Under the pieces are notes generated by a model. That model ran no database searches and was not told the origin of the DNA. It worked only from the letters and a program-made list of their open reading frames with translations. Position numbers and translations under genes: made by a program. From positions 1-62,043 of IMG/VR virus record IMGVR_UViG_3300032322_001602: a DNA stretch of 62,043 bases, one strand, 5' to 3'. This document shows, one piece after another, positions 1 to 62,043 of the stretch; the first letter of the stretch is position 1; every line of letters starts with the position of its first letter. This DNA comes from a virus.

Positions 1-84
1 AGCCCGGTGGACTTGAGAAACTTCGCGCTCAGCTTGGCGGCGGATAACTGCAATGTCACTTCGCGATCTGGTTTTCGGCCCTGA
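1..84 (+). CDS. 3' end of an upstream gene (partial)
   Basis: Frame 1 is open from the first base to a TGA at 82-84 and reads like real protein (it includes VDLRNFALSLAADN), so this is probably the tail of a gene that starts outside the window. It would overlap the giant gene by 32 bases, in keeping with the close packing elsewhere. Its function cannot be told. It could be the end of the ejection-protein gene that is open at the right edge if the genome is circular, but an exact join of the two ends is out of frame by one base. Confidence 0.4.
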   Translation, partial: SPVDLRNFALSLAADNCNVTSRSGFRP

Positions 85-3000
85 CGCTGGTTCTGGGTCA
101 GTCGGCATCCCGTCAAGCGCTGATCTTGGCCGGACTCGTCGCGCTGCCCTTCCCATGGAAGACCTGCTGCGCCGGCAGGCGGGAGCTGAGAGCGGCAACC
201 GCCACACTGACTCCAGCGGTCAGCTGATCGAGTCCTCAGCCGGCGCACTGGGAGTTTCCCAGTTCATGCCTGCAACTGCTCGTGATCCGGGATTCGGAGT
301 CACGCCCCTGCGCGACCAGAGCGAGGGTGAATACCGCCGCATCCAGCGTGACTACATGAGCGCGCTGCTTAACCGCTACGGCGGCGATCAGGAGAAGGCG
401 CTCGCGGCCTATAACTGGGGGCCGGGGAATGTCGACAAGATCAGCGAGGATATCCACTGGCGTGAACGTCTGCCGACCGAGACCAAGGATTACCTGAGTC
501 GCATCACTGGCGACTATGAGCCCGCAGCACCAACGGCTGCTCCACAGCAGAACAGCCTTCGTGACATGGTCATGGGCGCAACGATGCAGCCTGCAACGCC
601 GGAAGCCGACACCGAGTGGGCGGATCTCCCGAAGGCGATGGCTGTCTCCATTGGCGGCGATGTCGCCAAGGCGGGCGTAGCTCTCGCCGAGAATCTCACT
701 GGGCAGGTTGCTGGGAAAGGCGAGACCCCGCTGGAGCAGGGTGCGACTGATCTGCAGAAGTTCCTCATGCCTGCACGAAAGAACATTCGTGCGTGGCAGG
801 ACTCCGTCATTGGCTCCATGACGCCTGAAGCACTCGACCGTGCTGGCCGGGAAATTTTGACACTCGATCCCCAAAAGACCATCTGGCAGGGGGGACCGAG
901 GGAATTCCTGTCGTCGCTGGGACTGAAGGCTTCGTTCTCGGTTGGTCCTACGATTGGCCCAATGGTTGGTGCGGCCATCGCTAATCGCATCGGGTTGGGG
1001 GCCTCGATGTCGTCGCTGTTCGGCGCGTCGGAAGGTCTCATGTCCGCCGGCCTCACGGCGGCGCAGATCGCCGAGGATATCGACAGCACGCCGACGTCAG
1101 ACCTGATGCAGGTCGCCGCTTTCAAGAAGCTTGCTGACACGTATGGGGAAGATGAAGCCCGTCGCCGCTTCATCAACGACACGCAGAAGATGATCCCGGC
1201 CATCACCGGACTCATGACGGGCGCAATTGCCAAGGCAGTAGGCGTGCCGCTCGACCGGATCTTCGGTGGTGCTGGCGGCACGCTGCTGCAGCGCGTCAGG
1301 ATTGGCGCTGGAGTCGAGGCTGCACAAGAAGTTCCTCAGTCGTTTCAGGAACAGGTGATGCAGAACTACGCCCAGCAGGCGTATGACTCCAACGTCAACC
1401 TGCTGGACGGGGCCTTTGAGCAGGCGGTTCAGGGTGGCTTGCTGGGCGGCCTCATGGGTGGCACCTTTGCCGGCGCGTTCGGGGCGCGGCCCAAGCAGGC
1501 CATCAGCCATGACCCAGTTCCGAGCGACATGCAGGCAGCTATCGGGGCGATCCCCACGACGGCTGCAGCGCCTGCTGCTGGCCCGCCTCCACCTCCGGCA
1601 GGCCCGGGACCGGGAGCCCCGCCAGCGGCTCCGTGGACGCCACCGGAGGCCCCCACGCCCTTCACCCCGGGACCCAACGTGCCACCGCCTGCAGGCGAGT
1701 ATGCGATCCCGCCGGAGCCGGGCAGCCTGTTCACAGGCACGCCTGTGCAGCCGTGGGAGCCCAATGCGCCGCCCGCCGCCGAGCCTGTGCCTGTGCTGCC
1801 GGAATACGCTCCAGACGATCCTCGGGCAATCCGGGAGTATGGTGGGGTGCAGCCCAGCGGTCGCTGGGAGTTCGACCGCGAGGACAAGCTGCCGGGACTG
1901 GGCCGGGTCATCGACCAGCCGTTCGCAGCCCTGCCCAGCCCAAGGCGGGAGAAGCCCGGGCTGTCACTGGCCGAGGGGCCGATCGAGCCCGCTGTCGCCT
2001 CTGCTGTGCCGGCACCCGAAGCGCCGCCCGGCATGGAGACGGTGATGACTCCTCGCGAGGTCAACCAGACTCGCGAGCCCAAGTTCGGCCAGCAGACCCG
2101 TACCGAGCTGCAGGGCTACCGGGTGCGCCGCCGCAACCGGAACGGCGACATCGTTTCCAGCACGCTTGTACAAAGCAGCGAGGGTGCGCGCCGGTTGCAG
2201 AGTCATCTGGTAAACCAGATCAACGCCGAGAAGTCGGACGACTTCGTCGAGGCGTACCCGGCGCGGCGCACGTTCCTCAACGACCGGGCTCCCACTGCCG
2301 AGCCCGTCGGCGACATTCTGGCCCAGACCGAAGACCTGAAGACGTCCGACCGCAAGGCCGTCTACCTGACCCGCGAGACCATCGAGAACCTCAAGGGCGC
2401 TGGTCGGCTCGACGAGGTTCTCCGCGCTGGCGTGCCGATCAACAACTTCGACACCTACGGCGGAGTTCTGGTAGCGAAGGACGAACAGATCGCTCGCGAG
2501 CTGGTCGGCATGCTCGAACATGAAGCCGGCAACATCGACGAGATTCTTGGATACGCTACCGGCGCGGGAGTGTCCAAGCCGTACGGGTCCAACACTGCTG
2601 TGCAGAAACTGGACGAGCATGGAAATGTGATCCGTGAGCGGCTGGTGAAGCCCGAGGAGACACAGGCGACGTTGAAGGAATTCGGCCCGGGCTCCATCGT
2701 CACCACGCTTAAGGAAGCAATGGCGCGGCGCGCACGCCGGGTTGCTCGTGATCGACTCGATCGCAAGATGCGCGCCGAGACTGCGCAGTTCGCCAAGACC
2801 GAACCGACTGCGGTCGAGGAAGCGTTCAACCTGACTGGCCAGACCGCACCGTCTGCGGAAGACGCTCGCGCTCTGGCTGAGCAGGGCGGCTACCCCGCCG
2901 ACATCGGGGGCCGGCTGATCGACTACGCCACCGACGTGCGGCAGGAAGAACTGCAGCGCCGCAAGGTCGACAAGCGTCTGCCCGCACCTCGTGACGTCAC

Positions 3001-6000
3001 CTTCCGTGGTCGCGATGTCGTCGAGAAGCTGAAGGAAGCTGAAGCCAAGGAGCGTGAGGCGAAGGAGCTTGCCAGCAAGTATCCGGCCAAGAGGCCGCTG
3101 AGGAATCCCGAGCGTGCGCTCTACGTCAAGCAGGTGGCTGCGCTCGACGAAGCCATCGCTGGGCTGGAAAAGGAAGTCAAGACGCTGCGCAGGTCTGTCT
3201 GGAGCGGCTCCAAGGTTCGTGAGGACATCGCTGAGTCGTACAAGCAGCTGTACTCCGATCTCACGACCGCCGCTCTGCGCGTGGCCGAGATCAAGGTCAA
3301 GGGCGACGAAGCGACGATTGCTGAACTCGACTCTGCGGAAGGTGAGTACGACCGGCTCCTGAAGCAGGCACAGGACCTGCTCGCTGTCGAAGGCGCGTTC
3401 ACCCGCTCCGAAGCGCTCGTGGAAGCTGCGACTCGCTACTCGCCTGCTGCCAAGCACGAGACCCGGCGCGCACTGGCCCGCGCACGCGACAAGGCAACTG
3501 AAGCAAAGATCGTCCGCGAAGATGAAGCGGCGCGTGGAAGCGGCAAGCCGTTCCCCGACGTCCCCAGCATCAACAAGGTACGCATGGCGGAAGCGGTTTC
3601 GCTGCCTGCCACTGCCAAGAAGCTGAGGCGGCTGCGTCGGTACAAGCGCTCTGAGCGCACCGATGCAATGGCGAACACGCTGCTGCGTTACATCGCGCCC
3701 GTGGACTTCCGTGGTGGCAAGCTGGTAACAGTGCAGGCTGTCCACAAGGACGGCGTGACGACGTACGTCGCAGCGCCGCTGACGGAGCAGACTCCCGCCG
3801 CTGCCAATGCGATCGTCCAGATCAACCAGCTGCTGCGCCAGTGGCTGTCCGACTACCGTGCGGCGGTCCTGAAGCAGACGCGACTCGACAAGGAAGGCAA
3901 CAAGGCGGATCGCAACTGGGCGCTGTCCGCGCATTCGGCGTTGCTGTCCGAAGCGCTTGGCAACATCCGCAGCACGCACGAGCCTGTTCTGCAGTCGTGG
4001 GCTGCGTCTGCCTATGTGGCCGACCGGATCACCGATCTCGTCGTTCATGGCAAGCGGTGGGGCGTCGCCAAGGAGATGAACATCGATGGCTTCTGGGCAG
4101 CGGTCGAGGCTGGCCCGGAGCAGTTTCGCGACTACCTCAGCAGCGCTATCACCGTGCGCAAGGACGCTCCCTTCCCGGTGATCATGACGCGGGAAGACCT
4201 GACTGCGCTGTCGGATGCGGATGTCAACTCACTGTACGTGACGTCGCTCGCATTTCAGGCGGACATGCTCACCGATCCCGTAGTTCAGACGCGGCGTCTC
4301 CCGAGGTCTGGCAAGGTTACGGCCATCCTGCGGGCAATGGGCAGACAGGAAGCGCAGCGGTTCGGCGGACGCTCCAAGAGCGCTGCCATGACCCGCGCTA
4401 CCGAGTCGCTCTCGGATATCAGCGACGAGGAAGACGCTCGCACTGGGGACTACCGTCGCGCCTCGAAGACGTACGATACCAGCGTGCTGACGGCCAGCAG
4501 CCGCCCGCGTGACATGACGACCGAGGCTGCCAAGAAGCACGAAGCGGATCGCCTGCATGCCGTCAATCGGCTGGAGCAGTCGGTTGCTGAGATGGACTGG
4601 TTCATGGAGAACTTCATCAGCAACCCCGCATGGCAGCCGGAGGTTCCTGATTCTGACTACGTCTATGGTCGCGCTTTCGCCCGCTGGATGCAGGACTACG
4701 CGAAGGCGCTCTTGGAAGCTTCCAAGCGTGGCCAGCTGTACAGCCGGGAGGGTATCTCCCAGATGGCGCTGGTGTCCGACGACATCGACGGGGTGGTTGC
4801 GCTCAATCCTGAAAACTTCGCCACTCACATGTCGAAGCTGTTCAAGGCCGAGTCGCGTGAGCAGCTGCTTCGCGCCACTGCGCTTGACCCGCTGAAGCTG
4901 CAGAGCCTGCGCAATCCCAAGATTCGCCGGCAGCTGACCCGGAGCCAGCACAACACGATTCTCAAGGACATCCTGCAGGCCCGCCGCATGGACCTGCTGT
5001 GGTCGCGCAATCCTGACTATCGCAAGGTGATCAGGCCGGTCCTGCACAAGATCGCTGATGCAATGACTCGGCCCGGAAGGCCCAGCGGCGAACTTGAGTG
5101 GCCCAGCTATGCGCCATCGGCCAAGAAGGTCGAGCAGGTTACGGCCATCCTGAACAAGTGGCGTGAGCGTGAGCGGCTGCACATACATGAAGGGCTGGAA
5201 GAGTACTTCAAGCGGTACCCCGGGCGGCGTGGCAATGCGGCGCAAGTCCAGACCCGTGAGTTCGTTGAGCCCATCACCGAGATCCTCACCAATGCAGGCT
5301 TCTGGGATCGCGATATAGCGCTGGAGAAGCAGTTCAAGCAGAAGTTCGGCAAGGAAGGCGTAGAAGATGTGGGCGTCTCTGTCGAGCGCAGCTGGACCAA
5401 GCAGAACGCTGAAGGGGTTGAGGATGAATGGCGCGGCGAAGGTCCGAGATGGGAGCGCGGCGCGATGCCGGCGACCAAGGCGACGGAGCAGGAGATCAAG
5501 GCGGCCATCCAGCTGCGCCAGCTGATCAAGGCGGCTGAGCCACCGACTGCGCACGAAGTTCTCAACGCCATCCGGACTACGCTTGGGCCGAATCACTTCT
5601 ACACTCCTGCGGTGGAGCTGCTGCTGTCCAAGCCGTACGTGCGGCAGCTTCGCATTCTGCGCTCCAAGAAGCTCGCTTCTACTGCCGAGTTCACTTCGGA
5701 GCAGACTGATTTCCTGCGCAGTGGCGAGGTTACGACTCCTGCCGCAGTGCGGATCAATGAAGCGGACCTGCACGACATCTCGCACACCGAGCTGATCCAC
5801 ACCGTAGTCCATGAGTTGTTCCATGGCGCGACGATGGGCGAACTGACCGAGGGCAACCGCGATATCGCTGATGCGTGGGACGCCCTGCGTGAGGCGACCT
5901 ACGATGCGCTGAAGGATGCTCCTGACTTCGCGTCGTATGCCTATGGCCTGACGAACCTCTACGAGTTCGTGTCCGAGTCGCAAACCAACGAAAAGCTGCA

Positions 6001-9000
6001 GGCGGCGATGAAGCGCACGCCTGTGTCGAACACGCCGATGACACTGTGGTCGAAGCTCATCCGGCTGGTCATGCGCATCTTCAAAGCTCCGCCGATGTAC
6101 TACAACCTGTTCGACGTGGCGCTCTCGCTGCGCCCGTTGACGGTTACGGGACGGCCATTCACCGAGGAAGGCTTTGCCAAGTACAAGGGCGATCGTCGTG
6201 GCGGCCCGCCGCGTGGCGCTACTGGCGTTCCCTACTTCAAGGACGCAGCGCTGCAAAAGTATGGAGCGCCGCTCGTCAACAATGCCCTGATGCAGAACAG
6301 GTTCGTAGACGAGGCAGTGAAGCGGGCGCGGGATGTCTCCAGCACGGCTGGCATCAAGGGCACCGGGTTCCTGCTGTCCGCGCTGTCGATGCGGCAGATC
6401 AAGGATTTCTACGCAGGCGCTTTCCAGACGAAGGCAGGTCCAGCTATCGGGCCGCTGGGCAGCTACATGGACGCCTTCTTCGCCCGCAACTCCGACAGTT
6501 CGCAGGCGATGGAAAAGGCGGACGTGTTGTCGCGGCAGTGGTCGAAGCTGGAAGAGACTGGCAAGGGGGCTGAAGCTCTCACCTTGTCAAAGATGATGCG
6601 CGACGCCACCATGCTGGCGATTCATCCCGACGCTGCGTTCACACCCGGAGTGGAGAACACGCCCAACGGCCACCTTACCGAGGCGCAACGTGGCGACTGG
6701 GAAGAGCTGCACACCGAGTGGAATCAGCTCAGCCAGCAGGCGAAGGACCTGTACAACGGAGTGCGCAACTACTACCGCGAGACGACTGATCGCGAAGTGC
6801 AGTTGATGGTTCTGAACGCCCTGCGTGCCAGCTCTCTGTGGAAGGGCAACTTCAACCTCACCGAGAACGATATCGACCTCAAGGGTATCGCTGTCGGCGA
6901 TTGGCTGGAACAGAAGTTGGATCTCAACACCAAGGCTGACAAGGCCCGAATCAAGGCGCTCGAAGACAAGTACGATGCGCAGGTGGCCAGCGGCAAGTTG
7001 TCCAAGAGCGAAGCGAAGGCGCGTCGGGCCGAGATCCGCAGCGCCAGCGCCGATCTGGAAAGCACTGTCGAGGAGCTGAAGCTTATCGCAAGGATGGCTC
7101 GCATACCGCAGATTCATAAGGGTCCGTACTTTCCGCTCATGCGGTTTGGCGACTATGCAGTGACGGCTCAGCGGATCGTCGAGTCGAAGGTGTTCAGCAC
7201 GCGGGCCGAGCGTTCTGCCTATATGGCGCAGAAGAGCGCTGAAGATCCGACGCTGCAGTTCAACTGGCCCAAGTCAGAAGACGGCACTTATCCGTTGACC
7301 GTCAGCGAGAAGGAGTTCCGGCTCGCCGAGTCGCACAGTGCCGCAGTGGAAGCCCGCAAGGAGCTGGTTGAAATCTACGGAGACAACGCCGTTTCGGCTG
7401 TGCAGTTGAAGCAGGACATGATTTCATCCGGCCCAACCATCGAGGGCAACCGTGCGCTTCAGACCCTGCTTGGCAAGCTGGAAGGAAACGCGGCGGCGCA
7501 GAACGCCATCCGCCAGTTCTACATCAAGTCGCTGTCGGATCGTTCATTCCGCAAGCGTGAGGTGAAGCGCAAGAACATCCGGGGCGTTGACCCGACGCTG
7601 CAGCACCGCACGTTCGCCGCCTATTCCAAGTCTGCTTCCTACTACACTGCCCAGCTTCGCTATGGGCATCTGATGGCGGATGCGAAGGCGGACATGAAGG
7701 AAGTCGTGAAGAGGCATCGCGACGAGACCGACATCTCTGCGGTACGGATGGGGCAGGTCGTCAACGAAATCGAGAAGCGCGACGCGATGATGACCGACAT
7801 CACCGACACGAGTGAGGTGGTGCGCAAGACGGTTGAGGCCGGCCAGTTTATGCTGCTCACCAGTCCGTCATATTGGCTGATCAACGCTTCGCAGCCCTAC
7901 ATGGTTACGCTGCCTTGGCTGGCTGGGCATACAACTGCAGCCAAGGCTGCGTCGGCGCTCGCTCGTGCGCAGAAAATGATCATTAGCCCGCTGACTACAA
8001 AGGCGATAAATTCATGGGGCGGCCTTAAGGCGTTGAAGAGCCGTGTGGCCGCCGAGGAAGCTTTCTCCGTAATAGCGGATGTGGAGAAGTCCATCGTTGA
8101 GAAGCTGGGCGCAGAGAAGGCGCAGCCGATTCTGGACATGCTCACGGAACTCAAGCGCGAGTCGATCATCGACCTCAGCTTTGTGGCGGAGCTGCGGGAC
8201 ATCGCACAGGGCGAAGGCAAGAACTGGTGGGACAAGACCATGGATGCGACGCGCATCATGGCGCACCTCACCGAAGTCAACAACCGCATCATGACTGCCA
8301 TCGCTGCGTACGACATCGCGTTGCAGGGCAACCTGAGCAACAAGGATGCGGTCGACTTCGCCAAGCGGGCAGTTGCCGAGACGCAGTTCGACTACTCCAG
8401 CGGCAACAAGCCCCGCCTGTTCTCCGGCAATGATGCATGGTGGAAGCCGATGGTGTTCCAGTTCATGCAGTACGTGCAGCACATGTACGTGATGTTCTTC
8501 CGGCACGCGAAGATGTGGTGGAGTGGCACGGAACAGCAGAAGCGCATCGGTCGTCGCGTCGTACTGGGCATGCTGGCTACGCATCTCGCGGCGGGTGGGC
8601 TCGTCGGCGTGTCGGCGCAGCCGATCAAGTGGGCGCTGGGACTCGCGATGCTGCTGTTCGGTGCAGGCGACGACGAAGATCGTACGTTCAAGAACTTTGC
8701 TTCTGGCGAGTACTACGACCGGCAGATCGCTGCTGCTGTGTCCGGACTCATGGGAACCAACATCGCGTCCGAAGCTGTGCGCGCAGGTCTGCCACGTCTC
8801 GCGGGTATGGACCTGTCGGCTCGCATGGCCTTCCTGCAGATGTACATGATCGACCTCAACCCGAAGAATGCCGAGACCCTGTTCGGATCGCTGGCGCTCA
8901 GCTTCGGTGGCCCGGCATTTGGGCTCGCTGGTAACGCCTACGAGGGGACCAAGCTGCTGCTCGAAGGCGACACTGACAAGGGGGTCGAGAAGCTTCTTCC

Positions 9001-9445
9001 GAAGATGGGTCGCGATGCCATCAAGGCACTTCGCTATTCGCAGGAAGGCATGGTTGACTACTCCGGCAAGACGATCATGAACGCCGACCAGCTCTCGCCG
9101 TGGGACCTGTTCCTGCAGTCGATGGGCTTCACCCCGGGCACCGTCAGTGAGCGGTATGATCGCAATCGCGAGGCCAAGGATCGCTCGACCTACCTGTCGC
9201 AAACGAAAGCTGACATCATGGCCGCCTACCGCAAGGCCGACTCCACCGGGGAAATCGATTCCGTGATGGAGCGGTGGAGCGAATGGAACCAGAAGAACCC
9301 GAGGGATCGTATCACTCGTTCGGAACTGCTTCGCAGCAAGCAGGCGATGCGGAAATCCGAGCGCAACATCCAGCTCTACGGAGCGGATCTGGGTCGTCGC
9401 AGTCGCGAGCTTGACGAAGCTGGCTCTGCCTACAACGTGGAGTGA
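53..9445 (+). CDS. Giant internal virion protein (transglycosylase, HExxH domain, C-terminal hydrophobic domain)
   Basis: This 3130-residue protein is probably carried in the virion and injected with the DNA. Residues about 35-155 are a lytic transglycosylase (SLT) domain: AESGN supplies the expected glutamate, followed by GALGVSQFMPATA and AAYNWGPGNV. The phrase SLRDLVFG at the N-terminus recurs as SLRDMVMG at 168-175, bracketing that domain and supporting the start at 53. A Pro/Ala-rich linker spans about 500-620 and a charged coiled coil about 990-1050. HELFH at 1920-1924 with EFVSE at 1971-1975 looks like a zinc peptidase site. Hydrophobic stretches near 300-345, 2598-2640 and 2832-2875 may enter membranes. 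The region around ETQFDYSSGNKPRLF resembles the large polyvalent-protein domain called LPD38. T7 gp16 is the functional analogue. The ribosome site is weak. Confidence 0.88.
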   Translation: MSLRDLVFGPDAGSGSVGIPSSADLGRTRRAALPMEDLLRRQAGAESGNRHTDSSGQLIESSAGALGVSQFMPATARDPGFGVTPLRDQSEGEYRRIQRDYMSALLNRYGGDQEKALAAYNWGPGNVDKISEDIHWRERLPTETKDYLSRITGDYEPAAPTAAPQQNSLRDMVMGATMQPATPEADTEWADLPKAMAVSIGGDVAKAGVALAENLTGQVAGKGETPLEQGATDLQKFLMPARKNIRAWQDSVIGSMTPEALDRAGREILTLDPQKTIWQGGPREFLSSLGLKASFSVGPTIGPMVGAAIANRIGLGASMSSLFGASEGLMSAGLTAAQIAEDIDSTPTSDLMQVAAFKKLADTYGEDEARRRFINDTQKMIPAITGLMTGAIAKAVGVPLDRIFGGAGGTLLQRVRIGAGVEAAQEVPQSFQEQVMQNYAQQAYDSNVNLLDGAFEQAVQGGLLGGLMGGTFAGAFGARPKQAISHDPVPSDMQAAIGAIPTTAAAPAAGPPPPPAGPGPGAPPAAPWTPPEAPTPFTPGPNVPPPAGEYAIPPEPGSLFTGTPVQPWEPNAPPAAEPVPVLPEYAPDDPRAIREYGGVQPSGRWEFDREDKLPGLGRVIDQPFAALPSPRREKPGLSLAEGPIEPAVASAVPAPEAPPGMETVMTPREVNQTREPKFGQQTRTELQGYRVRRRNRNGDIVSSTLVQSSEGARRLQSHLVNQINAEKSDDFVEAYPARRTFLNDRAPTAEPVGDILAQTEDLKTSDRKAVYLTRETIENLKGAGRLDEVLRAGVPINNFDTYGGVLVAKDEQIARELVGMLEHEAGNIDEILGYATGAGVSKPYGSNTAVQKLDEHGNVIRERLVKPEETQATLKEFGPGSIVTTLKEAMARRARRVARDRLDRKMRAETAQFAKTEPTAVEEAFNLTGQTAPSAEDARALAEQGGYPADIGGRLIDYATDVRQEELQRRKVDKRLPAPRDVTFRGRDVVEKLKEAEAKEREAKELASKYPAKRPLRNPERALYVKQVAALDEAIAGLEKEVKTLRRSVWSGSKVREDIAESYKQLYSDLTTAALRVAEIKVKGDEATIAELDSAEGEYDRLLKQAQDLLAVEGAFTRSEALVEAATRYSPAAKHETRRALARARDKATEAKIVREDEAARGSGKPFPDVPSINKVRMAEAVSLPATAKKLRRLRRYKRSERTDAMANTLLRYIAPVDFRGGKLVTVQAVHKDGVTTYVAAPLTEQTPAAANAIVQINQLLRQWLSDYRAAVLKQTRLDKEGNKADRNWALSAHSALLSEALGNIRSTHEPVLQSWAASAYVADRITDLVVHGKRWGVAKEMNIDGFWAAVEAGPEQFRDYLSSAITVRKDAPFPVIMTREDLTALSDADVNSLYVTSLAFQADMLTDPVVQTRRLPRSGKVTAILRAMGRQEAQRFGGRSKSAAMTRATESLSDISDEEDARTGDYRRASKTYDTSVLTASSRPRDMTTEAAKKHEADRLHAVNRLEQSVAEMDWFMENFISNPAWQPEVPDSDYVYGRAFARWMQDYAKALLEASKRGQLYSREGISQMALVSDDIDGVVALNPENFATHMSKLFKAESREQLLRATALDPLKLQSLRNPKIRRQLTRSQHNTILKDILQARRMDLLWSRNPDYRKVIRPVLHKIADAMTRPGRPSGELEWPSYAPSAKKVEQVTAILNKWRERERLHIHEGLEEYFKRYPGRRGNAAQVQTREFVEPITEILTNAGFWDRDIALEKQFKQKFGKEGVEDVGVSVERSWTKQNAEGVEDEWRGEGPRWERGAMPATKATEQEIKAAIQLRQLIKAAEPPTAHEVLNAIRTTLGPNHFYTPAVELLLSKPYVRQLRILRSKKLASTAEFTSEQTDFLRSGEVTTPAAVRINEADLHDISHTELIHTVVHELFHGATMGELTEGNRDIADAWDALREATYDALKDAPDFASYAYGLTNLYEFVSESQTNEKLQAAMKRTPVSNTPMTLWSKLIRLVMRIFKAPPMYYNLFDVALSLRPLTVTGRPFTEEGFAKYKGDRRGGPPRGATGVPYFKDAALQKYGAPLVNNALMQNRFVDEAVKRARDVSSTAGIKGTGFLLSALSMRQIKDFYAGAFQTKAGPAIGPLGSYMDAFFARNSDSSQAMEKADVLSRQWSKLEETGKGAEALTLSKMMRDATMLAIHPDAAFTPGVENTPNGHLTEAQRGDWEELHTEWNQLSQQAKDLYNGVRNYYRETTDREVQLMVLNALRASSLWKGNFNLTENDIDLKGIAVGDWLEQKLDLNTKADKARIKALEDKYDAQVASGKLSKSEAKARRAEIRSASADLESTVEELKLIARMARIPQIHKGPYFPLMRFGDYAVTAQRIVESKVFSTRAERSAYMAQKSAEDPTLQFNWPKSEDGTYPLTVSEKEFRLAESHSAAVEARKELVEIYGDNAVSAVQLKQDMISSGPTIEGNRALQTLLGKLEGNAAAQNAIRQFYIKSLSDRSFRKREVKRKNIRGVDPTLQHRTFAAYSKSASYYTAQLRYGHLMADAKADMKEVVKRHRDETDISAVRMGQVVNEIEKRDAMMTDITDTSEVVRKTVEAGQFMLLTSPSYWLINASQPYMVTLPWLAGHTTAAKAASALARAQKMIISPLTTKAINSWGGLKALKSRVAAEEAFSVIADVEKSIVEKLGAEKAQPILDMLTELKRESIIDLSFVAELRDIAQGEGKNWWDKTMDATRIMAHLTEVNNRIMTAIAAYDIALQGNLSNKDAVDFAKRAVAETQFDYSSGNKPRLFSGNDAWWKPMVFQFMQYVQHMYVMFFRHAKMWWSGTEQQKRIGRRVVLGMLATHLAAGGLVGVSAQPIKWALGLAMLLFGAGDDEDRTFKNFASGEYYDRQIAAAVSGLMGTNIASEAVRAGLPRLAGMDLSARMAFLQMYMIDLNPKNAETLFGSLALSFGGPAFGLAGNAYEGTKLLLEGDTDKGVEKLLPKMGRDAIKALRYSQEGMVDYSGKTIMNADQLSPWDLFLQSMGFTPGTVSERYDRNREAKDRSTYLSQTKADIMAAYRKADSTGEIDSVMERWSEWNQKNPRDRITRSELLRSKQAMRKSERNIQLYGADLGRRSRELDEAGSAYNVE

Positions 9446-9447
9446 CC

Positions 9448-9699
9448 ATGGGACGGGACTACAAGGAAGAATACGCACGCTACCACAGCAAGCCGCTGCA
9501 GAAGAAGCACCGGGCTGAGCGCAACGCTGCGCGGCGTGTCATGACTGAGAAGGGGCTCGTCCGCAAGGGCGACGGCATGGACGTTGATCATCGCCGTCCG
9601 CTCGACAGTGGAGGGACGAACGCCGTCTCTAACTTGCGGGTGGAGACGAAGGCGAAGAACCGGGGGTATGCAAGGGATTCGAGAAATCAGCCCAAGTGA
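9448..9699 (+). CDS. Small HNH endonuclease-like protein
   Basis: This 83-residue basic protein carries GMDVDHRRPLDSGG followed by NAVSNLRV, the His-Asn-Asn pattern of HNH nucleases. Similar short HNH proteins are common in phages, where they may nick DNA during packaging or be free-standing homing-type nucleases. The ATG at 9448 is preferred over the overlapping GTG at 9442 because the AGTGACC stretch gives better spacing from the GGAG at 9439-9442. Its last 71 bases overlap the end of the primase gene on the other strand, so two convergent transcription units meet here with no terminator between them. Confidence 0.75.
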   Translation: MGRDYKEEYARYHSKPLQKKHRAERNAARRVMTEKGLVRKGDGMDVDHRRPLDSGGTNAVSNLRVETKAKNRGYARDSRNQPK

Positions 9700-12496
9700 C
9701 GTCGATCTCCAGCGCCCACACACGCGGCGTTGCGTACTTGGTTCCGTAGCCGAGTACGCAACGGATCTTGCGAGCCCCCAGCTCAGCAACCAGCTTCTCG
9801 ATCATGCCATATGGAGCCAGCTCCCTCGATTCGAGGTAGTTGTGGAAGTCGCGTGTGGAGAACCGCACCCGCCGGCTCTCGCTGGCCATCACCACCGACG
9901 CTTTCTCTGATCGTGGTGAGGTCGAGATGTGCGGCAGGTAGCCGTGTGAAGGGCGTCCCGAGCTGCCTGACTCCGAGTGGAAGTCATCGATCACCAGCAG
10001 CCGGTCGCCCCGCTCGCGCAGATACTCGCTCAGCAGTTCATTCAGCTCGCTTTCCTGCCCAACTGCAGAGGTGCGCTCACGCAGCCGCTTGAGGTTGGCC
10101 AGCAGGAACTTCTTCAGCGAGCGCACATCGATGTTGACCAGCCCCAGCTTGCCCGCGAGGATTGCGCCGATCAGCAGGATCGACACCATGCCGTACCAGA
10201 AGCGTTCCTGCGGCTCCATCGTGTCGGCGAGGTGCAGGTACATCTCCTGAACGGCCTCGCGGATCTTCTCTGCATGCATGGCCAGATATTGGGCGTACTC
10301 GCGGCCAGCTTGCCCATAGTTGTGACTCAGTGTCTCGAACAGCAACGTGATCTCAGCCGAGGGCACGTCGGTCTGTGGGGCCTCATGCATCTCGATCTCG
10401 AAGGTGCGCACCATGCCGGCGTCCGAGCCCGTAGTCCTGCGGGCCATCGCATCGAAGATGGACTCGTTCGATGCCACTACCAGCATGGTCTCCCACTTCT
10501 GCGCGTCCCGCAGATTGGCGCTGCTGTCGAGCCGTGACTTCTCCTTGCCCTGTGTCATCTGAAACGCGAGGTTCGTGAACCCGTCCACCGTCTGCTTTCC
10601 ACGCAGCTCGTCCCAGTATCCGGGCAGGTTGTTGACGAAGCCGAGCTTCTTGGCCACCGACTTGGGCGTGTCGTCGACACTGTTCATGGCATGGATCGGT
10701 GACGCCCATACCGCCTGACTGACCTTGAGCGCGGACGACTTCCCCACTCCACTGGCAGGAGACACCAACGACAGGATGCCACCCTGTATGCCAACGAACT
10801 TGAGCAGTGGAGCGGCAAACGCAGCAGCCAAGATGGCGGTGAGTGCCGGGCTGTTCTGCTTGGCGATGAAGTCGGCTACCTTCTTCCACGCATCCAGTTC
10901 ACCGCAGGGCTCGTACAGTTTGGCCATGGTGGCGAACTCGCGTGCCGGGCGAATGTCGTTCCTGACACGACCGTCGGAGTAGTAGACCGTCGGGCTGCAG
11001 GCGAAACCGACGATCTTGTGGTCGGGGCCAAGAATCCAACCGAGCTGCTCCGAGACGTCGGCGACGCGACGTGCGTTCTGCAACTTTTCAAGCCAGCTTG
11101 CCATGAGATCTCCAAAGGGGGCGACTTCCTTCGCCTTCAACACAACTCCGAAGGACGCGAGATGCTCCACGAGTTTACGAGAATTCCCCAGCATGCTCAT
11201 CGGCGCAATCACTGTCCACGTATCCGTACCCTTGAGCGAGATGTCGATCAGCATGTCGAACTGCCCGCTCGCAACCGATCTGACGGGGCGAAAGTTCGAG
11301 GGGATGTGCCTGAAGACCTTGATCCACTCCTTGGTGTTGTTGGCTGGATCGGTCAGCATCAAGCGCTCGACGCCGCGCCCCTGCTCAGCGATGCGCCACC
11401 CGGGCGGCAGCGCCGAGATGTCTGTGGTGTTCCCCTGTCCCACCTGCAGTGGTGTCTTGACGAACCCTGAGTGCGGGCACTTGGCGCAAATCTCCGGGCG
11501 ATACTGCTCGAAGGTCTTGCAGAGCGTTGGGCCTGCGCTGTTAGCGAGGCGATGCTGCCATTTGGCGTCAGTGGCTGCGGCGTTGTAGGACGGATGTCCA
11601 TCGCTTACCGGATGCACCCACGCCGCGCCGTCTTCGCAGTGCTTCAGCAGCTGCAGCACGGCCATCCACTCGGGCTCCTTGCAGGTCTGCCCGTGATGCT
11701 CGACCATCCACTTCGCAACGCCACAGTGCTTCTGGATTTCATCAAACGTGGAGGGAACTGTTGGACGGGCCGCCACCCCACCAGCCAAATCCGAGTTCAC
11801 TGCTACCTGCTGCACTGCAGCGGGCTTGGCGGTGGGTACCCATGGAAGCAGGGCAGTTTCCAAATCGTCTGGGGAAAACTCTACGTCACTGCTGTACAGA
11901 AGTTTGACGGGCTTCGGGCTTGCAGGGTCCTTGAAGTTCACCGTCCCCGGGGGCCGGAGTATCCGGCAGGAGTCAGCGGTGCAAGCCAGATCAGCTTTCA
12001 GGCCGGTGGACTTGGCGGCCTCTTTAAGGGCGTCTGCGAGTCGCTGCCAGCGTTCAAGAGGCACTGGCTCTGTGAGGGGCCAGTAGACGTGGAGCCCATT
12101 GCCAGACCCCACGAGGATGGCTGGCGCAGGCATCTTGGTGGCTTGGCTAAACGCTCGCAGAGCGAACACAGCGGTCTTTGCATCGGGGTACTCGCCTTTG
12201 AAGTCAATGTCGAACCACAGGGCCTTCAGCTCCTGCACGTTCTCGCGAACGCGCACGACTCGCTTGCCCTTGGTGTTGAGGTGGAATCCCTGCTTGTAGG
12301 ATGCAAGGGCAAAGTAGACATTGTGCCCCCCACCAACCAGTTCCATCGCGGTGGAAGCAGCCTCTTCGTGACTGCTGCACACAACGTGGGCGATCGAGTT
12401 GTAGGGCTCTCCGGACGCACGGGTCCGCTCGACCATCCGTCCAATGATGATCCGCCCGGGCGGCACTACAGCTTGTAGGAAGCGGACCAGATCCAT
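9629..12496 (-). CDS. Primase-helicase (archaeo-eukaryotic primase fold plus DUF927-like ATPase)
   Basis: This 955-residue protein probably primes and unwinds DNA at the phage fork. The N-terminal part has the AEP primase marks: WFDIDF (D96, D98), then GNGLHVYW (H136), then ADSCRILRPPGTVNFK with D175 and R178. Cys326, Cys337 and Cys340 in a CxxCP context suggest a zinc site. The C-terminal half has a Walker A loop GVGKSS (583-588) and a YWDELRGKQ segment as in DUF927 helicase-like ATPases. The ATG at 12496 is chosen because it lies just downstream of an intrinsic terminator; the frame is open to a TTG at 12538, inside that hairpin. It would be the main replicative helicase, since no DnaB-type gene is seen. 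Confidence 0.85.
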   Translation of the reverse strand: MDLVRFLQAVVPPGRIIIGRMVERTRASGEPYNSIAHVVCSSHEEAASTAMELVGGGHNVYFALASYKQGFHLNTKGKRVVRVRENVQELKALWFDIDFKGEYPDAKTAVFALRAFSQATKMPAPAILVGSGNGLHVYWPLTEPVPLERWQRLADALKEAAKSTGLKADLACTADSCRILRPPGTVNFKDPASPKPVKLLYSSDVEFSPDDLETALLPWVPTAKPAAVQQVAVNSDLAGGVAARPTVPSTFDEIQKHCGVAKWMVEHHGQTCKEPEWMAVLQLLKHCEDGAAWVHPVSDGHPSYNAAATDAKWQHRLANSAGPTLCKTFEQYRPEICAKCPHSGFVKTPLQVGQGNTTDISALPPGWRIAEQGRGVERLMLTDPANNTKEWIKVFRHIPSNFRPVRSVASGQFDMLIDISLKGTDTWTVIAPMSMLGNSRKLVEHLASFGVVLKAKEVAPFGDLMASWLEKLQNARRVADVSEQLGWILGPDHKIVGFACSPTVYYSDGRVRNDIRPAREFATMAKLYEPCGELDAWKKVADFIAKQNSPALTAILAAAFAAPLLKFVGIQGGILSLVSPASGVGKSSALKVSQAVWASPIHAMNSVDDTPKSVAKKLGFVNNLPGYWDELRGKQTVDGFTNLAFQMTQGKEKSRLDSSANLRDAQKWETMLVVASNESIFDAMARRTTGSDAGMVRTFEIEMHEAPQTDVPSAEITLLFETLSHNYGQAGREYAQYLAMHAEKIREAVQEMYLHLADTMEPQERFWYGMVSILLIGAILAGKLGLVNIDVRSLKKFLLANLKRLRERTSAVGQESELNELLSEYLRERGDRLLVIDDFHSESGSSGRPSHGYLPHISTSPRSEKASVVMASESRRVRFSTRDFHNYLESRELAPYGMIEKLVAELGARKIRCVLGYGTKYATPRVWALEIDVTWADFSNPLHTPGSSPSSPPAS

Positions 12497-12508
12497 AGCG
12501 TACCGCCG

Positions 12509-12536
12509 AAAAGGGGGGAGGCACGAGCCCTCCCCC
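12509..12536 (-). terminator. Intrinsic terminator or attenuator before the primase gene
   Basis: Read on the minus strand, GGGGGAGG pairs with CCTCCCCC around a 7-base loop and is followed by C and four T. It lies 14-54 bases downstream of the stop of the candidate ssDNA-binding gene and just upstream of the primase start. Primase expression therefore needs read-through, antitermination or its own promoter. Confidence 0.7.
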
Positions 12537-12549
12537 AAAGCCCTCTCAA

Positions 12550-13614
12550 TCAGCCCAACAGCCCTTTCAGGATGCTGTCGAAGTCCGTCGGCGGCTTGCC
12601 GGCGGGAGCGGCCTTTGCGGTCGGCGGAGGCTCGTCCTCGTCAACTGGAGCTGCCTTCTTGGGCTTGTTCGGCTTCGGCTTGGCAGCAGCTGCCGGCGGC
12701 GGCGGCGCAGCTGCGACCACAGGCGGCGGTGGCGGCTCGTCGTCGACGTCGACCTCCTCTTCCTCGACAGGACGGGCCTTCGGCTTGGCAGCCGAGACGG
12801 GAGCTGCAGGTGCGTTCTGGGGCTGACGTGCCGCTGCCTCCGTCCCCACAGTAGTTCCCGTCTCGGCCAGCTCGGTATCCACGGTCTCCGACAGGATGCG
12901 CGTGACCTCTTCGGTCTCCCGCATGGCGACCGCAGCTTTGTACTCGTCTTCCGTCAGATATCGCGTGGCGCGGAACGTCATCTGCGGATGTTCCTTGGCA
13001 GTGTCGAAGCCGACCCGCGTGGCGACGGCGAAGTACTCGACGCCGGCAGGGCTCAGCACCTTCTCGGCGTAGTCCTTCAGCGGGCTCAACGACGCAGGCG
13101 GAACACGCAGCAGGAACAGATGCGCATCCGTCCCCTTGGCAGTGAGTTCGCCAGTGAACACCACGGCCATACGACGAACGTCGGCGCAGGCGCGGCCCTT
13201 CTTGCCGGTCTCGGACGTCCGGCTGCCCCACGCATTCTGCGGGCATGCAGCGCAGAGCGCAGACACCGGATGCTGAACGCCGACGTCCGGGCGGACACCA
13301 TCGGCGGACCAGCACGTCGGCGGCTCGGTCGAGCCCGACTCGTACTTCTTGGCGTAGTAGGTCTTGGACGGCTGGCTGTTGGAGCGGATGAAGACCAGCT
13401 CGATGCTCGGGATCGGATCGTCGTTGGCGTCGAGGAAGTCGCGCTCTTCGCCAGACTTGCGAATGCGCCAGACCTTGCCACGGAACGAGATGATCGGGAA
13501 GCCAGCAGTGACACCGCCGGCAAGCTCATTGCCCAGTGCGCGAGCTGTAGTGACATCCTTGCGCAGATGCGCAGGGAGCTGCCCTTGCGGCAGAAGTGCG
13601 AGTGCGTTCGACAT
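12550..13614 (-). CDS. Candidate ssDNA-binding protein with Cys cluster and acidic tail
   Basis: This 354-residue protein is not recognised with certainty. The N-terminal 200 residues include PTCWSADG, ALCAACPQNAWGS and KGRACADVRR, four cysteines spaced like a small zinc-binding motif. The rest is a Pro/Ala/Lys linker with acidic runs (EEEVDVDDE, DEDE) ending in DFDSILKGLLG. A compact domain followed by a flexible acidic tail is the design of phage ssDNA-binding proteins such as T7 gp2.5, and the place between primase and helicase fits, but the assignment is inference. It has a strong AAGGAGG ribosome site and overlaps the previous stop by one base. Confidence 0.6.
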   Translation of the reverse strand: MSNALALLPQGQLPAHLRKDVTTARALGNELAGGVTAGFPIISFRGKVWRIRKSGEERDFLDANDDPIPSIELVFIRSNSQPSKTYYAKKYESGSTEPPTCWSADGVRPDVGVQHPVSALCAACPQNAWGSRTSETGKKGRACADVRRMAVVFTGELTAKGTDAHLFLLRVPPASLSPLKDYAEKVLSPAGVEYFAVATRVGFDTAKEHPQMTFRATRYLTEDEYKAAVAMRETEEVTRILSETVDTELAETGTTVGTEAAARQPQNAPAAPVSAAKPKARPVEEEEVDVDDEPPPPPVVAAAPPPPAAAAKPKPNKPKKAAPVDEDEPPPTAKAAPAGKPPTDFDSILKGLLG

Positions 13615-14003
13615 TATGAGGCCCTCCTTACTCCGACAGTGTTGATTGAAGTGAACTTGACGCCGGGGACTTCGATCCCCTGCTTCAGCAGCTCACGAAT
13701 GACAGCCTTGTTGGCCTTGATGTCTATGGCCTCCCAGTTGTCAGTCCGTTCGGCCCACTCCTTGAAGCTGGGTCGATCAGTCACGGTGGCTGAGTGCTGT
13801 GTGTTCTTGTAGACGGTGCCGGCATCACAGGCCAAGCTGTCAGCGCCCAGCTCTTCGAGCTTGGCAAGCAGCATGCCTTCCAGCATCTCCATCCCACGAT
13901 TGACCCGCTCCATTGACGCCTTGAACTGTTCGTCAGCCGCCTTCTTGTGGTCACGGAGCGTGATGTAATCCTCGACCAGCTGCGCTGGTGTCTTTTCGAT
14001 CAT
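13614..14003 (-). CDS. Replication-cluster protein with helical N-terminus
   Basis: This 129-residue protein has a charged helical first half (LRDHKKAADEQFKASMERVN) followed by DSLACDAGTVYKNTQHSATV and a short C-terminal domain. The shape resembles small phage proteins of the Gp157/Gam-like type that pair with nucleases or helicases, but I cannot assign a family. The ATG at 14003 has AGGAG eight bases upstream. It follows the SNF2 helicase and is translationally linked to the next gene (TAATG). Confidence 0.6.
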   Translation of the reverse strand: MIEKTPAQLVEDYITLRDHKKAADEQFKASMERVNRGMEMLEGMLLAKLEELGADSLACDAGTVYKNTQHSATVTDRPSFKEWAERTDNWEAIDIKANKAVIRELLKQGIEVPGVKFTSINTVGVRRAS

Positions 14004-14016
14004 GTGTGTCTCCTGC

Positions 14017-15552
14017 TTATTCGAACATTTCCAGCAGCGCACCCTGCAAGGATGCTTTCTGCTGAAGCCGACGATAGAGCCTGCGCTCCACCGCCGTGCC
14101 TGTCAAGTGCATAATCAGCTGCTTTCGCGTTTGCGGCGCACGAGTGATTCGGGCACACGCTTGCTCATAAGTAAGCAGCGATGTCGTCGGGCTGAACCAG
14201 ATAATCGTGTCAGCTGCCGTCAGCGTGAGTCCATGCGACATGCAGCCGGGATGGGCCACAATGATGCGCGGCAGCTCTGCCTGCTGAAACGCAGTAAAGA
14301 TCCGATCCCTCTCCCGCTTGGTAGTCTCACCCGAGACCTGCTCTACAGAGTACCCCAGCTTGTTGAGGTGGTTCGAGATCATAATTGAAGCGTGGACGAA
14401 GTTCACGAAAACTATGACCTTGCCTTCGGCCTCGTCGATCAGCTCGATCAGCGCGTCCATACGTAGGGTGTTATCGAGCGTGACTGGAGGTTTGCCATTG
14501 AGGTATACAAACCCAGCCCCAACCTGCAGCAGCTTGGACATCAGCACGCCTTCGTTGGCAGCGGTCACTTCCCCACTGGCGAATGCAGCCTTCATCCTCT
14601 TGAACAGGTCGTTGTAAACCCTGTTCTGCTCAGCCGTGAGCAAACACTCGCGGCTGTCGAAGATGACGGGTGGCAGCTCCGAGCAGTCGTCCCGCTTGTA
14701 ACGGACGGCTGGTTGCAGCATTTCAAAGACCTTCTCCTTGTGGTCCGACCGGGGTATCCATTTGAAGGTGGACACCTGATGCATGGTGAGGTCTTTGAAC
14801 CCCTTGAAGTACTTCGTTGCCCGCTCAGGCGTCAGGAGTTTCGCCTGCCCCCAAGCATCTGTAGGCTCGTTTGGAGCCGGTGAACCAGTGAGACCCCAAG
14901 CGTAAGCACGCCCTGCAATGACAGCAGACAGAGCTTTCCAGCGATCCGTACGAGCATTACGAAAAGCAGCAAGCTCATCAACAACCACACACCCAATATC
15001 GCTACGCCTGCGCAGGTCGTCGAGAACAGTCTTGATCCCATCGTGGTTGATGACGTAGATCTGATGCGGCTGATTGAGGACTTCGAGCCGCTTATCCTTT
15101 GTTCCATGCAGAACTCCCACGCTGAGGTGGTTGAAGTACCGGAAGACTTCCCGATACCAGACAGTGGTCAGAGTGGAAAGCGGCGCGACGACAAGGCATG
15201 CACCAATGACTCCTTCCTGCAACAGGAAGTCCAGCGCGTAGAGCGTCGAGCGTGTCTTGCCGGTGCCCATCTCCGACAGCACGTAGGCTCGCCTGTTCAT
15301 CGTCAGCATGGCGGCAGTGATCTTCTGCGTCTTCCACGGCACGCCCCCGGCCCAGTCATAGCGAGCCATGATGGGGGCCGGGGCCTTCAGGCCGAGGTTA
15401 CGCGCCAGTCGCACAACCTCGTGCGTGTGCGGCAGCACGATTTTGCCGTTGAGCCGCTCGTGTTCAGGGACGAGGTTAGCCAGCCCTGCGTGGAACGGCA
15501 GGAGAAGAGTGCGCCGAGCGCGGTCTACCGTTACGGGTTGAGGTGTAGCCAT
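14017..15552 (-). CDS. SNF2-family DNA helicase/translocase
   Basis: This 511-residue superfamily 2 ATPase has Walker A MGTGKT (95-100), a DEAH-type box VVDELAAF (D192, E193), motif III LTGSPAPN and motif VI QACARITRAPQ. That order is typical of short SNF2-like phage helicases. It probably moves along double-stranded DNA during replication, recombination or removal of bound proteins. The start at 15552 overlaps the VRR-NUC gene, and no clear ribosome site precedes it, so translation may be coupled to that gene. The neighbouring nuclease suggests a shared role. Confidence 0.88.
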   Translation of the reverse strand: MATPQPVTVDRARRTLLLPFHAGLANLVPEHERLNGKIVLPHTHEVVRLARNLGLKAPAPIMARYDWAGGVPWKTQKITAAMLTMNRRAYVLSEMGTGKTRSTLYALDFLLQEGVIGACLVVAPLSTLTTVWYREVFRYFNHLSVGVLHGTKDKRLEVLNQPHQIYVINHDGIKTVLDDLRRRSDIGCVVVDELAAFRNARTDRWKALSAVIAGRAYAWGLTGSPAPNEPTDAWGQAKLLTPERATKYFKGFKDLTMHQVSTFKWIPRSDHKEKVFEMLQPAVRYKRDDCSELPPVIFDSRECLLTAEQNRVYNDLFKRMKAAFASGEVTAANEGVLMSKLLQVGAGFVYLNGKPPVTLDNTLRMDALIELIDEAEGKVIVFVNFVHASIMISNHLNKLGYSVEQVSGETTKRERDRIFTAFQQAELPRIIVAHPGCMSHGLTLTAADTIIWFSPTTSLLTYEQACARITRAPQTRKQLIMHLTGTAVERRLYRRLQQKASLQGALLEMFE

Positions 15553-15848
15553 ACATCAAGAGCGAAGAACGTGGAGAAATCCGGGCGCAGACCATCCGTG
15601 CCATCAAGGACAAACACTCTCCCCCCTGCCAGTCGAATGGCCTCGATGGTCGTCTCCTGCCGGGGTGTCGGCGCTTGCCCGGGAGCTTTCGCCTCGATGG
15701 CGAAGAAACGCCCACGCGAGCTGCCAACGAAGTCAAGCGACGGCGCACCCAAGCCGTTCTGCACAGTCATGTGCCACCAGCACTCGGGAGCGCGTTTGAG
15801 GATCTTCTTGATTGCCTCTTTGACCCTGCCTTCAGGCGTCATCGCCAT
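15531..15848 (-). CDS. VRR-NUC domain nuclease
   Basis: This 105-residue stand-alone VRR-NUC protein belongs to the PD-(D/E)XK group. Visible are MTPEGRVKEAIKKILK, then APSLDFVGSSRGRFFAIEAK (the catalytic D and E-x-K), then PTPRQETTIEAIRLAGG and VFVLDG, all in the usual order. The common GxPD is changed to GAPSLD, but the catalytic aspartate stays. Such small nucleases act on branched or replicating DNA and often sit beside SNF2 helicases in phages, as here. The ATG at 15848 has GGAG upstream; an ATG two codons later is also possible. Confidence 0.85.
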   Translation of the reverse strand: MAMTPEGRVKEAIKKILKRAPECWWHMTVQNGLGAPSLDFVGSSRGRFFAIEAKAPGQAPTPRQETTIEAIRLAGGRVFVLDGTDGLRPDFSTFFALDVWLHLNP

Positions 15849-16134
15849 CCGACTTCTCCATGTTGCTGTGCGCGCCATAGCACGCTTCCACAATCAGCCG
15901 AGGCAGTTCGGTGAAGGTGCCTTCCACCTCCGTACCACCAACCTCGATCTCCACCTTGCTATCCTTGATCGACAGCTCAACGCTGAAACCATGGTCAGCT
16001 GTCTTCGCCAGCACCACCATGGCGGGACCGGGATCGGAGGTGTACCACTGACTGTCGATGGCCTCTTCAGTCCCTTCGTCATCTTCGCCGATGAAGTCAG
16101 CAGCCCACCTGTTCAACTGTTCGATTGAAGGCAT
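15832..16134 (-). CDS. Hypothetical acidic protein
   Basis: This 100-residue protein was not recognised. It is acidic and begins MPSIEQLNRWAADF. The middle (FSVELSIKDSKVEIEVGG) looks like beta strands, and the C-terminus is DGDDA. The ATG at 16134 follows TAGGAG at good spacing. The frame is open further upstream without a better start. It lies inside the nuclease/polymerase operon and overlaps the VRR-NUC start by 17 bases. Confidence 0.55.
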   Translation of the reverse strand: MPSIEQLNRWAADFIGEDDEGTEEAIDSQWYTSDPGPAMVVLAKTADHGFSVELSIKDSKVEIEVGGTEVEGTFTELPRLIVEACYGAHSNMEKSDGDDA

Positions 16135-16145
16135 TGTCAGTACTC

Positions 16146-16628
16146 CTATAGATCGTAGATCATTCCACAGGTCGCGAGAAATTCCGTCGATGCCAGCTTG
16201 TCTTCGCTCGTACAGACGGAACGCCCATTCTTGAACATGACGCGCCAAACGCCGTTCTCTTCTGCTGTAACCTTTGCAAGGTGTCTGGGGAACTGCCTGT
16301 GGAGTCGCAGGTGATATAGCTCTGCACGCAGGTTAATCGCCACCAGCTGCTCTTTTATTGCCGTCATCAATCCCCCTTGTTCTCCCTTCATCAGTTCAAC
16401 CACACTGGGGTCGATCTGAAATGCGACGCCCCTGTTGCCGAACCTGACCTGAAAGGCGAGACTCATCGACTCTATTCGGTACTCGACCGTTATCTGAGGA
16501 TTCAGTTCGAGAAGCTCGCCAGCCGTCATCCCGTGCGCTGCTGCGTGTTCATCCAACACCTTATCAGCAAACTTCTGATGGTCGGTGTGCGCGAAAGGCT
16601 TCAATGATCCGAAGCCCCAGCTAGTCAC
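16146..16628 (-). CDS. Hypothetical protein in nuclease operon
   Basis: This 160-residue protein has no family I can name. Residues 1-35 are helical, and the middle has strand-like stretches such as VEYRIESMSLAFQVRFGN. It starts with GTG at 16628, inside the end of the Cas4-like gene, with GGAAG just upstream, so the two are translationally coupled. Its place between the Cas4-like and VRR-NUC nucleases suggests an accessory DNA-processing role, but nothing in the sequence proves it. Confidence 0.55.
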   Translation of the reverse strand: MTSWGFGSLKPFAHTDHQKFADKVLDEHAAAHGMTAGELLELNPQITVEYRIESMSLAFQVRFGNRGVAFQIDPSVVELMKGEQGGLMTAIKEQLVAINLRAELYHLRLHRQFPRHLAKVTAEENGVWRVMFKNGRSVCTSEDKLASTEFLATCGMIYDL

Positions 16629-17289
16629 GGCTCTTCCAGTGAGGGCAAGCAGTAACCGGGCAGTAGCTGCAGAGGCCCGACGGCTTCGCCGGGAAGTCGG
16701 TCGTCTTGAGCGCCAGCTCGATGCGGGTTGCTCGTGGAATGAGGTCTGCCCAGACAGCCTTGAGGCTGTGCTTGGTGTGCTTCTCAGGGCTGAGGTTCTT
16801 GTGCTTCAGCCACACGAAGGCAACATCGAACGTCTCAAGTTCAGGCATGAACTGCGACAGCACGGCAGCCGACATCGACAGCTGTGTGAAGTTGGGCTTC
16901 ACCTTGCCCGTCTTCCAGTCGATCACAATTGCATGCGTGCCACGGACAATCAGCAGGTCAATGATCACGCGCACGTACACATCGCTGGCAAAGAAGTCGG
17001 TCGGCTGGAAGTCGCGATTCAGCGCGAGTTTAAGCTCTCCGTGCTTTTCGCCAGCAGTCGCGGCGAACTGTGCAGCGATAGCCTCGAAATGCCGGTATGG
17101 AAGTGGAAGCGGATTACCGCGCACAACACGTTTGAAGAGCGCTGCGTGGATTTCGTTTCCTTCGGCTCCAGCTTCGGAGTCTCCATATTCATCCTTCACC
17201 GACTTTGCGACGTTGATCTCGTAGTACTGCTTGGGGCAGTTCTCGTAGCGGCTCAGTGCCGAGTAGCTCCATGCGAACGGCTTACCCAT
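16621..17289 (-). CDS. Cas4/RecB-like PD-(D/E)XK nuclease
   Basis: This 222-residue nuclease has the expected motifs in order: SYSALSRYENCPKQYY at the N-terminus, GNEIHAAL, VRVIIDLL (metal-binding D) and AIVIDWKTGK (catalytic D-W-K). It ends with CSYCPVTACPHW. One early cysteine plus three at the end match the 4Fe-4S arrangement of Cas4/AddB-type nucleases. It likely resects or trims DNA ends in phage recombination or host DNA breakdown. It ends beside the polymerase start, with which it shares one base. No CRISPR genes or arrays were seen, so a CRISPR role is unlikely. Confidence 0.85.
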   Translation of the reverse strand: MGKPFAWSYSALSRYENCPKQYYEINVAKSVKDEYGDSEAGAEGNEIHAALFKRVVRGNPLPLPYRHFEAIAAQFAATAGEKHGELKLALNRDFQPTDFFASDVYVRVIIDLLIVRGTHAIVIDWKTGKVKPNFTQLSMSAAVLSQFMPELETFDVAFVWLKHKNLSPEKHTKHSLKAVWADLIPRATRIELALKTTDFPAKPSGLCSYCPVTACPHWKSRD

Positions 17290-19139
17290 TACTTGCAGTC
17301 CCCAAAGGTGTGCCCGAACTTCACTTCAACGGCCACGGGCAGATCGAGCGCCCATGCCGGTGGGGTCGACATGATCTTCTCGATCTGTCGCCCAAGGTGT
17401 TGAGCATCGCGCTCCGGCACGATGTAGTCAAGCTCGTCGTGGACCTGCAGGGCCATTTCCAGCCCCAGCTCCTCACGAATCGTGATCATGTTCTGCATCA
17501 CCAGAATTCGTGCCAGCGCCTGCACGATATTCTCGGTCAACTTGCCGCCCCAGATCTGCCGGGTCTCACGCCCGTAGGTGTAAACCCACTCGTTGGTAAG
17601 CGGCTCTTTGCGTAGATCATGATAGTAGATCGGCATCCCATTGGGCAGCAGCACCATGTGCTTGCCCGTCAGGCACGGACCAATTGAGCGCTTGTCCCCA
17701 CTGGCAATTGCGCTAAGCCCGGCATGGGTGAGGAAAGTCCACAGCTTTGGGATCTCTGCGTACAGGTTGCGATAAGTCCCAACCAGCGTTCCCGCCTCGG
17801 CTGCTGAAATCTTCACGTCGTCTTTGCGCAGTGTCCCCTGCAGTTTCTCTGATCCCATGCCAAACCCAAGTCCAAGGATGCAGGTCTTGCCAACGAACCG
17901 CCGGGAGTTGTCCAAAGCCGAACGCCCTTTGACTGTCTCCACACCGTACGCATTGGTGGCGAACGAAGAGTAGACATCCTCACCATTACGGAATCCATTC
18001 AGCAAAAGCTGGCACCCGGCAAGCCACGCCACGATGCGGGCCTCGATCTGCGACAGGTCGGCTGCCAGCACAAGATGCCCCGGTGGAGCCCGCAGGGCGT
18101 AGCGCAGACGGCTCTTGTCGACGCGAGGGGGGTTCTGCAGGTTGATCTTCTCCATGCCCCCATAGCGGCCCGTGTGCGCCCGGTAGTATCCCAGCGGTAC
18201 CCTGAGCAGCTTGCGCCGCTGAGCGATCTTCAGGAGCCTCGCGGTGCGGCTCTCAGCAATGGTTGACTTGACCCCAAGCCGGGCATCGAGGAGGGTGGAG
18301 ACAGTCGGATCGTCTTCGAAGTCTTCCTGCATCTGCTTGAAGCCGGTATCGCCCTTGGCAAATGCCCACGTCAGTTTGCCAGTGGCAGGGGAAAGCTTTC
18401 GAGGAGGTTCGACACCCAAGGCCAGCAGCACATCTGCAAACTTGTCGTTGGACATCAGCTTGGTTTTGTCCGCTATGCTCTGAACCGACGCCAGCAGCTG
18501 GGCCTTCTTGGCCTGCTCTTCCTGCAGCACCTCTGCCAGCAGATGAGCGTCAAGCTCGAACTTCGGATTGAGGTACATCCGCAGGGTCTGATCCATGATG
18601 ATGAACTCTTCCTTGGGGAAGAGCGGGCGCAGACGATTGAACAGCCAATGCGTGGAGTCGGTGTCGTTGCAGCAGTAGCCGGCGTACTCTTCCAGCTCAT
18701 CTCGTGAAAGCGACGCACGGCTCCTGCCAATCATGTTGTGTACCGTGTCGCCCTTCTGGATCGGGCACTCCGTGTACTCAAGACACTTGGCAAGCGAGAC
18801 TCCGTACGTGAAGGGCCGCAGGTGCGCCTGCGCCATGGCCATGGTGTCGCAGGCAACGCCAACGGAGATCCCGAACCTCTCCTTGAGGATCAGCAGATCA
18901 AACATCGCATTGTGTGCGACGACAGCAGACTTGTGCAGGTCGAGCGAACGCAGCCACTCGCCTGTCTGCTTCATGGTGCCCGTGAACCACTGGACAGGCT
19001 GATCATCCGCCTTGACTGAAACGAGGATGACCTCGAAGCGTGGATCGGTGATGTAGTCTTCCATCAGCATCTTCGAGAGTGAGTACTCCTTGTCGTAGTA
19101 CGTCTCGAAATCGATGGTCTGCAGCAGAGGGGCTTTCAT
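17289..19139 (-). CDS. Family A DNA polymerase with 3'-5' exonuclease
   Basis: This 616-residue polymerase is close to the T7-type length. Exonuclease motifs are IDFETYY (D10, E12), VAHNAMFD (D81) and YCCNDTD (D159), all with acidic residues kept, so proofreading should work. Polymerase motif A is DLSQIEAR (D361), motif B is RRFVGKTCILGLGFG (K418) and motif C is VHDELDY (H567, D568). It is the phage replicative polymerase, working with the primase-helicase. It starts four bases before the end of the zinc-ribbon gene (ATGA) and is part of the leftward replication operon. Confidence 0.95.
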   Translation of the reverse strand: MKAPLLQTIDFETYYDKEYSLSKMLMEDYITDPRFEVILVSVKADDQPVQWFTGTMKQTGEWLRSLDLHKSAVVAHNAMFDLLILKERFGISVGVACDTMAMAQAHLRPFTYGVSLAKCLEYTECPIQKGDTVHNMIGRSRASLSRDELEEYAGYCCNDTDSTHWLFNRLRPLFPKEEFIIMDQTLRMYLNPKFELDAHLLAEVLQEEQAKKAQLLASVQSIADKTKLMSNDKFADVLLALGVEPPRKLSPATGKLTWAFAKGDTGFKQMQEDFEDDPTVSTLLDARLGVKSTIAESRTARLLKIAQRRKLLRVPLGYYRAHTGRYGGMEKINLQNPPRVDKSRLRYALRAPPGHLVLAADLSQIEARIVAWLAGCQLLLNGFRNGEDVYSSFATNAYGVETVKGRSALDNSRRFVGKTCILGLGFGMGSEKLQGTLRKDDVKISAAEAGTLVGTYRNLYAEIPKLWTFLTHAGLSAIASGDKRSIGPCLTGKHMVLLPNGMPIYYHDLRKEPLTNEWVYTYGRETRQIWGGKLTENIVQALARILVMQNMITIREELGLEMALQVHDELDYIVPERDAQHLGRQIEKIMSTPPAWALDLPVAVEVKFGHTFGDCK

Positions 19140-20002
19140 GGGAGAAACGTCTTGTCTAGTGCCTTGGAGAGCCTACCCAAAAGAGAAGGTTTTTCGTTCG
19201 CAACGGGCGGATGCAACACATGTTGGCTCTTCTGTGCAGCCGCCATCGCAGCGATCTGGGCTTTCTGATGAGCCAATTCAAGTTCCAGCTGCTCTTCAGC
19301 CCTGATCTTGGTCCACACGTCTTCCGCAAGTGCCCGTCCATACTGCATTGGGGGTATCTCGGAACTCCACGGGTACATAGGAGGATTGTCCGAAGGACGC
19401 GGAGGTGGCGGGCCGTTAAGTGCCCCTCCAAAAAAGGGGCGATTGTGGTACTGCTGCAGCGCCTGATTCATCGCCTGCTGTTGCTGCGCCGCTTGCGCCA
19501 GTGCGCTGTTCTGCACAGGAGGACCCAGCATCTGCCGCATGATCTCGTCACTCCACAATTGTGGGATGAACTGGTTGCCCTTCGCTGCCGTCATCCCAGA
19601 CATCTGCGCCTGCCGCCGCGCCTGCATCTTTGCATCCGTCTCTGACGGCGCTACGAACTTGCCAACGGGAATGATCTCTTGCCAGCCGCATCCTTCGCAA
19701 CGCATCGATGCCAGCATCCCGTAATTCTGCAGCGGGTCGGGCTCGTAACTGGCGAACAGCGCACGGGCTTTGATCCGTGCGTGGCGAACTTCGTTCTCCA
19801 TACAGGCAGGGCAAAACATGATGTTTTGCTGGTCCTCAACCTCGCGAAACGACGGCTCGTGAATGTAGTGGTAGCCCAAGTACTTGGTCCTGAACTCCGC
19901 TTCACTCATTATCGTACTTGCCGCCCTCGGCTTGATCTGGACAATCCGCTTGCGACGCTCGGCTCGGGCAGCCTCGGTATCCCACTGTGGCACTTCAGAC
20001 AT
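19136..20002 (-). CDS. Zinc-ribbon protein with Gln-rich linker
   Basis: This 288-residue protein was not recognised as a family. CPACMENE at about 65 and MRCEGCGW at about 100 make a four-cysteine zinc ribbon. After it comes a Gln/Ala-rich stretch, then Pro-rich sequence (GPPPPRPSDNPPMYPW), then a charged helix (KIRAEEQLELELAHQKAQ). The start at 20002 has GGGAGG upstream. Directly upstream of the polymerase and coupled to it, it may be a DNA-binding or bridging factor; that is inference. Confidence 0.65.
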   Translation of the reverse strand: MSEVPQWDTEAARAERRKRIVQIKPRAASTIMSEAEFRTKYLGYHYIHEPSFREVEDQQNIMFCPACMENEVRHARIKARALFASYEPDPLQNYGMLASMRCEGCGWQEIIPVGKFVAPSETDAKMQARRQAQMSGMTAAKGNQFIPQLWSDEIMRQMLGPPVQNSALAQAAQQQQAMNQALQQYHNRPFFGGALNGPPPPRPSDNPPMYPWSSEIPPMQYGRALAEDVWTKIRAEEQLELELAHQKAQIAAMAAAQKSQHVLHPPVANEKPSLLGRLSKALDKTFLP

Positions 20003-20198
20003 TGAGACCTCCCTTGCGTAGCATTGAACGTGCATTCTTAATAGCACGATGATCAGAAGGCGTGTTCCCTGTCGTCACGATAGTCTTCCCATCCGGAGAA
20101 AACCACAGCTTGTGCTGAGACCTGATTGAGGAGCGGATGCGCCATCCTTGCTCCAAGGCGGCGCGTTCTAGTTGCTTGTACTGCGTGCGTAGGTTCAT
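19995..20198 (-). CDS. HicA-like small double-stranded-RNA-binding-fold protein
   Basis: This 67-residue protein includes GWRIRSSIRSQHKLWFSPDG, VTTGNTPSDHRAIKNARS and RKGG. The order (an aromatic-basic start, a histidine in a strand, GNTPSDHRAIKN, then a basic helix) is that of HicA-fold phage proteins. Toxin HicA cleaves mRNA with a histidine in the SGSH loop; here the loop reads RSQHK, so activity is uncertain. No HicB partner follows. Start and end overlap neighbours by a few bases (ATGA type), so it is expressed as part of the replication operon. Confidence 0.6.
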   Translation of the reverse strand: MNLRTQYKQLERAALEQGWRIRSSIRSQHKLWFSPDGKTIVTTGNTPSDHRAIKNARSMLRKGGLNV

Positions 20199-20782
20199 GA
20201 GAAGTACCTCTGAATGAGGAACGGCAGCCAGCGCTCGATACGCGCCTCCAGCTCGGGGATGCTGTCGTCGTTGAAGATATTGCCGAAGATCAGGTGGCGC
20301 GAGATTCCGCTTTCGCTGATGTGATCGAGGGCTGTAGTGGTGATGTTTTCGCGCACGACACGCCACACTTGCCCGCCCGCATCGATGATGGCTTGCGCCT
20401 CATTGTCGAAGCGCACGTCCGAGATCACCATGCGAGGGTTGACGCTTTGCTTCTTCTCGTTCCATGCGCGCATGGCGAGCGTAACCCACAGATCGTCGGC
20501 CACGAGATGCCGGCCCCACTCCGTGCCTAGCGTCTGTGCGAGGTAGCGCGGAGACTTGCCCAGCCAGTCGATGGGGGCCTCCTTCGCTTCGCGATCGTCC
20601 CAGATGGACGGCGGCAAGCCGAAGATCGTCTCGATCCCCCGCTTGAGGGGCTGAGCGAATGCGTGCTGCGCGAATCCGCGCTGCCGCAATATGTTGGCGA
20701 TGGTGTCCTTCCCGCTGCCCGCCTTGCCGGTGAGTCCCAGCAGGACGGGCTTGCTGCGCGGCGGATCGATGATAGCGACCAC
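20195..20782 (-). CDS. Deoxynucleoside monophosphate kinase
   Basis: This 195-residue kinase has a P-loop GKAGSGKDT (19-27), then TLGTEWGR and ISDVRFDNEA, which are marks of the T4 gp1 dNMP kinase family. It would phosphorylate dNMPs to supply triphosphate precursors during replication. T4 gp1 also acts on modified dCMP, but no hydroxymethylase or thymidylate-synthase-like gene was seen here. It is upstream of the HicA-like gene and overlaps it. Start ATG at 20782. Confidence 0.85.
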   Translation of the reverse strand: MVAIIDPPRSKPVLLGLTGKAGSGKDTIANILRQRGFAQHAFAQPLKRGIETIFGLPPSIWDDREAKEAPIDWLGKSPRYLAQTLGTEWGRHLVADDLWVTLAMRAWNEKKQSVNPRMVISDVRFDNEAQAIIDAGGQVWRVVRENITTTALDHISESGISRHLIFGNIFNDDSIPELEARIERWLPFLIQRYFS

Positions 20783-20783
20783 G

Positions 20784-21071
20784 TTACTTCCGCGTCACCA
20801 TTGCCGCGTGGCTTCCGCCCTCGGCAGCGCAGGCAGCTTCCCATGCGACGTTCCAGCGGGTCGTCTGCCAGAACTTCTTGGGCGAGACAACCTGTGCAGG
20901 GTGCAGGAACACAAACTGGCGTGAGGGCCGTAGCGAATGGTACATGCGGTTGAAGACGGCACGTCCGTGGTTGCTCCACTGACGCCACTGCTTCAGCGGA
21001 ACCTTGTATTTGTTGGAGACCGGGCGTCCCGTGGTGCGAACGTACATGATGGTCGGCTTGCGAGTTGGCAT
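20784..21071 (-). CDS. Hypothetical basic protein, first gene of the replication operon
   Basis: This 95-residue protein was not recognised. It is basic and rich in aromatic residues (LKQWRQWSNHGRAVFNRMYH, QVVSPKKFWQTTRW). The ATG at 21071 has GGAG upstream at good spacing. A promoter and, before that, an intrinsic terminator lie just upstream, so this is the first gene of the transcript that runs through dNMP kinase and polymerase to 12550. Basic, first-in-operon phage proteins often bind nucleic acid or host proteins, but that is a guess. Confidence 0.6.
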   Translation of the reverse strand: MPTRKPTIMYVRTTGRPVSNKYKVPLKQWRQWSNHGRAVFNRMYHSLRPSRQFVFLHPAQVVSPKKFWQTTRWNVAWEAACAAEGGSHAAMVTRK

Positions 21072-21100
21072 GGGTGGATCTCCGTGGGGGTAGATATTGC

Positions 21101-21130
21101 TTAGTATGCCCACGTTTGAGATCAAGTCAA
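21101..21130 (-). promoter_or_regulatory. Promoter of the replication operon
   Basis: On the minus strand TTGACT (21125-21130) is followed after 18 bases by TACTAA (21101-21106); CATACT with a 16-base spacer is the alternative. Transcription would start near 21094, giving a leader of about 23 bases with the ribosome site of the 21071 gene. It sits immediately after a terminator, as expected for a new transcription unit. Confidence 0.6.
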
Positions 21131-21144
21131 GAGTGACTACAAAC

Positions 21145-21183
21145 AAAAAAAGGGAGGCCCACCGCCGAAGCGGTGAACCTCCC
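21145..21183 (-). terminator. Strong intrinsic terminator ending the MoxR-VWA operon
   Basis: Read on the minus strand, a 14-base-pair stem (GGGAGG, two G-U pairs, CACCGC) closes a TTCG loop and is followed by seven T. On the plus strand the two G-U pairs become mismatches and no T run follows, so it works leftward only. It separates the operon ending at 21219 from the replication operon. Confidence 0.85.
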
Positions 21184-21190
21184 AAGGGAC

Positions 21191-21205
21191 TTAACAGGCT
21201 GTTAA
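21191..21205. repeat. Palindrome copy 1 (TTAACAGGCTGTTAA)
   Basis: Exact copy of the 15-bp palindrome. It lies between the stop of the 21219 gene and the terminator, at the downstream border of the MoxR-VWA operon. No promoter is visible in the register seen at copies 3 and 6. Confidence 0.9.
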
Positions 21206-21218
21206 GTGTGTCCGCAAA

Positions 21219-21962
21219 TTACCACCTTGATGTCCTGCGTCCGTTCTCGTTGATGAGCTGCGGTACCTTTCGCCCCCCATCTTCCAGAGTTTCAAGCATG
21301 AGGGCGCTGGCCAGAATCTCGTTGAACGGGACCAGCGCTTCGCGCTGCCATGGCTCAATAAGTTGCTTGTTCAGATCGAGAAGCCCAGTCAGGTGCAGCG
21401 GAGAAGCAGCTTTTCGAGCAATGACTTTATCCTTTGCCCCCGGAGGGAAGAACATCAGCAGCTCGGGCCAGATACGAAACATCTGCCCTCCTGTGCTGGT
21501 GTTCGTATGTAGCTGCCCAAGCTTCTTCAACACAGCAGCCCCTTCGTCGTAGAGTTGTGTTACCGAAGCAGCCCACTGAAGCAGGCCCATCCGCATGTCG
21601 TGGGGTAGTAGCGACATCCCGTACCTGTTCACCTCCATCATGTTCTGTGGACGGGTACCGTCGATAAAGGGTATCTCCAGATACCTCACGGGACTTCCGT
21701 TAAAAGCTATCCGGGTCACATCCCACTGCAGCCTGAAGTTCTCTGTAACCCTGAGAAGCGCTTCCCCCAAACTCTCCATCAGTAGTGCCATAGCCTCGTG
21801 CTGTGCTGGCGTGTGGAACGCAGCATAAACCTCCTCCCCTGAGTAGGGACACGGAGCCAGCGCCCTCATGCGGTTCTGCAGCTTAGCCTCAATCCCTTGA
21901 CGGATTCGCTCATAGATAATTCTATATTCCGTCTCAGCTTTCGTTTCGCCATTTCTAGACAT
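21219..21962 (-). CDS. Hypothetical protein, paralogue of the 21955-22737 product
   Basis: This 247-residue protein ends the MoxR-VWA operon. No known domain was recognised. It shares with its upstream neighbour the layout EEVYAAFHTPAQ / EDMYRSAFHPSTQ near residue 45, LLQWAASV / LLEWYAAV in the middle and WPELLMFFPP / FPELMRIVPA later, so the two probably arose by duplication. The start lies inside the end of that neighbour (8-base overlap), so they are co-translated and may form a heterodimer. Confidence 0.65.
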   Translation of the reverse strand: MSRNGETKAETEYRIIYERIRQGIEAKLQNRMRALAPCPYSGEEVYAAFHTPAQHEAMALLMESLGEALLRVTENFRLQWDVTRIAFNGSPVRYLEIPFIDGTRPQNMMEVNRYGMSLLPHDMRMGLLQWAASVTQLYDEGAAVLKKLGQLHTNTSTGGQMFRIWPELLMFFPPGAKDKVIARKAASPLHLTGLLDLNKQLIEPWQREALVPFNEILASALMLETLEDGGRKVPQLINENGRRTSRW

Positions 21963-22737
21963 CGTCGACCCCCCAGTGTGGTTCGTTGATCCATGCCTTG
22001 ACCCTTGCAGTGGGAGACAGAAGCGTCGCAGAAGTAATCAGCTCTATGAACTGCTTCTTGCTTACCGCCTCTGTGCCGAAGGCTTCGTCAATCCGCTTAC
22101 GCAAAAACGCGATGGTCTTTGCCTGCACCTGATTGGTTTGAGATGAATCCCTTGCGTCCGGAAACGCCGCCGGTACTATGCGCATCAGCTCAGGGAACAC
22201 GTAGGGCACATACCTTGGCCTCGGGAATAGCTCGGCCAGCTGGTAGACGATTCCGACACAGGTTGCCAGCAAGGCATCGTGCTTCTTCACCGCCGCGTAC
22301 CACTCCAGCAGCCTGCTGTCGTTGCGGATGGGATCGCCAAGAACAAAGAAGGCCGGGCCTTTCCCCAACACCGAAGTCTTGGGTATAGGCACTTCTTCGT
22401 CATGCCTGACCCACAGTAGCTTCGTGTCGATGAACTCGACGTCGGGTTGAGGGTGGTGCAGCTGCGTCTGTACCTCGCTGGCACTGAGCATGGAGTAGCA
22501 GACAACAGACCCCTGCCTTGACAGAGCATAGATGTTGAAGGGCAGGGGCTTTAAGAAGATATTGTAGGTCCTTAAGTTGTGCCTATGTGTCATAGCATCA
22601 GCCAGTTGGGTAGAAGGATGGAACGCAGATCGGTACATGTCCTCCGCTGAAAGGGGAAAGGGAATGGACTGCTTGGTCCGGTACAGCAGGTCCACCAGTG
22701 AGATGCGCAGTATCTTCTGCAGGTCCACGCTACTCAT
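21955..22737 (-). CDS. Hypothetical protein, paralogue of the 21219-21962 product
   Basis: This 260-residue protein has no recognised family. It shares the AFHPSTQ, L-x-W and FPEL blocks with the next gene. The middle (VEFIDTKLLWVRHDEE) matches a similar place in the partner (VRYLEIPFIDGTRP), both strand-like and followed by a helical half. It overlaps the VWA gene by 8 bases. Co-expression with a MoxR ATPase and a VWA protein suggests a substrate, adaptor or structural partner of that machine; this is inference. Confidence 0.65.
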   Translation of the reverse strand: MSSVDLQKILRISLVDLLYRTKQSIPFPLSAEDMYRSAFHPSTQLADAMTHRHNLRTYNIFLKPLPFNIYALSRQGSVVCYSMLSASEVQTQLHHPQPDVEFIDTKLLWVRHDEEVPIPKTSVLGKGPAFFVLGDPIRNDSRLLEWYAAVKKHDALLATCVGIVYQLAELFPRPRYVPYVFPELMRIVPAAFPDARDSSQTNQVQAKTIAFLRKRIDEAFGTEAVSKKQFIELITSATLLSPTARVKAWINEPHWGVDDV

Positions 22738-23986
22738 ACTCTGCCACCTTCACCTTCACCACTTCACCGAACGGCGGCACGACGTCTTGCGTCATCACCC
22801 ACACGACGGGGTAATCGGGAGGCGTCTTGGGAAACGTGCCGTACCCGTCCGTGAAGTAGATCATGACCACCGGCTCGACCCCCATCTCCTCGATCTTCTC
22901 GAACGCCGGCTCAAACGATGTGCCGCCACCGCCACGCAGCGCAGGCTTCATCTGGTAGATGTCAGTGTAGCTTTCCAGCTCATGCACATCGTGTACCCGT
23001 GCATCGCACGACATCAGGAACACCTTCTCCGGCTTGCAGGTTGTCAGGATGTCCGCAACCTCAGCGTATGCGGCATCGAACTCCCGCTCCCCCATGCTGC
23101 CGGACGTGTCAACCACCCACGCGATCGTGCCCGCACCGAACCCGGTGTAGCTCGGGTAGTAGATCTTCTGCGTCACCAGCCGACGCCGATGCGGGGAAGC
23201 CCACGTTGTGGTGTCGCGTTCTGCAGCACGAGTGATCAGGTGCCGAAGCATCTCGCGCCAGTTGACCTGTGGGGTCAGAATGTTCGCGACCCACCTCTCC
23301 AGCGAGCCGGGCATCTTGCCCATCGCCTTGGCCTGATTGACCGCCGAAGCAATGGCCCGCTTCATCTCAGCCTCGGTACACTGCGCCGGTTCGTACACAT
23401 GTGTGTCGAGCGGCTTGCGATTTCCCATCCCTTCGTTGCTGGCGTCACCACCCCCTTCTCCCTCTCCATCCTTGGGCTTGGGATCACCCTCGTCGCCTCC
23501 ACCCCCACCTCCGCCTTGAGGTGGCGGCGGAGGTTTCTTCATCAGCTCCTTGTAGACATCCTCGGCCAGCATTCCTCCGTTGAATGCCGAATCGAGCAGT
23601 CCTCCCTTCGGCATGGTGCCGCACTGCGAAGTCGAGAGCATGTCGTTGATCACAAGGTCGCACGCGACATTCCAGACTCCGGGGTGGAACTTGTCCCCCT
23701 CGAAGCCGACGTCCTTGTATCGCTTGGCTCGATCCATGTGCAGCCACATGCAGTGGGCGATCTCGTGGCAGCAGATGAAGACCGCTTCTGGTAGAGACAG
23801 CGATGCTAGGAACTTCTCGTCGAACCAGATGATCTTGCCGTTCGTGCCGGCAGTAGGGATATGCCCGAACGTCCCGACACGCAGGTCAAGCGTGTCGAGC
23901 ATCAGGCTGGCAAAGAACGGCGTGTGCAGTAGCATCGCCGTCCGCATTTCGGTGAAACGCTTCTTGGCTTCAAAGCTGATGTCCAT
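22730..23986 (-). CDS. Metalloprotease-like/VWA protein (DUF2201 type)
   Basis: This 418-residue protein has two parts. The N-terminal part has HEIAH (H74, E75, H78) in a helix, preceded by a strand-rich region, as in the putative metallopeptidase domain DUF2201. A Gly/Pro/Asp linker covers about 150-190. The C-terminal VWA domain has the metal-binding DTSGSMGE (D293, S295, S297), GGGGTSFEP and YFTDGYG. VWA proteins of this kind pair with MoxR AAA ATPases, which remodel or load metal-bound partners, and the ATPase is in the same operon. Its ribosome site AAGGAGG overlaps the end of the upstream gene. Confidence 0.85.
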   Translation of the reverse strand: MDISFEAKKRFTEMRTAMLLHTPFFASLMLDTLDLRVGTFGHIPTAGTNGKIIWFDEKFLASLSLPEAVFICCHEIAHCMWLHMDRAKRYKDVGFEGDKFHPGVWNVACDLVINDMLSTSQCGTMPKGGLLDSAFNGGMLAEDVYKELMKKPPPPPQGGGGGGGDEGDPKPKDGEGEGGGDASNEGMGNRKPLDTHVYEPAQCTEAEMKRAIASAVNQAKAMGKMPGSLERWVANILTPQVNWREMLRHLITRAAERDTTTWASPHRRRLVTQKIYYPSYTGFGAGTIAWVVDTSGSMGEREFDAAYAEVADILTTCKPEKVFLMSCDARVHDVHELESYTDIYQMKPALRGGGGTSFEPAFEKIEEMGVEPVVMIYFTDGYGTFPKTPPDYPVVWVMTQDVVPPFGEVVKVKVAEYE

Positions 23987-24446
23987 TGGTCCTCCTTCTA
24001 AGCCTTCTTGAAAATGTCGCGATGGCACCGGGGAACGCAAACCAGTACTGGCGGGTCTCGATCGCAAGTATCCCCCCGGTGCCGTTCTCGATGTAGCTCA
24101 GGGGTTGAAGCCCAAGCGCCTTCTGCACTGGATAGGTCATTCTACGCACGCCCCCTGCAGGGAAAGGATGTGTGACCCCCAGCATGTGCAGCTTGCCGAT
24201 CAGTTCGTCTTGGTACTCCGGCAGCACAATGAATGCTGCAATGACGAACGCCTTGACGTCTTCCCACACCCCCCTGTCCATGCGGCTGAGGAGAGGAGAA
24301 GACAGGTGCCGATCATCTACAAGCTGCATTGCCAGCTTGTCTGCACGCTCCTTCCCCAGAAACGCATCGAACTCGTCAAGGCTCATCCCCTTGTGGATCC
24401 TTCTCAGTTTGCCAGTCAACTGGAAGTAGTGAAGCGGGTCCGTCAT
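23970..24446 (-). CDS. Hypothetical protein of the MoxR-VWA operon
   Basis: This 158-residue protein begins MTDPLHYFQLTGKLRR and is mostly helical (LDEFDAFLGKERADKLAMQL), with a strand-like end (GILAIETRQYWFAFPG). It was not recognised. The ATG at 24446 overlaps the previous stop as ATGA and has GGGGGG upstream. Its end covers the start and ribosome site of the VWA gene, so the two are tightly coupled. Confidence 0.6.
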   Translation of the reverse strand: MTDPLHYFQLTGKLRRIHKGMSLDEFDAFLGKERADKLAMQLVDDRHLSSPLLSRMDRGVWEDVKAFVIAAFIVLPEYQDELIGKLHMLGVTHPFPAGGVRRMTYPVQKALGLQPLSYIENGTGGILAIETRQYWFAFPGAIATFSRRLRRRTNGHQL

Positions 24447-25639
24447 GCGCCCCCCTTCGCGAGCCGGTCCATCATCCTGATGGCCGTGCGCGCATCCTCG
24501 CCCACTTGCGCACGGATACCCGGTGTGTTGCGCAACGCCTCCGTGTCGTGTACGCACAGGTGCTGGGTAATGTACGCCCGGATCTCCTCCACCCGCTGAT
24601 CGTTGGTGACGTTGAGGTGCTTGAGCTGATGTGCCACCGACCGCACGTTGTCCACCAGCGTGTAGTGGAACTGGTTGTCGGGATTGGACAGCCGCTCAGC
24701 CATGCGGCCTACGGCTTCGTGCGCCCGCACCCACAGGTCCTGCATCGCATTCTCCAGCATCTTCTTGGTCTTGTCCTGCAGAGCATCTGCCAGCGCTTGG
24801 CACTGCTGGGCCGGCAGTCCCTTGAAGTCGCTACTGGCCGGCACGGGCTGGAAGTCGAAGGACAGATCGAAGTGCCCTCGAATGCTGTCGACGTTGGGAT
24901 ACTCGGTGATCATGAACCGCTTGCCAAGATTCTTCCGTGCCAGTTCGATCAGCTTCGGGTACTCCGGCACGAACTCGTCGAGCGCTTCGTTCATGCTCGC
25001 CTTGCGCTTGCCCAGCCTGCCGATGAAGTCGAAGAACGACGTGTTGGGCAGCATGCGTGCGCCAGTCCGCCGACCCTGATCGTCGAGCCCCGTCGTTGTC
25101 CACGGGAGTGTCATCTCGTAGAACTCAGCACGGGCCGAGTCGATCTCCCGATGGATCTTCTTGAGCTTCTCGTCGGCTCCCGACAGCAGGTGCTTGCGGG
25201 TCTCGAACGCATCCGCATTGGCGTCGCTCGCACTGGCCGCATCCTTGCTGGCCTGCCGGTCTTTCACCTTCGCGTGCCAACGCTTGGTGTTGAGCGTAAC
25301 CAGCGTGGCGAAGTTGCGGATGTCCAGCGTCTTCGCAATGTCGTCGGTTGCGAATGTCGGCAGGGCAACGGACGGCAGCGCGTACTCCGTTCTGTCCGCT
25401 GTGTCAGTAAACACGCTGTCGCTCGCCTTGTTGATGACACCCGTGGCCGCGTCCGTCGTGCCTTGCGCCTCGGCGGTTAACAGGCTGTTAACCACGTCGG
25501 CGTCGATCGCCTTCAGCATGCCCTCTTTCATTGCGTTGACCACCGGCACCTCGTGGGCCGGGATGATAGCGCTTGGCTTGGGGTCTTCCCCACTCAGGAT
25601 GTCAGCCAGTAGCGCACTGATGTCGTCGAAGTCAGCCAT
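24443..25639 (-). CDS. Helical protein of the MoxR-VWA operon (DUF3150-like?)
   Basis: This 398-residue, mostly helical protein has two coiled-coil-like parts (near 140-175 and 280-330) and a central LPNTSFFDFIGRLGK. Proteins of similar size and shape, some annotated DUF3150, accompany CobS-like ATPases and CobT/VWA proteins in phages, but I cannot confirm the family by eye. It carries palindrome copy 2 in its coding sequence at codons 50-55 (VNSLLT). The start at 25639 follows GGAGG and overlaps the upstream small gene. Confidence 0.6.
   Translation of the reverse strand: MADFDDISALLADILSGEDPKPSAIIPAHEVPVVNAMKEGMLKAIDADVVNSLLTAEAQGTTDAATGVINKASDSVFTDTADRTEYALPSVALPTFATDDIAKTLDIRNFATLVTLNTKRWHAKVKDRQASKDAASASDANADAFETRKHLLSGADEKLKKIHREIDSARAEFYEMTLPWTTTGLDDQGRRTGARMLPNTSFFDFIGRLGKRKASMNEALDEFVPEYPKLIELARKNLGKRFMITEYPNVDSIRGHFDLSFDFQPVPASSDFKGLPAQQCQALADALQDKTKKMLENAMQDLWVRAHEAVGRMAERLSNPDNQFHYTLVDNVRSVAHQLKHLNVTNDQRVEEIRAYITQHLCVHDTEALRNTPGIRAQVGEDARTAIRMMDRLAKGGA
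25477..25491. repeat. Palindrome copy 2, inside a gene
   Basis: Exact 15-bp copy extended to GTTAACAGGCTGTTAAC. It lies 148-162 bases into the 25639 gene and encodes NSLLT on the minus strand, the same residues as copy 8 in an unrelated gene. Confidence 0.9.
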
Positions 25640-25796
25640 TGTGTGCGTCCTCCATTGTTCGCTTGATGAGCTGCTGCTTCAGAGATTCCTTCAGCAGTTG
25701 AGACTGCTTGAGAACTTTCTGGGTCGCAGCGGTTTTCCGCCTTGCCTCGGCAAGCTGCTGTTCCAGCCGCCACCTCGGCAATGTCGTCAGTTTCAC
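25632..25796 (-). CDS. Small coiled-coil protein
   Basis: This 54-residue protein starts with GTG at 25796 behind GAGGAGG and overlaps the previous stop as GTGA. It is almost one basic helix with heptad-like leucines (LEQQLAEARRKTAATQ, KVLKQSQLLKESLKQQL). It could be a short adaptor or coiled-coil partner in the operon; no family is recognised. Its stop lies within the first codons of the 25639 gene. Confidence 0.55.
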   Translation of the reverse strand: MKLTTLPRWRLEQQLAEARRKTAATQKVLKQSQLLKESLKQQLIKRTMEDAHNG

Positions 25797-26191
25797 GGTA
25801 CCTCCTCTGTTTTAGGAAGCTTCAGGATGAACTGCTGGTATGCCTGCGGTTGCAAGACAACATCGCCGAGACCCCACTGCTTGCTGCTGTACTGTACGTC
25901 GATGCAGTTCTTGTGATGGCCGGACAGCGCGATCCGCATATAGATTCCTGCATGCAGGATCTCAATCTTGTCCGTGTCGATGTAGTGCTTGCGGATTGTC
26001 GGGCCTCCGACCGTATCGCAGATGAAGCTAGTCACCCAGACATCCGTCTGCTTCTGCGTGTTCATGAACCTGTTAAGTTCATTGACGGCAGTCTCCCTCT
26101 GCCGTGCCAAGTCAGCGATGTGCAGCTGCGCCCACTGCGGCAGGGCCTCGATCCTCGCGTGGATCGTAAGGTCGGGTATGCGTTTCTTCAT
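25793..26191 (-). CDS. Hypothetical protein of the MoxR-VWA operon
   Basis: This 132-residue protein has an N-terminal helical half (LPQWAQLHIADLARQRETAV) and a strand-rich second half with GHHKNCIDVQYS. No known family. The ATG at 26191 overlaps the MoxR stop as ATGA, so it is translated right after the ATPase. It includes a half-copy of the 15-bp palindrome near 26069, which I count as chance. Confidence 0.55.
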   Translation of the reverse strand: MKKRIPDLTIHARIEALPQWAQLHIADLARQRETAVNELNRFMNTQKQTDVWVTSFICDTVGGPTIRKHYIDTDKIEILHAGIYMRIALSGHHKNCIDVQYSSKQWGLGDVVLQPQAYQQFILKLPKTEEVP

Positions 26192-27249
26192 GAACGCATC
26201 AGCATGTTGGCAGCCATCACCAGATCCTTGTTCTCGCGCAGCCAACTGGCGAAGTCAGGAGTCTGGATCATCTGCGGGCAGCGACGCAGCACGGCTTTCA
26301 GGCCAGCCACCTGAAACTCCTTGCCCAGCCGCCGCAGGTACGTGAACGCCGGCTTGGCACTCATGCTGTCAACACGATGCGCCACCATCTGCATAACGGC
26401 GTAGGTCGCGTCGGGCTTGGAAGGAACCGACACCTTCTCAGGCGCAGCGATGATGTCTTCCCACTTCGGCAGTTCCTCAGCCACGCGCAGGAACGCCACG
26501 AACTCGGCAGCTGCCCCTTCGCCGATGTAGCCCGCCGCCGCCTCGGTGAACAGCGCCATTGGCAGCTTGCCAATCAGGTGGCTGACCTTGGTGAACGTGC
26601 GCGGCGTGCAGAAGGGACCGGGCTTCTCTGGAACGGTGTCCTGAAAGACGATGCCCGGCTTGACCTTCGCGAATGCAATGGTGAACGGGTTCAGCCCCTG
26701 CCGCTCGGCCCAGTCCACCCACGAGTCGAGACTCGGCTCGATGTTCAGCCGCATCTTGCGATTGTCGATGAACGCCAATCCGCGCCCGACACCAGAGCGA
26801 TCCTTCTCGCGATTGCTCGCGCCGATGACCATGTAGCTGATGGGCAACTGACTGTCGCCCACCCTTCCACTGTGGAGCAGCTCCGCCGCCGGCTTCACCA
26901 CGTCGTGGTTGGCTTGGCCCAGCTCATCCAAGAACACGATGCCGTACTCCGAGTCCCCCAGCCGTGGCATCCACGGAGCCTTGGTGAACGTCATGATCGG
27001 CGTGCCGTCCGTGTCCCGCCCCGGCAGTCCGAAGCCTCGGACGTCCGGCGGCTCGACCGTCGTCAGGAAGAACGGCTTGATCGTCACCGGCTTGCCCAGC
27101 TTCTTCGACAGCTTCTCGCCCGCTTGGTACACAGCGGCGGACTTGCCCAGCCCCGGACCGCTCACCATCTCAATGGCGAAACGCTCGCCGGTCTCCTGCT
27201 GGAGGCAGAACACATCGACGATCAGGTCGATGGCTTGATTCAGGTACAT
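26188..27249 (-). CDS. MoxR-type AAA ATPase
   Basis: This 353-residue ATPase is first in its operon. Walker A is GPGLGKSA (31-38), Walker B is IVFLDELGQ (D108, E109) and sensor 1 is IGASNREKD; PDVRGFGLPG between them is typical of MoxR/CobS-like ATPases. Such ATPases form rings and, with VWA partners, remodel protein complexes or insert metals. Here the VWA partner is four genes downstream. It has its own promoter with the palindrome across the start site, and an AAGGAG ribosome site. Confidence 0.9.
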   Translation of the reverse strand: MYLNQAIDLIVDVFCLQQETGERFAIEMVSGPGLGKSAAVYQAGEKLSKKLGKPVTIKPFFLTTVEPPDVRGFGLPGRDTDGTPIMTFTKAPWMPRLGDSEYGIVFLDELGQANHDVVKPAAELLHSGRVGDSQLPISYMVIGASNREKDRSGVGRGLAFIDNRKMRLNIEPSLDSWVDWAERQGLNPFTIAFAKVKPGIVFQDTVPEKPGPFCTPRTFTKVSHLIGKLPMALFTEAAAGYIGEGAAAEFVAFLRVAEELPKWEDIIAAPEKVSVPSKPDATYAVMQMVAHRVDSMSAKPAFTYLRRLGKEFQVAGLKAVLRRCPQMIQTPDFASWLRENKDLVMAANMLMRS

Positions 27250-27264
27250 GCGATCTCCTTGCCC

Positions 27265-27279
27265 TTAACAGGCTGTTAA
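27265..27279. repeat. Palindrome copy 3 at the MoxR promoter
   Basis: Exact copy. Its right end overlaps two bases of the -10 box of the MoxR promoter, and its centre (27272) falls at the predicted transcription start. It also ends 15 bases before the MoxR start codon. This is the position of a classical repressor operator. Confidence 0.92.
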
Positions 27280-27306
27280 TATAACACAATCGTGTGGCGA
27301 AATCAA
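27278..27306 (-). promoter_or_regulatory. Promoter of the MoxR-VWA operon
   Basis: On the minus strand TTGATT (27301-27306), a 17-base spacer and TATATT (27278-27283) make a good sigma70 promoter. It starts just after the stop of the 27308 gene. The predicted start near 27271 is inside palindrome copy 3, giving a leader of about 22 bases. Confidence 0.75.
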
Positions 27307-27307
27307 A

Positions 27308-27739
27308 TCAACTTTCATCTGGGTCTACGAATCCCTCCCTGAGCTTATGCTCTATTACCGTACCGTCTGTGCAAAACGAGCGTGCCGTCACATGGTTGCC
27401 CGTGGCGTCGAACTTCTCCCAGAATTCCGCAAAGCCGTTGTAATCCGCCAGTGCGGTCTTGATGCGTCCGTCGGGGATGATAGCGAACAGCGTCACCATG
27501 AAGTCGTAGTGCGCGTACCAGCTTGCGTAGGCGCTCTTCTTGCGAGTCCCGAACCCACGTTTCGCCCCCGGGCCGTTCAAGTCTCGCACCCGTAGCATGA
27601 ACGTGAAGCCCTTGCCCTTGGGAAACGGCGGAGTCTCCCTCTGGTGGCTGTTGCCGAAACAGATGTTGCCCTTGTACTTCTTGTTGATCTCGTCAAGGGC
27701 TTGCTGAAGTTGCATGCGGGTCCATCCGTGTGTGATCAC
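27308..27739 (-). CDS. Hypothetical phage protein
   Basis: This 143-residue protein resembles a type of small early phage protein seen widely but without known function: FGNSHQRETPPFPKG, then FTFMLRVRDLNGPGAKR, then ASWYAHYDFM and RIKTALADYNGFAEF. It starts with GTG at 27739, seven bases after GGAGG and overlapping the previous stop (GTGA). It is the last gene of the small-gene operon before the MoxR promoter. Confidence 0.6.
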   Translation of the reverse strand: MITHGWTRMQLQQALDEINKKYKGNICFGNSHQRETPPFPKGKGFTFMLRVRDLNGPGAKRGFGTRKKSAYASWYAHYDFMVTLFAIIPDGRIKTALADYNGFAEFWEKFDATGNHVTARSFCTDGTVIEHKLREGFVDPDES

Positions 27740-28233
27740 AGGTTGACCTCCTTGTAGAGCTTCTCATCTCGGTGGCGAATGCCAACAATCTTATAATTAT
27801 CCGATAGGACTACGGAGCTGCCGCGGCTGCGGGTAGAGCGCAGGAGAATGAAGACAGGCCGCCAACCTGTCGTCATTGCAACCATTCCAGTGTTGTAGTC
27901 CTTGCGTCCGCTCGGATATTCGTATTCCACCTTCAGGTACACACTTCCGAAGGATTTATAGTAAGGGACAAACTTCCGTGCCATGCAGGCAGTGGAAAAG
28001 TTGGGCTCTCTCAGTAGTTTCTGCCCAACCATCGCACGGAAGTGAGTGGAGTACGGCGCGTACAGGAAGTAATCGCAGAACTCCGCCATAGCCTGCACAG
28101 GCTCAGACGCGGACTCAGCGGCAAGTGTCAGCGCAGGGTTTGCCCCTTTGAGGCATTTCCCGTATCTCGTGTTCTGGACAGGCGTCTGGACAAAGTGGTA
28201 GCAATCGAAGCAGCGGCGCTGATTGTCGGTCAC
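27736..28233 (-). CDS. Hypothetical Cys-containing protein
   Basis: This 165-residue protein begins with a cysteine pair (CFDCYHFVQTP, then YGKCLKG), then a helical middle with EFCDYFLY, and a strand-rich end (VYLKVEYEYPSGRKDYN). Four early cysteines could bind zinc or a cluster. No family recognised. It starts with GTG at 28233 behind GGAGG and overlaps the previous stop. Confidence 0.55.
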   Translation of the reverse strand: MTDNQRRCFDCYHFVQTPVQNTRYGKCLKGANPALTLAAESASEPVQAMAEFCDYFLYAPYSTHFRAMVGQKLLREPNFSTACMARKFVPYYKSFGSVYLKVEYEYPSGRKDYNTGMVAMTTGWRPVFILLRSTRSRGSSVVLSDNYKIVGIRHRDEKLYKEVNL

Positions 28234-28535
28234 GATGCCTCCACTTTGGTGTAGCGCTCGGCAGTGCCACCGCATTCGCACACACCACTGTGAGTCATGG
28301 GGCGCTCGAAGGATTTCTTGCACCTGCTACAACGCACGCCCACCCTTGTCGCATCGATGATTGCCAGCAGGTTGTCCTCGTCGTCTCTGGCGGCAAGGAT
28401 CCCGCGCACGTCAGCCAGTACGTTCCGCAGGTTCTCGATCGTCTCAATGGCGTGGCCGATGATGTTGCGGCCTACTGGCCGGTCATAGAGAATCATGTCA
28501 AGCTTGTTGAGATGCTCTGTGCTGGATACATTCAC
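28230..28535 (-). CDS. Small zinc-ribbon protein
   Basis: This 101-residue protein has a helical N-terminal half (IETIENLRNVLADVRGILAAR) and a C-terminal zinc ribbon (VRCSRCKKSF ... VCECGGTAE). It starts with GTG at 28535 behind GAGGAG and overlaps the small membrane protein stop (GTGA). Possible nucleic-acid or protein binder; function unknown. Confidence 0.6.
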   Translation of the reverse strand: MNVSSTEHLNKLDMILYDRPVGRNIIGHAIETIENLRNVLADVRGILAARDDEDNLLAIIDATRVGVRCSRCKKSFERPMTHSGVCECGGTAERYTKVEAS

Positions 28536-28663
28536 GACGGTTCTCCTCTGAGCATGTAGAAGATAAACGCCAGCAGCCCAGCCATGTTGGCCAGCAGGAC
28601 AGCGGCGGCCACGATGATAGCGAGTCGGCCCAGCGGGCCGATGGCAGTGAGGAAGGCGCGCAT
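28532..28663 (-). CDS. Small single-span membrane protein
   Basis: This 43-residue protein has the ATG at 28663 behind GGAGG. After MRAFLTAIGPLGR comes a hydrophobic stretch (LAIIVAAAVLLANMAGLLAF), then IFYMLRGEPS. One transmembrane helix is likely. Stop and start overlap both neighbours, so it belongs to the operon. Small early phage membrane proteins often block superinfection or alter the host membrane; that is inference here. Confidence 0.6.
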   Translation of the reverse strand: MRAFLTAIGPLGRLAIIVAAAVLLANMAGLLAFIFYMLRGEPS

Positions 28664-28923
28664 CAGCGTGCCTCCACACCAAGCAGCGGCCACACATCAA
28701 AGGTGAATTCTCTCTTGCCGTTTCCAGCGCTCCAGTTTTCCGCGATCCACACATCCGCCTCCATGACGCTGGCAAACGGGCCGTAGTGGCTAGCGGTCTC
28801 ACCAGTGAAGTAGCAGGCTTCGACTATGTAGCACACAGGCGGAGACTGCATCATCATGCCGCAGCCCGAACACACTTCGAGCCGTGGGGCCTGCGTGCCG
28901 CAGCGCTTGCAGAAGAACTTCAT
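28663..28923 (-). CDS. Zinc-ribbon protein
   Basis: This 86-residue protein begins MKFFCKRCGTQAP and continues LEVCSGCGMM, a clear four-cysteine ribbon. The rest (YGPFASVMEADVWIAENW) resembles a small alpha/beta domain. It overlaps both neighbours by a few bases. No specific function assigned. Confidence 0.6.
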   Translation of the reverse strand: MKFFCKRCGTQAPRLEVCSGCGMMMQSPPVCYIVEACYFTGETASHYGPFASVMEADVWIAENWSAGNGKREFTFDVWPLLGVEAR

Positions 28924-29174
28924 AAGATCCTCCCTGTCAGCTCACGCAGCAGTTCCCGAACACACTCGGGAACCTGCGTGTAGTCAAGCTGACGGTAGTA
29001 CTGAAAGCAGCGGTCGATCAGTTCAATCGGCTCGATTGGTGCGCCATCCGACTCTTGATTGTTCAGCGCATTGTTGAGCGCCCGCCTCTCACGTTCGCTG
29101 AACGAATCGAGTTCATTGATGATGTCGTCGATGTCGATGTCGACTTCAACCTCTGTGGTCATGGTGAACGACAC
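28920..29174 (-). CDS. Acidic helical protein
   Basis: This 84-residue protein starts with GTG at 29174, six bases after GAGGAG; an ATG four codons later is the alternative. It has a very acidic start (EVEVDIDIDDIINEL) and otherwise helices. Palindrome copy 4 lies 16 bases upstream. Unknown function; small acidic early proteins sometimes mimic DNA, but there is no direct sign of that. Confidence 0.55.
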   Translation of the reverse strand: MSFTMTTEVEVDIDIDDIINELDSFSERERRALNNALNNQESDGAPIEPIELIDRCFQYYRQLDYTQVPECVRELLRELTGRIL

Positions 29175-29190
29175 GGGAATCTCCTCGGCT

Positions 29191-29205
29191 TTAACAGCCT
29201 GTTAA
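29191..29205. repeat. Palindrome copy 4
   Basis: Exact copy, in the 47-base gap between the 29222 and 29174 genes, 16 bases before the GTG start. Weak promoter candidates only. Confidence 0.9.
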
Positions 29206-29221
29206 TCGATGATGATAGCGA

Positions 29222-29647
29222 TCAGGAGTTGCTGATGCGCGTTGCCTTGCCGATGACCTTGACCTTGCGATAGGTCGCCATGTTCTTATACGACCTCTTG
29301 TTCTCGATGGGGCAGGCCGAATACAGGAAGTCCTTGCGCTCGACCTGCAACCGGATGACCCGAAGATGGCGACGATTGCCGAACTGCTCGATGCCGTACC
29401 GCCTCGCGTGCGCACGGGTCTTGAACACGTAGAGTCCCTCTAATGTCTTGTGGAAAGTGCGGCCAGACTGCGGCTCGGTGAGCGACACGCTCGTCAATGC
29501 GCGTGTGCCAAGCTTGAGTGTCTCACCCGCCTTGTAGCGCTTGGGGTAGATGGGAGCCCACCACGAACCAGTGTGCTTGATCTTCACGACCTTGTAGACG
29601 AAACGATTGCGCCACGGCTTGGCCAGACGGTCGATTACGAAACACAT
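29222..29647 (-). CDS. Hypothetical basic protein
   Basis: This 141-residue protein is rich in Lys, Arg and aromatic residues (VYKVVKIKHTGSWWAPIYP, EGLYVFKTRAHARRYG). The YGIEQFGNRRHLRVIRLQ part looks like an alternating strand/helix fold. The ATG at 29647 follows GGGAGG; the much longer open frame upstream lacks coding character. It is not recognised. Confidence 0.55.
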   Translation of the reverse strand: MCFVIDRLAKPWRNRFVYKVVKIKHTGSWWAPIYPKRYKAGETLKLGTRALTSVSLTEPQSGRTFHKTLEGLYVFKTRAHARRYGIEQFGNRRHLRVIRLQVERKDFLYSACPIENKRSYKNMATYRKVKVIGKATRISNS

Positions 29648-29648
29648 G

Positions 29649-30056
29649 TTACACCTCCCGCTTTTGCAGCTCGATGACCCACCAATCGCATCCATCCTGC
29701 GCGACCTTCGCATACTCGATCGCGTCCTCGGGCGAAGCGAATGGCCCAACATGGTGGAAGCCGTCCGCAGGCGTACCAGCGATGACGATCCAGCTTCCGC
29801 TCTGCTCAGTCGCAGGCTGAGGCTTGAGTCCGCCACCTTCCAGCAACTGAAGGCGGGAGAAGACTTCAGTGAGTTCCCCGACAGTACGTGTGCGGAACTG
29901 CTCCTGATCGACGAGCCTGCTGTTGAACGCCTTGTGCTGGCGTGTTGAAGCCTGCGCCGCCTTGCGCAGGTTCGCGACTTCGTCTTCCAGCACATGGATT
30001 GCCCGCCACAAATTGTCGAACTTGGCTTCCAGTGTTCTCTTGGTTAAGAGACTCAT
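29649..30056 (-). CDS. Coiled-coil protein with small C-terminal domain
   Basis: This 135-residue protein has an N-terminal coiled coil (AIHVLEDEVANLRKAA) and a C-terminal part with SGSWIVIAGTPADGFHHVG and EDAIEYAKV. The ATG at 30056 has AAGGGG upstream; a GTG at 30065 overlapping the previous stop is the other choice. Function unknown. Confidence 0.55.
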   Translation of the reverse strand: MSLLTKRTLEAKFDNLWRAIHVLEDEVANLRKAAQASTRQHKAFNSRLVDQEQFRTRTVGELTEVFSRLQLLEGGGLKPQPATEQSGSWIVIAGTPADGFHHVGPFASPEDAIEYAKVAQDGCDWWVIELQKREV

Positions 30057-30061
30057 GTAGT

Positions 30062-30532
30062 TCACCCCTTGTTGAGCGAGTTGATGAACCGCAGCAGGGC
30101 CTCGGGCGTGCCAGTTACGGCCAGCGCCTCAGCCTTCGCGATGACGGCCTGCACCTGTTTCTCGATCGAGCGAGGCACGTTGATCGTGAACTTGTCCTCC
30201 CACCGCTTGGTCTTGGGCAGGATGTAGGAGACGATGTCCACATACGACGAGCGAGAGTCGTCGTACTCGATCTCGAACACTCTGACGAGATCCTCGAACG
30301 CCTTGTTGGGCTTGACCTTCAGGATCAGGTAGTCGCGCTCCAGATAGAGCTTGTCGGTGTAGTCCAGTGGATTGGCTGAGACTGCCGCCCGGATGTTCTT
30401 GAGGGCCGTGTTGCGCTCAGCCACCAGTCGCTCTCTGGCTGCGTCGTTCATCTTGCGAAGATGCGCCTCAGTAGCCACGGTCAGCATGGCGAGCTGCCGA
30501 TTGGTGAGGGGCTTGGGGTTCTTGGTGTTCAT
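30062..30532 (-). CDS. Hypothetical charged helical protein
   Basis: This 156-residue protein has helices at the start (TNRQLAMLTVATEAHLRKMN) and end, with a central strand region (KLYLERDYLILKVKPNK). Not recognised. The ATG at 30532 follows AAAGGAC; palindrome copy 5 is 18 bases upstream. Confidence 0.55.
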   Translation of the reverse strand: MNTKNPKPLTNRQLAMLTVATEAHLRKMNDAARERLVAERNTALKNIRAAVSANPLDYTDKLYLERDYLILKVKPNKAFEDLVRVFEIEYDDSRSSYVDIVSYILPKTKRWEDKFTINVPRSIEKQVQAVIAKAEALAVTGTPEALLRFINSLNKG

Positions 30533-30550
30533 GGTCGTGTGTCCTTTGGC

Positions 30551-30565
30551 TTAACAGCCTGTTAA
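30551..30565. repeat. Palindrome copy 5
   Basis: Exact copy. The TAA at its right half is also the stop codon of the 30562-30783 gene, and its left end is 18 bases before the 30532 start. Confidence 0.9.
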
Positions 30566-30783
30566 TGCTTCGTGTTGGAAACGTCCGCGCCCAGCAGCGC
30601 GGCATCGATGATAGCGATCACCTTCAGGCAGAGTTCGAGGTTGGCCTCCTTGTTGACGTCAGGGTTGGCGCTCTTGCAGCGGTTGTAGGTCAGGATCCAC
30701 TGCCAGCGCATGAATTCGTAGCTGCTCCGCGCCGCACGCACATCCGTGTCGGGCTGCAAATCGAGATCGGCGCATCCGTCCAT
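30562..30783 (-). CDS. Hypothetical small protein
   Basis: This 73-residue protein with two cysteines reads WQWILTYNRCKS and ANLELCLKVIAIIDAALLG, mostly helical. No family. Its stop codon is supplied by palindrome copy 5. It follows the 30789 gene closely. Confidence 0.5.
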   Translation of the reverse strand: MDGCADLDLQPDTDVRAARSSYEFMRWQWILTYNRCKSANPDVNKEANLELCLKVIAIIDAALLGADVSNTKH

Positions 30784-30788
30784 TGCCG

Positions 30789-31124
30789 TTACTCCTTGGG
30801 TATGAGAAGTTGCTTTTGCAGGTTGTACTCCCGCAGCAGTGCCGCGTCGCGTTGCTGCTCCATGCTGGCCAGCGTGGTCTCCAGCCTGTCGATCACGCCA
30901 GCGTGTTCCGCCAGCGCGGCTTGCTGCTGGCGCACCTGCTCGCGCAGAGTCTGCACGTTGTCACTGATGGGATTGCCTAGCTTGTCTACTTGAGTGGCAA
31001 GATAATCCTCGTAGGTCACGAACGTCCCGTTGGGCACCTCGACGCAGCCATCCTGATACTCACCGGGCTCGTCGGCATCGCGGGGATGCTCGTACACCTT
31101 CCAGCGTTTCACCTGCTCGGTCAT
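30789..31124 (-). CDS. Coiled-coil protein
   Basis: This 111-residue protein has a small N-terminal domain (VKRWKVYEHPRDADEPGEY, NGTFVTYEDYLA) followed by a long coiled coil (LREQVRQQQAALAEHAGVI). The ATG at 31124 overlaps the membrane protein stop. The design (short domain plus coiled coil) is common among early phage accessory proteins. Confidence 0.6.
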   Translation of the reverse strand: MTEQVKRWKVYEHPRDADEPGEYQDGCVEVPNGTFVTYEDYLATQVDKLGNPISDNVQTLREQVRQQQAALAEHAGVIDRLETTLASMEQQRDAALLREYNLQKQLLIPKE

Positions 31125-31639
31125 GGGATTCCCTCCTCCTCTGGGCAACGGCTGTCCCGCTCAGCCAGTGCCTGCTGGTACAGCGCCGCGTCGCTGGGTG
31201 TCAGGGTGCAGGCGTTGGTCATCTGCCAGCAGTTCTCGTAGGCCACGATGCGCTGCTCTAGGACGGCACAGGAAGGGCGTGGCAGGTCGCGCAGTCCGGG
31301 CAGGAAGAACAGCAGGAGCAAGAGCAGGAACGCCGCGAGGAGCAGCAGCGGGCCTACAGCGCTGACGTTCCCTCCCTGCCGCTTGCGGTAGTGCCGCAGC
31401 AGGGTCGAACCCGCTGGCTCCTTCATTCGCACGGCATGCTCGATGCCCATGTAGTCGGTCACTTCGTCCACGAAGTCGAAGCTCTCCACTCCATTGCTGA
31501 GCATGGCTTCGTCGGTCTTGCTCTGGGCTTCCTTGGCGGTTCGGGCCATCACGTAGTGGTCGTAGAAGCAGGTACGGGCTACACGGACTGCCACGGTATA
31601 GACTGCCCACGAGGTGCGCTTGGTCGGCTTAGTGCCCAT
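31121..31639 (-). CDS. Membrane protein with periplasmic Cys domain
   Basis: This 172-residue protein has a cytoplasmic half (ARTCFYDHYVMARTAKEA, resembling a small alpha/beta fold), then a very hydrophobic stretch (VGPLLLLAAFLLLLLLFF), then about 55 residues with four cysteines (SCAVLEQRIVAYENCWQ, NACTLTP, RCPEEE) that could form disulfides outside the inner membrane. The ATG at 31639 has better ribosome-site spacing than the one at 31645. Possibly an exclusion or lysis-control factor; that is inference. Confidence 0.6.
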   Translation of the reverse strand: MGTKPTKRTSWAVYTVAVRVARTCFYDHYVMARTAKEAQSKTDEAMLSNGVESFDFVDEVTDYMGIEHAVRMKEPAGSTLLRHYRKRQGGNVSAVGPLLLLAAFLLLLLLFFLPGLRDLPRPSCAVLEQRIVAYENCWQMTNACTLTPSDAALYQQALAERDSRCPEEEGIP

Positions 31640-31641
31640 CG

Positions 31642-31806
31642 TCATTCTCCCTTGGTGTGTGGAATCTTGAACTTGCCCTGATCGTCGGTCCAGAGGTCGG
31701 GACGCTTCGACCAGTGCTTCTTGTGAGCGTGCTTGGCATGCTGGTCCATGCGTATTGCACGTTTCAGGGCCTTCGGGCTGGGGATGGTGCGATCGCGGTG
31801 CTTCAT
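31642..31806 (-). CDS. Small basic protein, first in the leftward early operon
   Basis: This 54-residue basic protein includes PSPKALKRAIRMDQHAKHAH and KKHWSKRP. The ATG at 31806 follows CAGGAG. It lies downstream of a promoter with palindrome copy 6. Unknown; the charge suggests nucleic-acid contact. Confidence 0.6.
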   Translation of the reverse strand: MKHRDRTIPSPKALKRAIRMDQHAKHAHKKHWSKRPDLWTDDQGKFKIPHTKGE

Positions 31807-31877
31807 CGTCGTTCTCCTGAAGGCGGACAGTTGAAACCCACTCGGGGCCTTCGGGCCGAAGGGGTTTTGGGGAGCGG

Positions 31878-31892
31878 TTAACAGCCTGTTCA
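31878..31892. repeat. Palindrome copy 6 (one mismatch)
   Basis: Reads TTAACAGCCTGTTCA on the plus strand. Like copy 3 it overlaps two bases of a -10 box on its right side, in the same register. Confidence 0.85.
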
Positions 31893-31919
31893 GATAAAGT
31901 CCGGGTAATTGTCTGTCCA
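31891..31919 (-). promoter_or_regulatory. Candidate promoter of the leftward early operon
   Basis: On the minus strand TGGACA (31914-31919, 5 of 6 to consensus), 17 bases, then TATCTG (31891-31896, 3 of 6). Start near 31884, inside palindrome copy 6. The weak -10 lowers confidence, but spacing and register match the MoxR promoter. Confidence 0.5.
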
Positions 31920-31940
31920 ATTACCGTATGTTTTGGATTT

Positions 31941-32161
31941 TCCGGCCAATTAATTTGCGTGCAGAATCAAGGACTTAACCTGAAATGTCTTAATGTCCAG
32001 TTGTTTCAAACGAGAGAGCGCGTAGCAGTTTAGTGATTTTGGCTCTAGGCCCTCCAGCTCGGCTCACGCAAATTCTCCCGTGGGGGCCTCGTTTAAAACA
32101 ACTGGACATTTAGACATTTCTTTATATATATATGATTCTATTGGCTTATTAATTGGCCGAC
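31941..32161. repeat. Nested diverged inverted repeat (two 74-base arms)
   Basis: Arms 31941-32014 and 32088-32161 align end to end in opposite orientation without gaps. The inner 33 bases match 31 of 33, the outer 12-base block CGGCCAATTAAT matches exactly and AGAATCA between them matches; the rest has diverged. A 73-base spacer separates the arms. Both arms hold TGTCCAGTTGTTT. It may be a palindromic origin or paired control element. Confidence 0.85.
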
Positions 32162-32318
32162 CCCCCCTCAAAAAGCTGGACAAGATGCGGCAGAAAGCCG
32201 GACAGTTCTCGCAAATGGGGTGCATCCGTGCCCAAAATGATAGTGACCCCCCGGGCCGGCGGCCCATCGGCCCGAAACGCCGCATGCGTTGTGCAACGCT
32301 AGGTTTGAAACCTTGCAT
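32064..32318 (-). CDS. Possible small protein across the control region
   Basis: An 84-codon frame starts with ATG at 32318, seven bases after GGGAGG, and palindrome copy 7 lies 14 bases upstream, the same layout as three other early genes. The product would have CENCPAFC and otherwise little character. Against it, the frame runs through hairpins and one arm of the inverted repeat, and the sister arm has stops in the matching frame. A real but young gene and a chance frame are both possible. Confidence 0.35.
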   Translation of the reverse strand: MQGFKPSVAQRMRRFGPMGRRPGGSLSFWARMHPICENCPAFCRILSSFLRGGRPINKPIESYIYKEMSKCPVVLNEAPTGEFA

Positions 32319-32332
32319 TGTGGAACCTCCCA

Positions 32333-32347
32333 TTAACAGCCTGTTAA
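32333..32347. repeat. Palindrome copy 7
   Basis: Exact copy, extended to ATTAACAGCCTGTTAAC. It lies 14 bases before the ATG of the doubtful 32318 frame and close to the leftward terminator at 32392. Confidence 0.9.
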
Positions 32348-32391
32348 CCCTTGGTGTGCCACAAATCAGCGGGCTCGCCCGTTCTGCGGGC

Positions 32392-32428
32392 AAAAAAGGG
32401 GCGCTGCCGGGATAACCCCGGCAGCGCC
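32392..32428 (-). terminator. Intrinsic terminator after the 32445-33062 gene
   Basis: On the minus strand a perfect 12-base-pair GC-rich stem (GGCGCTGCCGGG) with a 5-base loop, then two C and six T. It starts 16 bases after the stop of the 33062 gene and isolates that gene from the early operon. Confidence 0.85.
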
Positions 32429-32444
32429 AATCGACTGGGGAACT

Positions 32445-33062
32445 TCAGCCGAAGAGCTTCTTCGCCTTCGCCGCGTCACGGTACTCGATCAGGTCATCCG
32501 GCAGGCCGATGTGCAGGTAATCGGCCACGGCCACGAGTGCGGCCTTCGCGTTGCCGTCCATCGGCTTGAACTTGGTCATGCCGATCAGAGCCTTCAGATG
32601 CGCTGCCGCCGACTTCTTGTAGTCGGGCTTCTTTTCGACAGTGAACGCCGCGACCGCATCGGCCACAGACTCGCCGCCATCCAGCGACTTCTGAAGTTGC
32701 GTGCAGAACTTCTTGAGTTTGTCGATGTTGGCCGCGACAAGGGCAAACGGCTTCGCTTCCAGCGCCACGATGACGGGGGCGCAGCGCGCCAACTTCTTGG
32801 CAGCCGACACGAGCGCCGGGATCGAATCCTTGGCAATCGTCGGTCGCTTCGCGTACATCGCCTCACACGCATCGGCAACCCGCTGGGCTTCGGCTTTGTC
32901 GAGGAGCCGGCCCTTCAGAGCCTTTGTGCCGACGTCTTCCAAGATCGCTTCGCGGAACGTCATCACGAGTCCGCCGCGATCTGTCGCCTGCACGATGCTG
33001 GCCGCGAGATGGTTCACCACAGCATCGGTTAACAGGCTGTTAACTTTCGCATTCGCCTTCAT
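32445..33062 (-). CDS. Helical protein, monocistronic, with operators at both sides of its start
   Basis: This 205-residue protein is almost all helix (KGRLLDKAEAQRVADACEAM, SAAKKLARCAPVIVALEAK). No known domain and no clear helix-turn-helix was seen. It is transcribed alone: palindrome copy 9 is 67 bases before the start, copy 8 is within codons 8-13, and a terminator follows. That two-operator layout is typical of self-controlled regulators or of highly made early proteins, so it is a candidate for the regulator itself. The ATG at 33062 follows GGAG. Confidence 0.65.
   Translation of the reverse strand: MKANAKVNSLLTDAVVNHLAASIVQATDRGGLVMTFREAILEDVGTKALKGRLLDKAEAQRVADACEAMYAKRPTIAKDSIPALVSAAKKLARCAPVIVALEAKPFALVAANIDKLKKFCTQLQKSLDGGESVADAVAAFTVEKKPDYKKSAAAHLKALIGMTKFKPMDGNAKAALVAVADYLHIGLPDDLIEYRDAAKAKKLFG
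33029..33043. repeat. Palindrome copy 8, inside a gene
   Basis: Exact copy extended to GTTAACAGGCTGTTAAC; with the preceding valine codon it encodes VNSLLT, residues 7-12 of the 33062 product. Its centre is 101 bases from that of copy 9. Confidence 0.9.
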
Positions 33063-33129
33063 TGCATGTACTCCACTGCACGGCCGGGATGGCCGCTCAC
33101 TAAGCCCTTCGCGGGAGAGGGGCATTCGC

Positions 33130-33144
33130 TTAACAGGCTGTTAA
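33130..33144. repeat. Palindrome copy 9
   Basis: Exact copy in the 250-base divergent region between the 33062 gene and the rightward genes. Confidence 0.9.
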
Positions 33145-33275
33145 GCCCGGCGCGAAGCGGAGAAAGGACACCGGGGTACCGGACCAAGGCCCCCCCACCC
33201 GTACGCCCCTGCTTGGGTACTTCGGCCCCACATCCCGAAAAAAATTAAAACAACACATAAAAGGCCCATCACCTA

Positions 33276-33304
33276 TTGACACCCACAGTTGACCCATCTA
33301 GGAT
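33276..33304 (+). promoter_or_regulatory. Candidate promoter of the rightward genes
   Basis: TTGACA (33276-33281) is a perfect -35 box, followed after 17 bases by TAGGAT (4 of 6). If used, transcription starts at about 33311, only two bases before the ATG at 33313, so the first message would be almost leaderless. AGGA inside TAGGAT could instead be the ribosome site of a longer message, with another promoter in the A-rich stretch at 33238-33262. Confidence 0.45.
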
Positions 33305-33312
33305 TCGCTCAC

Positions 33313-33558
33313 ATGACCGACCAAGACGAGACGATCGCCACTACGATGGTCCTGCTGCACGGCAACCCTCCAGCAGGATTGCGCTGGCGGCCCGGCGGCT
33401 TCGAAAAGAGATCGCACGATGCTCGTCAGTACTGCAAGGCTCTGCAGGAATTGATCATTGAAGTGATTCCGGGGATCAAGGGCCAGAGAGCAGGGATTCA
33501 TCGCAACCGAGTGCTACGAATACTTTTCACCCGTCTCGATAGAAAGCAGGTGCCATGA
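33313..33558 (+). CDS. Hypothetical protein
   Basis: This 81-residue protein, first of the rightward small genes, includes GLRWRPGGFEKRSHDARQYC and a basic C-terminal part (IHRNRVLRILFTRLDRK). Not recognised. The ATG at 33313 is chosen over a TTG at 33289 that would lie inside the promoter. Confidence 0.5.
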   Translation: MTDQDETIATTMVLLHGNPPAGLRWRPGGFEKRSHDARQYCKALQELIIEVIPGIKGQRAGIHRNRVLRILFTRLDRKQVP

Positions 33559-33559
33559 A

Positions 33560-33826
33560 ATGAGCGAGTTGCAGATGACATCCTTCAAGGCCGAAAGTCA
33601 GCCTGAAGACGATGATGAAGAATTCGTACCGCCGCCACGCCAGCGGCGCAACCCGCTGACATATCTGTGGCACCTGATCCGCTGCAAGGTCTTTGGTCGC
33701 CATAACAATCACGTTGCTGTCGGCGATTCCGGCGGGATGCTGCTCATCCGGCTGTTCTGCACGGACTGCGACAAGAGTCTGCGCATCATGGTGATGTTCC
33801 CGCCCAACAAGGAGAGAATGCATTGA
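33560..33826 (+). CDS. Hypothetical protein with CxxC
   Basis: This 88-residue protein has an acidic start (EDDDEE), then PRQRRNPLTYLWHLIRCKVF and a C-terminal LFCTDCDKSL. One cysteine pair plus histidines in between could bind a metal. It ends within the start of the next gene and has AAGGAG at its end serving that gene. Confidence 0.5.
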   Translation: MSELQMTSFKAESQPEDDDEEFVPPPRQRRNPLTYLWHLIRCKVFGRHNNHVAVGDSGGMLLIRLFCTDCDKSLRIMVMFPPNKERMH

Positions 33827-34059
33827 ACGCGAAGCTCTGCAAGCATTTGCGGCGGATGGCACGTTCGGTCCAGAAGGACTGCTTCGATGCCGAGGGAGTG
33901 CCGATCGTATTCCGGAAATTGCTGGTGGACCCGCGTCACGAGCGTCGCCTGAAGACAACTGGTCAAGCCAAGGGCTGTTCAGCAGTGAACGACCCTAATA
34001 CCTTTCGAGGGATTCATCGCTCACTGAAAAGGAAGTACCGTGACGGCCTCCCAATCTGA
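33823..34059 (+). CDS. Hypothetical basic protein
   Basis: This 78-residue basic protein starts with TTG at 33823, eight bases after AAGGAGA and overlapping the previous stop as TTGA. It includes CKHLRRMARSVQKDCFDAEG and HRSLKRKYRDG. Unknown. Confidence 0.5.
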   Translation: MNAKLCKHLRRMARSVQKDCFDAEGVPIVFRKLLVDPRHERRLKTTGQAKGCSAVNDPNTFRGIHRSLKRKYRDGLPI

Positions 34060-34279
34060 CACTGCTACTCAGGTGATGGAAGCGGCGCGGAAACCCAACG
34101 TAGTTCCGCCCTTCGCGCTCAGCGAGATCGAACTCATCGAAATCGAGGCGTTTGCGCGTGGCTCAGGACTCGACCAGATCGCTCGTATGGCCTCTGAGCT
34201 GCGGGCGTTGCGGGCCGGCTATATGGAACTCAGCAAGCGCGTTGCCGTGCTGCAGGAATTCAACAAGAGGCATCTCTAG
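34040..34279 (+). CDS. Hypothetical helical protein
   Basis: This 79-residue protein starts with GTG at 34040 behind AAAAGGAAG. It is helical: LSEIELIEIEAFARGSGLDQ, then SELRALRAGYMELSKRVAVL, a likely short coiled coil. Unknown. Confidence 0.5.
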   Translation: MTASQSDTATQVMEAARKPNVVPPFALSEIELIEIEAFARGSGLDQIARMASELRALRAGYMELSKRVAVLQEFNKRHL

Positions 34280-34459
34280 ATGGTTGAAATTCTCTACCCG
34301 CACGACCCTGACGTTGCGCCGTTCTGGGGGCGTCCAGATGAGCCGGACAACCGCAGCCGGCACCTCTGGTACCTGACACGCGCCTACTGGGAACTGCCGG
34401 TAGAGCAGCGCCGTCATGCAGTACAAAGCGACAAACAGCACTCGGGGACGCAACCATGA
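34280..34459 (+). CDS. Hypothetical small protein
   Basis: This 59-residue protein starts with ATG immediately after the previous stop and overlaps the next start (ATGA). It includes WGRPDEPDNRSRHLWYLTR and a charged C-terminus. Nothing recognised; kept because of its tight fit between neighbours. Confidence 0.45.
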   Translation: MVEILYPHDPDVAPFWGRPDEPDNRSRHLWYLTRAYWELPVEQRRHAVQSDKQHSGTQP

Positions 34460-34770
34460 CTCATCCTGCACTGGCCCCTATCTACGAGATTCGGCAGACC
34501 ACTCCGAATTCGGTTGACGGCAAGTGGCGGCGGCTGATAACCCACCTCGAAATCCGCCGGGCGCAGAACGGCTTCGTCCTCATGGGGTTCAACGCCGCGC
34601 CATCACCCAACTTCCCCGATAACGACAGTCGTGTTTGCTTCGTTTGTGAGTCAGTAGAGTCGCTCTGCAACACGGTCGCGGCTCTGGCGTCCGACACTGG
34701 TGACTTTGCATGGGGTAGCTGTGTCGATCTGCCGATCACCAATATCTTCAAGGAAAATAGGAGCCTTTGA
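34456..34770 (+). CDS. Hypothetical protein
   Basis: This 104-residue protein has strand-rich stretches (KWRRLITHLEIRR, NGFVLMGFNAAPS) and a CFVCESVESLC segment. Not recognised. It overlaps both neighbours by a few bases. Confidence 0.5.
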   Translation: MTHPALAPIYEIRQTTPNSVDGKWRRLITHLEIRRAQNGFVLMGFNAAPSPNFPDNDSRVCFVCESVESLCNTVAALASDTGDFAWGSCVDLPITNIFKENRSL

Positions 34771-34949
34771 TGCCGCGCCGCTCACTCAACGGCATGCGGA
34801 TGCATGTCATCATCACCAAGCATCAGGACCGGGACCTGCGTGACCTCTCGAAACGCACCGGGCTGACCGCCGCCGAGCATATCCGCCGGGCCATCGATGG
34901 CTACTTGCTCGCGGCCTACAACTCCGGCAAACTCGAATTGAAGCGGTAG
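34770..34949 (+). CDS. Ribbon-helix-helix DNA-binding protein
   Basis: This 59-residue protein has MHVIITKHQDRDLRDLSKRT as the strand and first helix, then GLTAAEHIRRAIDGYLL as the second helix: the size and pattern of CopG/Arc-type ribbon-helix-helix proteins, which bind short inverted repeats as paired dimers. It is the only recognisable transcription-factor fold in the window, so it is a candidate for binding the 15-bp palindrome; that link is inference. The ATG at 34770 follows AGGAG. Confidence 0.65.
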   Translation: MPRRSLNGMRMHVIITKHQDRDLRDLSKRTGLTAAEHIRRAIDGYLLAAYNSGKLELKR

Positions 34950-34971
34950 TCAACCCGCAAAGGAGACCCTC

Positions 34972-35697
34972 ATGAACGACGGAAATCCCAAGTGGACTCC
35001 CAAATCCACCAAGGTCGGCATCGCCATCGTGGCGCTGCTCGCAGTTCTCATCTCTCTCGCATTCTGCACTGCTGCGAAAGCGCAGGTGGCCTGTCCAGCC
35101 GGAGCGGTTTGTGAGATCACAACCGTCACATGGACGGCACCGACGAGCAACACCGATGGCTCCCCCATTCTCGCCACTGGTCCTTCCGCTCTCGTCGGCT
35201 TCCGTGTCGAGTGGGGCACCTGCGGGGCTGGCAACACCTTCAATCCGCCCACTGCAGGCGTTCTGATCGACTTCGCAACGCCGGGGCCGACGGTTCGCAG
35301 CTTTCAGGTGAACCAGCCCAAGCCATCGACGTGGTGCTTCCGGCTTAACGCCAGCAATGCTACGAATGCTTCGGCATGGACGACTCCCGTCAGCAAGACC
35401 ACACTGGCTCCGCCGCCGCCGGTTCCGAATCCGCCGCCGTCGTTCCAGATCACGCAGGTGGTTCCGGGCGTCAACGTGTCGCCGATCTTCAAGGTCCTGC
35501 CTAGTGGTGCGCGGAGTTCGGCTATCTCCGGCTTCGTGGAAGTCGGTACGCCGTGTGATCCAACTCCGGTATTCACCTACCGGGGCCAGACGTACCACCG
35601 GATCGACCCGGCATACGTTGACAATGCGCTCTACGTTCACTGGTGGGCGTCGGAACCGTCGCTCGACGGTTGCGCTGCCTGCGCCAGTAGCGCGTAA
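34972..35697 (+). CDS. Secreted fibronectin type III-like protein
   Basis: This 241-residue protein has a signal peptide: basic start, hydrophobic core VGIAIVALLAVLISLAF and AKA cleavage site before QVA. Residues about 45-145 look like an Fn3 domain (TTVTWTAPTSNTDGS, LVGFRVEWG, WCFRLNASNA). After a Pro-rich hinge comes a second strand-rich part. No lipobox is present. It probably acts in the periplasm or at the host surface, perhaps in exclusion of other phages, since it is not in the virion cluster. Ribosome site AAAGGAG. Confidence 0.7.
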   Translation: MNDGNPKWTPKSTKVGIAIVALLAVLISLAFCTAAKAQVACPAGAVCEITTVTWTAPTSNTDGSPILATGPSALVGFRVEWGTCGAGNTFNPPTAGVLIDFATPGPTVRSFQVNQPKPSTWCFRLNASNATNASAWTTPVSKTTLAPPPPVPNPPPSFQITQVVPGVNVSPIFKVLPSGARSSAISGFVEVGTPCDPTPVFTYRGQTYHRIDPAYVDNALYVHWWASEPSLDGCAACASSA

Positions 35698-35700
35698 GCG

Positions 35701-35732
35701 AAAAAAAGCCCCGGCGGGTTAAGGCCGGGGCT
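35701..35732 (-). terminator. Leftward intrinsic terminator in a rightward region
   Basis: A perfect 9-base-pair stem (35707-35715 with 35724-35732), loop of 8, followed only on the minus strand by seven T. Flanking genes are all rightward, so it would stop antisense transcripts coming from the terminase genes or beyond. Confidence 0.75.
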
Positions 35733-35754
35733 AAGTGGTGAGGGGGGCTCACCA

Positions 35755-35958
35755 ATGGACACACAAGACAGTAGAGAGCATACCATGAAGCGGGTTTCAG
35801 GCAATAGGACGATTCCCGACGAGAAGATCTACGGGTTCGTGCTGCTCGATCTGCGTCAGAACAGGGGCACACCCGATGCACCCGTGACGGATCGAGTTCT
35901 TGGATGGGTGTGGGGGACCGTACTGAGGGGGATCACATGGAAGACGAAGAGCAGCTGA
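35755..35958 (+). CDS. Hypothetical small protein
   Basis: This 67-residue protein starts with ATG at 35755 behind GAGGGGG (an internal ATG ten codons later is possible). It includes KIYGFVLLDLRQNRGTPD and a Trp-rich end. Not recognised. It overlaps the next gene by 22 bases. Confidence 0.45.
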   Translation: MDTQDSREHTMKRVSGNRTIPDEKIYGFVLLDLRQNRGTPDAPVTDRVLGWVWGTVLRGITWKTKSS

Positions 35959-36104
35959 AGGCCAAGATCCTCGACATGTTCGGGCGAGTCAATCCTCAGC
36001 ACAAGCAGGTGGTGCTGGAGAAGCTGCAGCAGCAGCCCGACAACGAGAGACGGGTCAATTACCTGACCGGCTGGCTGAAGATGGACGCGAAACTCAAGTG
36101 CTGA
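35937..36104 (+). CDS. Hypothetical small helical protein
   Basis: This 55-residue protein begins MEDEEQLKAKILDMFG and continues HKQVVLEKLQQQPDNERRV, two helices. The ATG at 35937 follows GAGGGGG. Its stop overlaps the GTG start of the glycosyltransferase, so it is the lead gene of the sugar cassette. Unknown function. Confidence 0.5.
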   Translation: MEDEEQLKAKILDMFGRVNPQHKQVVLEKLQQQPDNERRVNYLTGWLKMDAKLKC

Positions 36105-37297
36105 CCTATCCAACAGTTGCAGACGAGTGGGCCACGCTGCGGCAGGTCTGCGCTGGCAAGTCCATCGCCCGCTATGGTGACGGCGAGTTCAATCTCGTGC
36201 AGGGCGGCAAGTGTGTGCCACAGCTGTTCAGCAAGGAGATCCAGCAGGAGCTGCGCACCATTCTCGTCAATCCGCACCCTGAGTGTCTCGTCGGCGTGCC
36301 GCGAGTCTTCAAGGGCATGCCGGAGAGCAAGCGCGGCTCGTGGGAGCCCCGGCTGCCGCAGTACGCAACCTACCTGAGCCCGAAGGTCGACTACTACTCG
36401 GCGTTCATCACGCGCCCCGACAGCGCGCCGCACATCGCCGTCAAGGAGTACTTCGACCTGATGGAGTCCCTGTGGAGCGGGCAGGAAGTGGTGCTGGTCT
36501 ACGGCGGCTACCGCTCGCTGTATCCCGAGTTCCTCAAGTACACGGGCGCGACCAAGGTCCACCCGGTGCTGTGCAGCTACGAGGACACTTACAACCAGAT
36601 CGACTACCTCGAACACGCGGTGATGAGTCTGGGCGTTGAGCGGGTGCTGCTGTGCGCGGGGCCGGCTGCGACCTGTCTGGCGAATCGGCTGTCGGCTGGC
36701 GGGCTGCATGCGATCGACCTCGGGCACATCGGCCTGTTCTGGCGACAGGGAGATCCTGCCTACCAGAAGCTCAGGTTCCTGCCGAGCGTCGTGACGCCGG
36801 ACTCATCGATGACCAAGGCAGCGATCAAGGCGAAAGGACAGGCGTCGTTTCACGCGCCTGTCAACCGCTGGTGGCCAGAAGTGTCAAAGCCCAATGCTGA
36901 AACGCTACTGGCTGTTGAGCAGTTGCATGCCGAGATGCTGGCGTTGACGCTCCCCAGCAAGCAGCAGGGAGCTTGCGTGCTGGTTGGCGGTGGCTCTGGT
37001 GTCATCGCCGACATGCTGGCGGAGCGTTACGAGCGGGTCTACGTGTTCCAGCCTGACCTTGCCTACTTCGGCAGCATGCGGCGCAACGTCAAGCACAAGA
37101 ACATCCTGATCTACAAGGAAGCGCTTGGCAGTCGTGTGGGACACACGGTGCATGACGGCTACACGGTTCTGCAGGTGACTGTCGAAAGCTTGCACATTCC
37201 AGACCTGAAGGCCATCATCATGCCGGCGGGGTACGATGAACAGGTTATTGCTGGTGCTGGTGGCAACCAGTGCCTTGCACGCAGGGTGTGGTTGTGA
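36098..37297 (+). CDS. GT-D-type glycosyltransferase fused to a methyltransferase-like domain
   Basis: This 399-residue protein has IARYGDGEF near residue 23, the DxE signature of GT-D fold enzymes (DUF1792), followed by EVVLVYGGYRSLYP and IDLGHIGLF. The last third (ACVLVGGGSGVIADMLAERY, then VYVFQPD) looks like the nucleotide-binding half of a SAM methyltransferase. GT-D enzymes add a sugar to an existing glycan on protein. Start is GTG at 36098, overlapping the previous stop. First enzyme of an eight-gene coupled cassette. Confidence 0.7.
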   Translation: MLTYPTVADEWATLRQVCAGKSIARYGDGEFNLVQGGKCVPQLFSKEIQQELRTILVNPHPECLVGVPRVFKGMPESKRGSWEPRLPQYATYLSPKVDYYSAFITRPDSAPHIAVKEYFDLMESLWSGQEVVLVYGGYRSLYPEFLKYTGATKVHPVLCSYEDTYNQIDYLEHAVMSLGVERVLLCAGPAATCLANRLSAGGLHAIDLGHIGLFWRQGDPAYQKLRFLPSVVTPDSSMTKAAIKAKGQASFHAPVNRWWPEVSKPNAETLLAVEQLHAEMLALTLPSKQQGACVLVGGGSGVIADMLAERYERVYVFQPDLAYFGSMRRNVKHKNILIYKEALGSRVGHTVHDGYTVLQVTVESLHIPDLKAIIMPAGYDEQVIAGAGGNQCLARRVWL

Positions 37298-37905
37298 TCA
37301 TCTCCCCGGCGCACTTCAAGTACCTCTATGTGCAGCGCGGGGAGGTGGCCGATGTCTACCAGAAGCAGGGGTTCGAAGCATGGAAGGCTGCGTATGAAGC
37401 CTCGCTCGCGAGAATCATGCGCAGCATCACCGGCTATCTCCCCGCTGAGTGTGGGGCACTGCTCGACGTCGGAAGCGGGCTGGGAGGTATTGACGTCCTT
37501 CTTTCCCGACGCTACGAACATAAAGTCTTGGTGTGTACGATTGACGGGGCCGACAGCCCGCCAGTAGTAAATGTCCACCGGCTGCCGTTCAACAACCAGC
37601 TGATTCAGGCCGACTTCCTCCACGCCAATGGCGTGCAGCGCCAGCACCATTACTCGCCGGACTTCGACCAGTTCGAAGAGAAATTCGACCTGCTGGTCAG
37701 CTTCGCATCGTGGTGCTTCCACTACCCGCCGGAAGAATATCTCGACCGTATTCGCGTGGCGTTGAACCCCGGCGCGACGGTCATCCTCGACGTTCGCACG
37801 TCGGCAGTCCCGTGGCACGACACGTTGCGCAAGGCTTTCGGCGACTACACGGTTCTCTGCACCACCAATAAGCTCATGAGGCTCGCATGGAAATTGACCT
37901 CGTAG
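37294..37905 (+). CDS. SAM-dependent methyltransferase
   Basis: This 203-residue enzyme has LLDVGSGLGGIDVLL (motif I), then FDLLVSFASWCFHYPPEEYL and ALNPGATVILDVR, as in class I methyltransferases that modify small molecules or sugars. GTG at 37294 overlaps the previous stop (GTGA); in-frame GTGs upstream are possible. Substrate unknown; a glycan is likely from its neighbours. Confidence 0.7.
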   Translation: MIISPAHFKYLYVQRGEVADVYQKQGFEAWKAAYEASLARIMRSITGYLPAECGALLDVGSGLGGIDVLLSRRYEHKVLVCTIDGADSPPVVNVHRLPFNNQLIQADFLHANGVQRQHHYSPDFDQFEEKFDLLVSFASWCFHYPPEEYLDRIRVALNPGATVILDVRTSAVPWHDTLRKAFGDYTVLCTTNKLMRLAWKLTS

Positions 37906-38564
37906 GTAACGACCCTGCGTTGCTTCCTGACTGCAAGCCGGAAGTTCCGGTCCCCAAGGATGCAATGTACTACGACGGGCTGTATTACCCGCGTTCGGAA
38001 GGCAAGCCGTGGTGGATCCGTGACTACCTGCTGAAGCGCGTGACTGATCTCGATCTCGCCGTCAAGCATGTGACTACCAAGTGCATGGCGCTGCAGGCCG
38101 GCGGGTACGTGGGCTTCTGGCCCATCCGGCTGGCGAAGACGTTCGAGCGGGTCTACACCTTCGAGGCGATTCCACCGCTTGCTGCCTGTCTGGCGAAAAA
38201 CGTCGAGCATCTCCCCGGTGTGATTCCGCATTTGGGGGCGCTTAGCGACAACATGGAGGGCGCGTACATCAAGTATGCCCCGGGCGGGCGCAGCAAGGCA
38301 GATGTGGACGACATGCACTGGTGGCGACCATCAGTCACCATCGACTCGCTGAAGCTCCTGCGGCTCGACTTCCTGATGCTCGACATCGAGGGTGGCGAAC
38401 TGAGAGCGTTGCGTGGCGGCAAGAACACCATCGACAAGTGGCGTCCTGTGATCATGCTGGAGATTCACCCGCCGCAGTTCGATGACATCGCCCAGTGGGT
38501 CATCGAGAATCGCTACGAGATCGTCACTCACATCCATTCCGACTACATTCTCTGCCCACTATGA
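37887..38564 (+). CDS. FkbM-family methyltransferase
   Basis: This 225-residue enzyme has the FkbM pattern: MALQAGGYVGFWPIRLA as motif I and VYTFEAIPP as motif II, then FLMLDIEGGELRALRGG and VIMLEIHPPQF. FkbM enzymes O-methylate sugars and other hydroxyls. The ATG at 37887 lies within the end of the upstream gene. It likely caps or decorates the glycan made by this cassette. Confidence 0.8.
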   Translation: MEIDLVGNDPALLPDCKPEVPVPKDAMYYDGLYYPRSEGKPWWIRDYLLKRVTDLDLAVKHVTTKCMALQAGGYVGFWPIRLAKTFERVYTFEAIPPLAACLAKNVEHLPGVIPHLGALSDNMEGAYIKYAPGGRSKADVDDMHWWRPSVTIDSLKLLRLDFLMLDIEGGELRALRGGKNTIDKWRPVIMLEIHPPQFDDIAQWVIENRYEIVTHIHSDYILCPL

Positions 38565-39085
38565 AATTGCTTTCCGATGGATATCTCGAAGCGCTGCGTG
38601 AGAAAAACGCACGCAAACCCTTCACTGGTACGCAGGGACGATATGCGGGAGCGGTCGTTCAGCGCGTGTTGAAAGGCGATCGGGTTCTCGACTTCGGCTG
38701 TGCGCATCAGGCGCTCAAGACCCAGCTCGAATTCCTGCAGCCGAGTGTTCGCGTTGTCGGCTATGACCCGGCCATTCCTTCGCTGTCGGAATTCCCCGAC
38801 GGGAAGTTTGACATCATCGTCGCCACCGACGTGCTGGAACATATCGAGCCGGAGTACATCGCCGACACGCTGAAGCTGTTCGACCAGCGCTGCACGCGGG
38901 CGATGTTCTTCGTCATCGGTACCGTCGAGACCGGCAAGAAGCTGTCGAACGGATACGACCACCACCTGATCGTGCAGTCACGGCAGGCGTGGGAAGCGTG
39001 GTTTGCCCAGATGCTGCCGCGCTGGCGTTACGTGTTCGAGGGCGAGAACAAGAAAGACTTCGTCTGCTGGCTGCTGCATGAATGA
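38561..39085 (+). CDS. SAM methyltransferase, tandem paralogue A
   Basis: This 174-residue class I methyltransferase has VLDFGCAHQALK (motif I), VGYDPAIPSL and FDIIVATDVLEHIEPEY. It matches the next gene along its length: LSDGYLEALR against ISDEYKALLRQ, VLDFGC against ILDFGC, and ATDVLEHIE against CTDVMEHVE. A duplication is likely. Start ATG overlaps the previous stop. Confidence 0.75.
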   Translation: MKLLSDGYLEALREKNARKPFTGTQGRYAGAVVQRVLKGDRVLDFGCAHQALKTQLEFLQPSVRVVGYDPAIPSLSEFPDGKFDIIVATDVLEHIEPEYIADTLKLFDQRCTRAMFFVIGTVETGKKLSNGYDHHLIVQSRQAWEAWFAQMLPRWRYVFEGENKKDFVCWLLHE

Positions 39086-39632
39086 GCTGATCTCGGACGA
39101 GTACAAGGCGCTGCTGCGTCAGAAGCACGACGCCAAGCCGTGGGGCGGCAAGGGGCATACGTGGTGCTTCCTGATCGCGCCGCTGTTGAACCGCCTGCCG
39201 GCGCAGTTGACGATCCTCGACTTCGGTTGCGGGCGTGGCACGTTCAAGCGCGAGATGCAGATTCTGCTGCCGGATGCGACGATCTACGAGTACGATCCCG
39301 GCGTGGCAGGTAAGGACGTCCTCTCGATGGTTCCGTGCGACTACGTGGTCTGCACAGACGTGATGGAACACGTCGAAGAGGACCGCGTCGAGTACACGCT
39401 CAGGACGCTAAACTTTCTTGCGATTGAAGGTGTCTTCTTCAACATTGACACTGCCCTGTCCAGAAGCTTGCTCCCTGACGGCACGAACACCCACATCACG
39501 GTGAAGCCTGCCAAGTGGTGGATGCACCAGCTGCGGGAGAATTTCCCCGGTATGGTCTGGAAGGATCATCCGACAGGGAAGAACCAGCTGGTGGTGTCTG
39601 GACACAGGGAGTGGGAACGTGACGGGGATTGA
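39078..39632 (+). CDS. SAM methyltransferase, tandem paralogue B
   Basis: This 184-residue paralogue of the preceding gene has ILDFGCGRGTFKREM, YEYDPGV and CTDVMEHVEEDRVEY, and a C-terminal part with WWMHQLRENFPGM. The start at 39078 overlaps the previous gene by 8 bases. Two related enzymes side by side suggest methylation at two positions or on two sugars. Confidence 0.75.
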   Translation: MNELISDEYKALLRQKHDAKPWGGKGHTWCFLIAPLLNRLPAQLTILDFGCGRGTFKREMQILLPDATIYEYDPGVAGKDVLSMVPCDYVVCTDVMEHVEEDRVEYTLRTLNFLAIEGVFFNIDTALSRSLLPDGTNTHITVKPAKWWMHQLRENFPGMVWKDHPTGKNQLVVSGHREWERDGD

Positions 39633-40251
39633 CTTCATTGTGGTGGGTGGCGGGTCGACGATCCGTGATTACGACGTCAGCGAGCTGCATCAGCACGCCT
39701 ATGTCATCGGCGTGAACGACGCCGCGTTGTGGGTCGACGGCACGTCGGAGTGCGTCACGATGGACCGTCTGTGGTTCGAGAATCGCTGGGCGTACCTGAG
39801 AATGAAGCGGATCGCGACGTGGGTTCGCCAGAAATGCGATTGCAACGTGCCGCGTGTCGATAAGCGTGACGACTGGAAGACGTTCGTCCATCTCAACTCG
39901 ACCCTCATGGCCCCGAACCCGGGCGCGCTGAACGGCTCGAACAGCGGAACCTGCGCGATCAACCTTGCTTTCCAGCGCATGCGTCCCAACGACAACCTGT
40001 ACCTGCTGGGCTTCGATATGTGCAAGGGACCTAACGGTGAGCCCTACTGGTATCCGCCCTATCCGTGGGCTTCGCCTGCAGGCGCGACCAAGGACGGCCA
40101 CTTCAAGTCGTGGGCAGCGGAGTTCGACGCCATCTACCGGCAGTTTCGCGCCGAGCAGAAGAACATCTTCAACGTCACGCATCGCAGTGCGATCGAGGCG
40201 TTCCCCAAATTGACCTTCAACGACATGATATGGAAGCTTGCTGGTGAATAA
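39619..40251 (+). CDS. MptE/DUF115-like glycan-related enzyme
   Basis: This 210-residue protein begins IDFIVVGGGSTIRDYD, then VIGVNDAALWV, NSGTCAINLAFQRM and LYLLGFDM. A glycine-rich start, GVND, NSG and LLGFDM occur in DUF115/MptE-like and sialyltransferase-like proteins of bacterial surface-glycan clusters. Family assignment is by pattern only. GTG at 39619 follows GGGAGTGGGA and overlaps the upstream gene. Confidence 0.6.
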   Translation: MTGIDFIVVGGGSTIRDYDVSELHQHAYVIGVNDAALWVDGTSECVTMDRLWFENRWAYLRMKRIATWVRQKCDCNVPRVDKRDDWKTFVHLNSTLMAPNPGALNGSNSGTCAINLAFQRMRPNDNLYLLGFDMCKGPNGEPYWYPPYPWASPAGATKDGHFKSWAAEFDAIYRQFRAEQKNIFNVTHRSAIEAFPKLTFNDMIWKLAGE

Positions 40252-40972
40252 AGTCAGGATGATCTACCCGTACTACGAGAATCCGCAGATGCTGCAGCGG
40301 CAGGTGGAGAACTGGAACCGCTATGCTGGCGAGCTGCGTGACAACGTGCGCGTGCTGCTGATCGATGACGGCAGCCAGAAGCATCCGGCGGAGCCGATCT
40401 TCAGGCACTGCAAGATTCCGAAGAAGCTCTACCGTGTGAAGGAGGACATTCCGTGGAATCAGCACGGTGCGCGCAACCTCGGCGCGCAGCGGGCCTGCAC
40501 CGTTCCCGAGAACTACTGGCTATACATGTCGGACATGGATGTCATTCTGACGCCGGAGGCCGCCTTCGACCTGTTCAGCCGCGAGCTGGACCCGAGGCAC
40601 TACTACACCTTCGAGCGCACCTACCTGCCCGACTGCACGGTGCGCAAGACCCACTGCAACACGTTCCTCGTGAAGCACAACGTGTTCTGGGCGACGGGGG
40701 GCTACGACGAGGACTACTGCGGCACCTACGGCGGCGATGGTCCGTTCCTGCGCCAGCTGAACGTGTTGGCACCGGAGGAGCATCTCTACGACGTGCTGCT
40801 CTTCGGAGTCGAGCGCGATGTGATTTCGGATGCCAACACCGATCTGCCACGCAAGGAAGGAAAGTTTGGCGATGCCTATCGCAAAAAGTTCGACGAGAAG
40901 CGCCGCACGGGTGACGAGCGTGCGCGGAACCCGATCCGCTTCGAGTGGGAAGAGGTGAAGTTCGATGAGTGA
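40244..40972 (+). CDS. GT2-like glycosyltransferase
   Basis: This 242-residue GT-A fold enzyme has VRVLLIDDGSQKHP, YMSDMDVILTPEA (DxD metal site) and TGGYDEDYCGTYGGDG (acceptor/catalytic loop), in the usual order. Starts with GTG at 40244 (TTG 40238 also in frame), overlapping the previous stop. It adds a nucleotide-activated sugar; donor unknown. Confidence 0.8.
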   Translation: MNKVRMIYPYYENPQMLQRQVENWNRYAGELRDNVRVLLIDDGSQKHPAEPIFRHCKIPKKLYRVKEDIPWNQHGARNLGAQRACTVPENYWLYMSDMDVILTPEAAFDLFSRELDPRHYYTFERTYLPDCTVRKTHCNTFLVKHNVFWATGGYDEDYCGTYGGDGPFLRQLNVLAPEEHLYDVLLFGVERDVISDANTDLPRKEGKFGDAYRKKFDEKRRTGDERARNPIRFEWEEVKFDE

Positions 40973-41684
40973 CCTGAAAGTTGTCTGCTACAAGTGGGAA
41001 GCTCCGCTGGGCTACCGGAGTGCTTTCACCCATGTGCAGGTAAACACCCTCTTCAACATGGTCTCGCGGCATTACCACAAGCCGTTCGAGATGGTCTGCA
41101 TCACGGACAACCCCAAGAAGCTCGACTCGGCGATCCGGGTAATCCCCCTGTGGGATGATCACGGCCATTTGGGGAGTCCCCATGGCGGGCTGAATCCTGC
41201 CTGCTATCGCCGGCTCAAGCACTACTCCGAGGAAGCTCGGGAGTTGATTGGGGAACGGTTCATCACGGTCGACCTTGACGTGGTCCTTGTCGACGACGTC
41301 ACCCCGGTCTGGGATCGCCCCGAGGTCGACTTCATGATCTGGGGGGAGACCCTGCGCAGGACCCCCTACAACGGCTCCATGCAGCTCATGACGGCTGGCG
41401 CTCGCAAGCAGGTGTGGGACCGCTTCAATCCTGACACGTCGCCTCTGGAGGCACGCAGGGCTGGCTTCGACGGGTCAGATCAGGCGTGGATCAGCTACGT
41501 GCTGGGGCCGCACGAGAAGCGCTGGAGCATGAAGGATGGGGTGTTTTCGTTCCGGCTGCACGTCAAGACCAACGAAGGCAAGCTCCCCAAGGGAGCGCGG
41601 ATCGTGTTCTTCGAAGGGCAGGTCGATCCGTGGTCAGGAATCGCCAAGCATGTAAGTCCGTGGATCGAGGACCACTGGGTCTAG
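40965..41684 (+). CDS. GT8-like glycosyltransferase
   Basis: This 239-residue protein has EMVCITDNPKKL, then FITVDLDVVLVDDV with a DxD-type metal site, WGETLRRTPYNGSMQLM and FDGSDQAWISYVLG near the end, the layout of GT8-like or related GT-A enzymes. Last gene of the cassette. Its TAG stop overlaps the terminase TAG on the other strand (CTAG at 41681-41684). Confidence 0.7.
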   Translation: MSDLKVVCYKWEAPLGYRSAFTHVQVNTLFNMVSRHYHKPFEMVCITDNPKKLDSAIRVIPLWDDHGHLGSPHGGLNPACYRRLKHYSEEARELIGERFITVDLDVVLVDDVTPVWDRPEVDFMIWGETLRRTPYNGSMQLMTAGARKQVWDRFNPDTSPLEARRAGFDGSDQAWISYVLGPHEKRWSMKDGVFSFRLHVKTNEGKLPKGARIVFFEGQVDPWSGIAKHVSPWIEDHWV

Positions 41685-43072
41685 GTCCAGCCAGCCACCG
41701 AGGTGCGCGGCCCGCGCACACGCGGGGTGGTGTCACGGATGAGGGCGTCTGCGTAATTCCCACGGGCTCCTAGCGCAGCGTACTGCACACAGTCGCCCAG
41801 ATCCGACCACGGGTGGTTCTTGTCCGGCTTCTCGTCCAGCGCGCCTGTCTTGGCCCGCTTGTAGCGGTAGTAGGATTTCATCGCCTGCACGAGCAGGGGG
41901 CAATTAGCGCCGTCGATCAGCATCCCGTTGTGGCGGAGCATGATCTGCTCGGCAGCCCGCAGGCGGGGCTCCAGATCGTTCGTAGGGGCACCATACGCCT
42001 TGAACCCAAGCCGCTTCAGGACGTCGAACGGGGATTCCTCGTTAACCTGCGACTTCTGCTTCCCAGCAGGATCTCCGATGACGAAGGCGCGAGAGCCTGC
42101 GTAGTGGGCGTACATTGTCGGCTTGAGCTTCGTGTTGATAAACTGCTCGATCCCCATGCCATCCGAGATCAGTTCGCGAAGGATCAGCAGCCGTCCCATA
42201 GGGTCGACTTGTGTGATCAGGCAGGCGGGCGTACGCCCGAAGTCCTGCGCGAGCATCAGCGGGGTGAGGGTGTTCGGGAACACGGGCTGGTAGGTGACAT
42301 GCCGATCGGGCTGGAACGAGGTGCGGAACACCGCCTGCCCTGAGAGGCTCTTGCCGTAGTGCGCGTGGACGTGAACGTCGACCCAGTCTTCGGTGTTCGA
42401 CTCGATCAGCGATTCGTAGTAGTTGTCACGGAGGTTCTCGCGGTTTTCCGCGAGCGCGTCCATACCCCCGGGCTGCTTGAATACTGCCCAGCTGGCCGGG
42501 CAGTCGATCTCCATCTTGATATACCACTCGCTGTCTTCGTCCGGCGGGTTGGACTCGCCGATGATGCCGTACCAAGCGTTCTTGTTGACGCCCAGTGGCC
42601 GGAAGCGGCCAACACGGCCCAGCAGTGCTTCGACAATCGAGATGGGAATCTCGCGGAACTCTGACACCCAGCCACCCGTGATGTTCAGCGACAGCAGGCG
42701 CTGCTGGTCTTCAGGCTTGTCGAGCGGAATCATCATCCACTCAGATTTGATCTTGCCTGCAGTGGGGTGGGTGAACTCGAACAGGATCGTCGAGTCCGTC
42801 ACTTTGTACTGCATGACGGGGGAGAGCCACTTGCGGATGTCTTCCAGAATCGTCTGCCGAAGCTGCTGCGCGGTGTTGCGCACGATGACGAAGCGGGTGT
42901 GGCGCACTCCCTTGGCGTCGGGGTACTCCTCCAGCATTCGCTTGGCAAACTCCATGATCATGCCCGTCGTCTTGCCAGAGCCGTACGGCCCAAGGATGAG
43001 CCGCACCTCATGGTTGTCGAGCATGAACCTGCTGACTGTGGGGGGAGCCGTATAGGTGACGGCGTTACTCAC
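41681..43072 (-). CDS. Terminase large subunit
   Basis: This 463-residue packaging motor has Walker A GPYGSGKT (28-35) and a Walker-B-like GGWVSEFRE. The nuclease domain has AQDFGRTPACLI, FVIGDPAGKQKS and HPWSDLGDCVQYAAL with the three acidic positions. It is opposite in direction to all flanking genes. It pairs with the small subunit directly upstream (8-base overlap). Confidence 0.92.
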   Translation of the reverse strand: MSNAVTYTAPPTVSRFMLDNHEVRLILGPYGSGKTTGMIMEFAKRMLEEYPDAKGVRHTRFVIVRNTAQQLRQTILEDIRKWLSPVMQYKVTDSTILFEFTHPTAGKIKSEWMMIPLDKPEDQQRLLSLNITGGWVSEFREIPISIVEALLGRVGRFRPLGVNKNAWYGIIGESNPPDEDSEWYIKMEIDCPASWAVFKQPGGMDALAENRENLRDNYYESLIESNTEDWVDVHVHAHYGKSLSGQAVFRTSFQPDRHVTYQPVFPNTLTPLMLAQDFGRTPACLITQVDPMGRLLILRELISDGMGIEQFINTKLKPTMYAHYAGSRAFVIGDPAGKQKSQVNEESPFDVLKRLGFKAYGAPTNDLEPRLRAAEQIMLRHNGMLIDGANCPLLVQAMKSYYRYKRAKTGALDEKPDKNHPWSDLGDCVQYAALGARGNYADALIRDTTPRVRGPRTSVAGWT

Positions 43073-43571
43073 CCGTCTGCTCCAAGGCTGGCGCGGTGGG
43101 ACGACCTTCGATCGTTACACCCTGTTTGCTGTCCCCGATCACGATGTTCAGCGAGAAGCCCGCAGTGGCTCCACCGCCGGTACCCTCTTTCGTGTTGCGC
43201 CCCGACAGCGCGGCGAGGGTCTTGACGGCATCGATGCGCGCCTGAGACTGCGCACGTTCGTCGTGAGCGATGCTGTCGAGGACGGGGATGGCGTCTTCCA
43301 GCGCCACTTCGGACTTCATCGTAATGCGGGCTTTGGCATTCATGTCGCCAGCCAGCCGCTCGATGGCTTCCTTGAGCATTTCCCTGAACAATGGGGAGTT
43401 CTTAAGGATCCCCCATTGCGCTACAGAGATGCCGTAGCGCGCACGAACGCCTGCAGCGTCAGTGAGGCCGGCAGCGAGTTCCGCAACGATGTTGGCGTTG
43501 AGGCATTCCAGCGGGAGGGAGACCTCCGAGCCGGGGAAAGTTATTTCGGTATTCGCCGAGGGGCGAGCCAT
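43065..43571 (-). CDS. Terminase small subunit
   Basis: This 168-residue protein just upstream of the large subunit has a helix-turn-helix-like AAGVRARYGISVAQWGILKN in the first third, then helices (MLKEAIERLAGDMNAKARI), and a flexible end. Small terminases bind the packaging site as rings. The ATG at 43571 follows GGAGG. Confidence 0.8.
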   Translation of the reverse strand: MARPSANTEITFPGSEVSLPLECLNANIVAELAAGLTDAAGVRARYGISVAQWGILKNSPLFREMLKEAIERLAGDMNAKARITMKSEVALEDAIPVLDSIAHDERAQSQARIDAVKTLAALSGRNTKEGTGGGATAGFSLNIVIGDSKQGVTIEGRPTAPALEQTGE

Positions 43572-43686
43572 AGGAGCCTCCAATCAGGGGGACGATACTA
43601 CAGGATTCTGGCACACGCTTCACGAGCTTCTTGACACACGTTCCCCATACCATGAGACTATTCCCCACGCAACTGAGGAGCGTGCA

Positions 43687-45825
43687 GTGCCTGCAATCCC
43701 ATTCGGGGGGGCCAACGGACCCACTGGTGTGAGTACAGCCGCGCCAAGTCGCGGACTCCTTCGCGTCGTTTCCGGCGCTCAACTCGATCAGCAAGACGCC
43801 GCCGCTGCTCAGCCCGACCCGGCCAACGAAGTGCCGATGTCGCAGCTCGCTGGCCACATCCGCAGTCGCATGACCGAGATGCGCAACTTCCGCAACACCG
43901 AGGGGATTGCGGAGCGCCTCATCGAAGCACTACGGACCTACAAGGGCACCTACAATCAGCAGAAGATCTCCGAGATCCGCAAGTTCGGTGGCAGTGAAGT
44001 CTATGCGCGTGTGACGGCCACCAAGTGCCGTGGCGCGACTGCTCTGCTCCGTGACGTGTTTCTCGGTGCGGATCGCCCGTGGGACGTAGAGCCTACGCCA
44101 GTTCCGACGCTTCCCGACGACATCAATGCAAGCATCGACCAGCTCATAGCGGTCGAAGTGCAGACGATGCAGTCCACAGGGCAGCAGATCGATCCGCAGA
44201 TGATTGCGGACCGCAAGGCAGGGCTGCAGTCGGCAGCTGAGAAAGCGGCGAAGAAGCAGGCCAAGGAAGACGCCGATCGCTCGACCGACAAGCTCGATGA
44301 CGTCTTGTATGAAGGGCAGTTCTACGACGCTCTCGCTGAATTTCTCATTGACCTGCCGATCTTCCCCTTCGCCTGCATCAAAGGACCTGTCGTCCGCCGC
44401 GTGCAGACGCTCAAGTGGGTGAACGGAACGCCGCAGATGCAGTCTGTGCCGCGCATGTTCTGGAATCGGGTGTCCCCCTTCGACCTGTACTTCAGCCCCG
44501 GTGCCAGCGGCCCGCACGAGGCGGAGTTCGTCGAGCGCATTCGCCTGACCCGTGCTGACCTTCTGGCGGTCAAGGGACTTCCGGGCTACAACGACTCCGA
44601 GATCGAGCAGGTGCTGGAACGGTTCTCCGAGACTGGCTTCCGCGAGTGGTGGGATGTCACGGATGCTGAGCGTGCGCGGATGGAAGATCGCGAGCGCTGG
44701 CCCCGCACGCAGAACGGACTCATCGATACCGCCGAGTACAACGGCTCGGTCAGCGGCAAGACGCTACTCGACTGGGGCATGGATGCGTCGATCATCAACG
44801 ATCCGCAGCAGGAGTATCGGGTTTCCGCATGGATGATCGACCGGCACGTCATCAAAGCCCAGATCAATCCGTCGCCCCGGCAGCGGCATCCATACTACAT
44901 GACGTCGTATGAGAAGATCCCCGGTGCCATGATCGGCTACGGCCTGCCGGACATCCTCGACGATGTGCAGCAGGTCGCCAGTGCAACACTGCGCGCCCTC
45001 GTCAACAACCTGTCGATCTCTTCTGGCCCACAGGTCGTGATCAATGACGAAGTGATTCCTCCGGGCGAGACGGATGACATCTACCCGTGGAAGCGCTGGC
45101 ACGTCAGGTTCGATCCGATGCTCGCGGGCACGACGAAACCTATCGACTTCTTCCAGCCGAATTCGAACGCCGACGTGCTGCTTGGGGTGTACGAGAAGTT
45201 CAACGTCATGGCGGACGATGTCAGTTCGATTCCTCGTTACATGACTGGCAACGAGAAGGTGGGCGGCGCGGGTCGGACTGCTTCCGGCCTCGCCATGCTG
45301 ATGGGCAATGCAGCCAAGTCGCTGCAGAATGTCGCCGCCACCATTGATCGTGAAGTCATGGAGCCGCTGCTCACCGACCTCTACGACATGATTATGCTCA
45401 CCAACCCCACCATGTTCCGTGGGGACGAGTGCATCGTCGTGAAGGGCGTGAACTCAGCGGTCAAGCGCGAGCAGGATCGGATGCGGCAGCTGGAATTCCT
45501 GCAGGTCACGGGCGCTAACCCCATCGACATGCAGATCATCGGCCCGCTCGGTCGTGCCAATGTGCTGCGCTCACTCGCCGGCAACCTCGGGCTCGAACAC
45601 GAGCGCGTGGTGCCGACGGACGCTGAAATTCAGGCGCTGCTTGCGCCGCCGCCCGGCGCGGTACCGGGTGCGCCGCCCGGCGCAGCTCCCGGTGCGCAAC
45701 AGGGGCAGACTCCCGCGCCCAAGGAGCAGCGTGCAGGCCCTGAAGCTGCACGGCAGTCGACTGGAGTCGAGGCGCGCTTTGCAGGTAACGGACAGGCGGG
45801 CGGCGGCACGCCGTCAGGAGGCTGA
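43687..45825 (+). CDS. Portal protein
   Basis: This 712-residue protein is first in the head operon, next to terminase. Recognised by size, place and features: an N-terminal helical part (TYKGTYNQQKISEIRKFGG), WNRVSPFDLYFSPGASG, a long central stem-like region, TASGLAMLMGNAAKSL near 540 and a Pro/Gln-rich tail. It forms the 12-fold ring for DNA entry. GTG at 43687 with GAGGAG upstream is chosen; the frame is open for 75 more codons but crosses the divergent promoter region. Confidence 0.85.
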   Translation: MPAIPFGGANGPTGVSTAAPSRGLLRVVSGAQLDQQDAAAAQPDPANEVPMSQLAGHIRSRMTEMRNFRNTEGIAERLIEALRTYKGTYNQQKISEIRKFGGSEVYARVTATKCRGATALLRDVFLGADRPWDVEPTPVPTLPDDINASIDQLIAVEVQTMQSTGQQIDPQMIADRKAGLQSAAEKAAKKQAKEDADRSTDKLDDVLYEGQFYDALAEFLIDLPIFPFACIKGPVVRRVQTLKWVNGTPQMQSVPRMFWNRVSPFDLYFSPGASGPHEAEFVERIRLTRADLLAVKGLPGYNDSEIEQVLERFSETGFREWWDVTDAERARMEDRERWPRTQNGLIDTAEYNGSVSGKTLLDWGMDASIINDPQQEYRVSAWMIDRHVIKAQINPSPRQRHPYYMTSYEKIPGAMIGYGLPDILDDVQQVASATLRALVNNLSISSGPQVVINDEVIPPGETDDIYPWKRWHVRFDPMLAGTTKPIDFFQPNSNADVLLGVYEKFNVMADDVSSIPRYMTGNEKVGGAGRTASGLAMLMGNAAKSLQNVAATIDREVMEPLLTDLYDMIMLTNPTMFRGDECIVVKGVNSAVKREQDRMRQLEFLQVTGANPIDMQIIGPLGRANVLRSLAGNLGLEHERVVPTDAEIQALLAPPPGAVPGAPPGAAPGAQQGQTPAPKEQRAGPEAARQSTGVEARFAGNGQAGGGTPSGG

Positions 45826-45826
45826 G

Positions 45827-45973
45827 ATGCCAAGCAAGACCAAGAAGCAGGCGCGGCTAATGGCTGCGGTTGCTCATGGATGGAAGCCGCCCGGGGCCAA
45901 GAAGCCGCCCGTGCCGGTCGCTGTCGCGAAGGAATTCAATCAGGCCGACAAAGGCCGGAGGATGAAGAAGTGA
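45827..45973 (+). CDS. Small basic head-cluster protein
   Basis: This 48-residue protein begins PSKTKKQARLMAAVAHGWK and ends AVAKEFNQADKGRRMKK. The KKQARLMAAVAH ... VAKEFNQADK pattern is seen in many podovirus head regions; function unknown. The ATG follows AGGAGGCTGAG. Confidence 0.6.
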   Translation: MPSKTKKQARLMAAVAHGWKPPGAKKPPVPVAVAKEFNQADKGRRMKK

Positions 45974-46446
45974 AGAAGGAAAAGGGTTGCGCTAATGGCG
46001 GACTGGCGGGGTTCGCGAATCAGATTCGCGCACAGCGTCCTCCTGTTGCCCCCGCTGGCCCGTCGCGGTTTGCAGGCAACGTGGCGAACGTGGTCAGGGC
46101 ACGCGCTGCCGGTGCGCCGATTGCGGCAGGGGCAGGGCAGCCGGGTGGTGCTGGTATGCAGGGGCGGCAGATGTTCGCCGATGGCGGGATGGCCGGCAAG
46201 CACGGGCGCAAAATGTCGCCCGGCTGCAAAGGCTACGCCGATGGCGGCTCGGTGAAGTCGTTCGAGTTCGACCCCAACTGGAATACCTACCCTCGGGCGG
46301 TGAAGGATCGTGTCGCACGCGGTGCGAGTGCGGTAGGCCGGGCCATCGTAGGCGCGGCAGTTGAAGGCGTAAAGAAAGCTCCCAAGACGAAGGAAGCACT
46401 CGACGCAGTCTCGGAGTACAACAAGAAGGTTCGGGAAGCCGGCTGA
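45970..46446 (+). CDS. Gly-rich head-cluster protein
   Basis: This 158-residue protein is rich in Gly/Ala with MFADGGMAGKHGRK and GYADGGSVKS; repeated ADGG boxes also occur in the 59745 and (as AEGG) 60785 products. GTG at 45970 overlaps the previous stop and follows GGAGG. A minor virion component is likely; function unknown. Confidence 0.55.
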   Translation: MKKEKGCANGGLAGFANQIRAQRPPVAPAGPSRFAGNVANVVRARAAGAPIAAGAGQPGGAGMQGRQMFADGGMAGKHGRKMSPGCKGYADGGSVKSFEFDPNWNTYPRAVKDRVARGASAVGRAIVGAAVEGVKKAPKTKEALDAVSEYNKKVREAG

Positions 46447-46508
46447 GATCGATTTGCTAAACTCTGTGGGGAGCGCGTAGACTTCCCTCAACGTGTGAGG
46501 AGACCTCA

Positions 46509-46727
46509 ATGGGAATTCAGGGTAAGTTTCTCGGCGACACGAAGGGCAATCGTGTCCAGAACCACAATCTGACCGATGGCGGTCAGGGCGGTGCCGGCGA
46601 GTCGCATGCCGGTGGCGCTGGCAGTGGCAGCAAGTTCCTTGGCTCCACGAAGGGCAACACAAACCTGCCGCCGAATCGCACCGCTGGCGTGTCTGGCAGT
46701 CGCAGCACGAAGGCTGGTGGCAAGTGA
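46509..46727 (+). CDS. Small protein with duplicated KFLG motif
   Basis: This 72-residue Gly/Ser/Asn-rich protein has two similar halves: KFLGDTKGNRV near the start and KFLGSTKGNTN in the middle. ATG follows GAGGAGACCTCA; a short CCTCA/TGAGG hairpin overlaps that site. Probably a minor head protein. Confidence 0.55.
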   Translation: MGIQGKFLGDTKGNRVQNHNLTDGGQGGAGESHAGGAGSGSKFLGSTKGNTNLPPNRTAGVSGSRSTKAGGK

Positions 46728-46924
46728 AGCAGTCCAAGGGTTCGAAGCAGCTGAAGGCGGTCAGGCTGTCGTCTCTCGACGGTGTCCGTGATGTGGCGCT
46801 CGGACACCATGCGACGGCAGATCGGCCACAGCGCAACTACGCGAAGAGCAACTACGCTCGGAAGCACGAGGAAGACTCGACCTTCGATGACGTGCGCAAT
46901 CGCAACAAGCGGTGGGGCCTCTGA
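46724..46924 (+). CDS. Small basic head-cluster protein
   Basis: This 66-residue basic protein (KQLKAVRLSSLDGVRDVALG, NYAKSNYARKHEED) starts with GTG at 46724, overlapping the previous stop. Not recognised. Confidence 0.5.
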   Translation: MKQSKGSKQLKAVRLSSLDGVRDVALGHHATADRPQRNYAKSNYARKHEEDSTFDDVRNRNKRWGL

Positions 46925-47154
46925 ACCCCAGTCGCACACAGTTGGAGGCCATGGTCAGGCTGCGTGGTCAGCCTGACTTCGTGGTGTTCATGGAGGTCGT
47001 TCGGGATTACGAGCGCAATCTCGTCGAGCGGGCAGTGGGTGCGATAGATACCCCACTGATCTACCGCGCACAAGGTGGCATCGCTGCCTTTCGCGGGCTC
47101 TTGGAGAGTGTGGATCTCGCTCCCGAACTGATTCGTAAGATGGCTGGCAAATAG
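46912..47154 (+). CDS. Small helical head-cluster protein
   Basis: 80 residues if GTG 46912 is used, 67 from ATG 46951 (MVRLRGQPDFVVF); both starts have weak ribosome sites, so the start is open. Helical with AIDTPLIYRAQGGIAAFRGL. Similar short proteins sit before scaffold genes in podoviruses. Unknown role. Confidence 0.5.
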   Translation: MGPLNPSRTQLEAMVRLRGQPDFVVFMEVVRDYERNLVERAVGAIDTPLIYRAQGGIAAFRGLLESVDLAPELIRKMAGK

Positions 47155-47164
47155 GAGAAGACGC

Positions 47165-48217
47165 ATGAGTGCGCTCCCCAAGGCAGTGCAGAAGCAGATC
47201 GCGGAGGCGAATCGTCTCGCTGAGCAGATCACTCAGGATCGACTCAATGCGCAGGCACCGCCGAAGGAGGTTCCGCCTCCTCCCGATCAGGGTTCCTCGC
47301 CCGATGCAGCCGCTGCCGCCGCTGCCGCCGCCGCCGCTGGAAGTGCGCCTCCGCCTCCAGCGCCTGCTCCCGAAGGCTGGGAGCAGAAGTACAAAGTGCT
47401 GCAGGGCAAGTACAACGCGGAGGTTCCGCGTCTGCAACGCACCGTTGGTGATATGACGTCACGGCTGGAGCAGCTCTCGTCGCAGTTGGTTGCGACACAG
47501 AGCATGCTCGCATCGTTTGCCCAGAACCGGGGGGCTGCGCCCGGGAGTCAGGGTTCCGCGCCTGCGGCCCCGGCCAAGCTGGTCAAGGACGAGGAAGTCC
47601 GTGATTTCGGTCCTGACTTGATCGACGTCATGCGTCGGGTCGCTCGTGAAGAGGTCGGCCCGGCAGTGGAGTCGAGGCTCAAGCCAGTGCAGCAGCAGGT
47701 GGAGCAGGTTCGCAGTGCAGCAACGCAGGCTGCCGCCGCCGCTTCCATGACAGAGCAGGAGCGTGTCTTCACGACCCTCGATCGCGAGGTGCCTGATTGG
47801 CAGGACCAGAACAAGGACGGTGGATTCCTTGACTGGCTCAGTCAGCAGGATGCTTACACGGGCGTGGTACGTGGAGAGCTGCTCAAGCAGGCGTACGAAC
47901 GTCACGACGCACCGCGAGTCGTGGCATTCTTCAAGGGCTATCGGACAGAACACGCAGTCGTTACACCGCCTCCCACCCCTGCTCCCGCCCCTGCGGCTGG
48001 ATCACAGAGGTCGCTGGAGGAGTTCGTGGCACCGGGCACATCAAAGTCCGGAGCGACTGGCGCTCCTAACGTAGCTGGCAAGCGGATTTGGACTCAGGCC
48101 GAGATCAAGCAGTTCTACGACGATGCCGCCGCTGGCAAGTTCCGCCGCGATGTTGAAAAGCGGAATGCCATCGAGAAGGACATCTTCGCAGCGCAGCTGG
48201 AAGGCCGCATTCGCTAA
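47165..48217 (+). CDS. Scaffolding protein
   Basis: This 350-residue protein lies directly before the capsid gene. Low-complexity Ala/Pro region (about 30-75), coiled coil (YKVLQGKYNAEVPRLQRTVG, then LEQLSSQLVATQSML), acidic middle and a helical basic C-terminus (KFRRDVEKRNAIEKDIF). This order is typical of scaffolds, whose C-terminus binds the coat protein. ATG follows AGGAGAAGACGC. Confidence 0.8.
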   Translation: MSALPKAVQKQIAEANRLAEQITQDRLNAQAPPKEVPPPPDQGSSPDAAAAAAAAAAAGSAPPPPAPAPEGWEQKYKVLQGKYNAEVPRLQRTVGDMTSRLEQLSSQLVATQSMLASFAQNRGAAPGSQGSAPAAPAKLVKDEEVRDFGPDLIDVMRRVAREEVGPAVESRLKPVQQQVEQVRSAATQAAAAASMTEQERVFTTLDREVPDWQDQNKDGGFLDWLSQQDAYTGVVRGELLKQAYERHDAPRVVAFFKGYRTEHAVVTPPPTPAPAPAAGSQRSLEEFVAPGTSKSGATGAPNVAGKRIWTQAEIKQFYDDAAAGKFRRDVEKRNAIEKDIFAAQLEGRIR

Positions 48218-48245
48218 CCTGTAACGATTCGAAGGAGCATCAGTC

Positions 48246-49226
48246 ATGGCTTATCCATTGGGCTCACCCTACTCGGGCAGCACCCCTAGCCCGGCATACG
48301 CCGGCATTTTCATCCCGACGCTGTGGTCGGGCAAGCTCGTCGAGAAGTTCTACGCGGCCACCGTCCTCGGTGCGATCGCGAATACGGACTACGAAGGCGA
48401 GATCCGCAATCAGGGTGACGTGGTCAAGATCCGCACCCGTCCGACGATCTCGATCTCCGACTACACGGCTGATCAGGCGCTGACCATTCAGCGTCCGTCG
48501 AGCAACCTCGTCGAGCTGAACATCGACAAGGGCAAGTACTTCAACCTCGCGCTCGACGACGTGATGGAAGTGCAGTCGGACCTCGACATGCTCAGCATCT
48601 GGGCGGAGGACGCTGCCGAGCAGATGAAGATCACGATCGACACCGAAGTGCTGCGCTACATGCGGGACGAGACCTTCGCCGCCGGCATGTTCGGCAACAC
48701 GGCGGGCGTGATCTCCGGTGACATCCGGCTGGGTACTCCGGGTTCGCCGCTGTTCATCAACAAGGTGGCGGAAGGTGTCGGTACCGGCGTGTCGAATAGC
48801 ACGGACATGCTGATCACCGACGCGATCGTCAACTTCGGGCAGGTCCTCGACGAGAACAACATCCCCGAGACGGGACGCTGGCTCGTCATTCCGGCGTGGA
48901 TGGCCGCGATGATCAAGAAGTCCGACCTGAAGGACGCTTCGATCGCGGGTGATGGTACCTCCATCCTGCGCAATGGCCGGCTCGGCATGATCGATCGGTT
49001 CACGATCTATCTGTCGAACCTGCTGCCGACGGCGGACCTGTACACCACGCAGACGTACGTGTACTTCGGCACGAACGCGGCCCTCACGTTCGCGGCCCAG
49101 TTCACGAAGATGGAGACCATGCGGTCGGAGTCGAGCTTCTCGACGCTGGTGCGCGGTCTGCAGATTTACGGTCGCAAGGTCGTGAATACTGCTGCCATCG
49201 GGCGTGCAGTCGTCGCCAAGGGCTGA
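48246..49226 (+). CDS. Major capsid protein
   Basis: This 326-residue protein has the style of P22-coat-like/HK97-fold major capsid proteins: N-terminal IFIPTLWSGKLVEKFYA, then NQGDVVKIRTRPTISISDY, then SDLDMLSIWAEDAAEQM and RWLVIPAWMAAMI. Place after the scaffold and the strong ribosome site (GAAGGAG) and terminator fit high production. Forms the shell. Confidence 0.88.
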   Translation: MAYPLGSPYSGSTPSPAYAGIFIPTLWSGKLVEKFYAATVLGAIANTDYEGEIRNQGDVVKIRTRPTISISDYTADQALTIQRPSSNLVELNIDKGKYFNLALDDVMEVQSDLDMLSIWAEDAAEQMKITIDTEVLRYMRDETFAAGMFGNTAGVISGDIRLGTPGSPLFINKVAEGVGTGVSNSTDMLITDAIVNFGQVLDENNIPETGRWLVIPAWMAAMIKKSDLKDASIAGDGTSILRNGRLGMIDRFTIYLSNLLPTADLYTTQTYVYFGTNAALTFAAQFTKMETMRSESSFSTLVRGLQIYGRKVVNTAAIGRAVVAKG

Positions 49227-49240
49227 TCCCTAGCGGCATA

Positions 49241-49276
49241 AGGCCCCCCGACGCTACTACGGCGTCGGGGGGCTTT
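49241..49276 (+). terminator. Terminator after the capsid gene
   Basis: A perfect 12-base-pair stem (GCCCCCCGACGC), extended to 14 with A-T and G-U pairs, a 7-base loop and TTTCC. It lies 16-47 bases after the capsid stop, so it likely lowers transcription into the tail genes rather than stopping it fully. Confidence 0.75.
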
Positions 49277-49290
49277 CCTCGGGGGCGACC

Positions 49291-49647
49291 ATGGCGAAGA
49301 CCTACCAGACGGCGATTGATGAAGCGCGGGAGATCCTGCAGGACACCGACGCCGACACCTATCGCTATACGACCGCCACGCTTCTCAATATCCTGAACCG
49401 TGCGTTGCAGGAGCTGGGGCGTATCCGCCCTGATGCTTTCTGGGACACCTTCGTGACGGATGACATCGTCATCCCGGAGGTTGAGACGGGCACGCTCGGT
49501 ACGACGTTCCCGATTCCCATGCAGTTCTACGCGCCGATCGTGTCTTTCATCGTCGCGTGGGCTGAAGTTCTCGATGACGAATTCACCACGGATGGTCGTG
49601 CAGCCATGCTGCTGGCGCAGTTCAAGCAGCAGGTACTTGGGCTATGA
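49291..49647 (+). CDS. Head-tail adaptor
   Basis: This 118-residue, mostly helical protein after the capsid gene (DEAREILQDTDADTYRYTTA, LLNILNRALQELGRIRPDAF) fits the small adaptor that joins portal to tail. Family assigned by position and pattern. Confidence 0.7.
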   Translation: MAKTYQTAIDEAREILQDTDADTYRYTTATLLNILNRALQELGRIRPDAFWDTFVTDDIVIPEVETGTLGTTFPIPMQFYAPIVSFIVAWAEVLDDEFTTDGRAAMLLAQFKQQVLGL

Positions 49648-50273
49648 GCCACATTACTCAGTCCGTCTGGTTGAAAGACATCCTGCCACGCACACCCGGA
49701 ATCGTTCGGGCGGTGGCGAAGCGGGAGTTCATTCTCGCCTGCCGTGAATTCTATCGGCGCAGCGCGGTGTGGCGTGGGCTCACCGAAAGCGTGTACTGGG
49801 TTCCCGGTACATTTTCGTACTCGGTTGAGTCGCCCGACTCTGCTGCCGAGATTTCGCAGATCCTGTCGGTCGAAGTCAACGGCCTGCCGTTGGACCCCAT
49901 GGTCGAGCGGCCACAGTCACTTCGCCCCACTGGCACACCGACAATCTGGATTCCCAGCCCACACGATCCGCATGACATCGAGATCTGGCCGACGCCAGAT
50001 CAGTACGATGACACTGTTGTCGTGCGGGTGGCAATGATCCCCCTCGTAGGCTCTACAAGCCTGCCCCACATGGCGCAGGCGCGACACTACGATGCGCTGC
50101 TGGATGGCGCGCTTGGTCGCATCTACGCGCACCCTGCGAAGGCATACAGCAATCCCACCCTCGCTGAGTACCACCTGAAGCGGTTCAATTCGCAGATCAG
50201 TGTGGCTGCTGCTGAAGCCAAGCAGGGGTCGTTCGTCGGTCAGAACTGGACTTACCCCCGGTACGGGAAGTAA
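49644..50273 (+). CDS. Tail adaptor / tubular protein A-like
   Basis: This 209-residue protein begins with helices (REFILACREFYRRSAVW) followed by strands (VYWVPGTFSYSVE, IEIWPTPDQYDDTVVVRV) and an alpha-helical end. Similar order occurs in podovirus tail adaptor proteins. It overlaps the upstream adaptor. Confidence 0.65.
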   Translation: MSHITQSVWLKDILPRTPGIVRAVAKREFILACREFYRRSAVWRGLTESVYWVPGTFSYSVESPDSAAEISQILSVEVNGLPLDPMVERPQSLRPTGTPTIWIPSPHDPHDIEIWPTPDQYDDTVVVRVAMIPLVGSTSLPHMAQARHYDALLDGALGRIYAHPAKAYSNPTLAEYHLKRFNSQISVAAAEAKQGSFVGQNWTYPRYGK

Positions 50274-50282
50274 GGAGCAATC

Positions 50283-51746
50283 GTGGCTACGCAGATTTTC
50301 GCCAACAACGCCAGTTCGCTGCTCGCTGCCAGCATAACGAACACCGACCTGCAGATTCAGGTTGCTGGTGGTGAGGGTGCGCTGTACCCGAATCCGGGGG
50401 CCACCGAGTACTTCATCATCACGCTGGAGAACGCTCTCGGCGACATCGAAATCTGCAAATGCACCGCCAGAGCTACTGATCTGCTGACGGTAGTTCGTGG
50501 GCAGGAAGGCACGTCCGCACAGGCGTGGACCAATGGCGTGACGCGGGTTGAGTGCCGCGATACCAAGGGCACCTACGAGAATTTCCTGCAGAGGTCTGGC
50601 GGAGCGATGTCTGGCGACATCGACATGGACGGCAATGACATCGTCGATGCCGTCCTCACTGGTGCGCCGGTCATCGAAGGTGGTCAGACCAAAGGCACTT
50701 CTATTCGCGGTGCGGATGGCGGGACAAGCAACGAACTCGTCGTGCCCTCTGCTGGTGGCCACCCGACCATTGGCGGTTCGGTTATCCTCACTGAAGCGAA
50801 CTTCAATCCCAACTCCGTGTTCCCCGCTGGCTTCATTGCCCTGTGGTGGGGTTCAGTGTTGAGCATCCCCAACGGCTGGGCGTTGTGCGATGGATTGGAT
50901 GGACGTCCGGATCTGAAGGACCGCTTCGTCGTCGGAGTCGGTAGCAGCTACGTTCTTGGCGATCGTGGTGGTAGCGATGACGCCACGCCTGTCGTAGCCA
51001 GTGGGGGGAGTCACACTCACGGCGGTGTTACCGGAAGCACCGTGCTGACCGAGGCTAACCTGCCGGCGCACAACCACTCCGGAACTGCATCGTTCACAGG
51101 TTCGCGAGCCGACAACGGTGGCACTGGCAATTTCATCGTTACCGCCAGCTCGGAGCAGTATTCGGCTACTTCGGCTTCGTTCTCGCTTGCCTCCATAGGC
51201 TCCGGCACCGGCCACACGCACACGGTTGCATCCGATGGCACGCACACGCACACGGTTGCTGCGATCGACAATCGTCCGCCGTACATGGCGATGTACTACA
51301 TCATCAAGGTCGACCCGCTGGGTGCCTATGGTGGTGCGGGCAATCCGGACTACCCGCTGGGCGACCAGTACGACATGTACGACAGCAGCGGCAGCACGAC
51401 TTACATCGGCGGACGCTCGACGCAGATGCAGATGCTGGATCGGCAGGCGGGCACGCCGCAGAAGCTGCAGATCCACTGCACTGCTTCCAACGTCTACAAG
51501 CACACGCTGACGGAAAACGTCGAAGTGCTGCCCCCGAACAACGCGATGAGCGGCCAGACGATCAACATCATCCTCAAGCAGGGCGGTGCAGGTAGCTTCA
51601 CTGTTACATGGGCTTCGGTATTCAAGTTCCCCGGTGGAACTCCGCCGACGCTCAGTACAGCCCCGGGTTCGCGGGACATGCTGACGTGTCAGTATGACTC
51701 GGAAGACCGGGTGTGGATGTGTGTCATGTCCACAAACTTTAGTTGA
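50283..51746 (+). CDS. Tail fibre/tip protein with collar domain
   Basis: This 487-residue protein has a phage tail collar domain: LPxGW-like IPNGWALCDG, RPDLKDRFVVGVG and SHTHGGVTG. HTHTVASDGTHTHTV is a metal-binding His cluster as in T4 gp12-type fibres. It likely mediates host contact. GTG at 50283 follows AAGGAG. Confidence 0.8.
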   Translation: MATQIFANNASSLLAASITNTDLQIQVAGGEGALYPNPGATEYFIITLENALGDIEICKCTARATDLLTVVRGQEGTSAQAWTNGVTRVECRDTKGTYENFLQRSGGAMSGDIDMDGNDIVDAVLTGAPVIEGGQTKGTSIRGADGGTSNELVVPSAGGHPTIGGSVILTEANFNPNSVFPAGFIALWWGSVLSIPNGWALCDGLDGRPDLKDRFVVGVGSSYVLGDRGGSDDATPVVASGGSHTHGGVTGSTVLTEANLPAHNHSGTASFTGSRADNGGTGNFIVTASSEQYSATSASFSLASIGSGTGHTHTVASDGTHTHTVAAIDNRPPYMAMYYIIKVDPLGAYGGAGNPDYPLGDQYDMYDSSGSTTYIGGRSTQMQMLDRQAGTPQKLQIHCTASNVYKHTLTENVEVLPPNNAMSGQTINIILKQGGAGSFTVTWASVFKFPGGTPPTLSTAPGSRDMLTCQYDSEDRVWMCVMSTNFS

Positions 51747-51755
51747 GCGTGAGCC

Positions 51756-52190
51756 GTGTTCCCAACCATGTTCGTGCCTCCTGCGACGATTGGGGTTAGT
51801 GGACGGGTCTCGATTGATGATGCTGTCCTGAATTCGTCTGATACGTTTGTCAACGGTCCATTCTGCTCGTATGGACTTGAGCCATCAGACTTCAGTTACG
51901 ACGTGGTGTTCATCGAGAATAACGGATATACGTACTCTGGGCCGTGGCTTTTGTCAGGAGTACAGACGGATTATGAAGGCAGGGCAACATTGCTGTCTGG
52001 GCTGGCCCCTTCTTCTGGATCTCCGCTAAACACATGGGGAACATGGGGTAGTTTTTCAGGGTTGGGCTGGCTATCTGCAGCGCCGGGAGTGGGGACGTAT
52101 CAGACAGTGCTGCTTATTGAGATTCGGGACGCAATATCCTTTGTAGTGCTGGACTCTGCCACGATCACTATGAATATCACGGCGACCTGA
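51756..52190 (+). CDS. Hypothetical tail-region protein
   Basis: This 144-residue, strand-rich protein includes VVFIENNGYTYSGPWLLSG and LLIEIRDAISFVVLDSA. Its base use looks more AT-rich than its neighbours, which may mean recent acquisition. GTG at 51756 or ATG at 51768. A fibre domain or accessory is possible. Confidence 0.5.
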   Translation: MFPTMFVPPATIGVSGRVSIDDAVLNSSDTFVNGPFCSYGLEPSDFSYDVVFIENNGYTYSGPWLLSGVQTDYEGRATLLSGLAPSSGSPLNTWGTWGSFSGLGWLSAAPGVGTYQTVLLIEIRDAISFVVLDSATITMNITAT

Positions 52191-52191
52191 A

Positions 52192-54045
52192 ATGGTAGCA
52201 ATCAAACTGGAGGACTTCGGCGGGCTGATCCCACGGATGTCGCCGCGACTTCTTCCCGTCAACATGGCGCGCACGGCGCGCAACACGAAGCTTCTCAATG
52301 GGGAGGCTCGCGGCTTTCGTTCGCCCCGCCAATTGGCGGACCTCACTGCTGCGACTTTTACGGTCAAACGGGCCTACCGCATTGCCTACACGGACGCCTA
52401 CGGCGATCCTGCTGAACACTGGATGACCTTCGATACCCGCGACGTGGACATCGTCCGCTCGCCGATCATCAATGACCAGTTCGACCGCTACTACTGGGCA
52501 GGTGATGGGGTTCCGAAGTACAACACGCGCTCGCGTATCATTCAGGGGCTCGACCCCTACTGGCTTGGCATTCCACGGCCTGTTGCGGCTCCTACCGTTG
52601 CTGGTGACACCTCGGCGTCGGATCTCACCCGCGCCTACGTCTACACCTTTGTGTCCGCTTACGGAGAAGAAGGTCAGCCTTCGAATCCGACAGTCGAGAC
52701 CGGAGGTGCAGGAACGTGGGTTGTCAGCGGTATGGACACGTCAGTGCCTGATGCCGTGGAGCGGAACATCACTGCGAAGCGCATCTACCGCACCATCGCG
52801 GGCAACACGACAAACCTCTATTTCTTTGTGGCCGAAGTCAGCTTGGCGACGGCCAGCTACAACGATTCGATCGCTGATGATGTCGTTGCGCTGAACAACA
52901 TACTGGAGTCGACTTCGTGGGCGGGGCCTCCTGCGGACATGGAAGGGTTCGTGGTGATGCCCAACGGCTATCTCGTCGGCTGGGCCGGGCGTCGTGTCCT
53001 GTTCTCGGAGCCGTATCGTCCACACGCATGGCCGGCGGAATACGAGCTGTCGACGGAGTACGAGATCGTTGGCATGGCGGTGTGGGGTTCGACGCTGATC
53101 ATTGGCACCAGATCACAGCCATATCTTGGTCAGGGCGCTACACCGCAGTCGCTCACGTTGCAGAAGCTCGATGCGGTCGAGCCTTGCCTGTCGCGGCGCG
53201 GCATGGTGGCGACAGTTGTCGGTGCCTACTACCCGTCGATCAACGGGCTCGTGCTGGTGAACTCCAGCGGCGTCAGCGTGATCACGCAGGATATTCTGAC
53301 GAAGGAAGAGTGGGCGTTCTACAACCCCGGGACCATCTATGCGGCCCAGCTGGGGCTGCAATACATTGCGTTCGTCACTTCCAGCTTCGGGTTCATTTTC
53401 AACCCGACGGAGCCGAAGACCAAGCTGGTTGAACTCGATCGCTTTGATGGCGTCAATGGCATCGAGACTGATCGGTATACGGGCAACGTCTACTTGATTC
53501 GCCAAGATCGCGCCATGGATTGGGACCCGGAGGATACAGAGCGGCTGTTCTGGCGCTGGAAGTCCAAGGAATTCCACCTGCCCAAGCCGATCAACTTCGG
53601 TGCGGTGAAGATCAAGTTTGCCACCGCTGACATCGATGTCACTCAGGACGTGTTTTCGTACTACGGCCCGATCAACGATCAGCGGTTTGCCGCAGGCCCG
53701 CTCAACACGATCAACGGGCATCCGGTCGACACGGTGCAGTACGACTACGACATGTACGGTGATCTGGTCGTCTACTCCGAGCCGCAGTTGCGCACGCCCA
53801 TCGGTGGAAGTGCCCTGTTCCCGCTCAACGATCTGGCGCTGCAGGATGCTGCGGTTCGCTTCATCGTCTACACCAATGGGCCTGTCGGGATGGTGAAGGT
53901 ATTCGACAAGGTCGTCAGTAGCGAGGCAATCATTCGCCTCCCCGCTGGCTTCAAGCGTGATGTGTGGCAGTTCGAGCTGGTATCCAATGCCCACGTCTAC
54001 TCTGTCGTCATCGCTGAGACTGGCAAAGAGCTGGCTGCTGCATGA
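52192..54045 (+). CDS. Tail hub / nozzle-like protein
   Basis: This 617-residue protein contains many strand repeats typical of a propeller (GFVVMPNGYLVGWAGRRVLF, VGMAVWGSTLIIGTRSQ, TDRYTGNVYLIRQD), as in T7 gp12-type tail tubular proteins. Probably the tail nozzle. Overlaps the next gene. Confidence 0.7.
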   Translation: MVAIKLEDFGGLIPRMSPRLLPVNMARTARNTKLLNGEARGFRSPRQLADLTAATFTVKRAYRIAYTDAYGDPAEHWMTFDTRDVDIVRSPIINDQFDRYYWAGDGVPKYNTRSRIIQGLDPYWLGIPRPVAAPTVAGDTSASDLTRAYVYTFVSAYGEEGQPSNPTVETGGAGTWVVSGMDTSVPDAVERNITAKRIYRTIAGNTTNLYFFVAEVSLATASYNDSIADDVVALNNILESTSWAGPPADMEGFVVMPNGYLVGWAGRRVLFSEPYRPHAWPAEYELSTEYEIVGMAVWGSTLIIGTRSQPYLGQGATPQSLTLQKLDAVEPCLSRRGMVATVVGAYYPSINGLVLVNSSGVSVITQDILTKEEWAFYNPGTIYAAQLGLQYIAFVTSSFGFIFNPTEPKTKLVELDRFDGVNGIETDRYTGNVYLIRQDRAMDWDPEDTERLFWRWKSKEFHLPKPINFGAVKIKFATADIDVTQDVFSYYGPINDQRFAAGPLNTINGHPVDTVQYDYDMYGDLVVYSEPQLRTPIGGSALFPLNDLALQDAAVRFIVYTNGPVGMVKVFDKVVSSEAIIRLPAGFKRDVWQFELVSNAHVYSVVIAETGKELAAA

Positions 54046-54320
54046 CGAAGCTCACGAGTAACCGCAGGTACCCGACAGCGCCGACGGTCAACGATGATCC
54101 GCGCTCGCATACGCTTGCCCTGCAGGCGGTGCTGGAGTCGCTGACCATCCACGAACGGCGGACAAAGGACATAGACGCCAGCTTCGTGCGGGTGGAGGAG
54201 CTGATCGATGTCGGCCTGATCACGATGAACGGTGTCACGATCAGTCTTGGAGATGCAGTGTCGGAGGCGAATGTGAACGCTAATTTCATGAAGCGTTCGC
54301 TCGTAATGTTCCTCACATGA
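54042..54320 (+). CDS. Hypothetical tail-cluster protein
   Basis: This 92-residue helical protein includes LQAVLESLTIHERRTKDIDA and an ISLGDAVSEANVNANF end. Overlaps both neighbours by a few bases. Unknown. Confidence 0.5.
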   Translation: MTKLTSNRRYPTAPTVNDDPRSHTLALQAVLESLTIHERRTKDIDASFVRVEELIDVGLITMNGVTISLGDAVSEANVNANFMKRSLVMFLT

Positions 54321-54640
54321 GCGATCTCTGGGGTCCACTGGGTCAGCAGCTTCCGGCAGCAACAACGCTGACGGACGCCTATACCGTGCCCAGCGGCAAG
54401 CATGCGACGATCAAGGTGATCATCTGCAACCGTGGAGCAGCGGCGGTGGTCAGGTTGGCGCATGCTGTCGGAGGCATTGCCGACGCCAGCAAGCAGTACC
54501 TGCTCTACGATTTTCCTGTCGATGTCGGCGAAACCAAGGTGACTGATCCGTTTATCACAGCTGCAGGAGATGTGATTCGGGTCTACTCGGATACCGGCAA
54601 CGTCGCGTTTCATGTCAATGGACTTGAGGAGTCAAACTAA
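54317..54640 (+). CDS. Small strand-rich virion protein
   Basis: This 107-residue protein with VPSGKHATIKVIICNRGAAA and FITAAGDVIRVYSDTGNV reads as a jelly-roll or small beta domain, like minor virion decorations. ATG overlaps the previous stop. Confidence 0.55.
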   Translation: MSDLWGPLGQQLPAATTLTDAYTVPSGKHATIKVIICNRGAAAVVRLAHAVGGIADASKQYLLYDFPVDVGETKVTDPFITAAGDVIRVYSDTGNVAFHVNGLEESN

Positions 54641-55062
54641 TGGCCTCGTACAACAAATTCAATCAGTTCGTGAAGGATCTGATTGACGGGGTTCATGACC
54701 TCGATGCCCACACCTTCAAGGTGATGCTGACCAACGTCGCGCCTGTGGCCACCAACTCGATCAGGGGCGACCTGACTGAGCTTGGTGCCGGCAATGGCTA
54801 CACCTCTGGTGGCACGGCGACCACAATGACGACAGGCGTCACCACCGGCACTTCGAAGGCTACTGGTACGGATGTCGTGTTCACTGCGTCGGGCGGCACC
54901 ATCGGCCCGTTCCGTTATGCGGTGCTGTACAACGACACGCCAACGAGTCCAGTAGACCCGCTCATTGCATGGTGGGACTATGGCTCCGCAGTCACCTTGA
55001 ACGACACCGAGACGTTCACGGTCGACTTCAGCGCGGCCAACGGAATCTTCACCGTCACCTGA
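54640..55062 (+). CDS. Virion beta-protein
   Basis: This 140-residue protein has HTFKVMLTNVAPVATNSI, GGTIGPFRYAVLYND and LNDTETFTVDFSAANG, a motif set common in phage structural proteins. Starts on the last base of the previous stop (TAATG). Minor structural protein. Confidence 0.6.
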   Translation: MASYNKFNQFVKDLIDGVHDLDAHTFKVMLTNVAPVATNSIRGDLTELGAGNGYTSGGTATTMTTGVTTGTSKATGTDVVFTASGGTIGPFRYAVLYNDTPTSPVDPLIAWWDYGSAVTLNDTETFTVDFSAANGIFTVT

Positions 55063-55082
55063 GTCGGGTGAGGAGACCCTAG

Positions 55083-57188
55083 ATGGCGACTGCCGAAAAG
55101 ACGGTGATCTACTCGTTCCTGTGCGACACCACAGCGAACGCGGACAACGTGCAGGTATCGAAGGGTACGATCACCGTCGCTTTGCCGGAATCCTCGAAGG
55201 CGTTCAAGTCCGTCTTCTTGGAGGTCGCCTATCAGGACCAGATCACTGCTACGGGTGGAACGCTGGCGAATGCGCATGCCCAGCTGCAGATCGATGCCAC
55301 GGCTATTGCGACCCGCAACGCCACAGCGACGTTGGCTAACTCAGGCGAGAACCTTGCCGGAATCTCGGGTATTTTTGATTTTACCACCACGTTCCAGTCG
55401 TTCTACTCCGGCACCTCGCACTCGATTCTTGTCAACACGCTGCACGACATCAGCACTGGCACGACACTGACGACGACCAACATCTGCGTCCTGCTCTACA
55501 TCACGTACACCTACGACGATACGAGTGCCACTCTAGCGCAGACGGCAATCATTCCGATCAACTCGCTGCTCTCTGGTGCGTCGACGCTGGCAGCAGCATC
55601 GGGGTCTGGATCACGCATAGGAAGCCTTTCGATACCGCAGCTCACCGGAACTGGTGGGCTGTTGGACGGCATGGCGAGCGTGACCATTGACGACTGGTTC
55701 GTCGTGATGGAGGGCTCCAACGGCAGCTCAGCAACTACCACCTATGTGGTCAACTTTGCTGTTGACGATGCGGCTGCGGCATTTACGACAGCCGCTATTA
55801 CTGCGGCGCTCAACGCTTCGCAGTGGAATCGGATCGTCTGGAAGAACACCTCTCCGCCAGCGTCCAATGCTGCGCATCAGCTCAACGTATGGGCCGGCAT
55901 CATTACACGGTTCCAGTCTTGCTCGTTCAAGCTGTATGTCACGTACCGCTGGACGCAGGCGGGCAGCACGCGGTTCCTTAACAGCGTGGTTTATCCGATG
56001 CACCTGCCACAGAATATGGCCACAGGCAATGCGTTGGAAAAAGGTACTGCTGGAACCATTGAGTTCCACATTCCTGAGCCCGGTACGCTTGAACTTGTGC
56101 AGTCAGGCATACAGATTCATGCTAGTTCGAATGCTCAGATGAACGTCAGTGTTGCGGTAGGGCAGCAGGGCATTCCGACTATGGAGCAGTACACTTGTGG
56201 AGGTGGAACCATTGAGTGCGGGCAGCACACTTTCACGCATCGCATCGATCCTAACAGTCCTCGCAAGGCCGCATTCGTCCCGAAGAAGGGCCGGCAGTTG
56301 TTGGAGGTCAACCTTAACATCCAGAACAATCTTGGAACGGTCAACGGAGCGCTGCTGTACCTCAACTACCGCAGTGACATCTCGTCGCTTGGCATTGGCG
56401 CGCATAGCGCCTCGCGGCATTACGCGATTCACGCTAACGGCCCGGGGACGGGTGTAGTCGATGGTATGAGCGGCAGCATGTTCTGGGATACGTCCAATCC
56501 GACAAACGCTGCTGTGATCAATGACCGTGGATCGCGCTTCAAGTTCTGGGAGCCGTCTCGCTGGTTCCTGTCCGGACTTGCCATTCTGGGGCGTTGTTGG
56601 CAGGTCGCAGCAGTTGGCGCTAATAACGCGCAGGCTGCGATTGTGCTGCAGAGCAAGCTGATCACTGGTGGAAACGCGCCGTACCGCGTAGGATCGTTCC
56701 AGCTCGGCTTGAAAGTGTTCATGTGGGACGGTGAGGCAGGGTATCTCGATCTGATTTGGGATGCCGGGCGCATCTGCCAGCAGACCGCTAACGATGTGTA
56801 CCAGTGGAATCAGTACGATTTCTATGGGGCTAATCAGTACGACGATCCAACTGTTCGTAAGTGGGATCCGTTTGAAAGCACGAATGGCCCCGGGTACGCT
56901 TGCCAGTTGACGCAGTTGGGGACCAATTCACTAACTAAAGGCGTCACTGCGATCATCACGACGCACTCGATCTACAACGCCGACACCATTGCAGTGACGG
57001 GCTACAGTGGAGATGGCTCGGGTATCGAGGTCAACATCTGGCGCACCGACAAGGTTGAGATCGTGCGGCGGGTCTACACAGTTGCTGGAGGCACGGCCAG
57101 CTTCGACAATCTCTGGCCGGGCGTGAAGCTCTTTGCTGAAGTGGTACAGGGATCTACTGCAGGACGTTCAGTCAACCGGACGTTGTGA
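55083..57188 (+). CDS. Large virion protein
   Basis: This 701-residue protein is all strand-rich and Thr/Ser-heavy (GTITVALPESSKAFKSVFLE, ICVLLYITYTYDDTSATL). No domain recognised. Between tail hub and repeat protein, it is probably part of the tail or a spike. ATG follows GAGGAGACCCTAG. Confidence 0.6.
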   Translation: MATAEKTVIYSFLCDTTANADNVQVSKGTITVALPESSKAFKSVFLEVAYQDQITATGGTLANAHAQLQIDATAIATRNATATLANSGENLAGISGIFDFTTTFQSFYSGTSHSILVNTLHDISTGTTLTTTNICVLLYITYTYDDTSATLAQTAIIPINSLLSGASTLAAASGSGSRIGSLSIPQLTGTGGLLDGMASVTIDDWFVVMEGSNGSSATTTYVVNFAVDDAAAAFTTAAITAALNASQWNRIVWKNTSPPASNAAHQLNVWAGIITRFQSCSFKLYVTYRWTQAGSTRFLNSVVYPMHLPQNMATGNALEKGTAGTIEFHIPEPGTLELVQSGIQIHASSNAQMNVSVAVGQQGIPTMEQYTCGGGTIECGQHTFTHRIDPNSPRKAAFVPKKGRQLLEVNLNIQNNLGTVNGALLYLNYRSDISSLGIGAHSASRHYAIHANGPGTGVVDGMSGSMFWDTSNPTNAAVINDRGSRFKFWEPSRWFLSGLAILGRCWQVAAVGANNAQAAIVLQSKLITGGNAPYRVGSFQLGLKVFMWDGEAGYLDLIWDAGRICQQTANDVYQWNQYDFYGANQYDDPTVRKWDPFESTNGPGYACQLTQLGTNSLTKGVTAIITTHSIYNADTIAVTGYSGDGSGIEVNIWRTDKVEIVRRVYTVAGGTASFDNLWPGVKLFAEVVQGSTAGRSVNRTL

Positions 57189-57191
57189 TCC

Positions 57192-58136
57192 ATGGCTGAT
57201 TTCGACATCCCACTTCGGACTCCCACTGGGGGGTCCAATTTCGTCATCTCGCTCAGCTCGGGATCTCCCTACACGCTTACTGCTGATGCGGGTGCTTATG
57301 CGCTCACAGGAGTCGCTGCGCTCGCCAAGCGCACCATGGCGGCGATCGCAGGTTCGTATCAGGTCACTGGAGTTGCAGCGGGGCTGCAAATTGGCCGCAA
57401 GGTCACTGCCAACGTCGGTACCTACAATGTCACGGGTGTCGCTGCAGGCGCGAAGCGCTCAATGGCCGCGCTTGCGGGGGCCTACAGTGTTACCGGACAG
57501 GTTGCACTGGCGAAACGCTCAATGGCTGCGCTCACGGGGGCCTATGTGGTCAGTGGGCAGGTGGCGATCCTTGCGTACGGGCGCAAGGTTGCTGCTGATG
57601 CCGGGGCCTACAATGTCACGGGTGTTGCTGCACTGGCGAAACGCTCAATGGCTGCGCTCACGGGGGCCTACAATATCAGTGGGCAGGACGCGGGCTTTAT
57701 CTACTCTCGTAAGCTCCCCTGTGCGACAGGGGTGTACCTGCTGAGCGGGCAGGATGCGACTCTGGTCTACACGCCTGCAAGCGGCCCCAAGATATTGGAG
57801 GCGGCTACTGGAACCTACTCACTGACTGGAGTTGATGCAGCTCTTCGAATTGCTCGCATGGTGGCTGCGGAAGTGGGCAGCTACGCCAAGACTGGGGTCG
57901 CTGCGGGTCTGCGGATTGGGCGGCGGATCGTCTGTGATGCTGGGGCATATGTACTCTCTGGGCAGGACGCTGCACTGATTAGGGGGCCTCGTACGCTCGT
58001 TTGCGCGACAGGGACCTACCTGCTGAGTGGGAAAGCCGCCTTCCTCTACAAGATTCCCCCCGAGATCATTACAGGCGACGGCGTGAACGCCCGTCACATC
58101 TTCATGCACGATTTCGCCCGGAATTCAACCGCATGA
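57192..58136 (+). CDS. Repeat-built tail protein
   Basis: This 314-residue protein consists mainly of about 12 units of 20-22 residues: AGAYxVTGVAALAKRSMAAL and variants with TGxYxxSGQDA. Similar Y-x-L-T/S-G-Q-D-A repeats are known from phage tail-region proteins. It probably forms a strand solenoid or fibre. Near-identical DNA copies imply slippage or recombination changing repeat number. The last 25 residues are different (HIFMHDFARN). Confidence 0.65.
   Translation: MADFDIPLRTPTGGSNFVISLSSGSPYTLTADAGAYALTGVAALAKRTMAAIAGSYQVTGVAAGLQIGRKVTANVGTYNVTGVAAGAKRSMAALAGAYSVTGQVALAKRSMAALTGAYVVSGQVAILAYGRKVAADAGAYNVTGVAALAKRSMAALTGAYNISGQDAGFIYSRKLPCATGVYLLSGQDATLVYTPASGPKILEAATGTYSLTGVDAALRIARMVAAEVGSYAKTGVAAGLRIGRRIVCDAGAYVLSGQDAALIRGPRTLVCATGTYLLSGKAAFLYKIPPEIITGDGVNARHIFMHDFARNSTA
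57283..58055 (+). repeat. Tandem coding repeat, about 60-66 bases per unit
   Basis: About 12 units in phase with the reading frame. Bases 57504-57544 and 57630-57670 are identical (41 bases), 126 bases apart, and CCTACAATGTCACGGGTGT occurs at 57421 and 57607. Confidence 0.85.
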
Positions 58137-58184
58137 TTGCTACTCGTTCAGGGAACTGTCAGACTGTACAGAGGAGGGAGAAAC

Positions 58185-58601
58185 ATGCCCACGTTTAGCA
58201 ACCTCTCTGCACAGCGTTTGGCAACATGCGACCCTCGGCTTCAGCTCCTTGTGAACGAGGCTATCAAGTACGTCGACTTCACTGTTCTCTGCGGGCACCG
58301 TACTGAGGAGGAGCAGAACGAAGCCTTCATGAAGGGGGCTTCGAAGAAGCGGTGGCCGGATTCCAAGCACAACAAGTTTCCTTCCGTTGCTGTGGATCTC
58401 GCTCCGTGGTTCCCCGACGTGAAGATCGACTGGAAGGACATCGCAGCCTTCGCACGACTCGCTGGCTACATCCAGCGCATCGCTGACGAGAAGGGCATCA
58501 AGATTCGTTGGGGAGGCGATTGGGACGGAGACTGGCGCACTGCTGGTAACGATCCGGACGAGCGCTTCCTCGACGCCCCGCACATCGAACTGGTGGAGTG
58601 A
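58185..58601 (+). CDS. Endolysin, M15-type peptidase
   Basis: This 138-residue enzyme has HRTEEEQNEAFMKGASKKRW, DSKHNKFPSVAVDLAPW (metal ligands H and D) and DAPHIELVE (H), the order in L-alanyl-D-glutamate peptidases such as T5 endolysin. It cuts cell-wall peptides at lysis. No signal peptide, so holin-dependent. The ATG follows GAGGAGGGAG. Confidence 0.85.
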   Translation: MPTFSNLSAQRLATCDPRLQLLVNEAIKYVDFTVLCGHRTEEEQNEAFMKGASKKRWPDSKHNKFPSVAVDLAPWFPDVKIDWKDIAAFARLAGYIQRIADEKGIKIRWGGDWDGDWRTAGNDPDERFLDAPHIELVE

Positions 58602-58606
58602 CAATC

Positions 58607-59023
58607 ATGCTGCCCCTCATTGGTACGCTGTTGGAAGCTGGGCTCAAGATCATCGACAAGGTGATCCCCGATCCGCAGGCGAAAGCCGCTGCCCAGCTGG
58701 AGATGATGAAGCTGAATCAGGCCGGCGAGTTCAAGCAGCTGGAGTCCGATCTCCAGATTGCACTAGCGCAGGCCAACATCAATGCAGAAGAAGCCAAGTC
58801 GCCCGACTTCTTCAAGAGCGGATGGCGTCCCGGTGCTGGATGGGTTTGTGTTCTTGGGCTGTTCTACACATTCCTTGCGCAGCCTCTTCTGGCATGGGCT
58901 TCCACTGTGTGGGGATGGCCTACTCCCCCAATCCTCGATACCAACGTACTCATGACTCTTCTCACCGGCATGCTTGGCCTTGGTGCCTATCGCACTGTCG
59001 AAAAGGTTAAGGATAAAGCCTGA
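58607..59023 (+). CDS. Holin (3TM type)
   Basis: This 138-residue protein has a helical N-terminal half with KVIPDPQAKAAAQLEMMK, then FKSGWRPGAGWVCVLGLFYT, a second span and a third (LMTLLTGMLGLGAYRTVEKV), the layout of the phage holin family 3TM. The ATG at 58607 has GGAG eight bases before; GTG 58598 overlaps the endolysin stop. Confidence 0.8.
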   Translation: MLPLIGTLLEAGLKIIDKVIPDPQAKAAAQLEMMKLNQAGEFKQLESDLQIALAQANINAEEAKSPDFFKSGWRPGAGWVCVLGLFYTFLAQPLLAWASTVWGWPTPPILDTNVLMTLLTGMLGLGAYRTVEKVKDKA

Positions 59024-59331
59024 TGCCATGGCATGAACGTCTTGCAGACTGGGGTTGGGGTATTGTCCTGCTGATCATGGGTGGCGTAGGTACGATCATG
59101 ACGAGGTGGGTATCCATGATCCATAAACACGAGCAGCACATCGCCCTGCTTCAGCAGGAGATGGCGTCGCGACAGTCCGCCAATGGCGACGTACTGCGGA
59201 TGGTGGCTGACGTGGGCCACCGTCTTGACTTGCATCGACAGGAGTCAGTGGAGCGTATGGATGCGCTGCGGCGAGATATGAAGGAGGACATCAAGACGCT
59301 CATTGAGCTGGCGACGAAGACGAAGCCGTGA
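59023..59331 (+). CDS. Membrane-anchored coiled-coil (spanin-like)
   Basis: This 102-residue protein has one N-terminal span (WGIVLLIMGGVGTIM) and a long coiled coil (HIALLQQEMASRQSANGDVL, RLDLHRQESVERMDALRRDM). In the lysis cassette this is the shape of an inner-membrane spanin, but no outer-membrane partner was found. Confidence 0.6.
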   Translation: MPWHERLADWGWGIVLLIMGGVGTIMTRWVSMIHKHEQHIALLQQEMASRQSANGDVLRMVADVGHRLDLHRQESVERMDALRRDMKEDIKTLIELATKTKP

Positions 59332-59332
59332 T

Positions 59333-59776
59333 ATGAGTTTCCTGACCGACGCGCCTCGGATGGTTCTGTGGAACTTCCTGAAGGAGCGTGTCGGAGTTGC
59401 TTGGAGTGGGGATTTCGTATCGCTCGGGCGTGTAGTGGATGGTGTGCTTGTCGGTGTGGTGGGCTACAACAACTTCACTGGCACTTCCTGTCACATGCAC
59501 ATGGCCGGCGACGGTGGGCGATGGGTAGACCGGGCCTTTCTCTACGAGGCGTTCCGATACCCGTTTGAGACTCTCAACTTGGCGATGGTGTTCGGTGTGG
59601 TCCCCAGTGGAAATACCCGGGCACTAAAAATGGATCTCAAGCTTGGTTTTCGTGAACTGATATACATCCCCGGCGCGCACCCTGATGGAGGCATTCACCT
59701 CCTGCAGATGCACAGGGCAGAGTGCCGGTGGTTGAGGAAGAGCCATGGGAAAGAAGTCCACTCCGTCGCCGCCTGA
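59333..59776 (+). CDS. GNAT acetyltransferase
   Basis: This 147-residue protein has GVVGYNNFTGTSCHMHMAG, FETLNLAMVFGVVPSGN and RALKMDLKLGFRELIYI, the strand/helix order with the final LGFRE of GNAT enzymes. Placed between lysis and ejection genes; it may acetylate a virion or host protein. ATG 59333 chosen; overlaps the next gene by 32 bases. Confidence 0.75.
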   Translation: MSFLTDAPRMVLWNFLKERVGVAWSGDFVSLGRVVDGVLVGVVGYNNFTGTSCHMHMAGDGGRWVDRAFLYEAFRYPFETLNLAMVFGVVPSGNTRALKMDLKLGFRELIYIPGAHPDGGIHLLQMHRAECRWLRKSHGKEVHSVAA

Positions 59777-60788
59777 TCTGGGTCCGTACGTCAGGGCTAT
59801 GGATCGACAGGGGAGGGCGGCAGAAGCCGCTTCAGCTGCACAGCTCGCATGGGCGAGAGAGCAGGCGCAACAGAACCAGCAGACGCTCGACCGCGTGCTG
59901 GGTACGCAGCTTCCGATCATGGAAGAGCAGGCGCAGAATGCCCGCACCGACCGCGCTCGCTACGAGCAGGTCTACCAGCCGATCGAGAATCAGCTCATCT
60001 CGGACTTCCAGACGTACGGTACGCCTGAGCGGATGCAGCAGGAACGGGGTCGGGCAGGAGCTGATGTTGCTGGAGCATTTGACGCGCAGCGGCGCAACGC
60101 GCTGCAGCGGCTGGAAGGCTTCGGCATCGATCCTTCTCAGACCCGTAACGCTGCGCTCGACATCGGCATGCGTACCACACAGGCAGCTGCCTCTGCAGGT
60201 GCCCAGACCAATGCGACCCGCATCGCCGAAGACAAGGCGCGTGCGATGCGTGCGGACGCGATCAACATCGGGCGTGGCATGCCATCGCAGGTTGCGCAGT
60301 CGTATGGGCAGGCTGCCGCCGCTGGATCTCAGGGCGTTGGCGGTGCGAACTCGACGCTCGGTGCTTCGTCCGGAGCGATGGGCAATCCAACTTCGTGGGC
60401 TGGCCTTGGTCAGTCGGGCGCACAAGGTGCTGCCAACATCACGAACTCAGGTTTCCAGAACCAGATGAGCGTGGCCAATCTGCAGCAGCAGCAGAACGCA
60501 GCACTCATGAGCGGCCTCGGCAGCGCTGCGGGTATGGCTATGATGATGGCCGATGGTGGCTCGACAGCTATTCCACCGGGGCCGGTCGATCAGGGTCCGA
60601 CCGATGGCTCGGGCATCGACGATCAGGTTCACGCCAAGTTGTCGGTCGGTGAGTACGTGATCCCGGCTGACGTCGTGCAGAAGAAGGGTGTTGAGTTCTT
60701 TGACAAGCTGCTGGAGAAGTACCATACCCCGGCGGCAGAACAGCAGCAGCAGCCGTCGTGGCGGCATGCGGTAAGGGGTGGGACATGA
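59745..60788 (+). CDS. Internal virion protein (ejection, B-like)
   Basis: This 347-residue, Ala/Gln-rich helical protein (AWAREQAQQNQQTLDRVLG, then GADVAGAFDAQRRNALQRL) has a Gly-rich middle and MMADGG, GEYVIPADVV and QQQQPS at the end. Helical, Ala-rich proteins at this place form the inner core or ejection tube in podoviruses. Coupled to the next gene (ATGA). Confidence 0.6.
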   Translation: MGKKSTPSPPDLGPYVRAMDRQGRAAEAASAAQLAWAREQAQQNQQTLDRVLGTQLPIMEEQAQNARTDRARYEQVYQPIENQLISDFQTYGTPERMQQERGRAGADVAGAFDAQRRNALQRLEGFGIDPSQTRNAALDIGMRTTQAAASAGAQTNATRIAEDKARAMRADAINIGRGMPSQVAQSYGQAAAAGSQGVGGANSTLGASSGAMGNPTSWAGLGQSGAQGAANITNSGFQNQMSVANLQQQQNAALMSGLGSAAGMAMMMADGGSTAIPPGPVDQGPTDGSGIDDQVHAKLSVGEYVIPADVVQKKGVEFFDKLLEKYHTPAAEQQQQPSWRHAVRGGT

Positions 60789-62043
60789 GCATGGGCGGTT
60801 CAGGATTCGGCTCCTTCATGGAGGGCTTGGCGGGTGGCATGGGCACCATGCAGGACATCCGCAGCAAGCGCCAGAAGCAGAAGCTGTACGACTATGCGAT
60901 CGGTGATGCCGAGAATGCGTGGGCCGCGCAGAATCGTAGCCGTGAACTGGCTGGCGGGCTGCCTTCACGCAAGCACCCACTGGATGCGGACCCGTATCTG
61001 TTTCGCGCCATAAACAGGCTCGGCGGTCGCGATACGGGCGGTCTGACCGCCGATGAATTCGTAGTGCCAGAAACGGCGGTCCCGGTATCGCCCGACGTCC
61101 AGCAGATCCCGTTCGATCAGAACGCTCCTGCGCTGGGCATGGAAGAGATTCCGCAGTTCGCTGAGGGCGGCTTTGTCGACGAACTCGGCAACTGGATCGA
61201 TGATGCGCCGGAGAAGGTCCGCGACAAGGACATCAAGGACGCTGCTGCTCGCAATCGTGCGAACAAGCCCGGCGGCGAGCCGACTGCGCGTACCCAGTCT
61301 GTCGAGGGTGATCCCAGCAAATACAAGTCCGTGCGGAAGGGGCAGGTCGGCAACGCGGCTGCGGAGACTGCTGCGCCATCGCGTGCTGCTTCCGCTGTTC
61401 GTAGCGCCCTTCCTTCTATGAACGCTCCCAAAGGTGCAGGCTGGGCGCGTCGTGCGATCAATTCGCAGGCGGGCAAAGCGGGTGCATTGGGCGCGCTCGT
61501 CGGCACTGGCATTACTGCAGCGGGTACGCCGACAGAGCAATACCGCCAGCGGTTCCATCTGGAGACGGACGACCCGTCGTTCCTCGGAGATGTTGGTGTG
61601 CGCGCACTGGGTGCTGCATCCGATCTCGGCAATGCGCTGACCTTCGGCGCAGCTGGCAGGATGGCATACCGTGATGCGGACGCTTCTGCACCCGGTGCCA
61701 TCCCCACACCTGCAGCAGCGCCAGCACCCGCACAAGCCCCCGCTGCGCTGCCAGCAGAGGCTGGCCCGGCTCCTGCGCCCGGTCGTCGCCGTGCCGTGCC
61801 TGCTGCTCCTGTGCCGGACGATCCCGCAACGCAGATCGACTTCACTGGGCTGAAGGCTGAGGATATTCCCCCGTTCCCGACCAAGGATTGGGAGAAGCAC
61901 CGTGAAGACCGTGTCAGGGAGCTGGTGGATCACGGCATGACCTATGCCGAAGCGTGGGACAAGGTCGATCAGGCGACGATCGCCACACAGCAGCGCGGCT
62001 TCCTCAGCTTCGCCAAGCAGGCGGATGCGTTCCTCAAGATCGG
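60785..62043 (+). CDS. Internal virion protein (partial, open at right edge)
   Basis: At least 419 residues; the frame is open to the window end. N-terminal AGGMGTMQDIRSKRQKQKLY, then PQFAEGGFVDELGNWIDD, a long Ala/Pro-rich linker, and FPTKDWEKHREDRVRELVDH near the end. By position an ejection protein preceding the giant protein if the genome is circular. ATG follows AAGGGGTGGG. Confidence 0.65.
   Translation, partial: MSMGGSGFGSFMEGLAGGMGTMQDIRSKRQKQKLYDYAIGDAENAWAAQNRSRELAGGLPSRKHPLDADPYLFRAINRLGGRDTGGLTADEFVVPETAVPVSPDVQQIPFDQNAPALGMEEIPQFAEGGFVDELGNWIDDAPEKVRDKDIKDAAARNRANKPGGEPTARTQSVEGDPSKYKSVRKGQVGNAAAETAAPSRAASAVRSALPSMNAPKGAGWARRAINSQAGKAGALGALVGTGITAAGTPTEQYRQRFHLETDDPSFLGDVGVRALGAASDLGNALTFGAAGRMAYRDADASAPGAIPTPAAAPAPAQAPAALPAEAGPAPAPGRRRAVPAAPVPDDPATQIDFTGLKAEDIPPFPTKDWEKHREDRVRELVDHGMTYAEAWDKVDQATIATQQRGFLSFAKQADAFLKI

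Follow-up and report, generated by a model that had tools for sequence, protein, structure and literature searches.

A viral DNA of 62,043 nt (IMG/VR record IMGVR_UViG_3300032322_001602, positions 1 to 62,043; hereafter the window, meaning the whole stretch analysed) carries an operon encoding a MoxR-type AAA+ ATPase (gene A), a metallopeptidase fused to a VWA domain (gene F) and a DUF3150-like protein (gene D), and at D loci in viruses and plasmids this third protein is a constant companion of the MoxR-VWA pair. We put the chances at slightly better than even that A, D and F form an ATP-driven remodelling machine, probably proteolytic, which is expressed with the early genes and acts on an intracellular complex. 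The pair itself is known; what is new is that it belongs to a triad, that plasmids carry this triad too, and that palindromes are placed along with it.

Layout of the operon and its encoded proteins

The phage of the window is podovirus-like, and its major head protein is closest to that of the Rhizobium phages RHph_TM (54.6%); no DNA-level relatives were found among isolated phages. Integrase PF00589 was not detected in the window, so that lysogeny is not supported as far as this one family is concerned. The operon consists of eight minus-strand ORFs running from 27249 to 21219 (starts corrected). Downstream on the same strand follow genes for a primase/helicase, a helicase, an exonuclease, a DNA polymerase and a dNMP kinase, and the structural genes are on the opposite strand. 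Neighbouring genes of the operon overlap at all seven junctions by 4 to 17 nt, e.g. in ATGA or GTGA, and for this reason a single transcript with translational coupling of the eight genes is likely. A promoter-like site, TTGATT-17 bp-TATATT (27278..27306, minus strand), lies directly upstream of gene A. Because a full scan returned five promoter-like sites against 4.6 in shuffled sequences, i.e. no excess, assignment of this site was based on where it lies and on the recurrence of the arrangement upstream of MoxR in the relatives L003 and L008. Gene H is followed by a hairpin resembling an intrinsic terminator, with a stem of 14 pairs and a T tail (21152..21183, minus strand). These features confirmed the overlapping eight-gene MoxR-VWA operon of the preliminary description.

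Gene A (26188..27249, minus strand) codes for 353 amino acids and matched phrog_1297, a MoxR-type ATPase family, with an E value of 1e-63. In an alignment with 20 homologues the Walker A and Walker B motifs, the sensor N and the arginine R217 were conserved, residues G33, K36, D108, E109, N146 and R217 being invariant or nearly so. Among proteins of solved structure, the profile of the 20 homologues matched midasin best (E 1e-30), then CbbQ and NorQ. Gene F (22730..23986, minus strand; 418 aa) combines the DUF2201_N metallopeptidase domain PF13203 (E 2e-37, 129.8 bits, Pfam cut-off 23.2) with the DUF2201 VWA-like domain PF09967 (E 6e-23, 81.8 bits, cut-off 26.4). Both identities had been proposed from the sequence before and are borne out by these matches; F is labelled 'HNH endonuclease' in PHROGs, which was rejected in view of the two domains. 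The HExxHxxxxH motif (H74, E75, H78, H83) and the MIDAS residues (DxSxS, T, D: D293, S295, S297, T356, D380) were invariant in 21 phage and plasmid homologues; judged from this alignment, both the peptidase and the MIDAS function of F therefore appear to be under selection. As a background to its presence at D loci (below), tblastn with F detected the VWA gene in no more than 520 out of 50,697 phage records. A search of bacterial genomes with F found no relative, and for that collection the D profile proved too divergent. Fusions among A, D and F were sought as additional evidence and none was found.

Besides D, three genes separate A from F. Gene B (25793..26191, minus strand; 132 aa) has a partial match to DUF7239 (PF23886, E 4.6e-9) and no homologue was found for it in the relatives. 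Gene C (25632..25796, minus strand) encodes a coiled-coil-like protein of 54 aa, and a small ORF resembling it, recognised by eye in the sequences, occupies the same place in four near relatives. Gene E (23970..24446, minus strand; 158 aa) had a match in L003 only (31%). The last two genes, G (21955..22737, minus strand; 260 aa) and H (21219..21962, minus strand; 247 aa), are paralogues (hhalign probability 93, E 3e-7), seen only in the near clade and as weak matches in L036-L038. They diverge fast, with 23-31% identity among relatives as against 63-76% for A and F. Three weak, sub-threshold matches in sequence and fold searches hint at a likeness of H to the nucleotide-modification associated Nmad5; with a poor structure model (pLDDT 66) and weak fold matches this similarity is a lead only. 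Similarity of G/H to a hypothetical gene that follows the VWA gene in RHph_TM3_14A was not significant. Thus the six partners grouped as uncharacterised in the preliminary description do not make one set: D is constant, G and H are paralogues confined to near relatives, C is small and keeps its place, and B and E vary. The possibility raised there, that the partners would prove unrelated in other phages, is true for B and E and is contradicted for D, which recurs with the pair.

A third component shared by viruses and plasmids

Gene D (24443..25639, minus strand) encodes 398 amino acids, of which residues 1-109 are predicted to be disordered. By sequence the protein matched nothing in PHROGs, NCBIfam or isolated phages. 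A profile built only from the window and four close relatives detected homologues of D in another two viral contigs and also matched a protein of cyanophage MinM2 annotated as DUF3150 (E 9e-24); its matches to MinM2 and to Burkholderiales plasmids (Cupriavidus, Burkholderia) ranged from E 1e-23 to 1e-29. In MinM2 and in both plasmids the homologue lies between MoxR and VWA. The top fold match of the D model was likewise a DUF3150-annotated phage protein (E 2e-12), with a modest TM-score of 0.30-0.40. The window protein did not match Pfam DUF3150 (PF11348) itself, and only two of eight relatives gave a match to this family, with E 0.0023 at best; a second check gave none. Since the Pfam cut-off was not reached, D is termed DUF3150-like. 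No paper naming DUF3150 was found among the papers searched. A weak PADLOC match to ZorA (E 5e-4) and a profile match to apolipoprotein A-IV in the PDB were rejected as coiled-coil similarity, and the fold search in the PDB gave nothing significant.

Viral contigs were scanned with D alone, which yielded 66 loci. Co-occurrence was counted over the 28 distinct D loci with flanks of 4.5 kb or more on either side; they differ in sequence but do not represent independent lineages. MoxR and VWA genes were present on the strand of D at all 28. The order was MoxR-D-VWA in 20, D-MoxR-VWA in five and MoxR-VWA-D in three loci. Recognisable neighbours were mainly replication proteins; near the D loci of one subgroup there were large terminases, apparently on the opposite strand. 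Most isolated phages that have the MoxR-VWA pair are without a detectable D, thus D is not needed everywhere.

Relatives of F were found in 116 plasmid records. D was found in 42 records, nearly all of which come from Burkholderiales. In each of the 17 plasmids common to the two listings D was located on the same strand within approximately 115 nt before the VWA gene. Two plasmids, one from Burkholderia and one from Cupriavidus, were inspected, and both had MoxR, D and VWA in that order. The Burkholderia plasmid is typed as conjugative and its triad adjoins type IV secretion (T4SS) genes; the triad of the Cupriavidus plasmid has a DNA repair exonuclease in its vicinity. Neither plasmid has annotated virion genes around the triad. 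MinM2 and the Burkholderiales plasmids thus share the three components and their order with the window, but their genes are annotated separately and the accessory genes are unlike those of the window.

Dispersed palindromes and a candidate regulator

The palindrome TTAACAGSCTGTTAA is present in nine 15-bp copies, eight of them perfect, all located within 21.2-33.1 kb (18 strand-matches, 0.27 expected). One copy, TTAACAGGCTGTTAA (27265..27279), overlaps the end of the -10 element and the expected transcription start of the operon. Another is inside gene D (25477..25491, codons 50-54, NSLLT), and a third is between the stop codon of H and the terminator (21191..21205). The preliminary description was therefore right to speak of an operon framed by palindromes; the copies are, however, part of a larger set extending upstream over the early region, where six more begin at 29191, 30551, 31878, 32333, 33029 and 33130 (29191..33144).

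Four relatives have 8-11 copies, and in the five clade contigs, which were searched whole, palindromes occur only over the operon and the early region. The word itself varies: the window and L008 have TTAACAGnCTGTTAA, L003 has TTAACAGnCTGTTAA and TTAGCAGnCTGCTAA, and L002 and L009 have TTGCTAGnCTAGCAA. Positions are kept. A palindrome is found at the end of H and in the 5' part of D in all five phages, before VWA in four (degenerate in one, absent from the window), and over the MoxR promoter in three (window, L003, L008), where it overlaps the end of the -10 element. At the site inside D, where disorder is predicted for the protein, the first word encodes the peptide NSLLT and the second ASLAT. 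Since the peptide shifts with the palindrome word, it appears to be the DNA word, not the peptide, that is conserved there. The central base was found in both senses.

Other phages have palindromes of their own. MinM2 has GGTTCAGnCTGAACC at its MoxR/DUF3150/VWA boundaries, L047 has eight copies of TCGTTACn2GTAACGA, and in RHph_TM3_14A the motif GTTACCn6GGTAAC (at most one mismatch) was counted at 38 sites. No palindromes were seen in the plasmid stretches with the triad and no dispersed palindrome was found with the N4-like pair. In having many copies at operon starts, at operon ends and inside genes the window resembles the Cluster A stoperators and the Cluster O palindromes of mycobacteriophages. 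The stoperators are asymmetric and oriented with transcription, whereas the window sites are palindromic; the Cluster O sites are 17 bp long and genome-wide, those of the window 15 bp and confined to one arm.

A 60-aa ribbon-helix-helix protein encoded at 34767..34949 on the plus strand (PF12651, E 1.9e-5) is perhaps the palindrome-binding regulator. Both relatives that share the palindrome class of the window have homologues of this candidate; the contigs with the other class do not extend over the region. A palindrome-binding protein, perhaps this one, would block the promoter and possibly also elongation. Alternatively, the palindromes could be sites for partition, replication, packaging or DNA condensation, and the operon would not be controlled through them. 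Most copies are without a recognisable promoter, the palindrome array of Cluster O mycobacteriophages is similar and unexplained (PMC4351075), and the 38 sites of RHph_TM3_14A are spread across its whole genome, all of which is compatible with such a role. We nevertheless regard it as doubtful, because one site overlaps the end of the -10 element in the same promoter-like arrangement in three phages, because sites mark the ends of operons or lie close to start codons, and because none lies outside the early arm in the five clade contigs. Palindromes whose words change in concert while their locations stay the same would be a case of co-evolution between a regulator and its sites.

Function of the module

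RavA-ViaA, CbbQ-CbbO and midasin have, like the window, a MoxR-type AAA+ motor and a MIDAS-bearing VWA partner. These systems act on different clients, and to our knowledge the VWA partners of their families are without a zinc-peptidase domain. By analogy with them, F would grip a client through its MIDAS. Following what is described for MoxR/VWA families in general, A may then pull on or remodel the client with ATP, the helical partner D may be an adaptor or scaffold, and F may cut the client, where it is exposed, with its peptidase. The remaining proteins (B, C, E, G and H) would be accessory to A-D-F. The client could be host machinery, a defence complex or a phage replication complex, inside the infected cell and not part of the virion. 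An intracellular client is favoured because the module occurs on plasmids, lies beside replication genes and has regulatory sites in common with early genes.

The pair has already been reported from phages, as gp24/gp25 of N4 (PMC4193335) and from jumbo phages (PMC7824862). The preliminary description is right in that it has no experimentally known role. In N4-like phages (Schitoviridae) gp24, an ATPase, and gp25, a vWFA protein, are core genes of unknown function (PMC4193335). They are homologous to the pair of the window and have the same order; as in the window, their place is the non-structural arm, with replication genes nearby. The N4 module consists of two adjacent genes, whereas in the window A and F are separated by four; in the four stretches read there was no D between or near gp24 and gp25, and G and H were absent. 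The jumbo-phage proteins have the same domains as A and F, MoxR and a VWA protein with an N-terminal metallopeptidase; the passage on them describes a pair tied to virion assembly and reports no third component (PMC7824862).

The proposal made there leads to a different explanation for the window, namely that A and F are a chaperone-protease of virion assembly or maturation, which folds, remodels or cuts a phage structural protein. An analogy with the two-tailed archaeal virus points the same way, as do the location of the pair between virion genes and Hsp20 in cyanophage S-TIM54, a PA5oct record in which the ATPase carries the same mass-spectrometry note as structural proteins, and a mid-phase structural module near gp24/gp25 in roseophage RPP1 (PMC4193335). 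However, N4 gp24/gp25 are middle and not late genes (PMC4193335), and in RHph_TM, N4-like and Roseobacter phages the pair is in the non-structural arm near the DNA polymerase or helicase. Neighbours of the module with known functions are mainly DNA polymerase, helicase and primase. In the window, too, the operon is apart from the structural arm, adjoins replication genes and has palindromes in common with early genes. What speaks most strongly against a role in virion assembly alone is the presence of the triad on Burkholderiales plasmids; of the two inspected, one is conjugative, and neither has annotated virion genes around the triad. The assembly explanation is thereby weakened; we consider it unlikely, and a virion role less likely than one on an intracellular complex. 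Of the points made in the preliminary description, a MoxR-VWA remodelling module, a coherent operon and operator-like palindromes thus remain in place, virion assembly has lost ground, and none of the findings indicates action on a defence system.

The module might also be directed against other genetic elements, in superinfection exclusion or defence. MoxR-vWA couples are at the core of ternary conflict systems (PMC7159879), occurrence on phages and plasmids alike would fit a mobile conflict module, and the fast divergence of G and H would agree with it. But PADLOC gave no meaningful match, that of D to ZorA being weak and coiled-coil-like, and Pfam, a library that may not cover VMAP, detected no VMAP or toxin-like effector domain in the eight proteins. 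That the pair belongs to the core genes of N4-like phages points to a basic function instead. Such a role seems to us quite improbable. As to the remodelling machine favoured above, a more specific version can be offered tentatively, although we do not expect all of it to hold: MoxR, DUF3150 and metallopeptidase-VWA proteins would constitute a distinct remodelling protease of phages and plasmids, which dismantles a specific host complex, possibly of defence or of the nucleoid, soon after DNA entry, and is switched by a fast-changing regulator that binds palindromes kept at both ends of the operon and within it.

The plasmid triad argues against a virion-assembly task for the N4-like core genes whose function is unknown, and plasmids are small and genetically handy places in which to test the module. 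The constant third subunit D provides a handle for pull-down.

Repeated palindromes and a candidate regulator

Short palindromes are repeated in other phages as well. When the whole record of Rhizobium phage RHph_TM3_14A (MN988472.1, locus L010) was searched, GTTACCNNNNNNGGTAAC was found 38 times with at most one mismatch, the copies being dispersed across the 61-kb genome. Two carriers of MoxR-DUF3150-VWA genes have repeated palindromes of their own: GGTTCAGnCTGAACC lies close to gene boundaries in cyanophage MinM2 (locus L013, 738-14136), and TCGTTACnnGTAACGA is present in eight copies in another phage (locus L047, 2855-10986).

In the window, a ribbon-helix-helix protein (34767-34949) is encoded on the plus strand, in a region that diverges from the early genes; homologues of it are present in G001 and G003, two relatives with the same palindrome class. 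This protein is a candidate for a regulator acting on the palindromes.

The label of the metallopeptidase-VWA protein

The PHROG family label for the metallopeptidase-VWA protein (window 22730-23986; locus L018, 3165-4307) is 'HNH endonuclease', and RefSeq records, including that of N4 gp25, bear the same label. This identity was rejected, as the domains of the protein give it no support.

As a separate point of naming, gp33 and gp34 in the N4 record bear the names at issue in a quoted passage.

Other genes of the window and the MoxR ATPase of PA5oct

The plus strand encodes a 3130-aa protein (53-9445) that matches lytic-tail/endolysin families close to the N-terminal end and a DarB-like family in the direction of the C-terminal end. 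Genes resembling those of methyltransferases and glycosyltransferases also stand in a row on this strand (36098-41684), upstream of the gene for terminase. On the minus strand, amid replication genes, a protein (13614-14042) matches a 'minor head protein' family and a Mu Gam-like end-protection family.

In the record of phage PA5oct, the MoxR ATPase (locus L029, 1981-3096) carries the note 'ESI-MS/MS', and structural proteins are annotated likewise. Judging by this note, there is a possible sign that the PA5oct MoxR ATPase occurs with virions.
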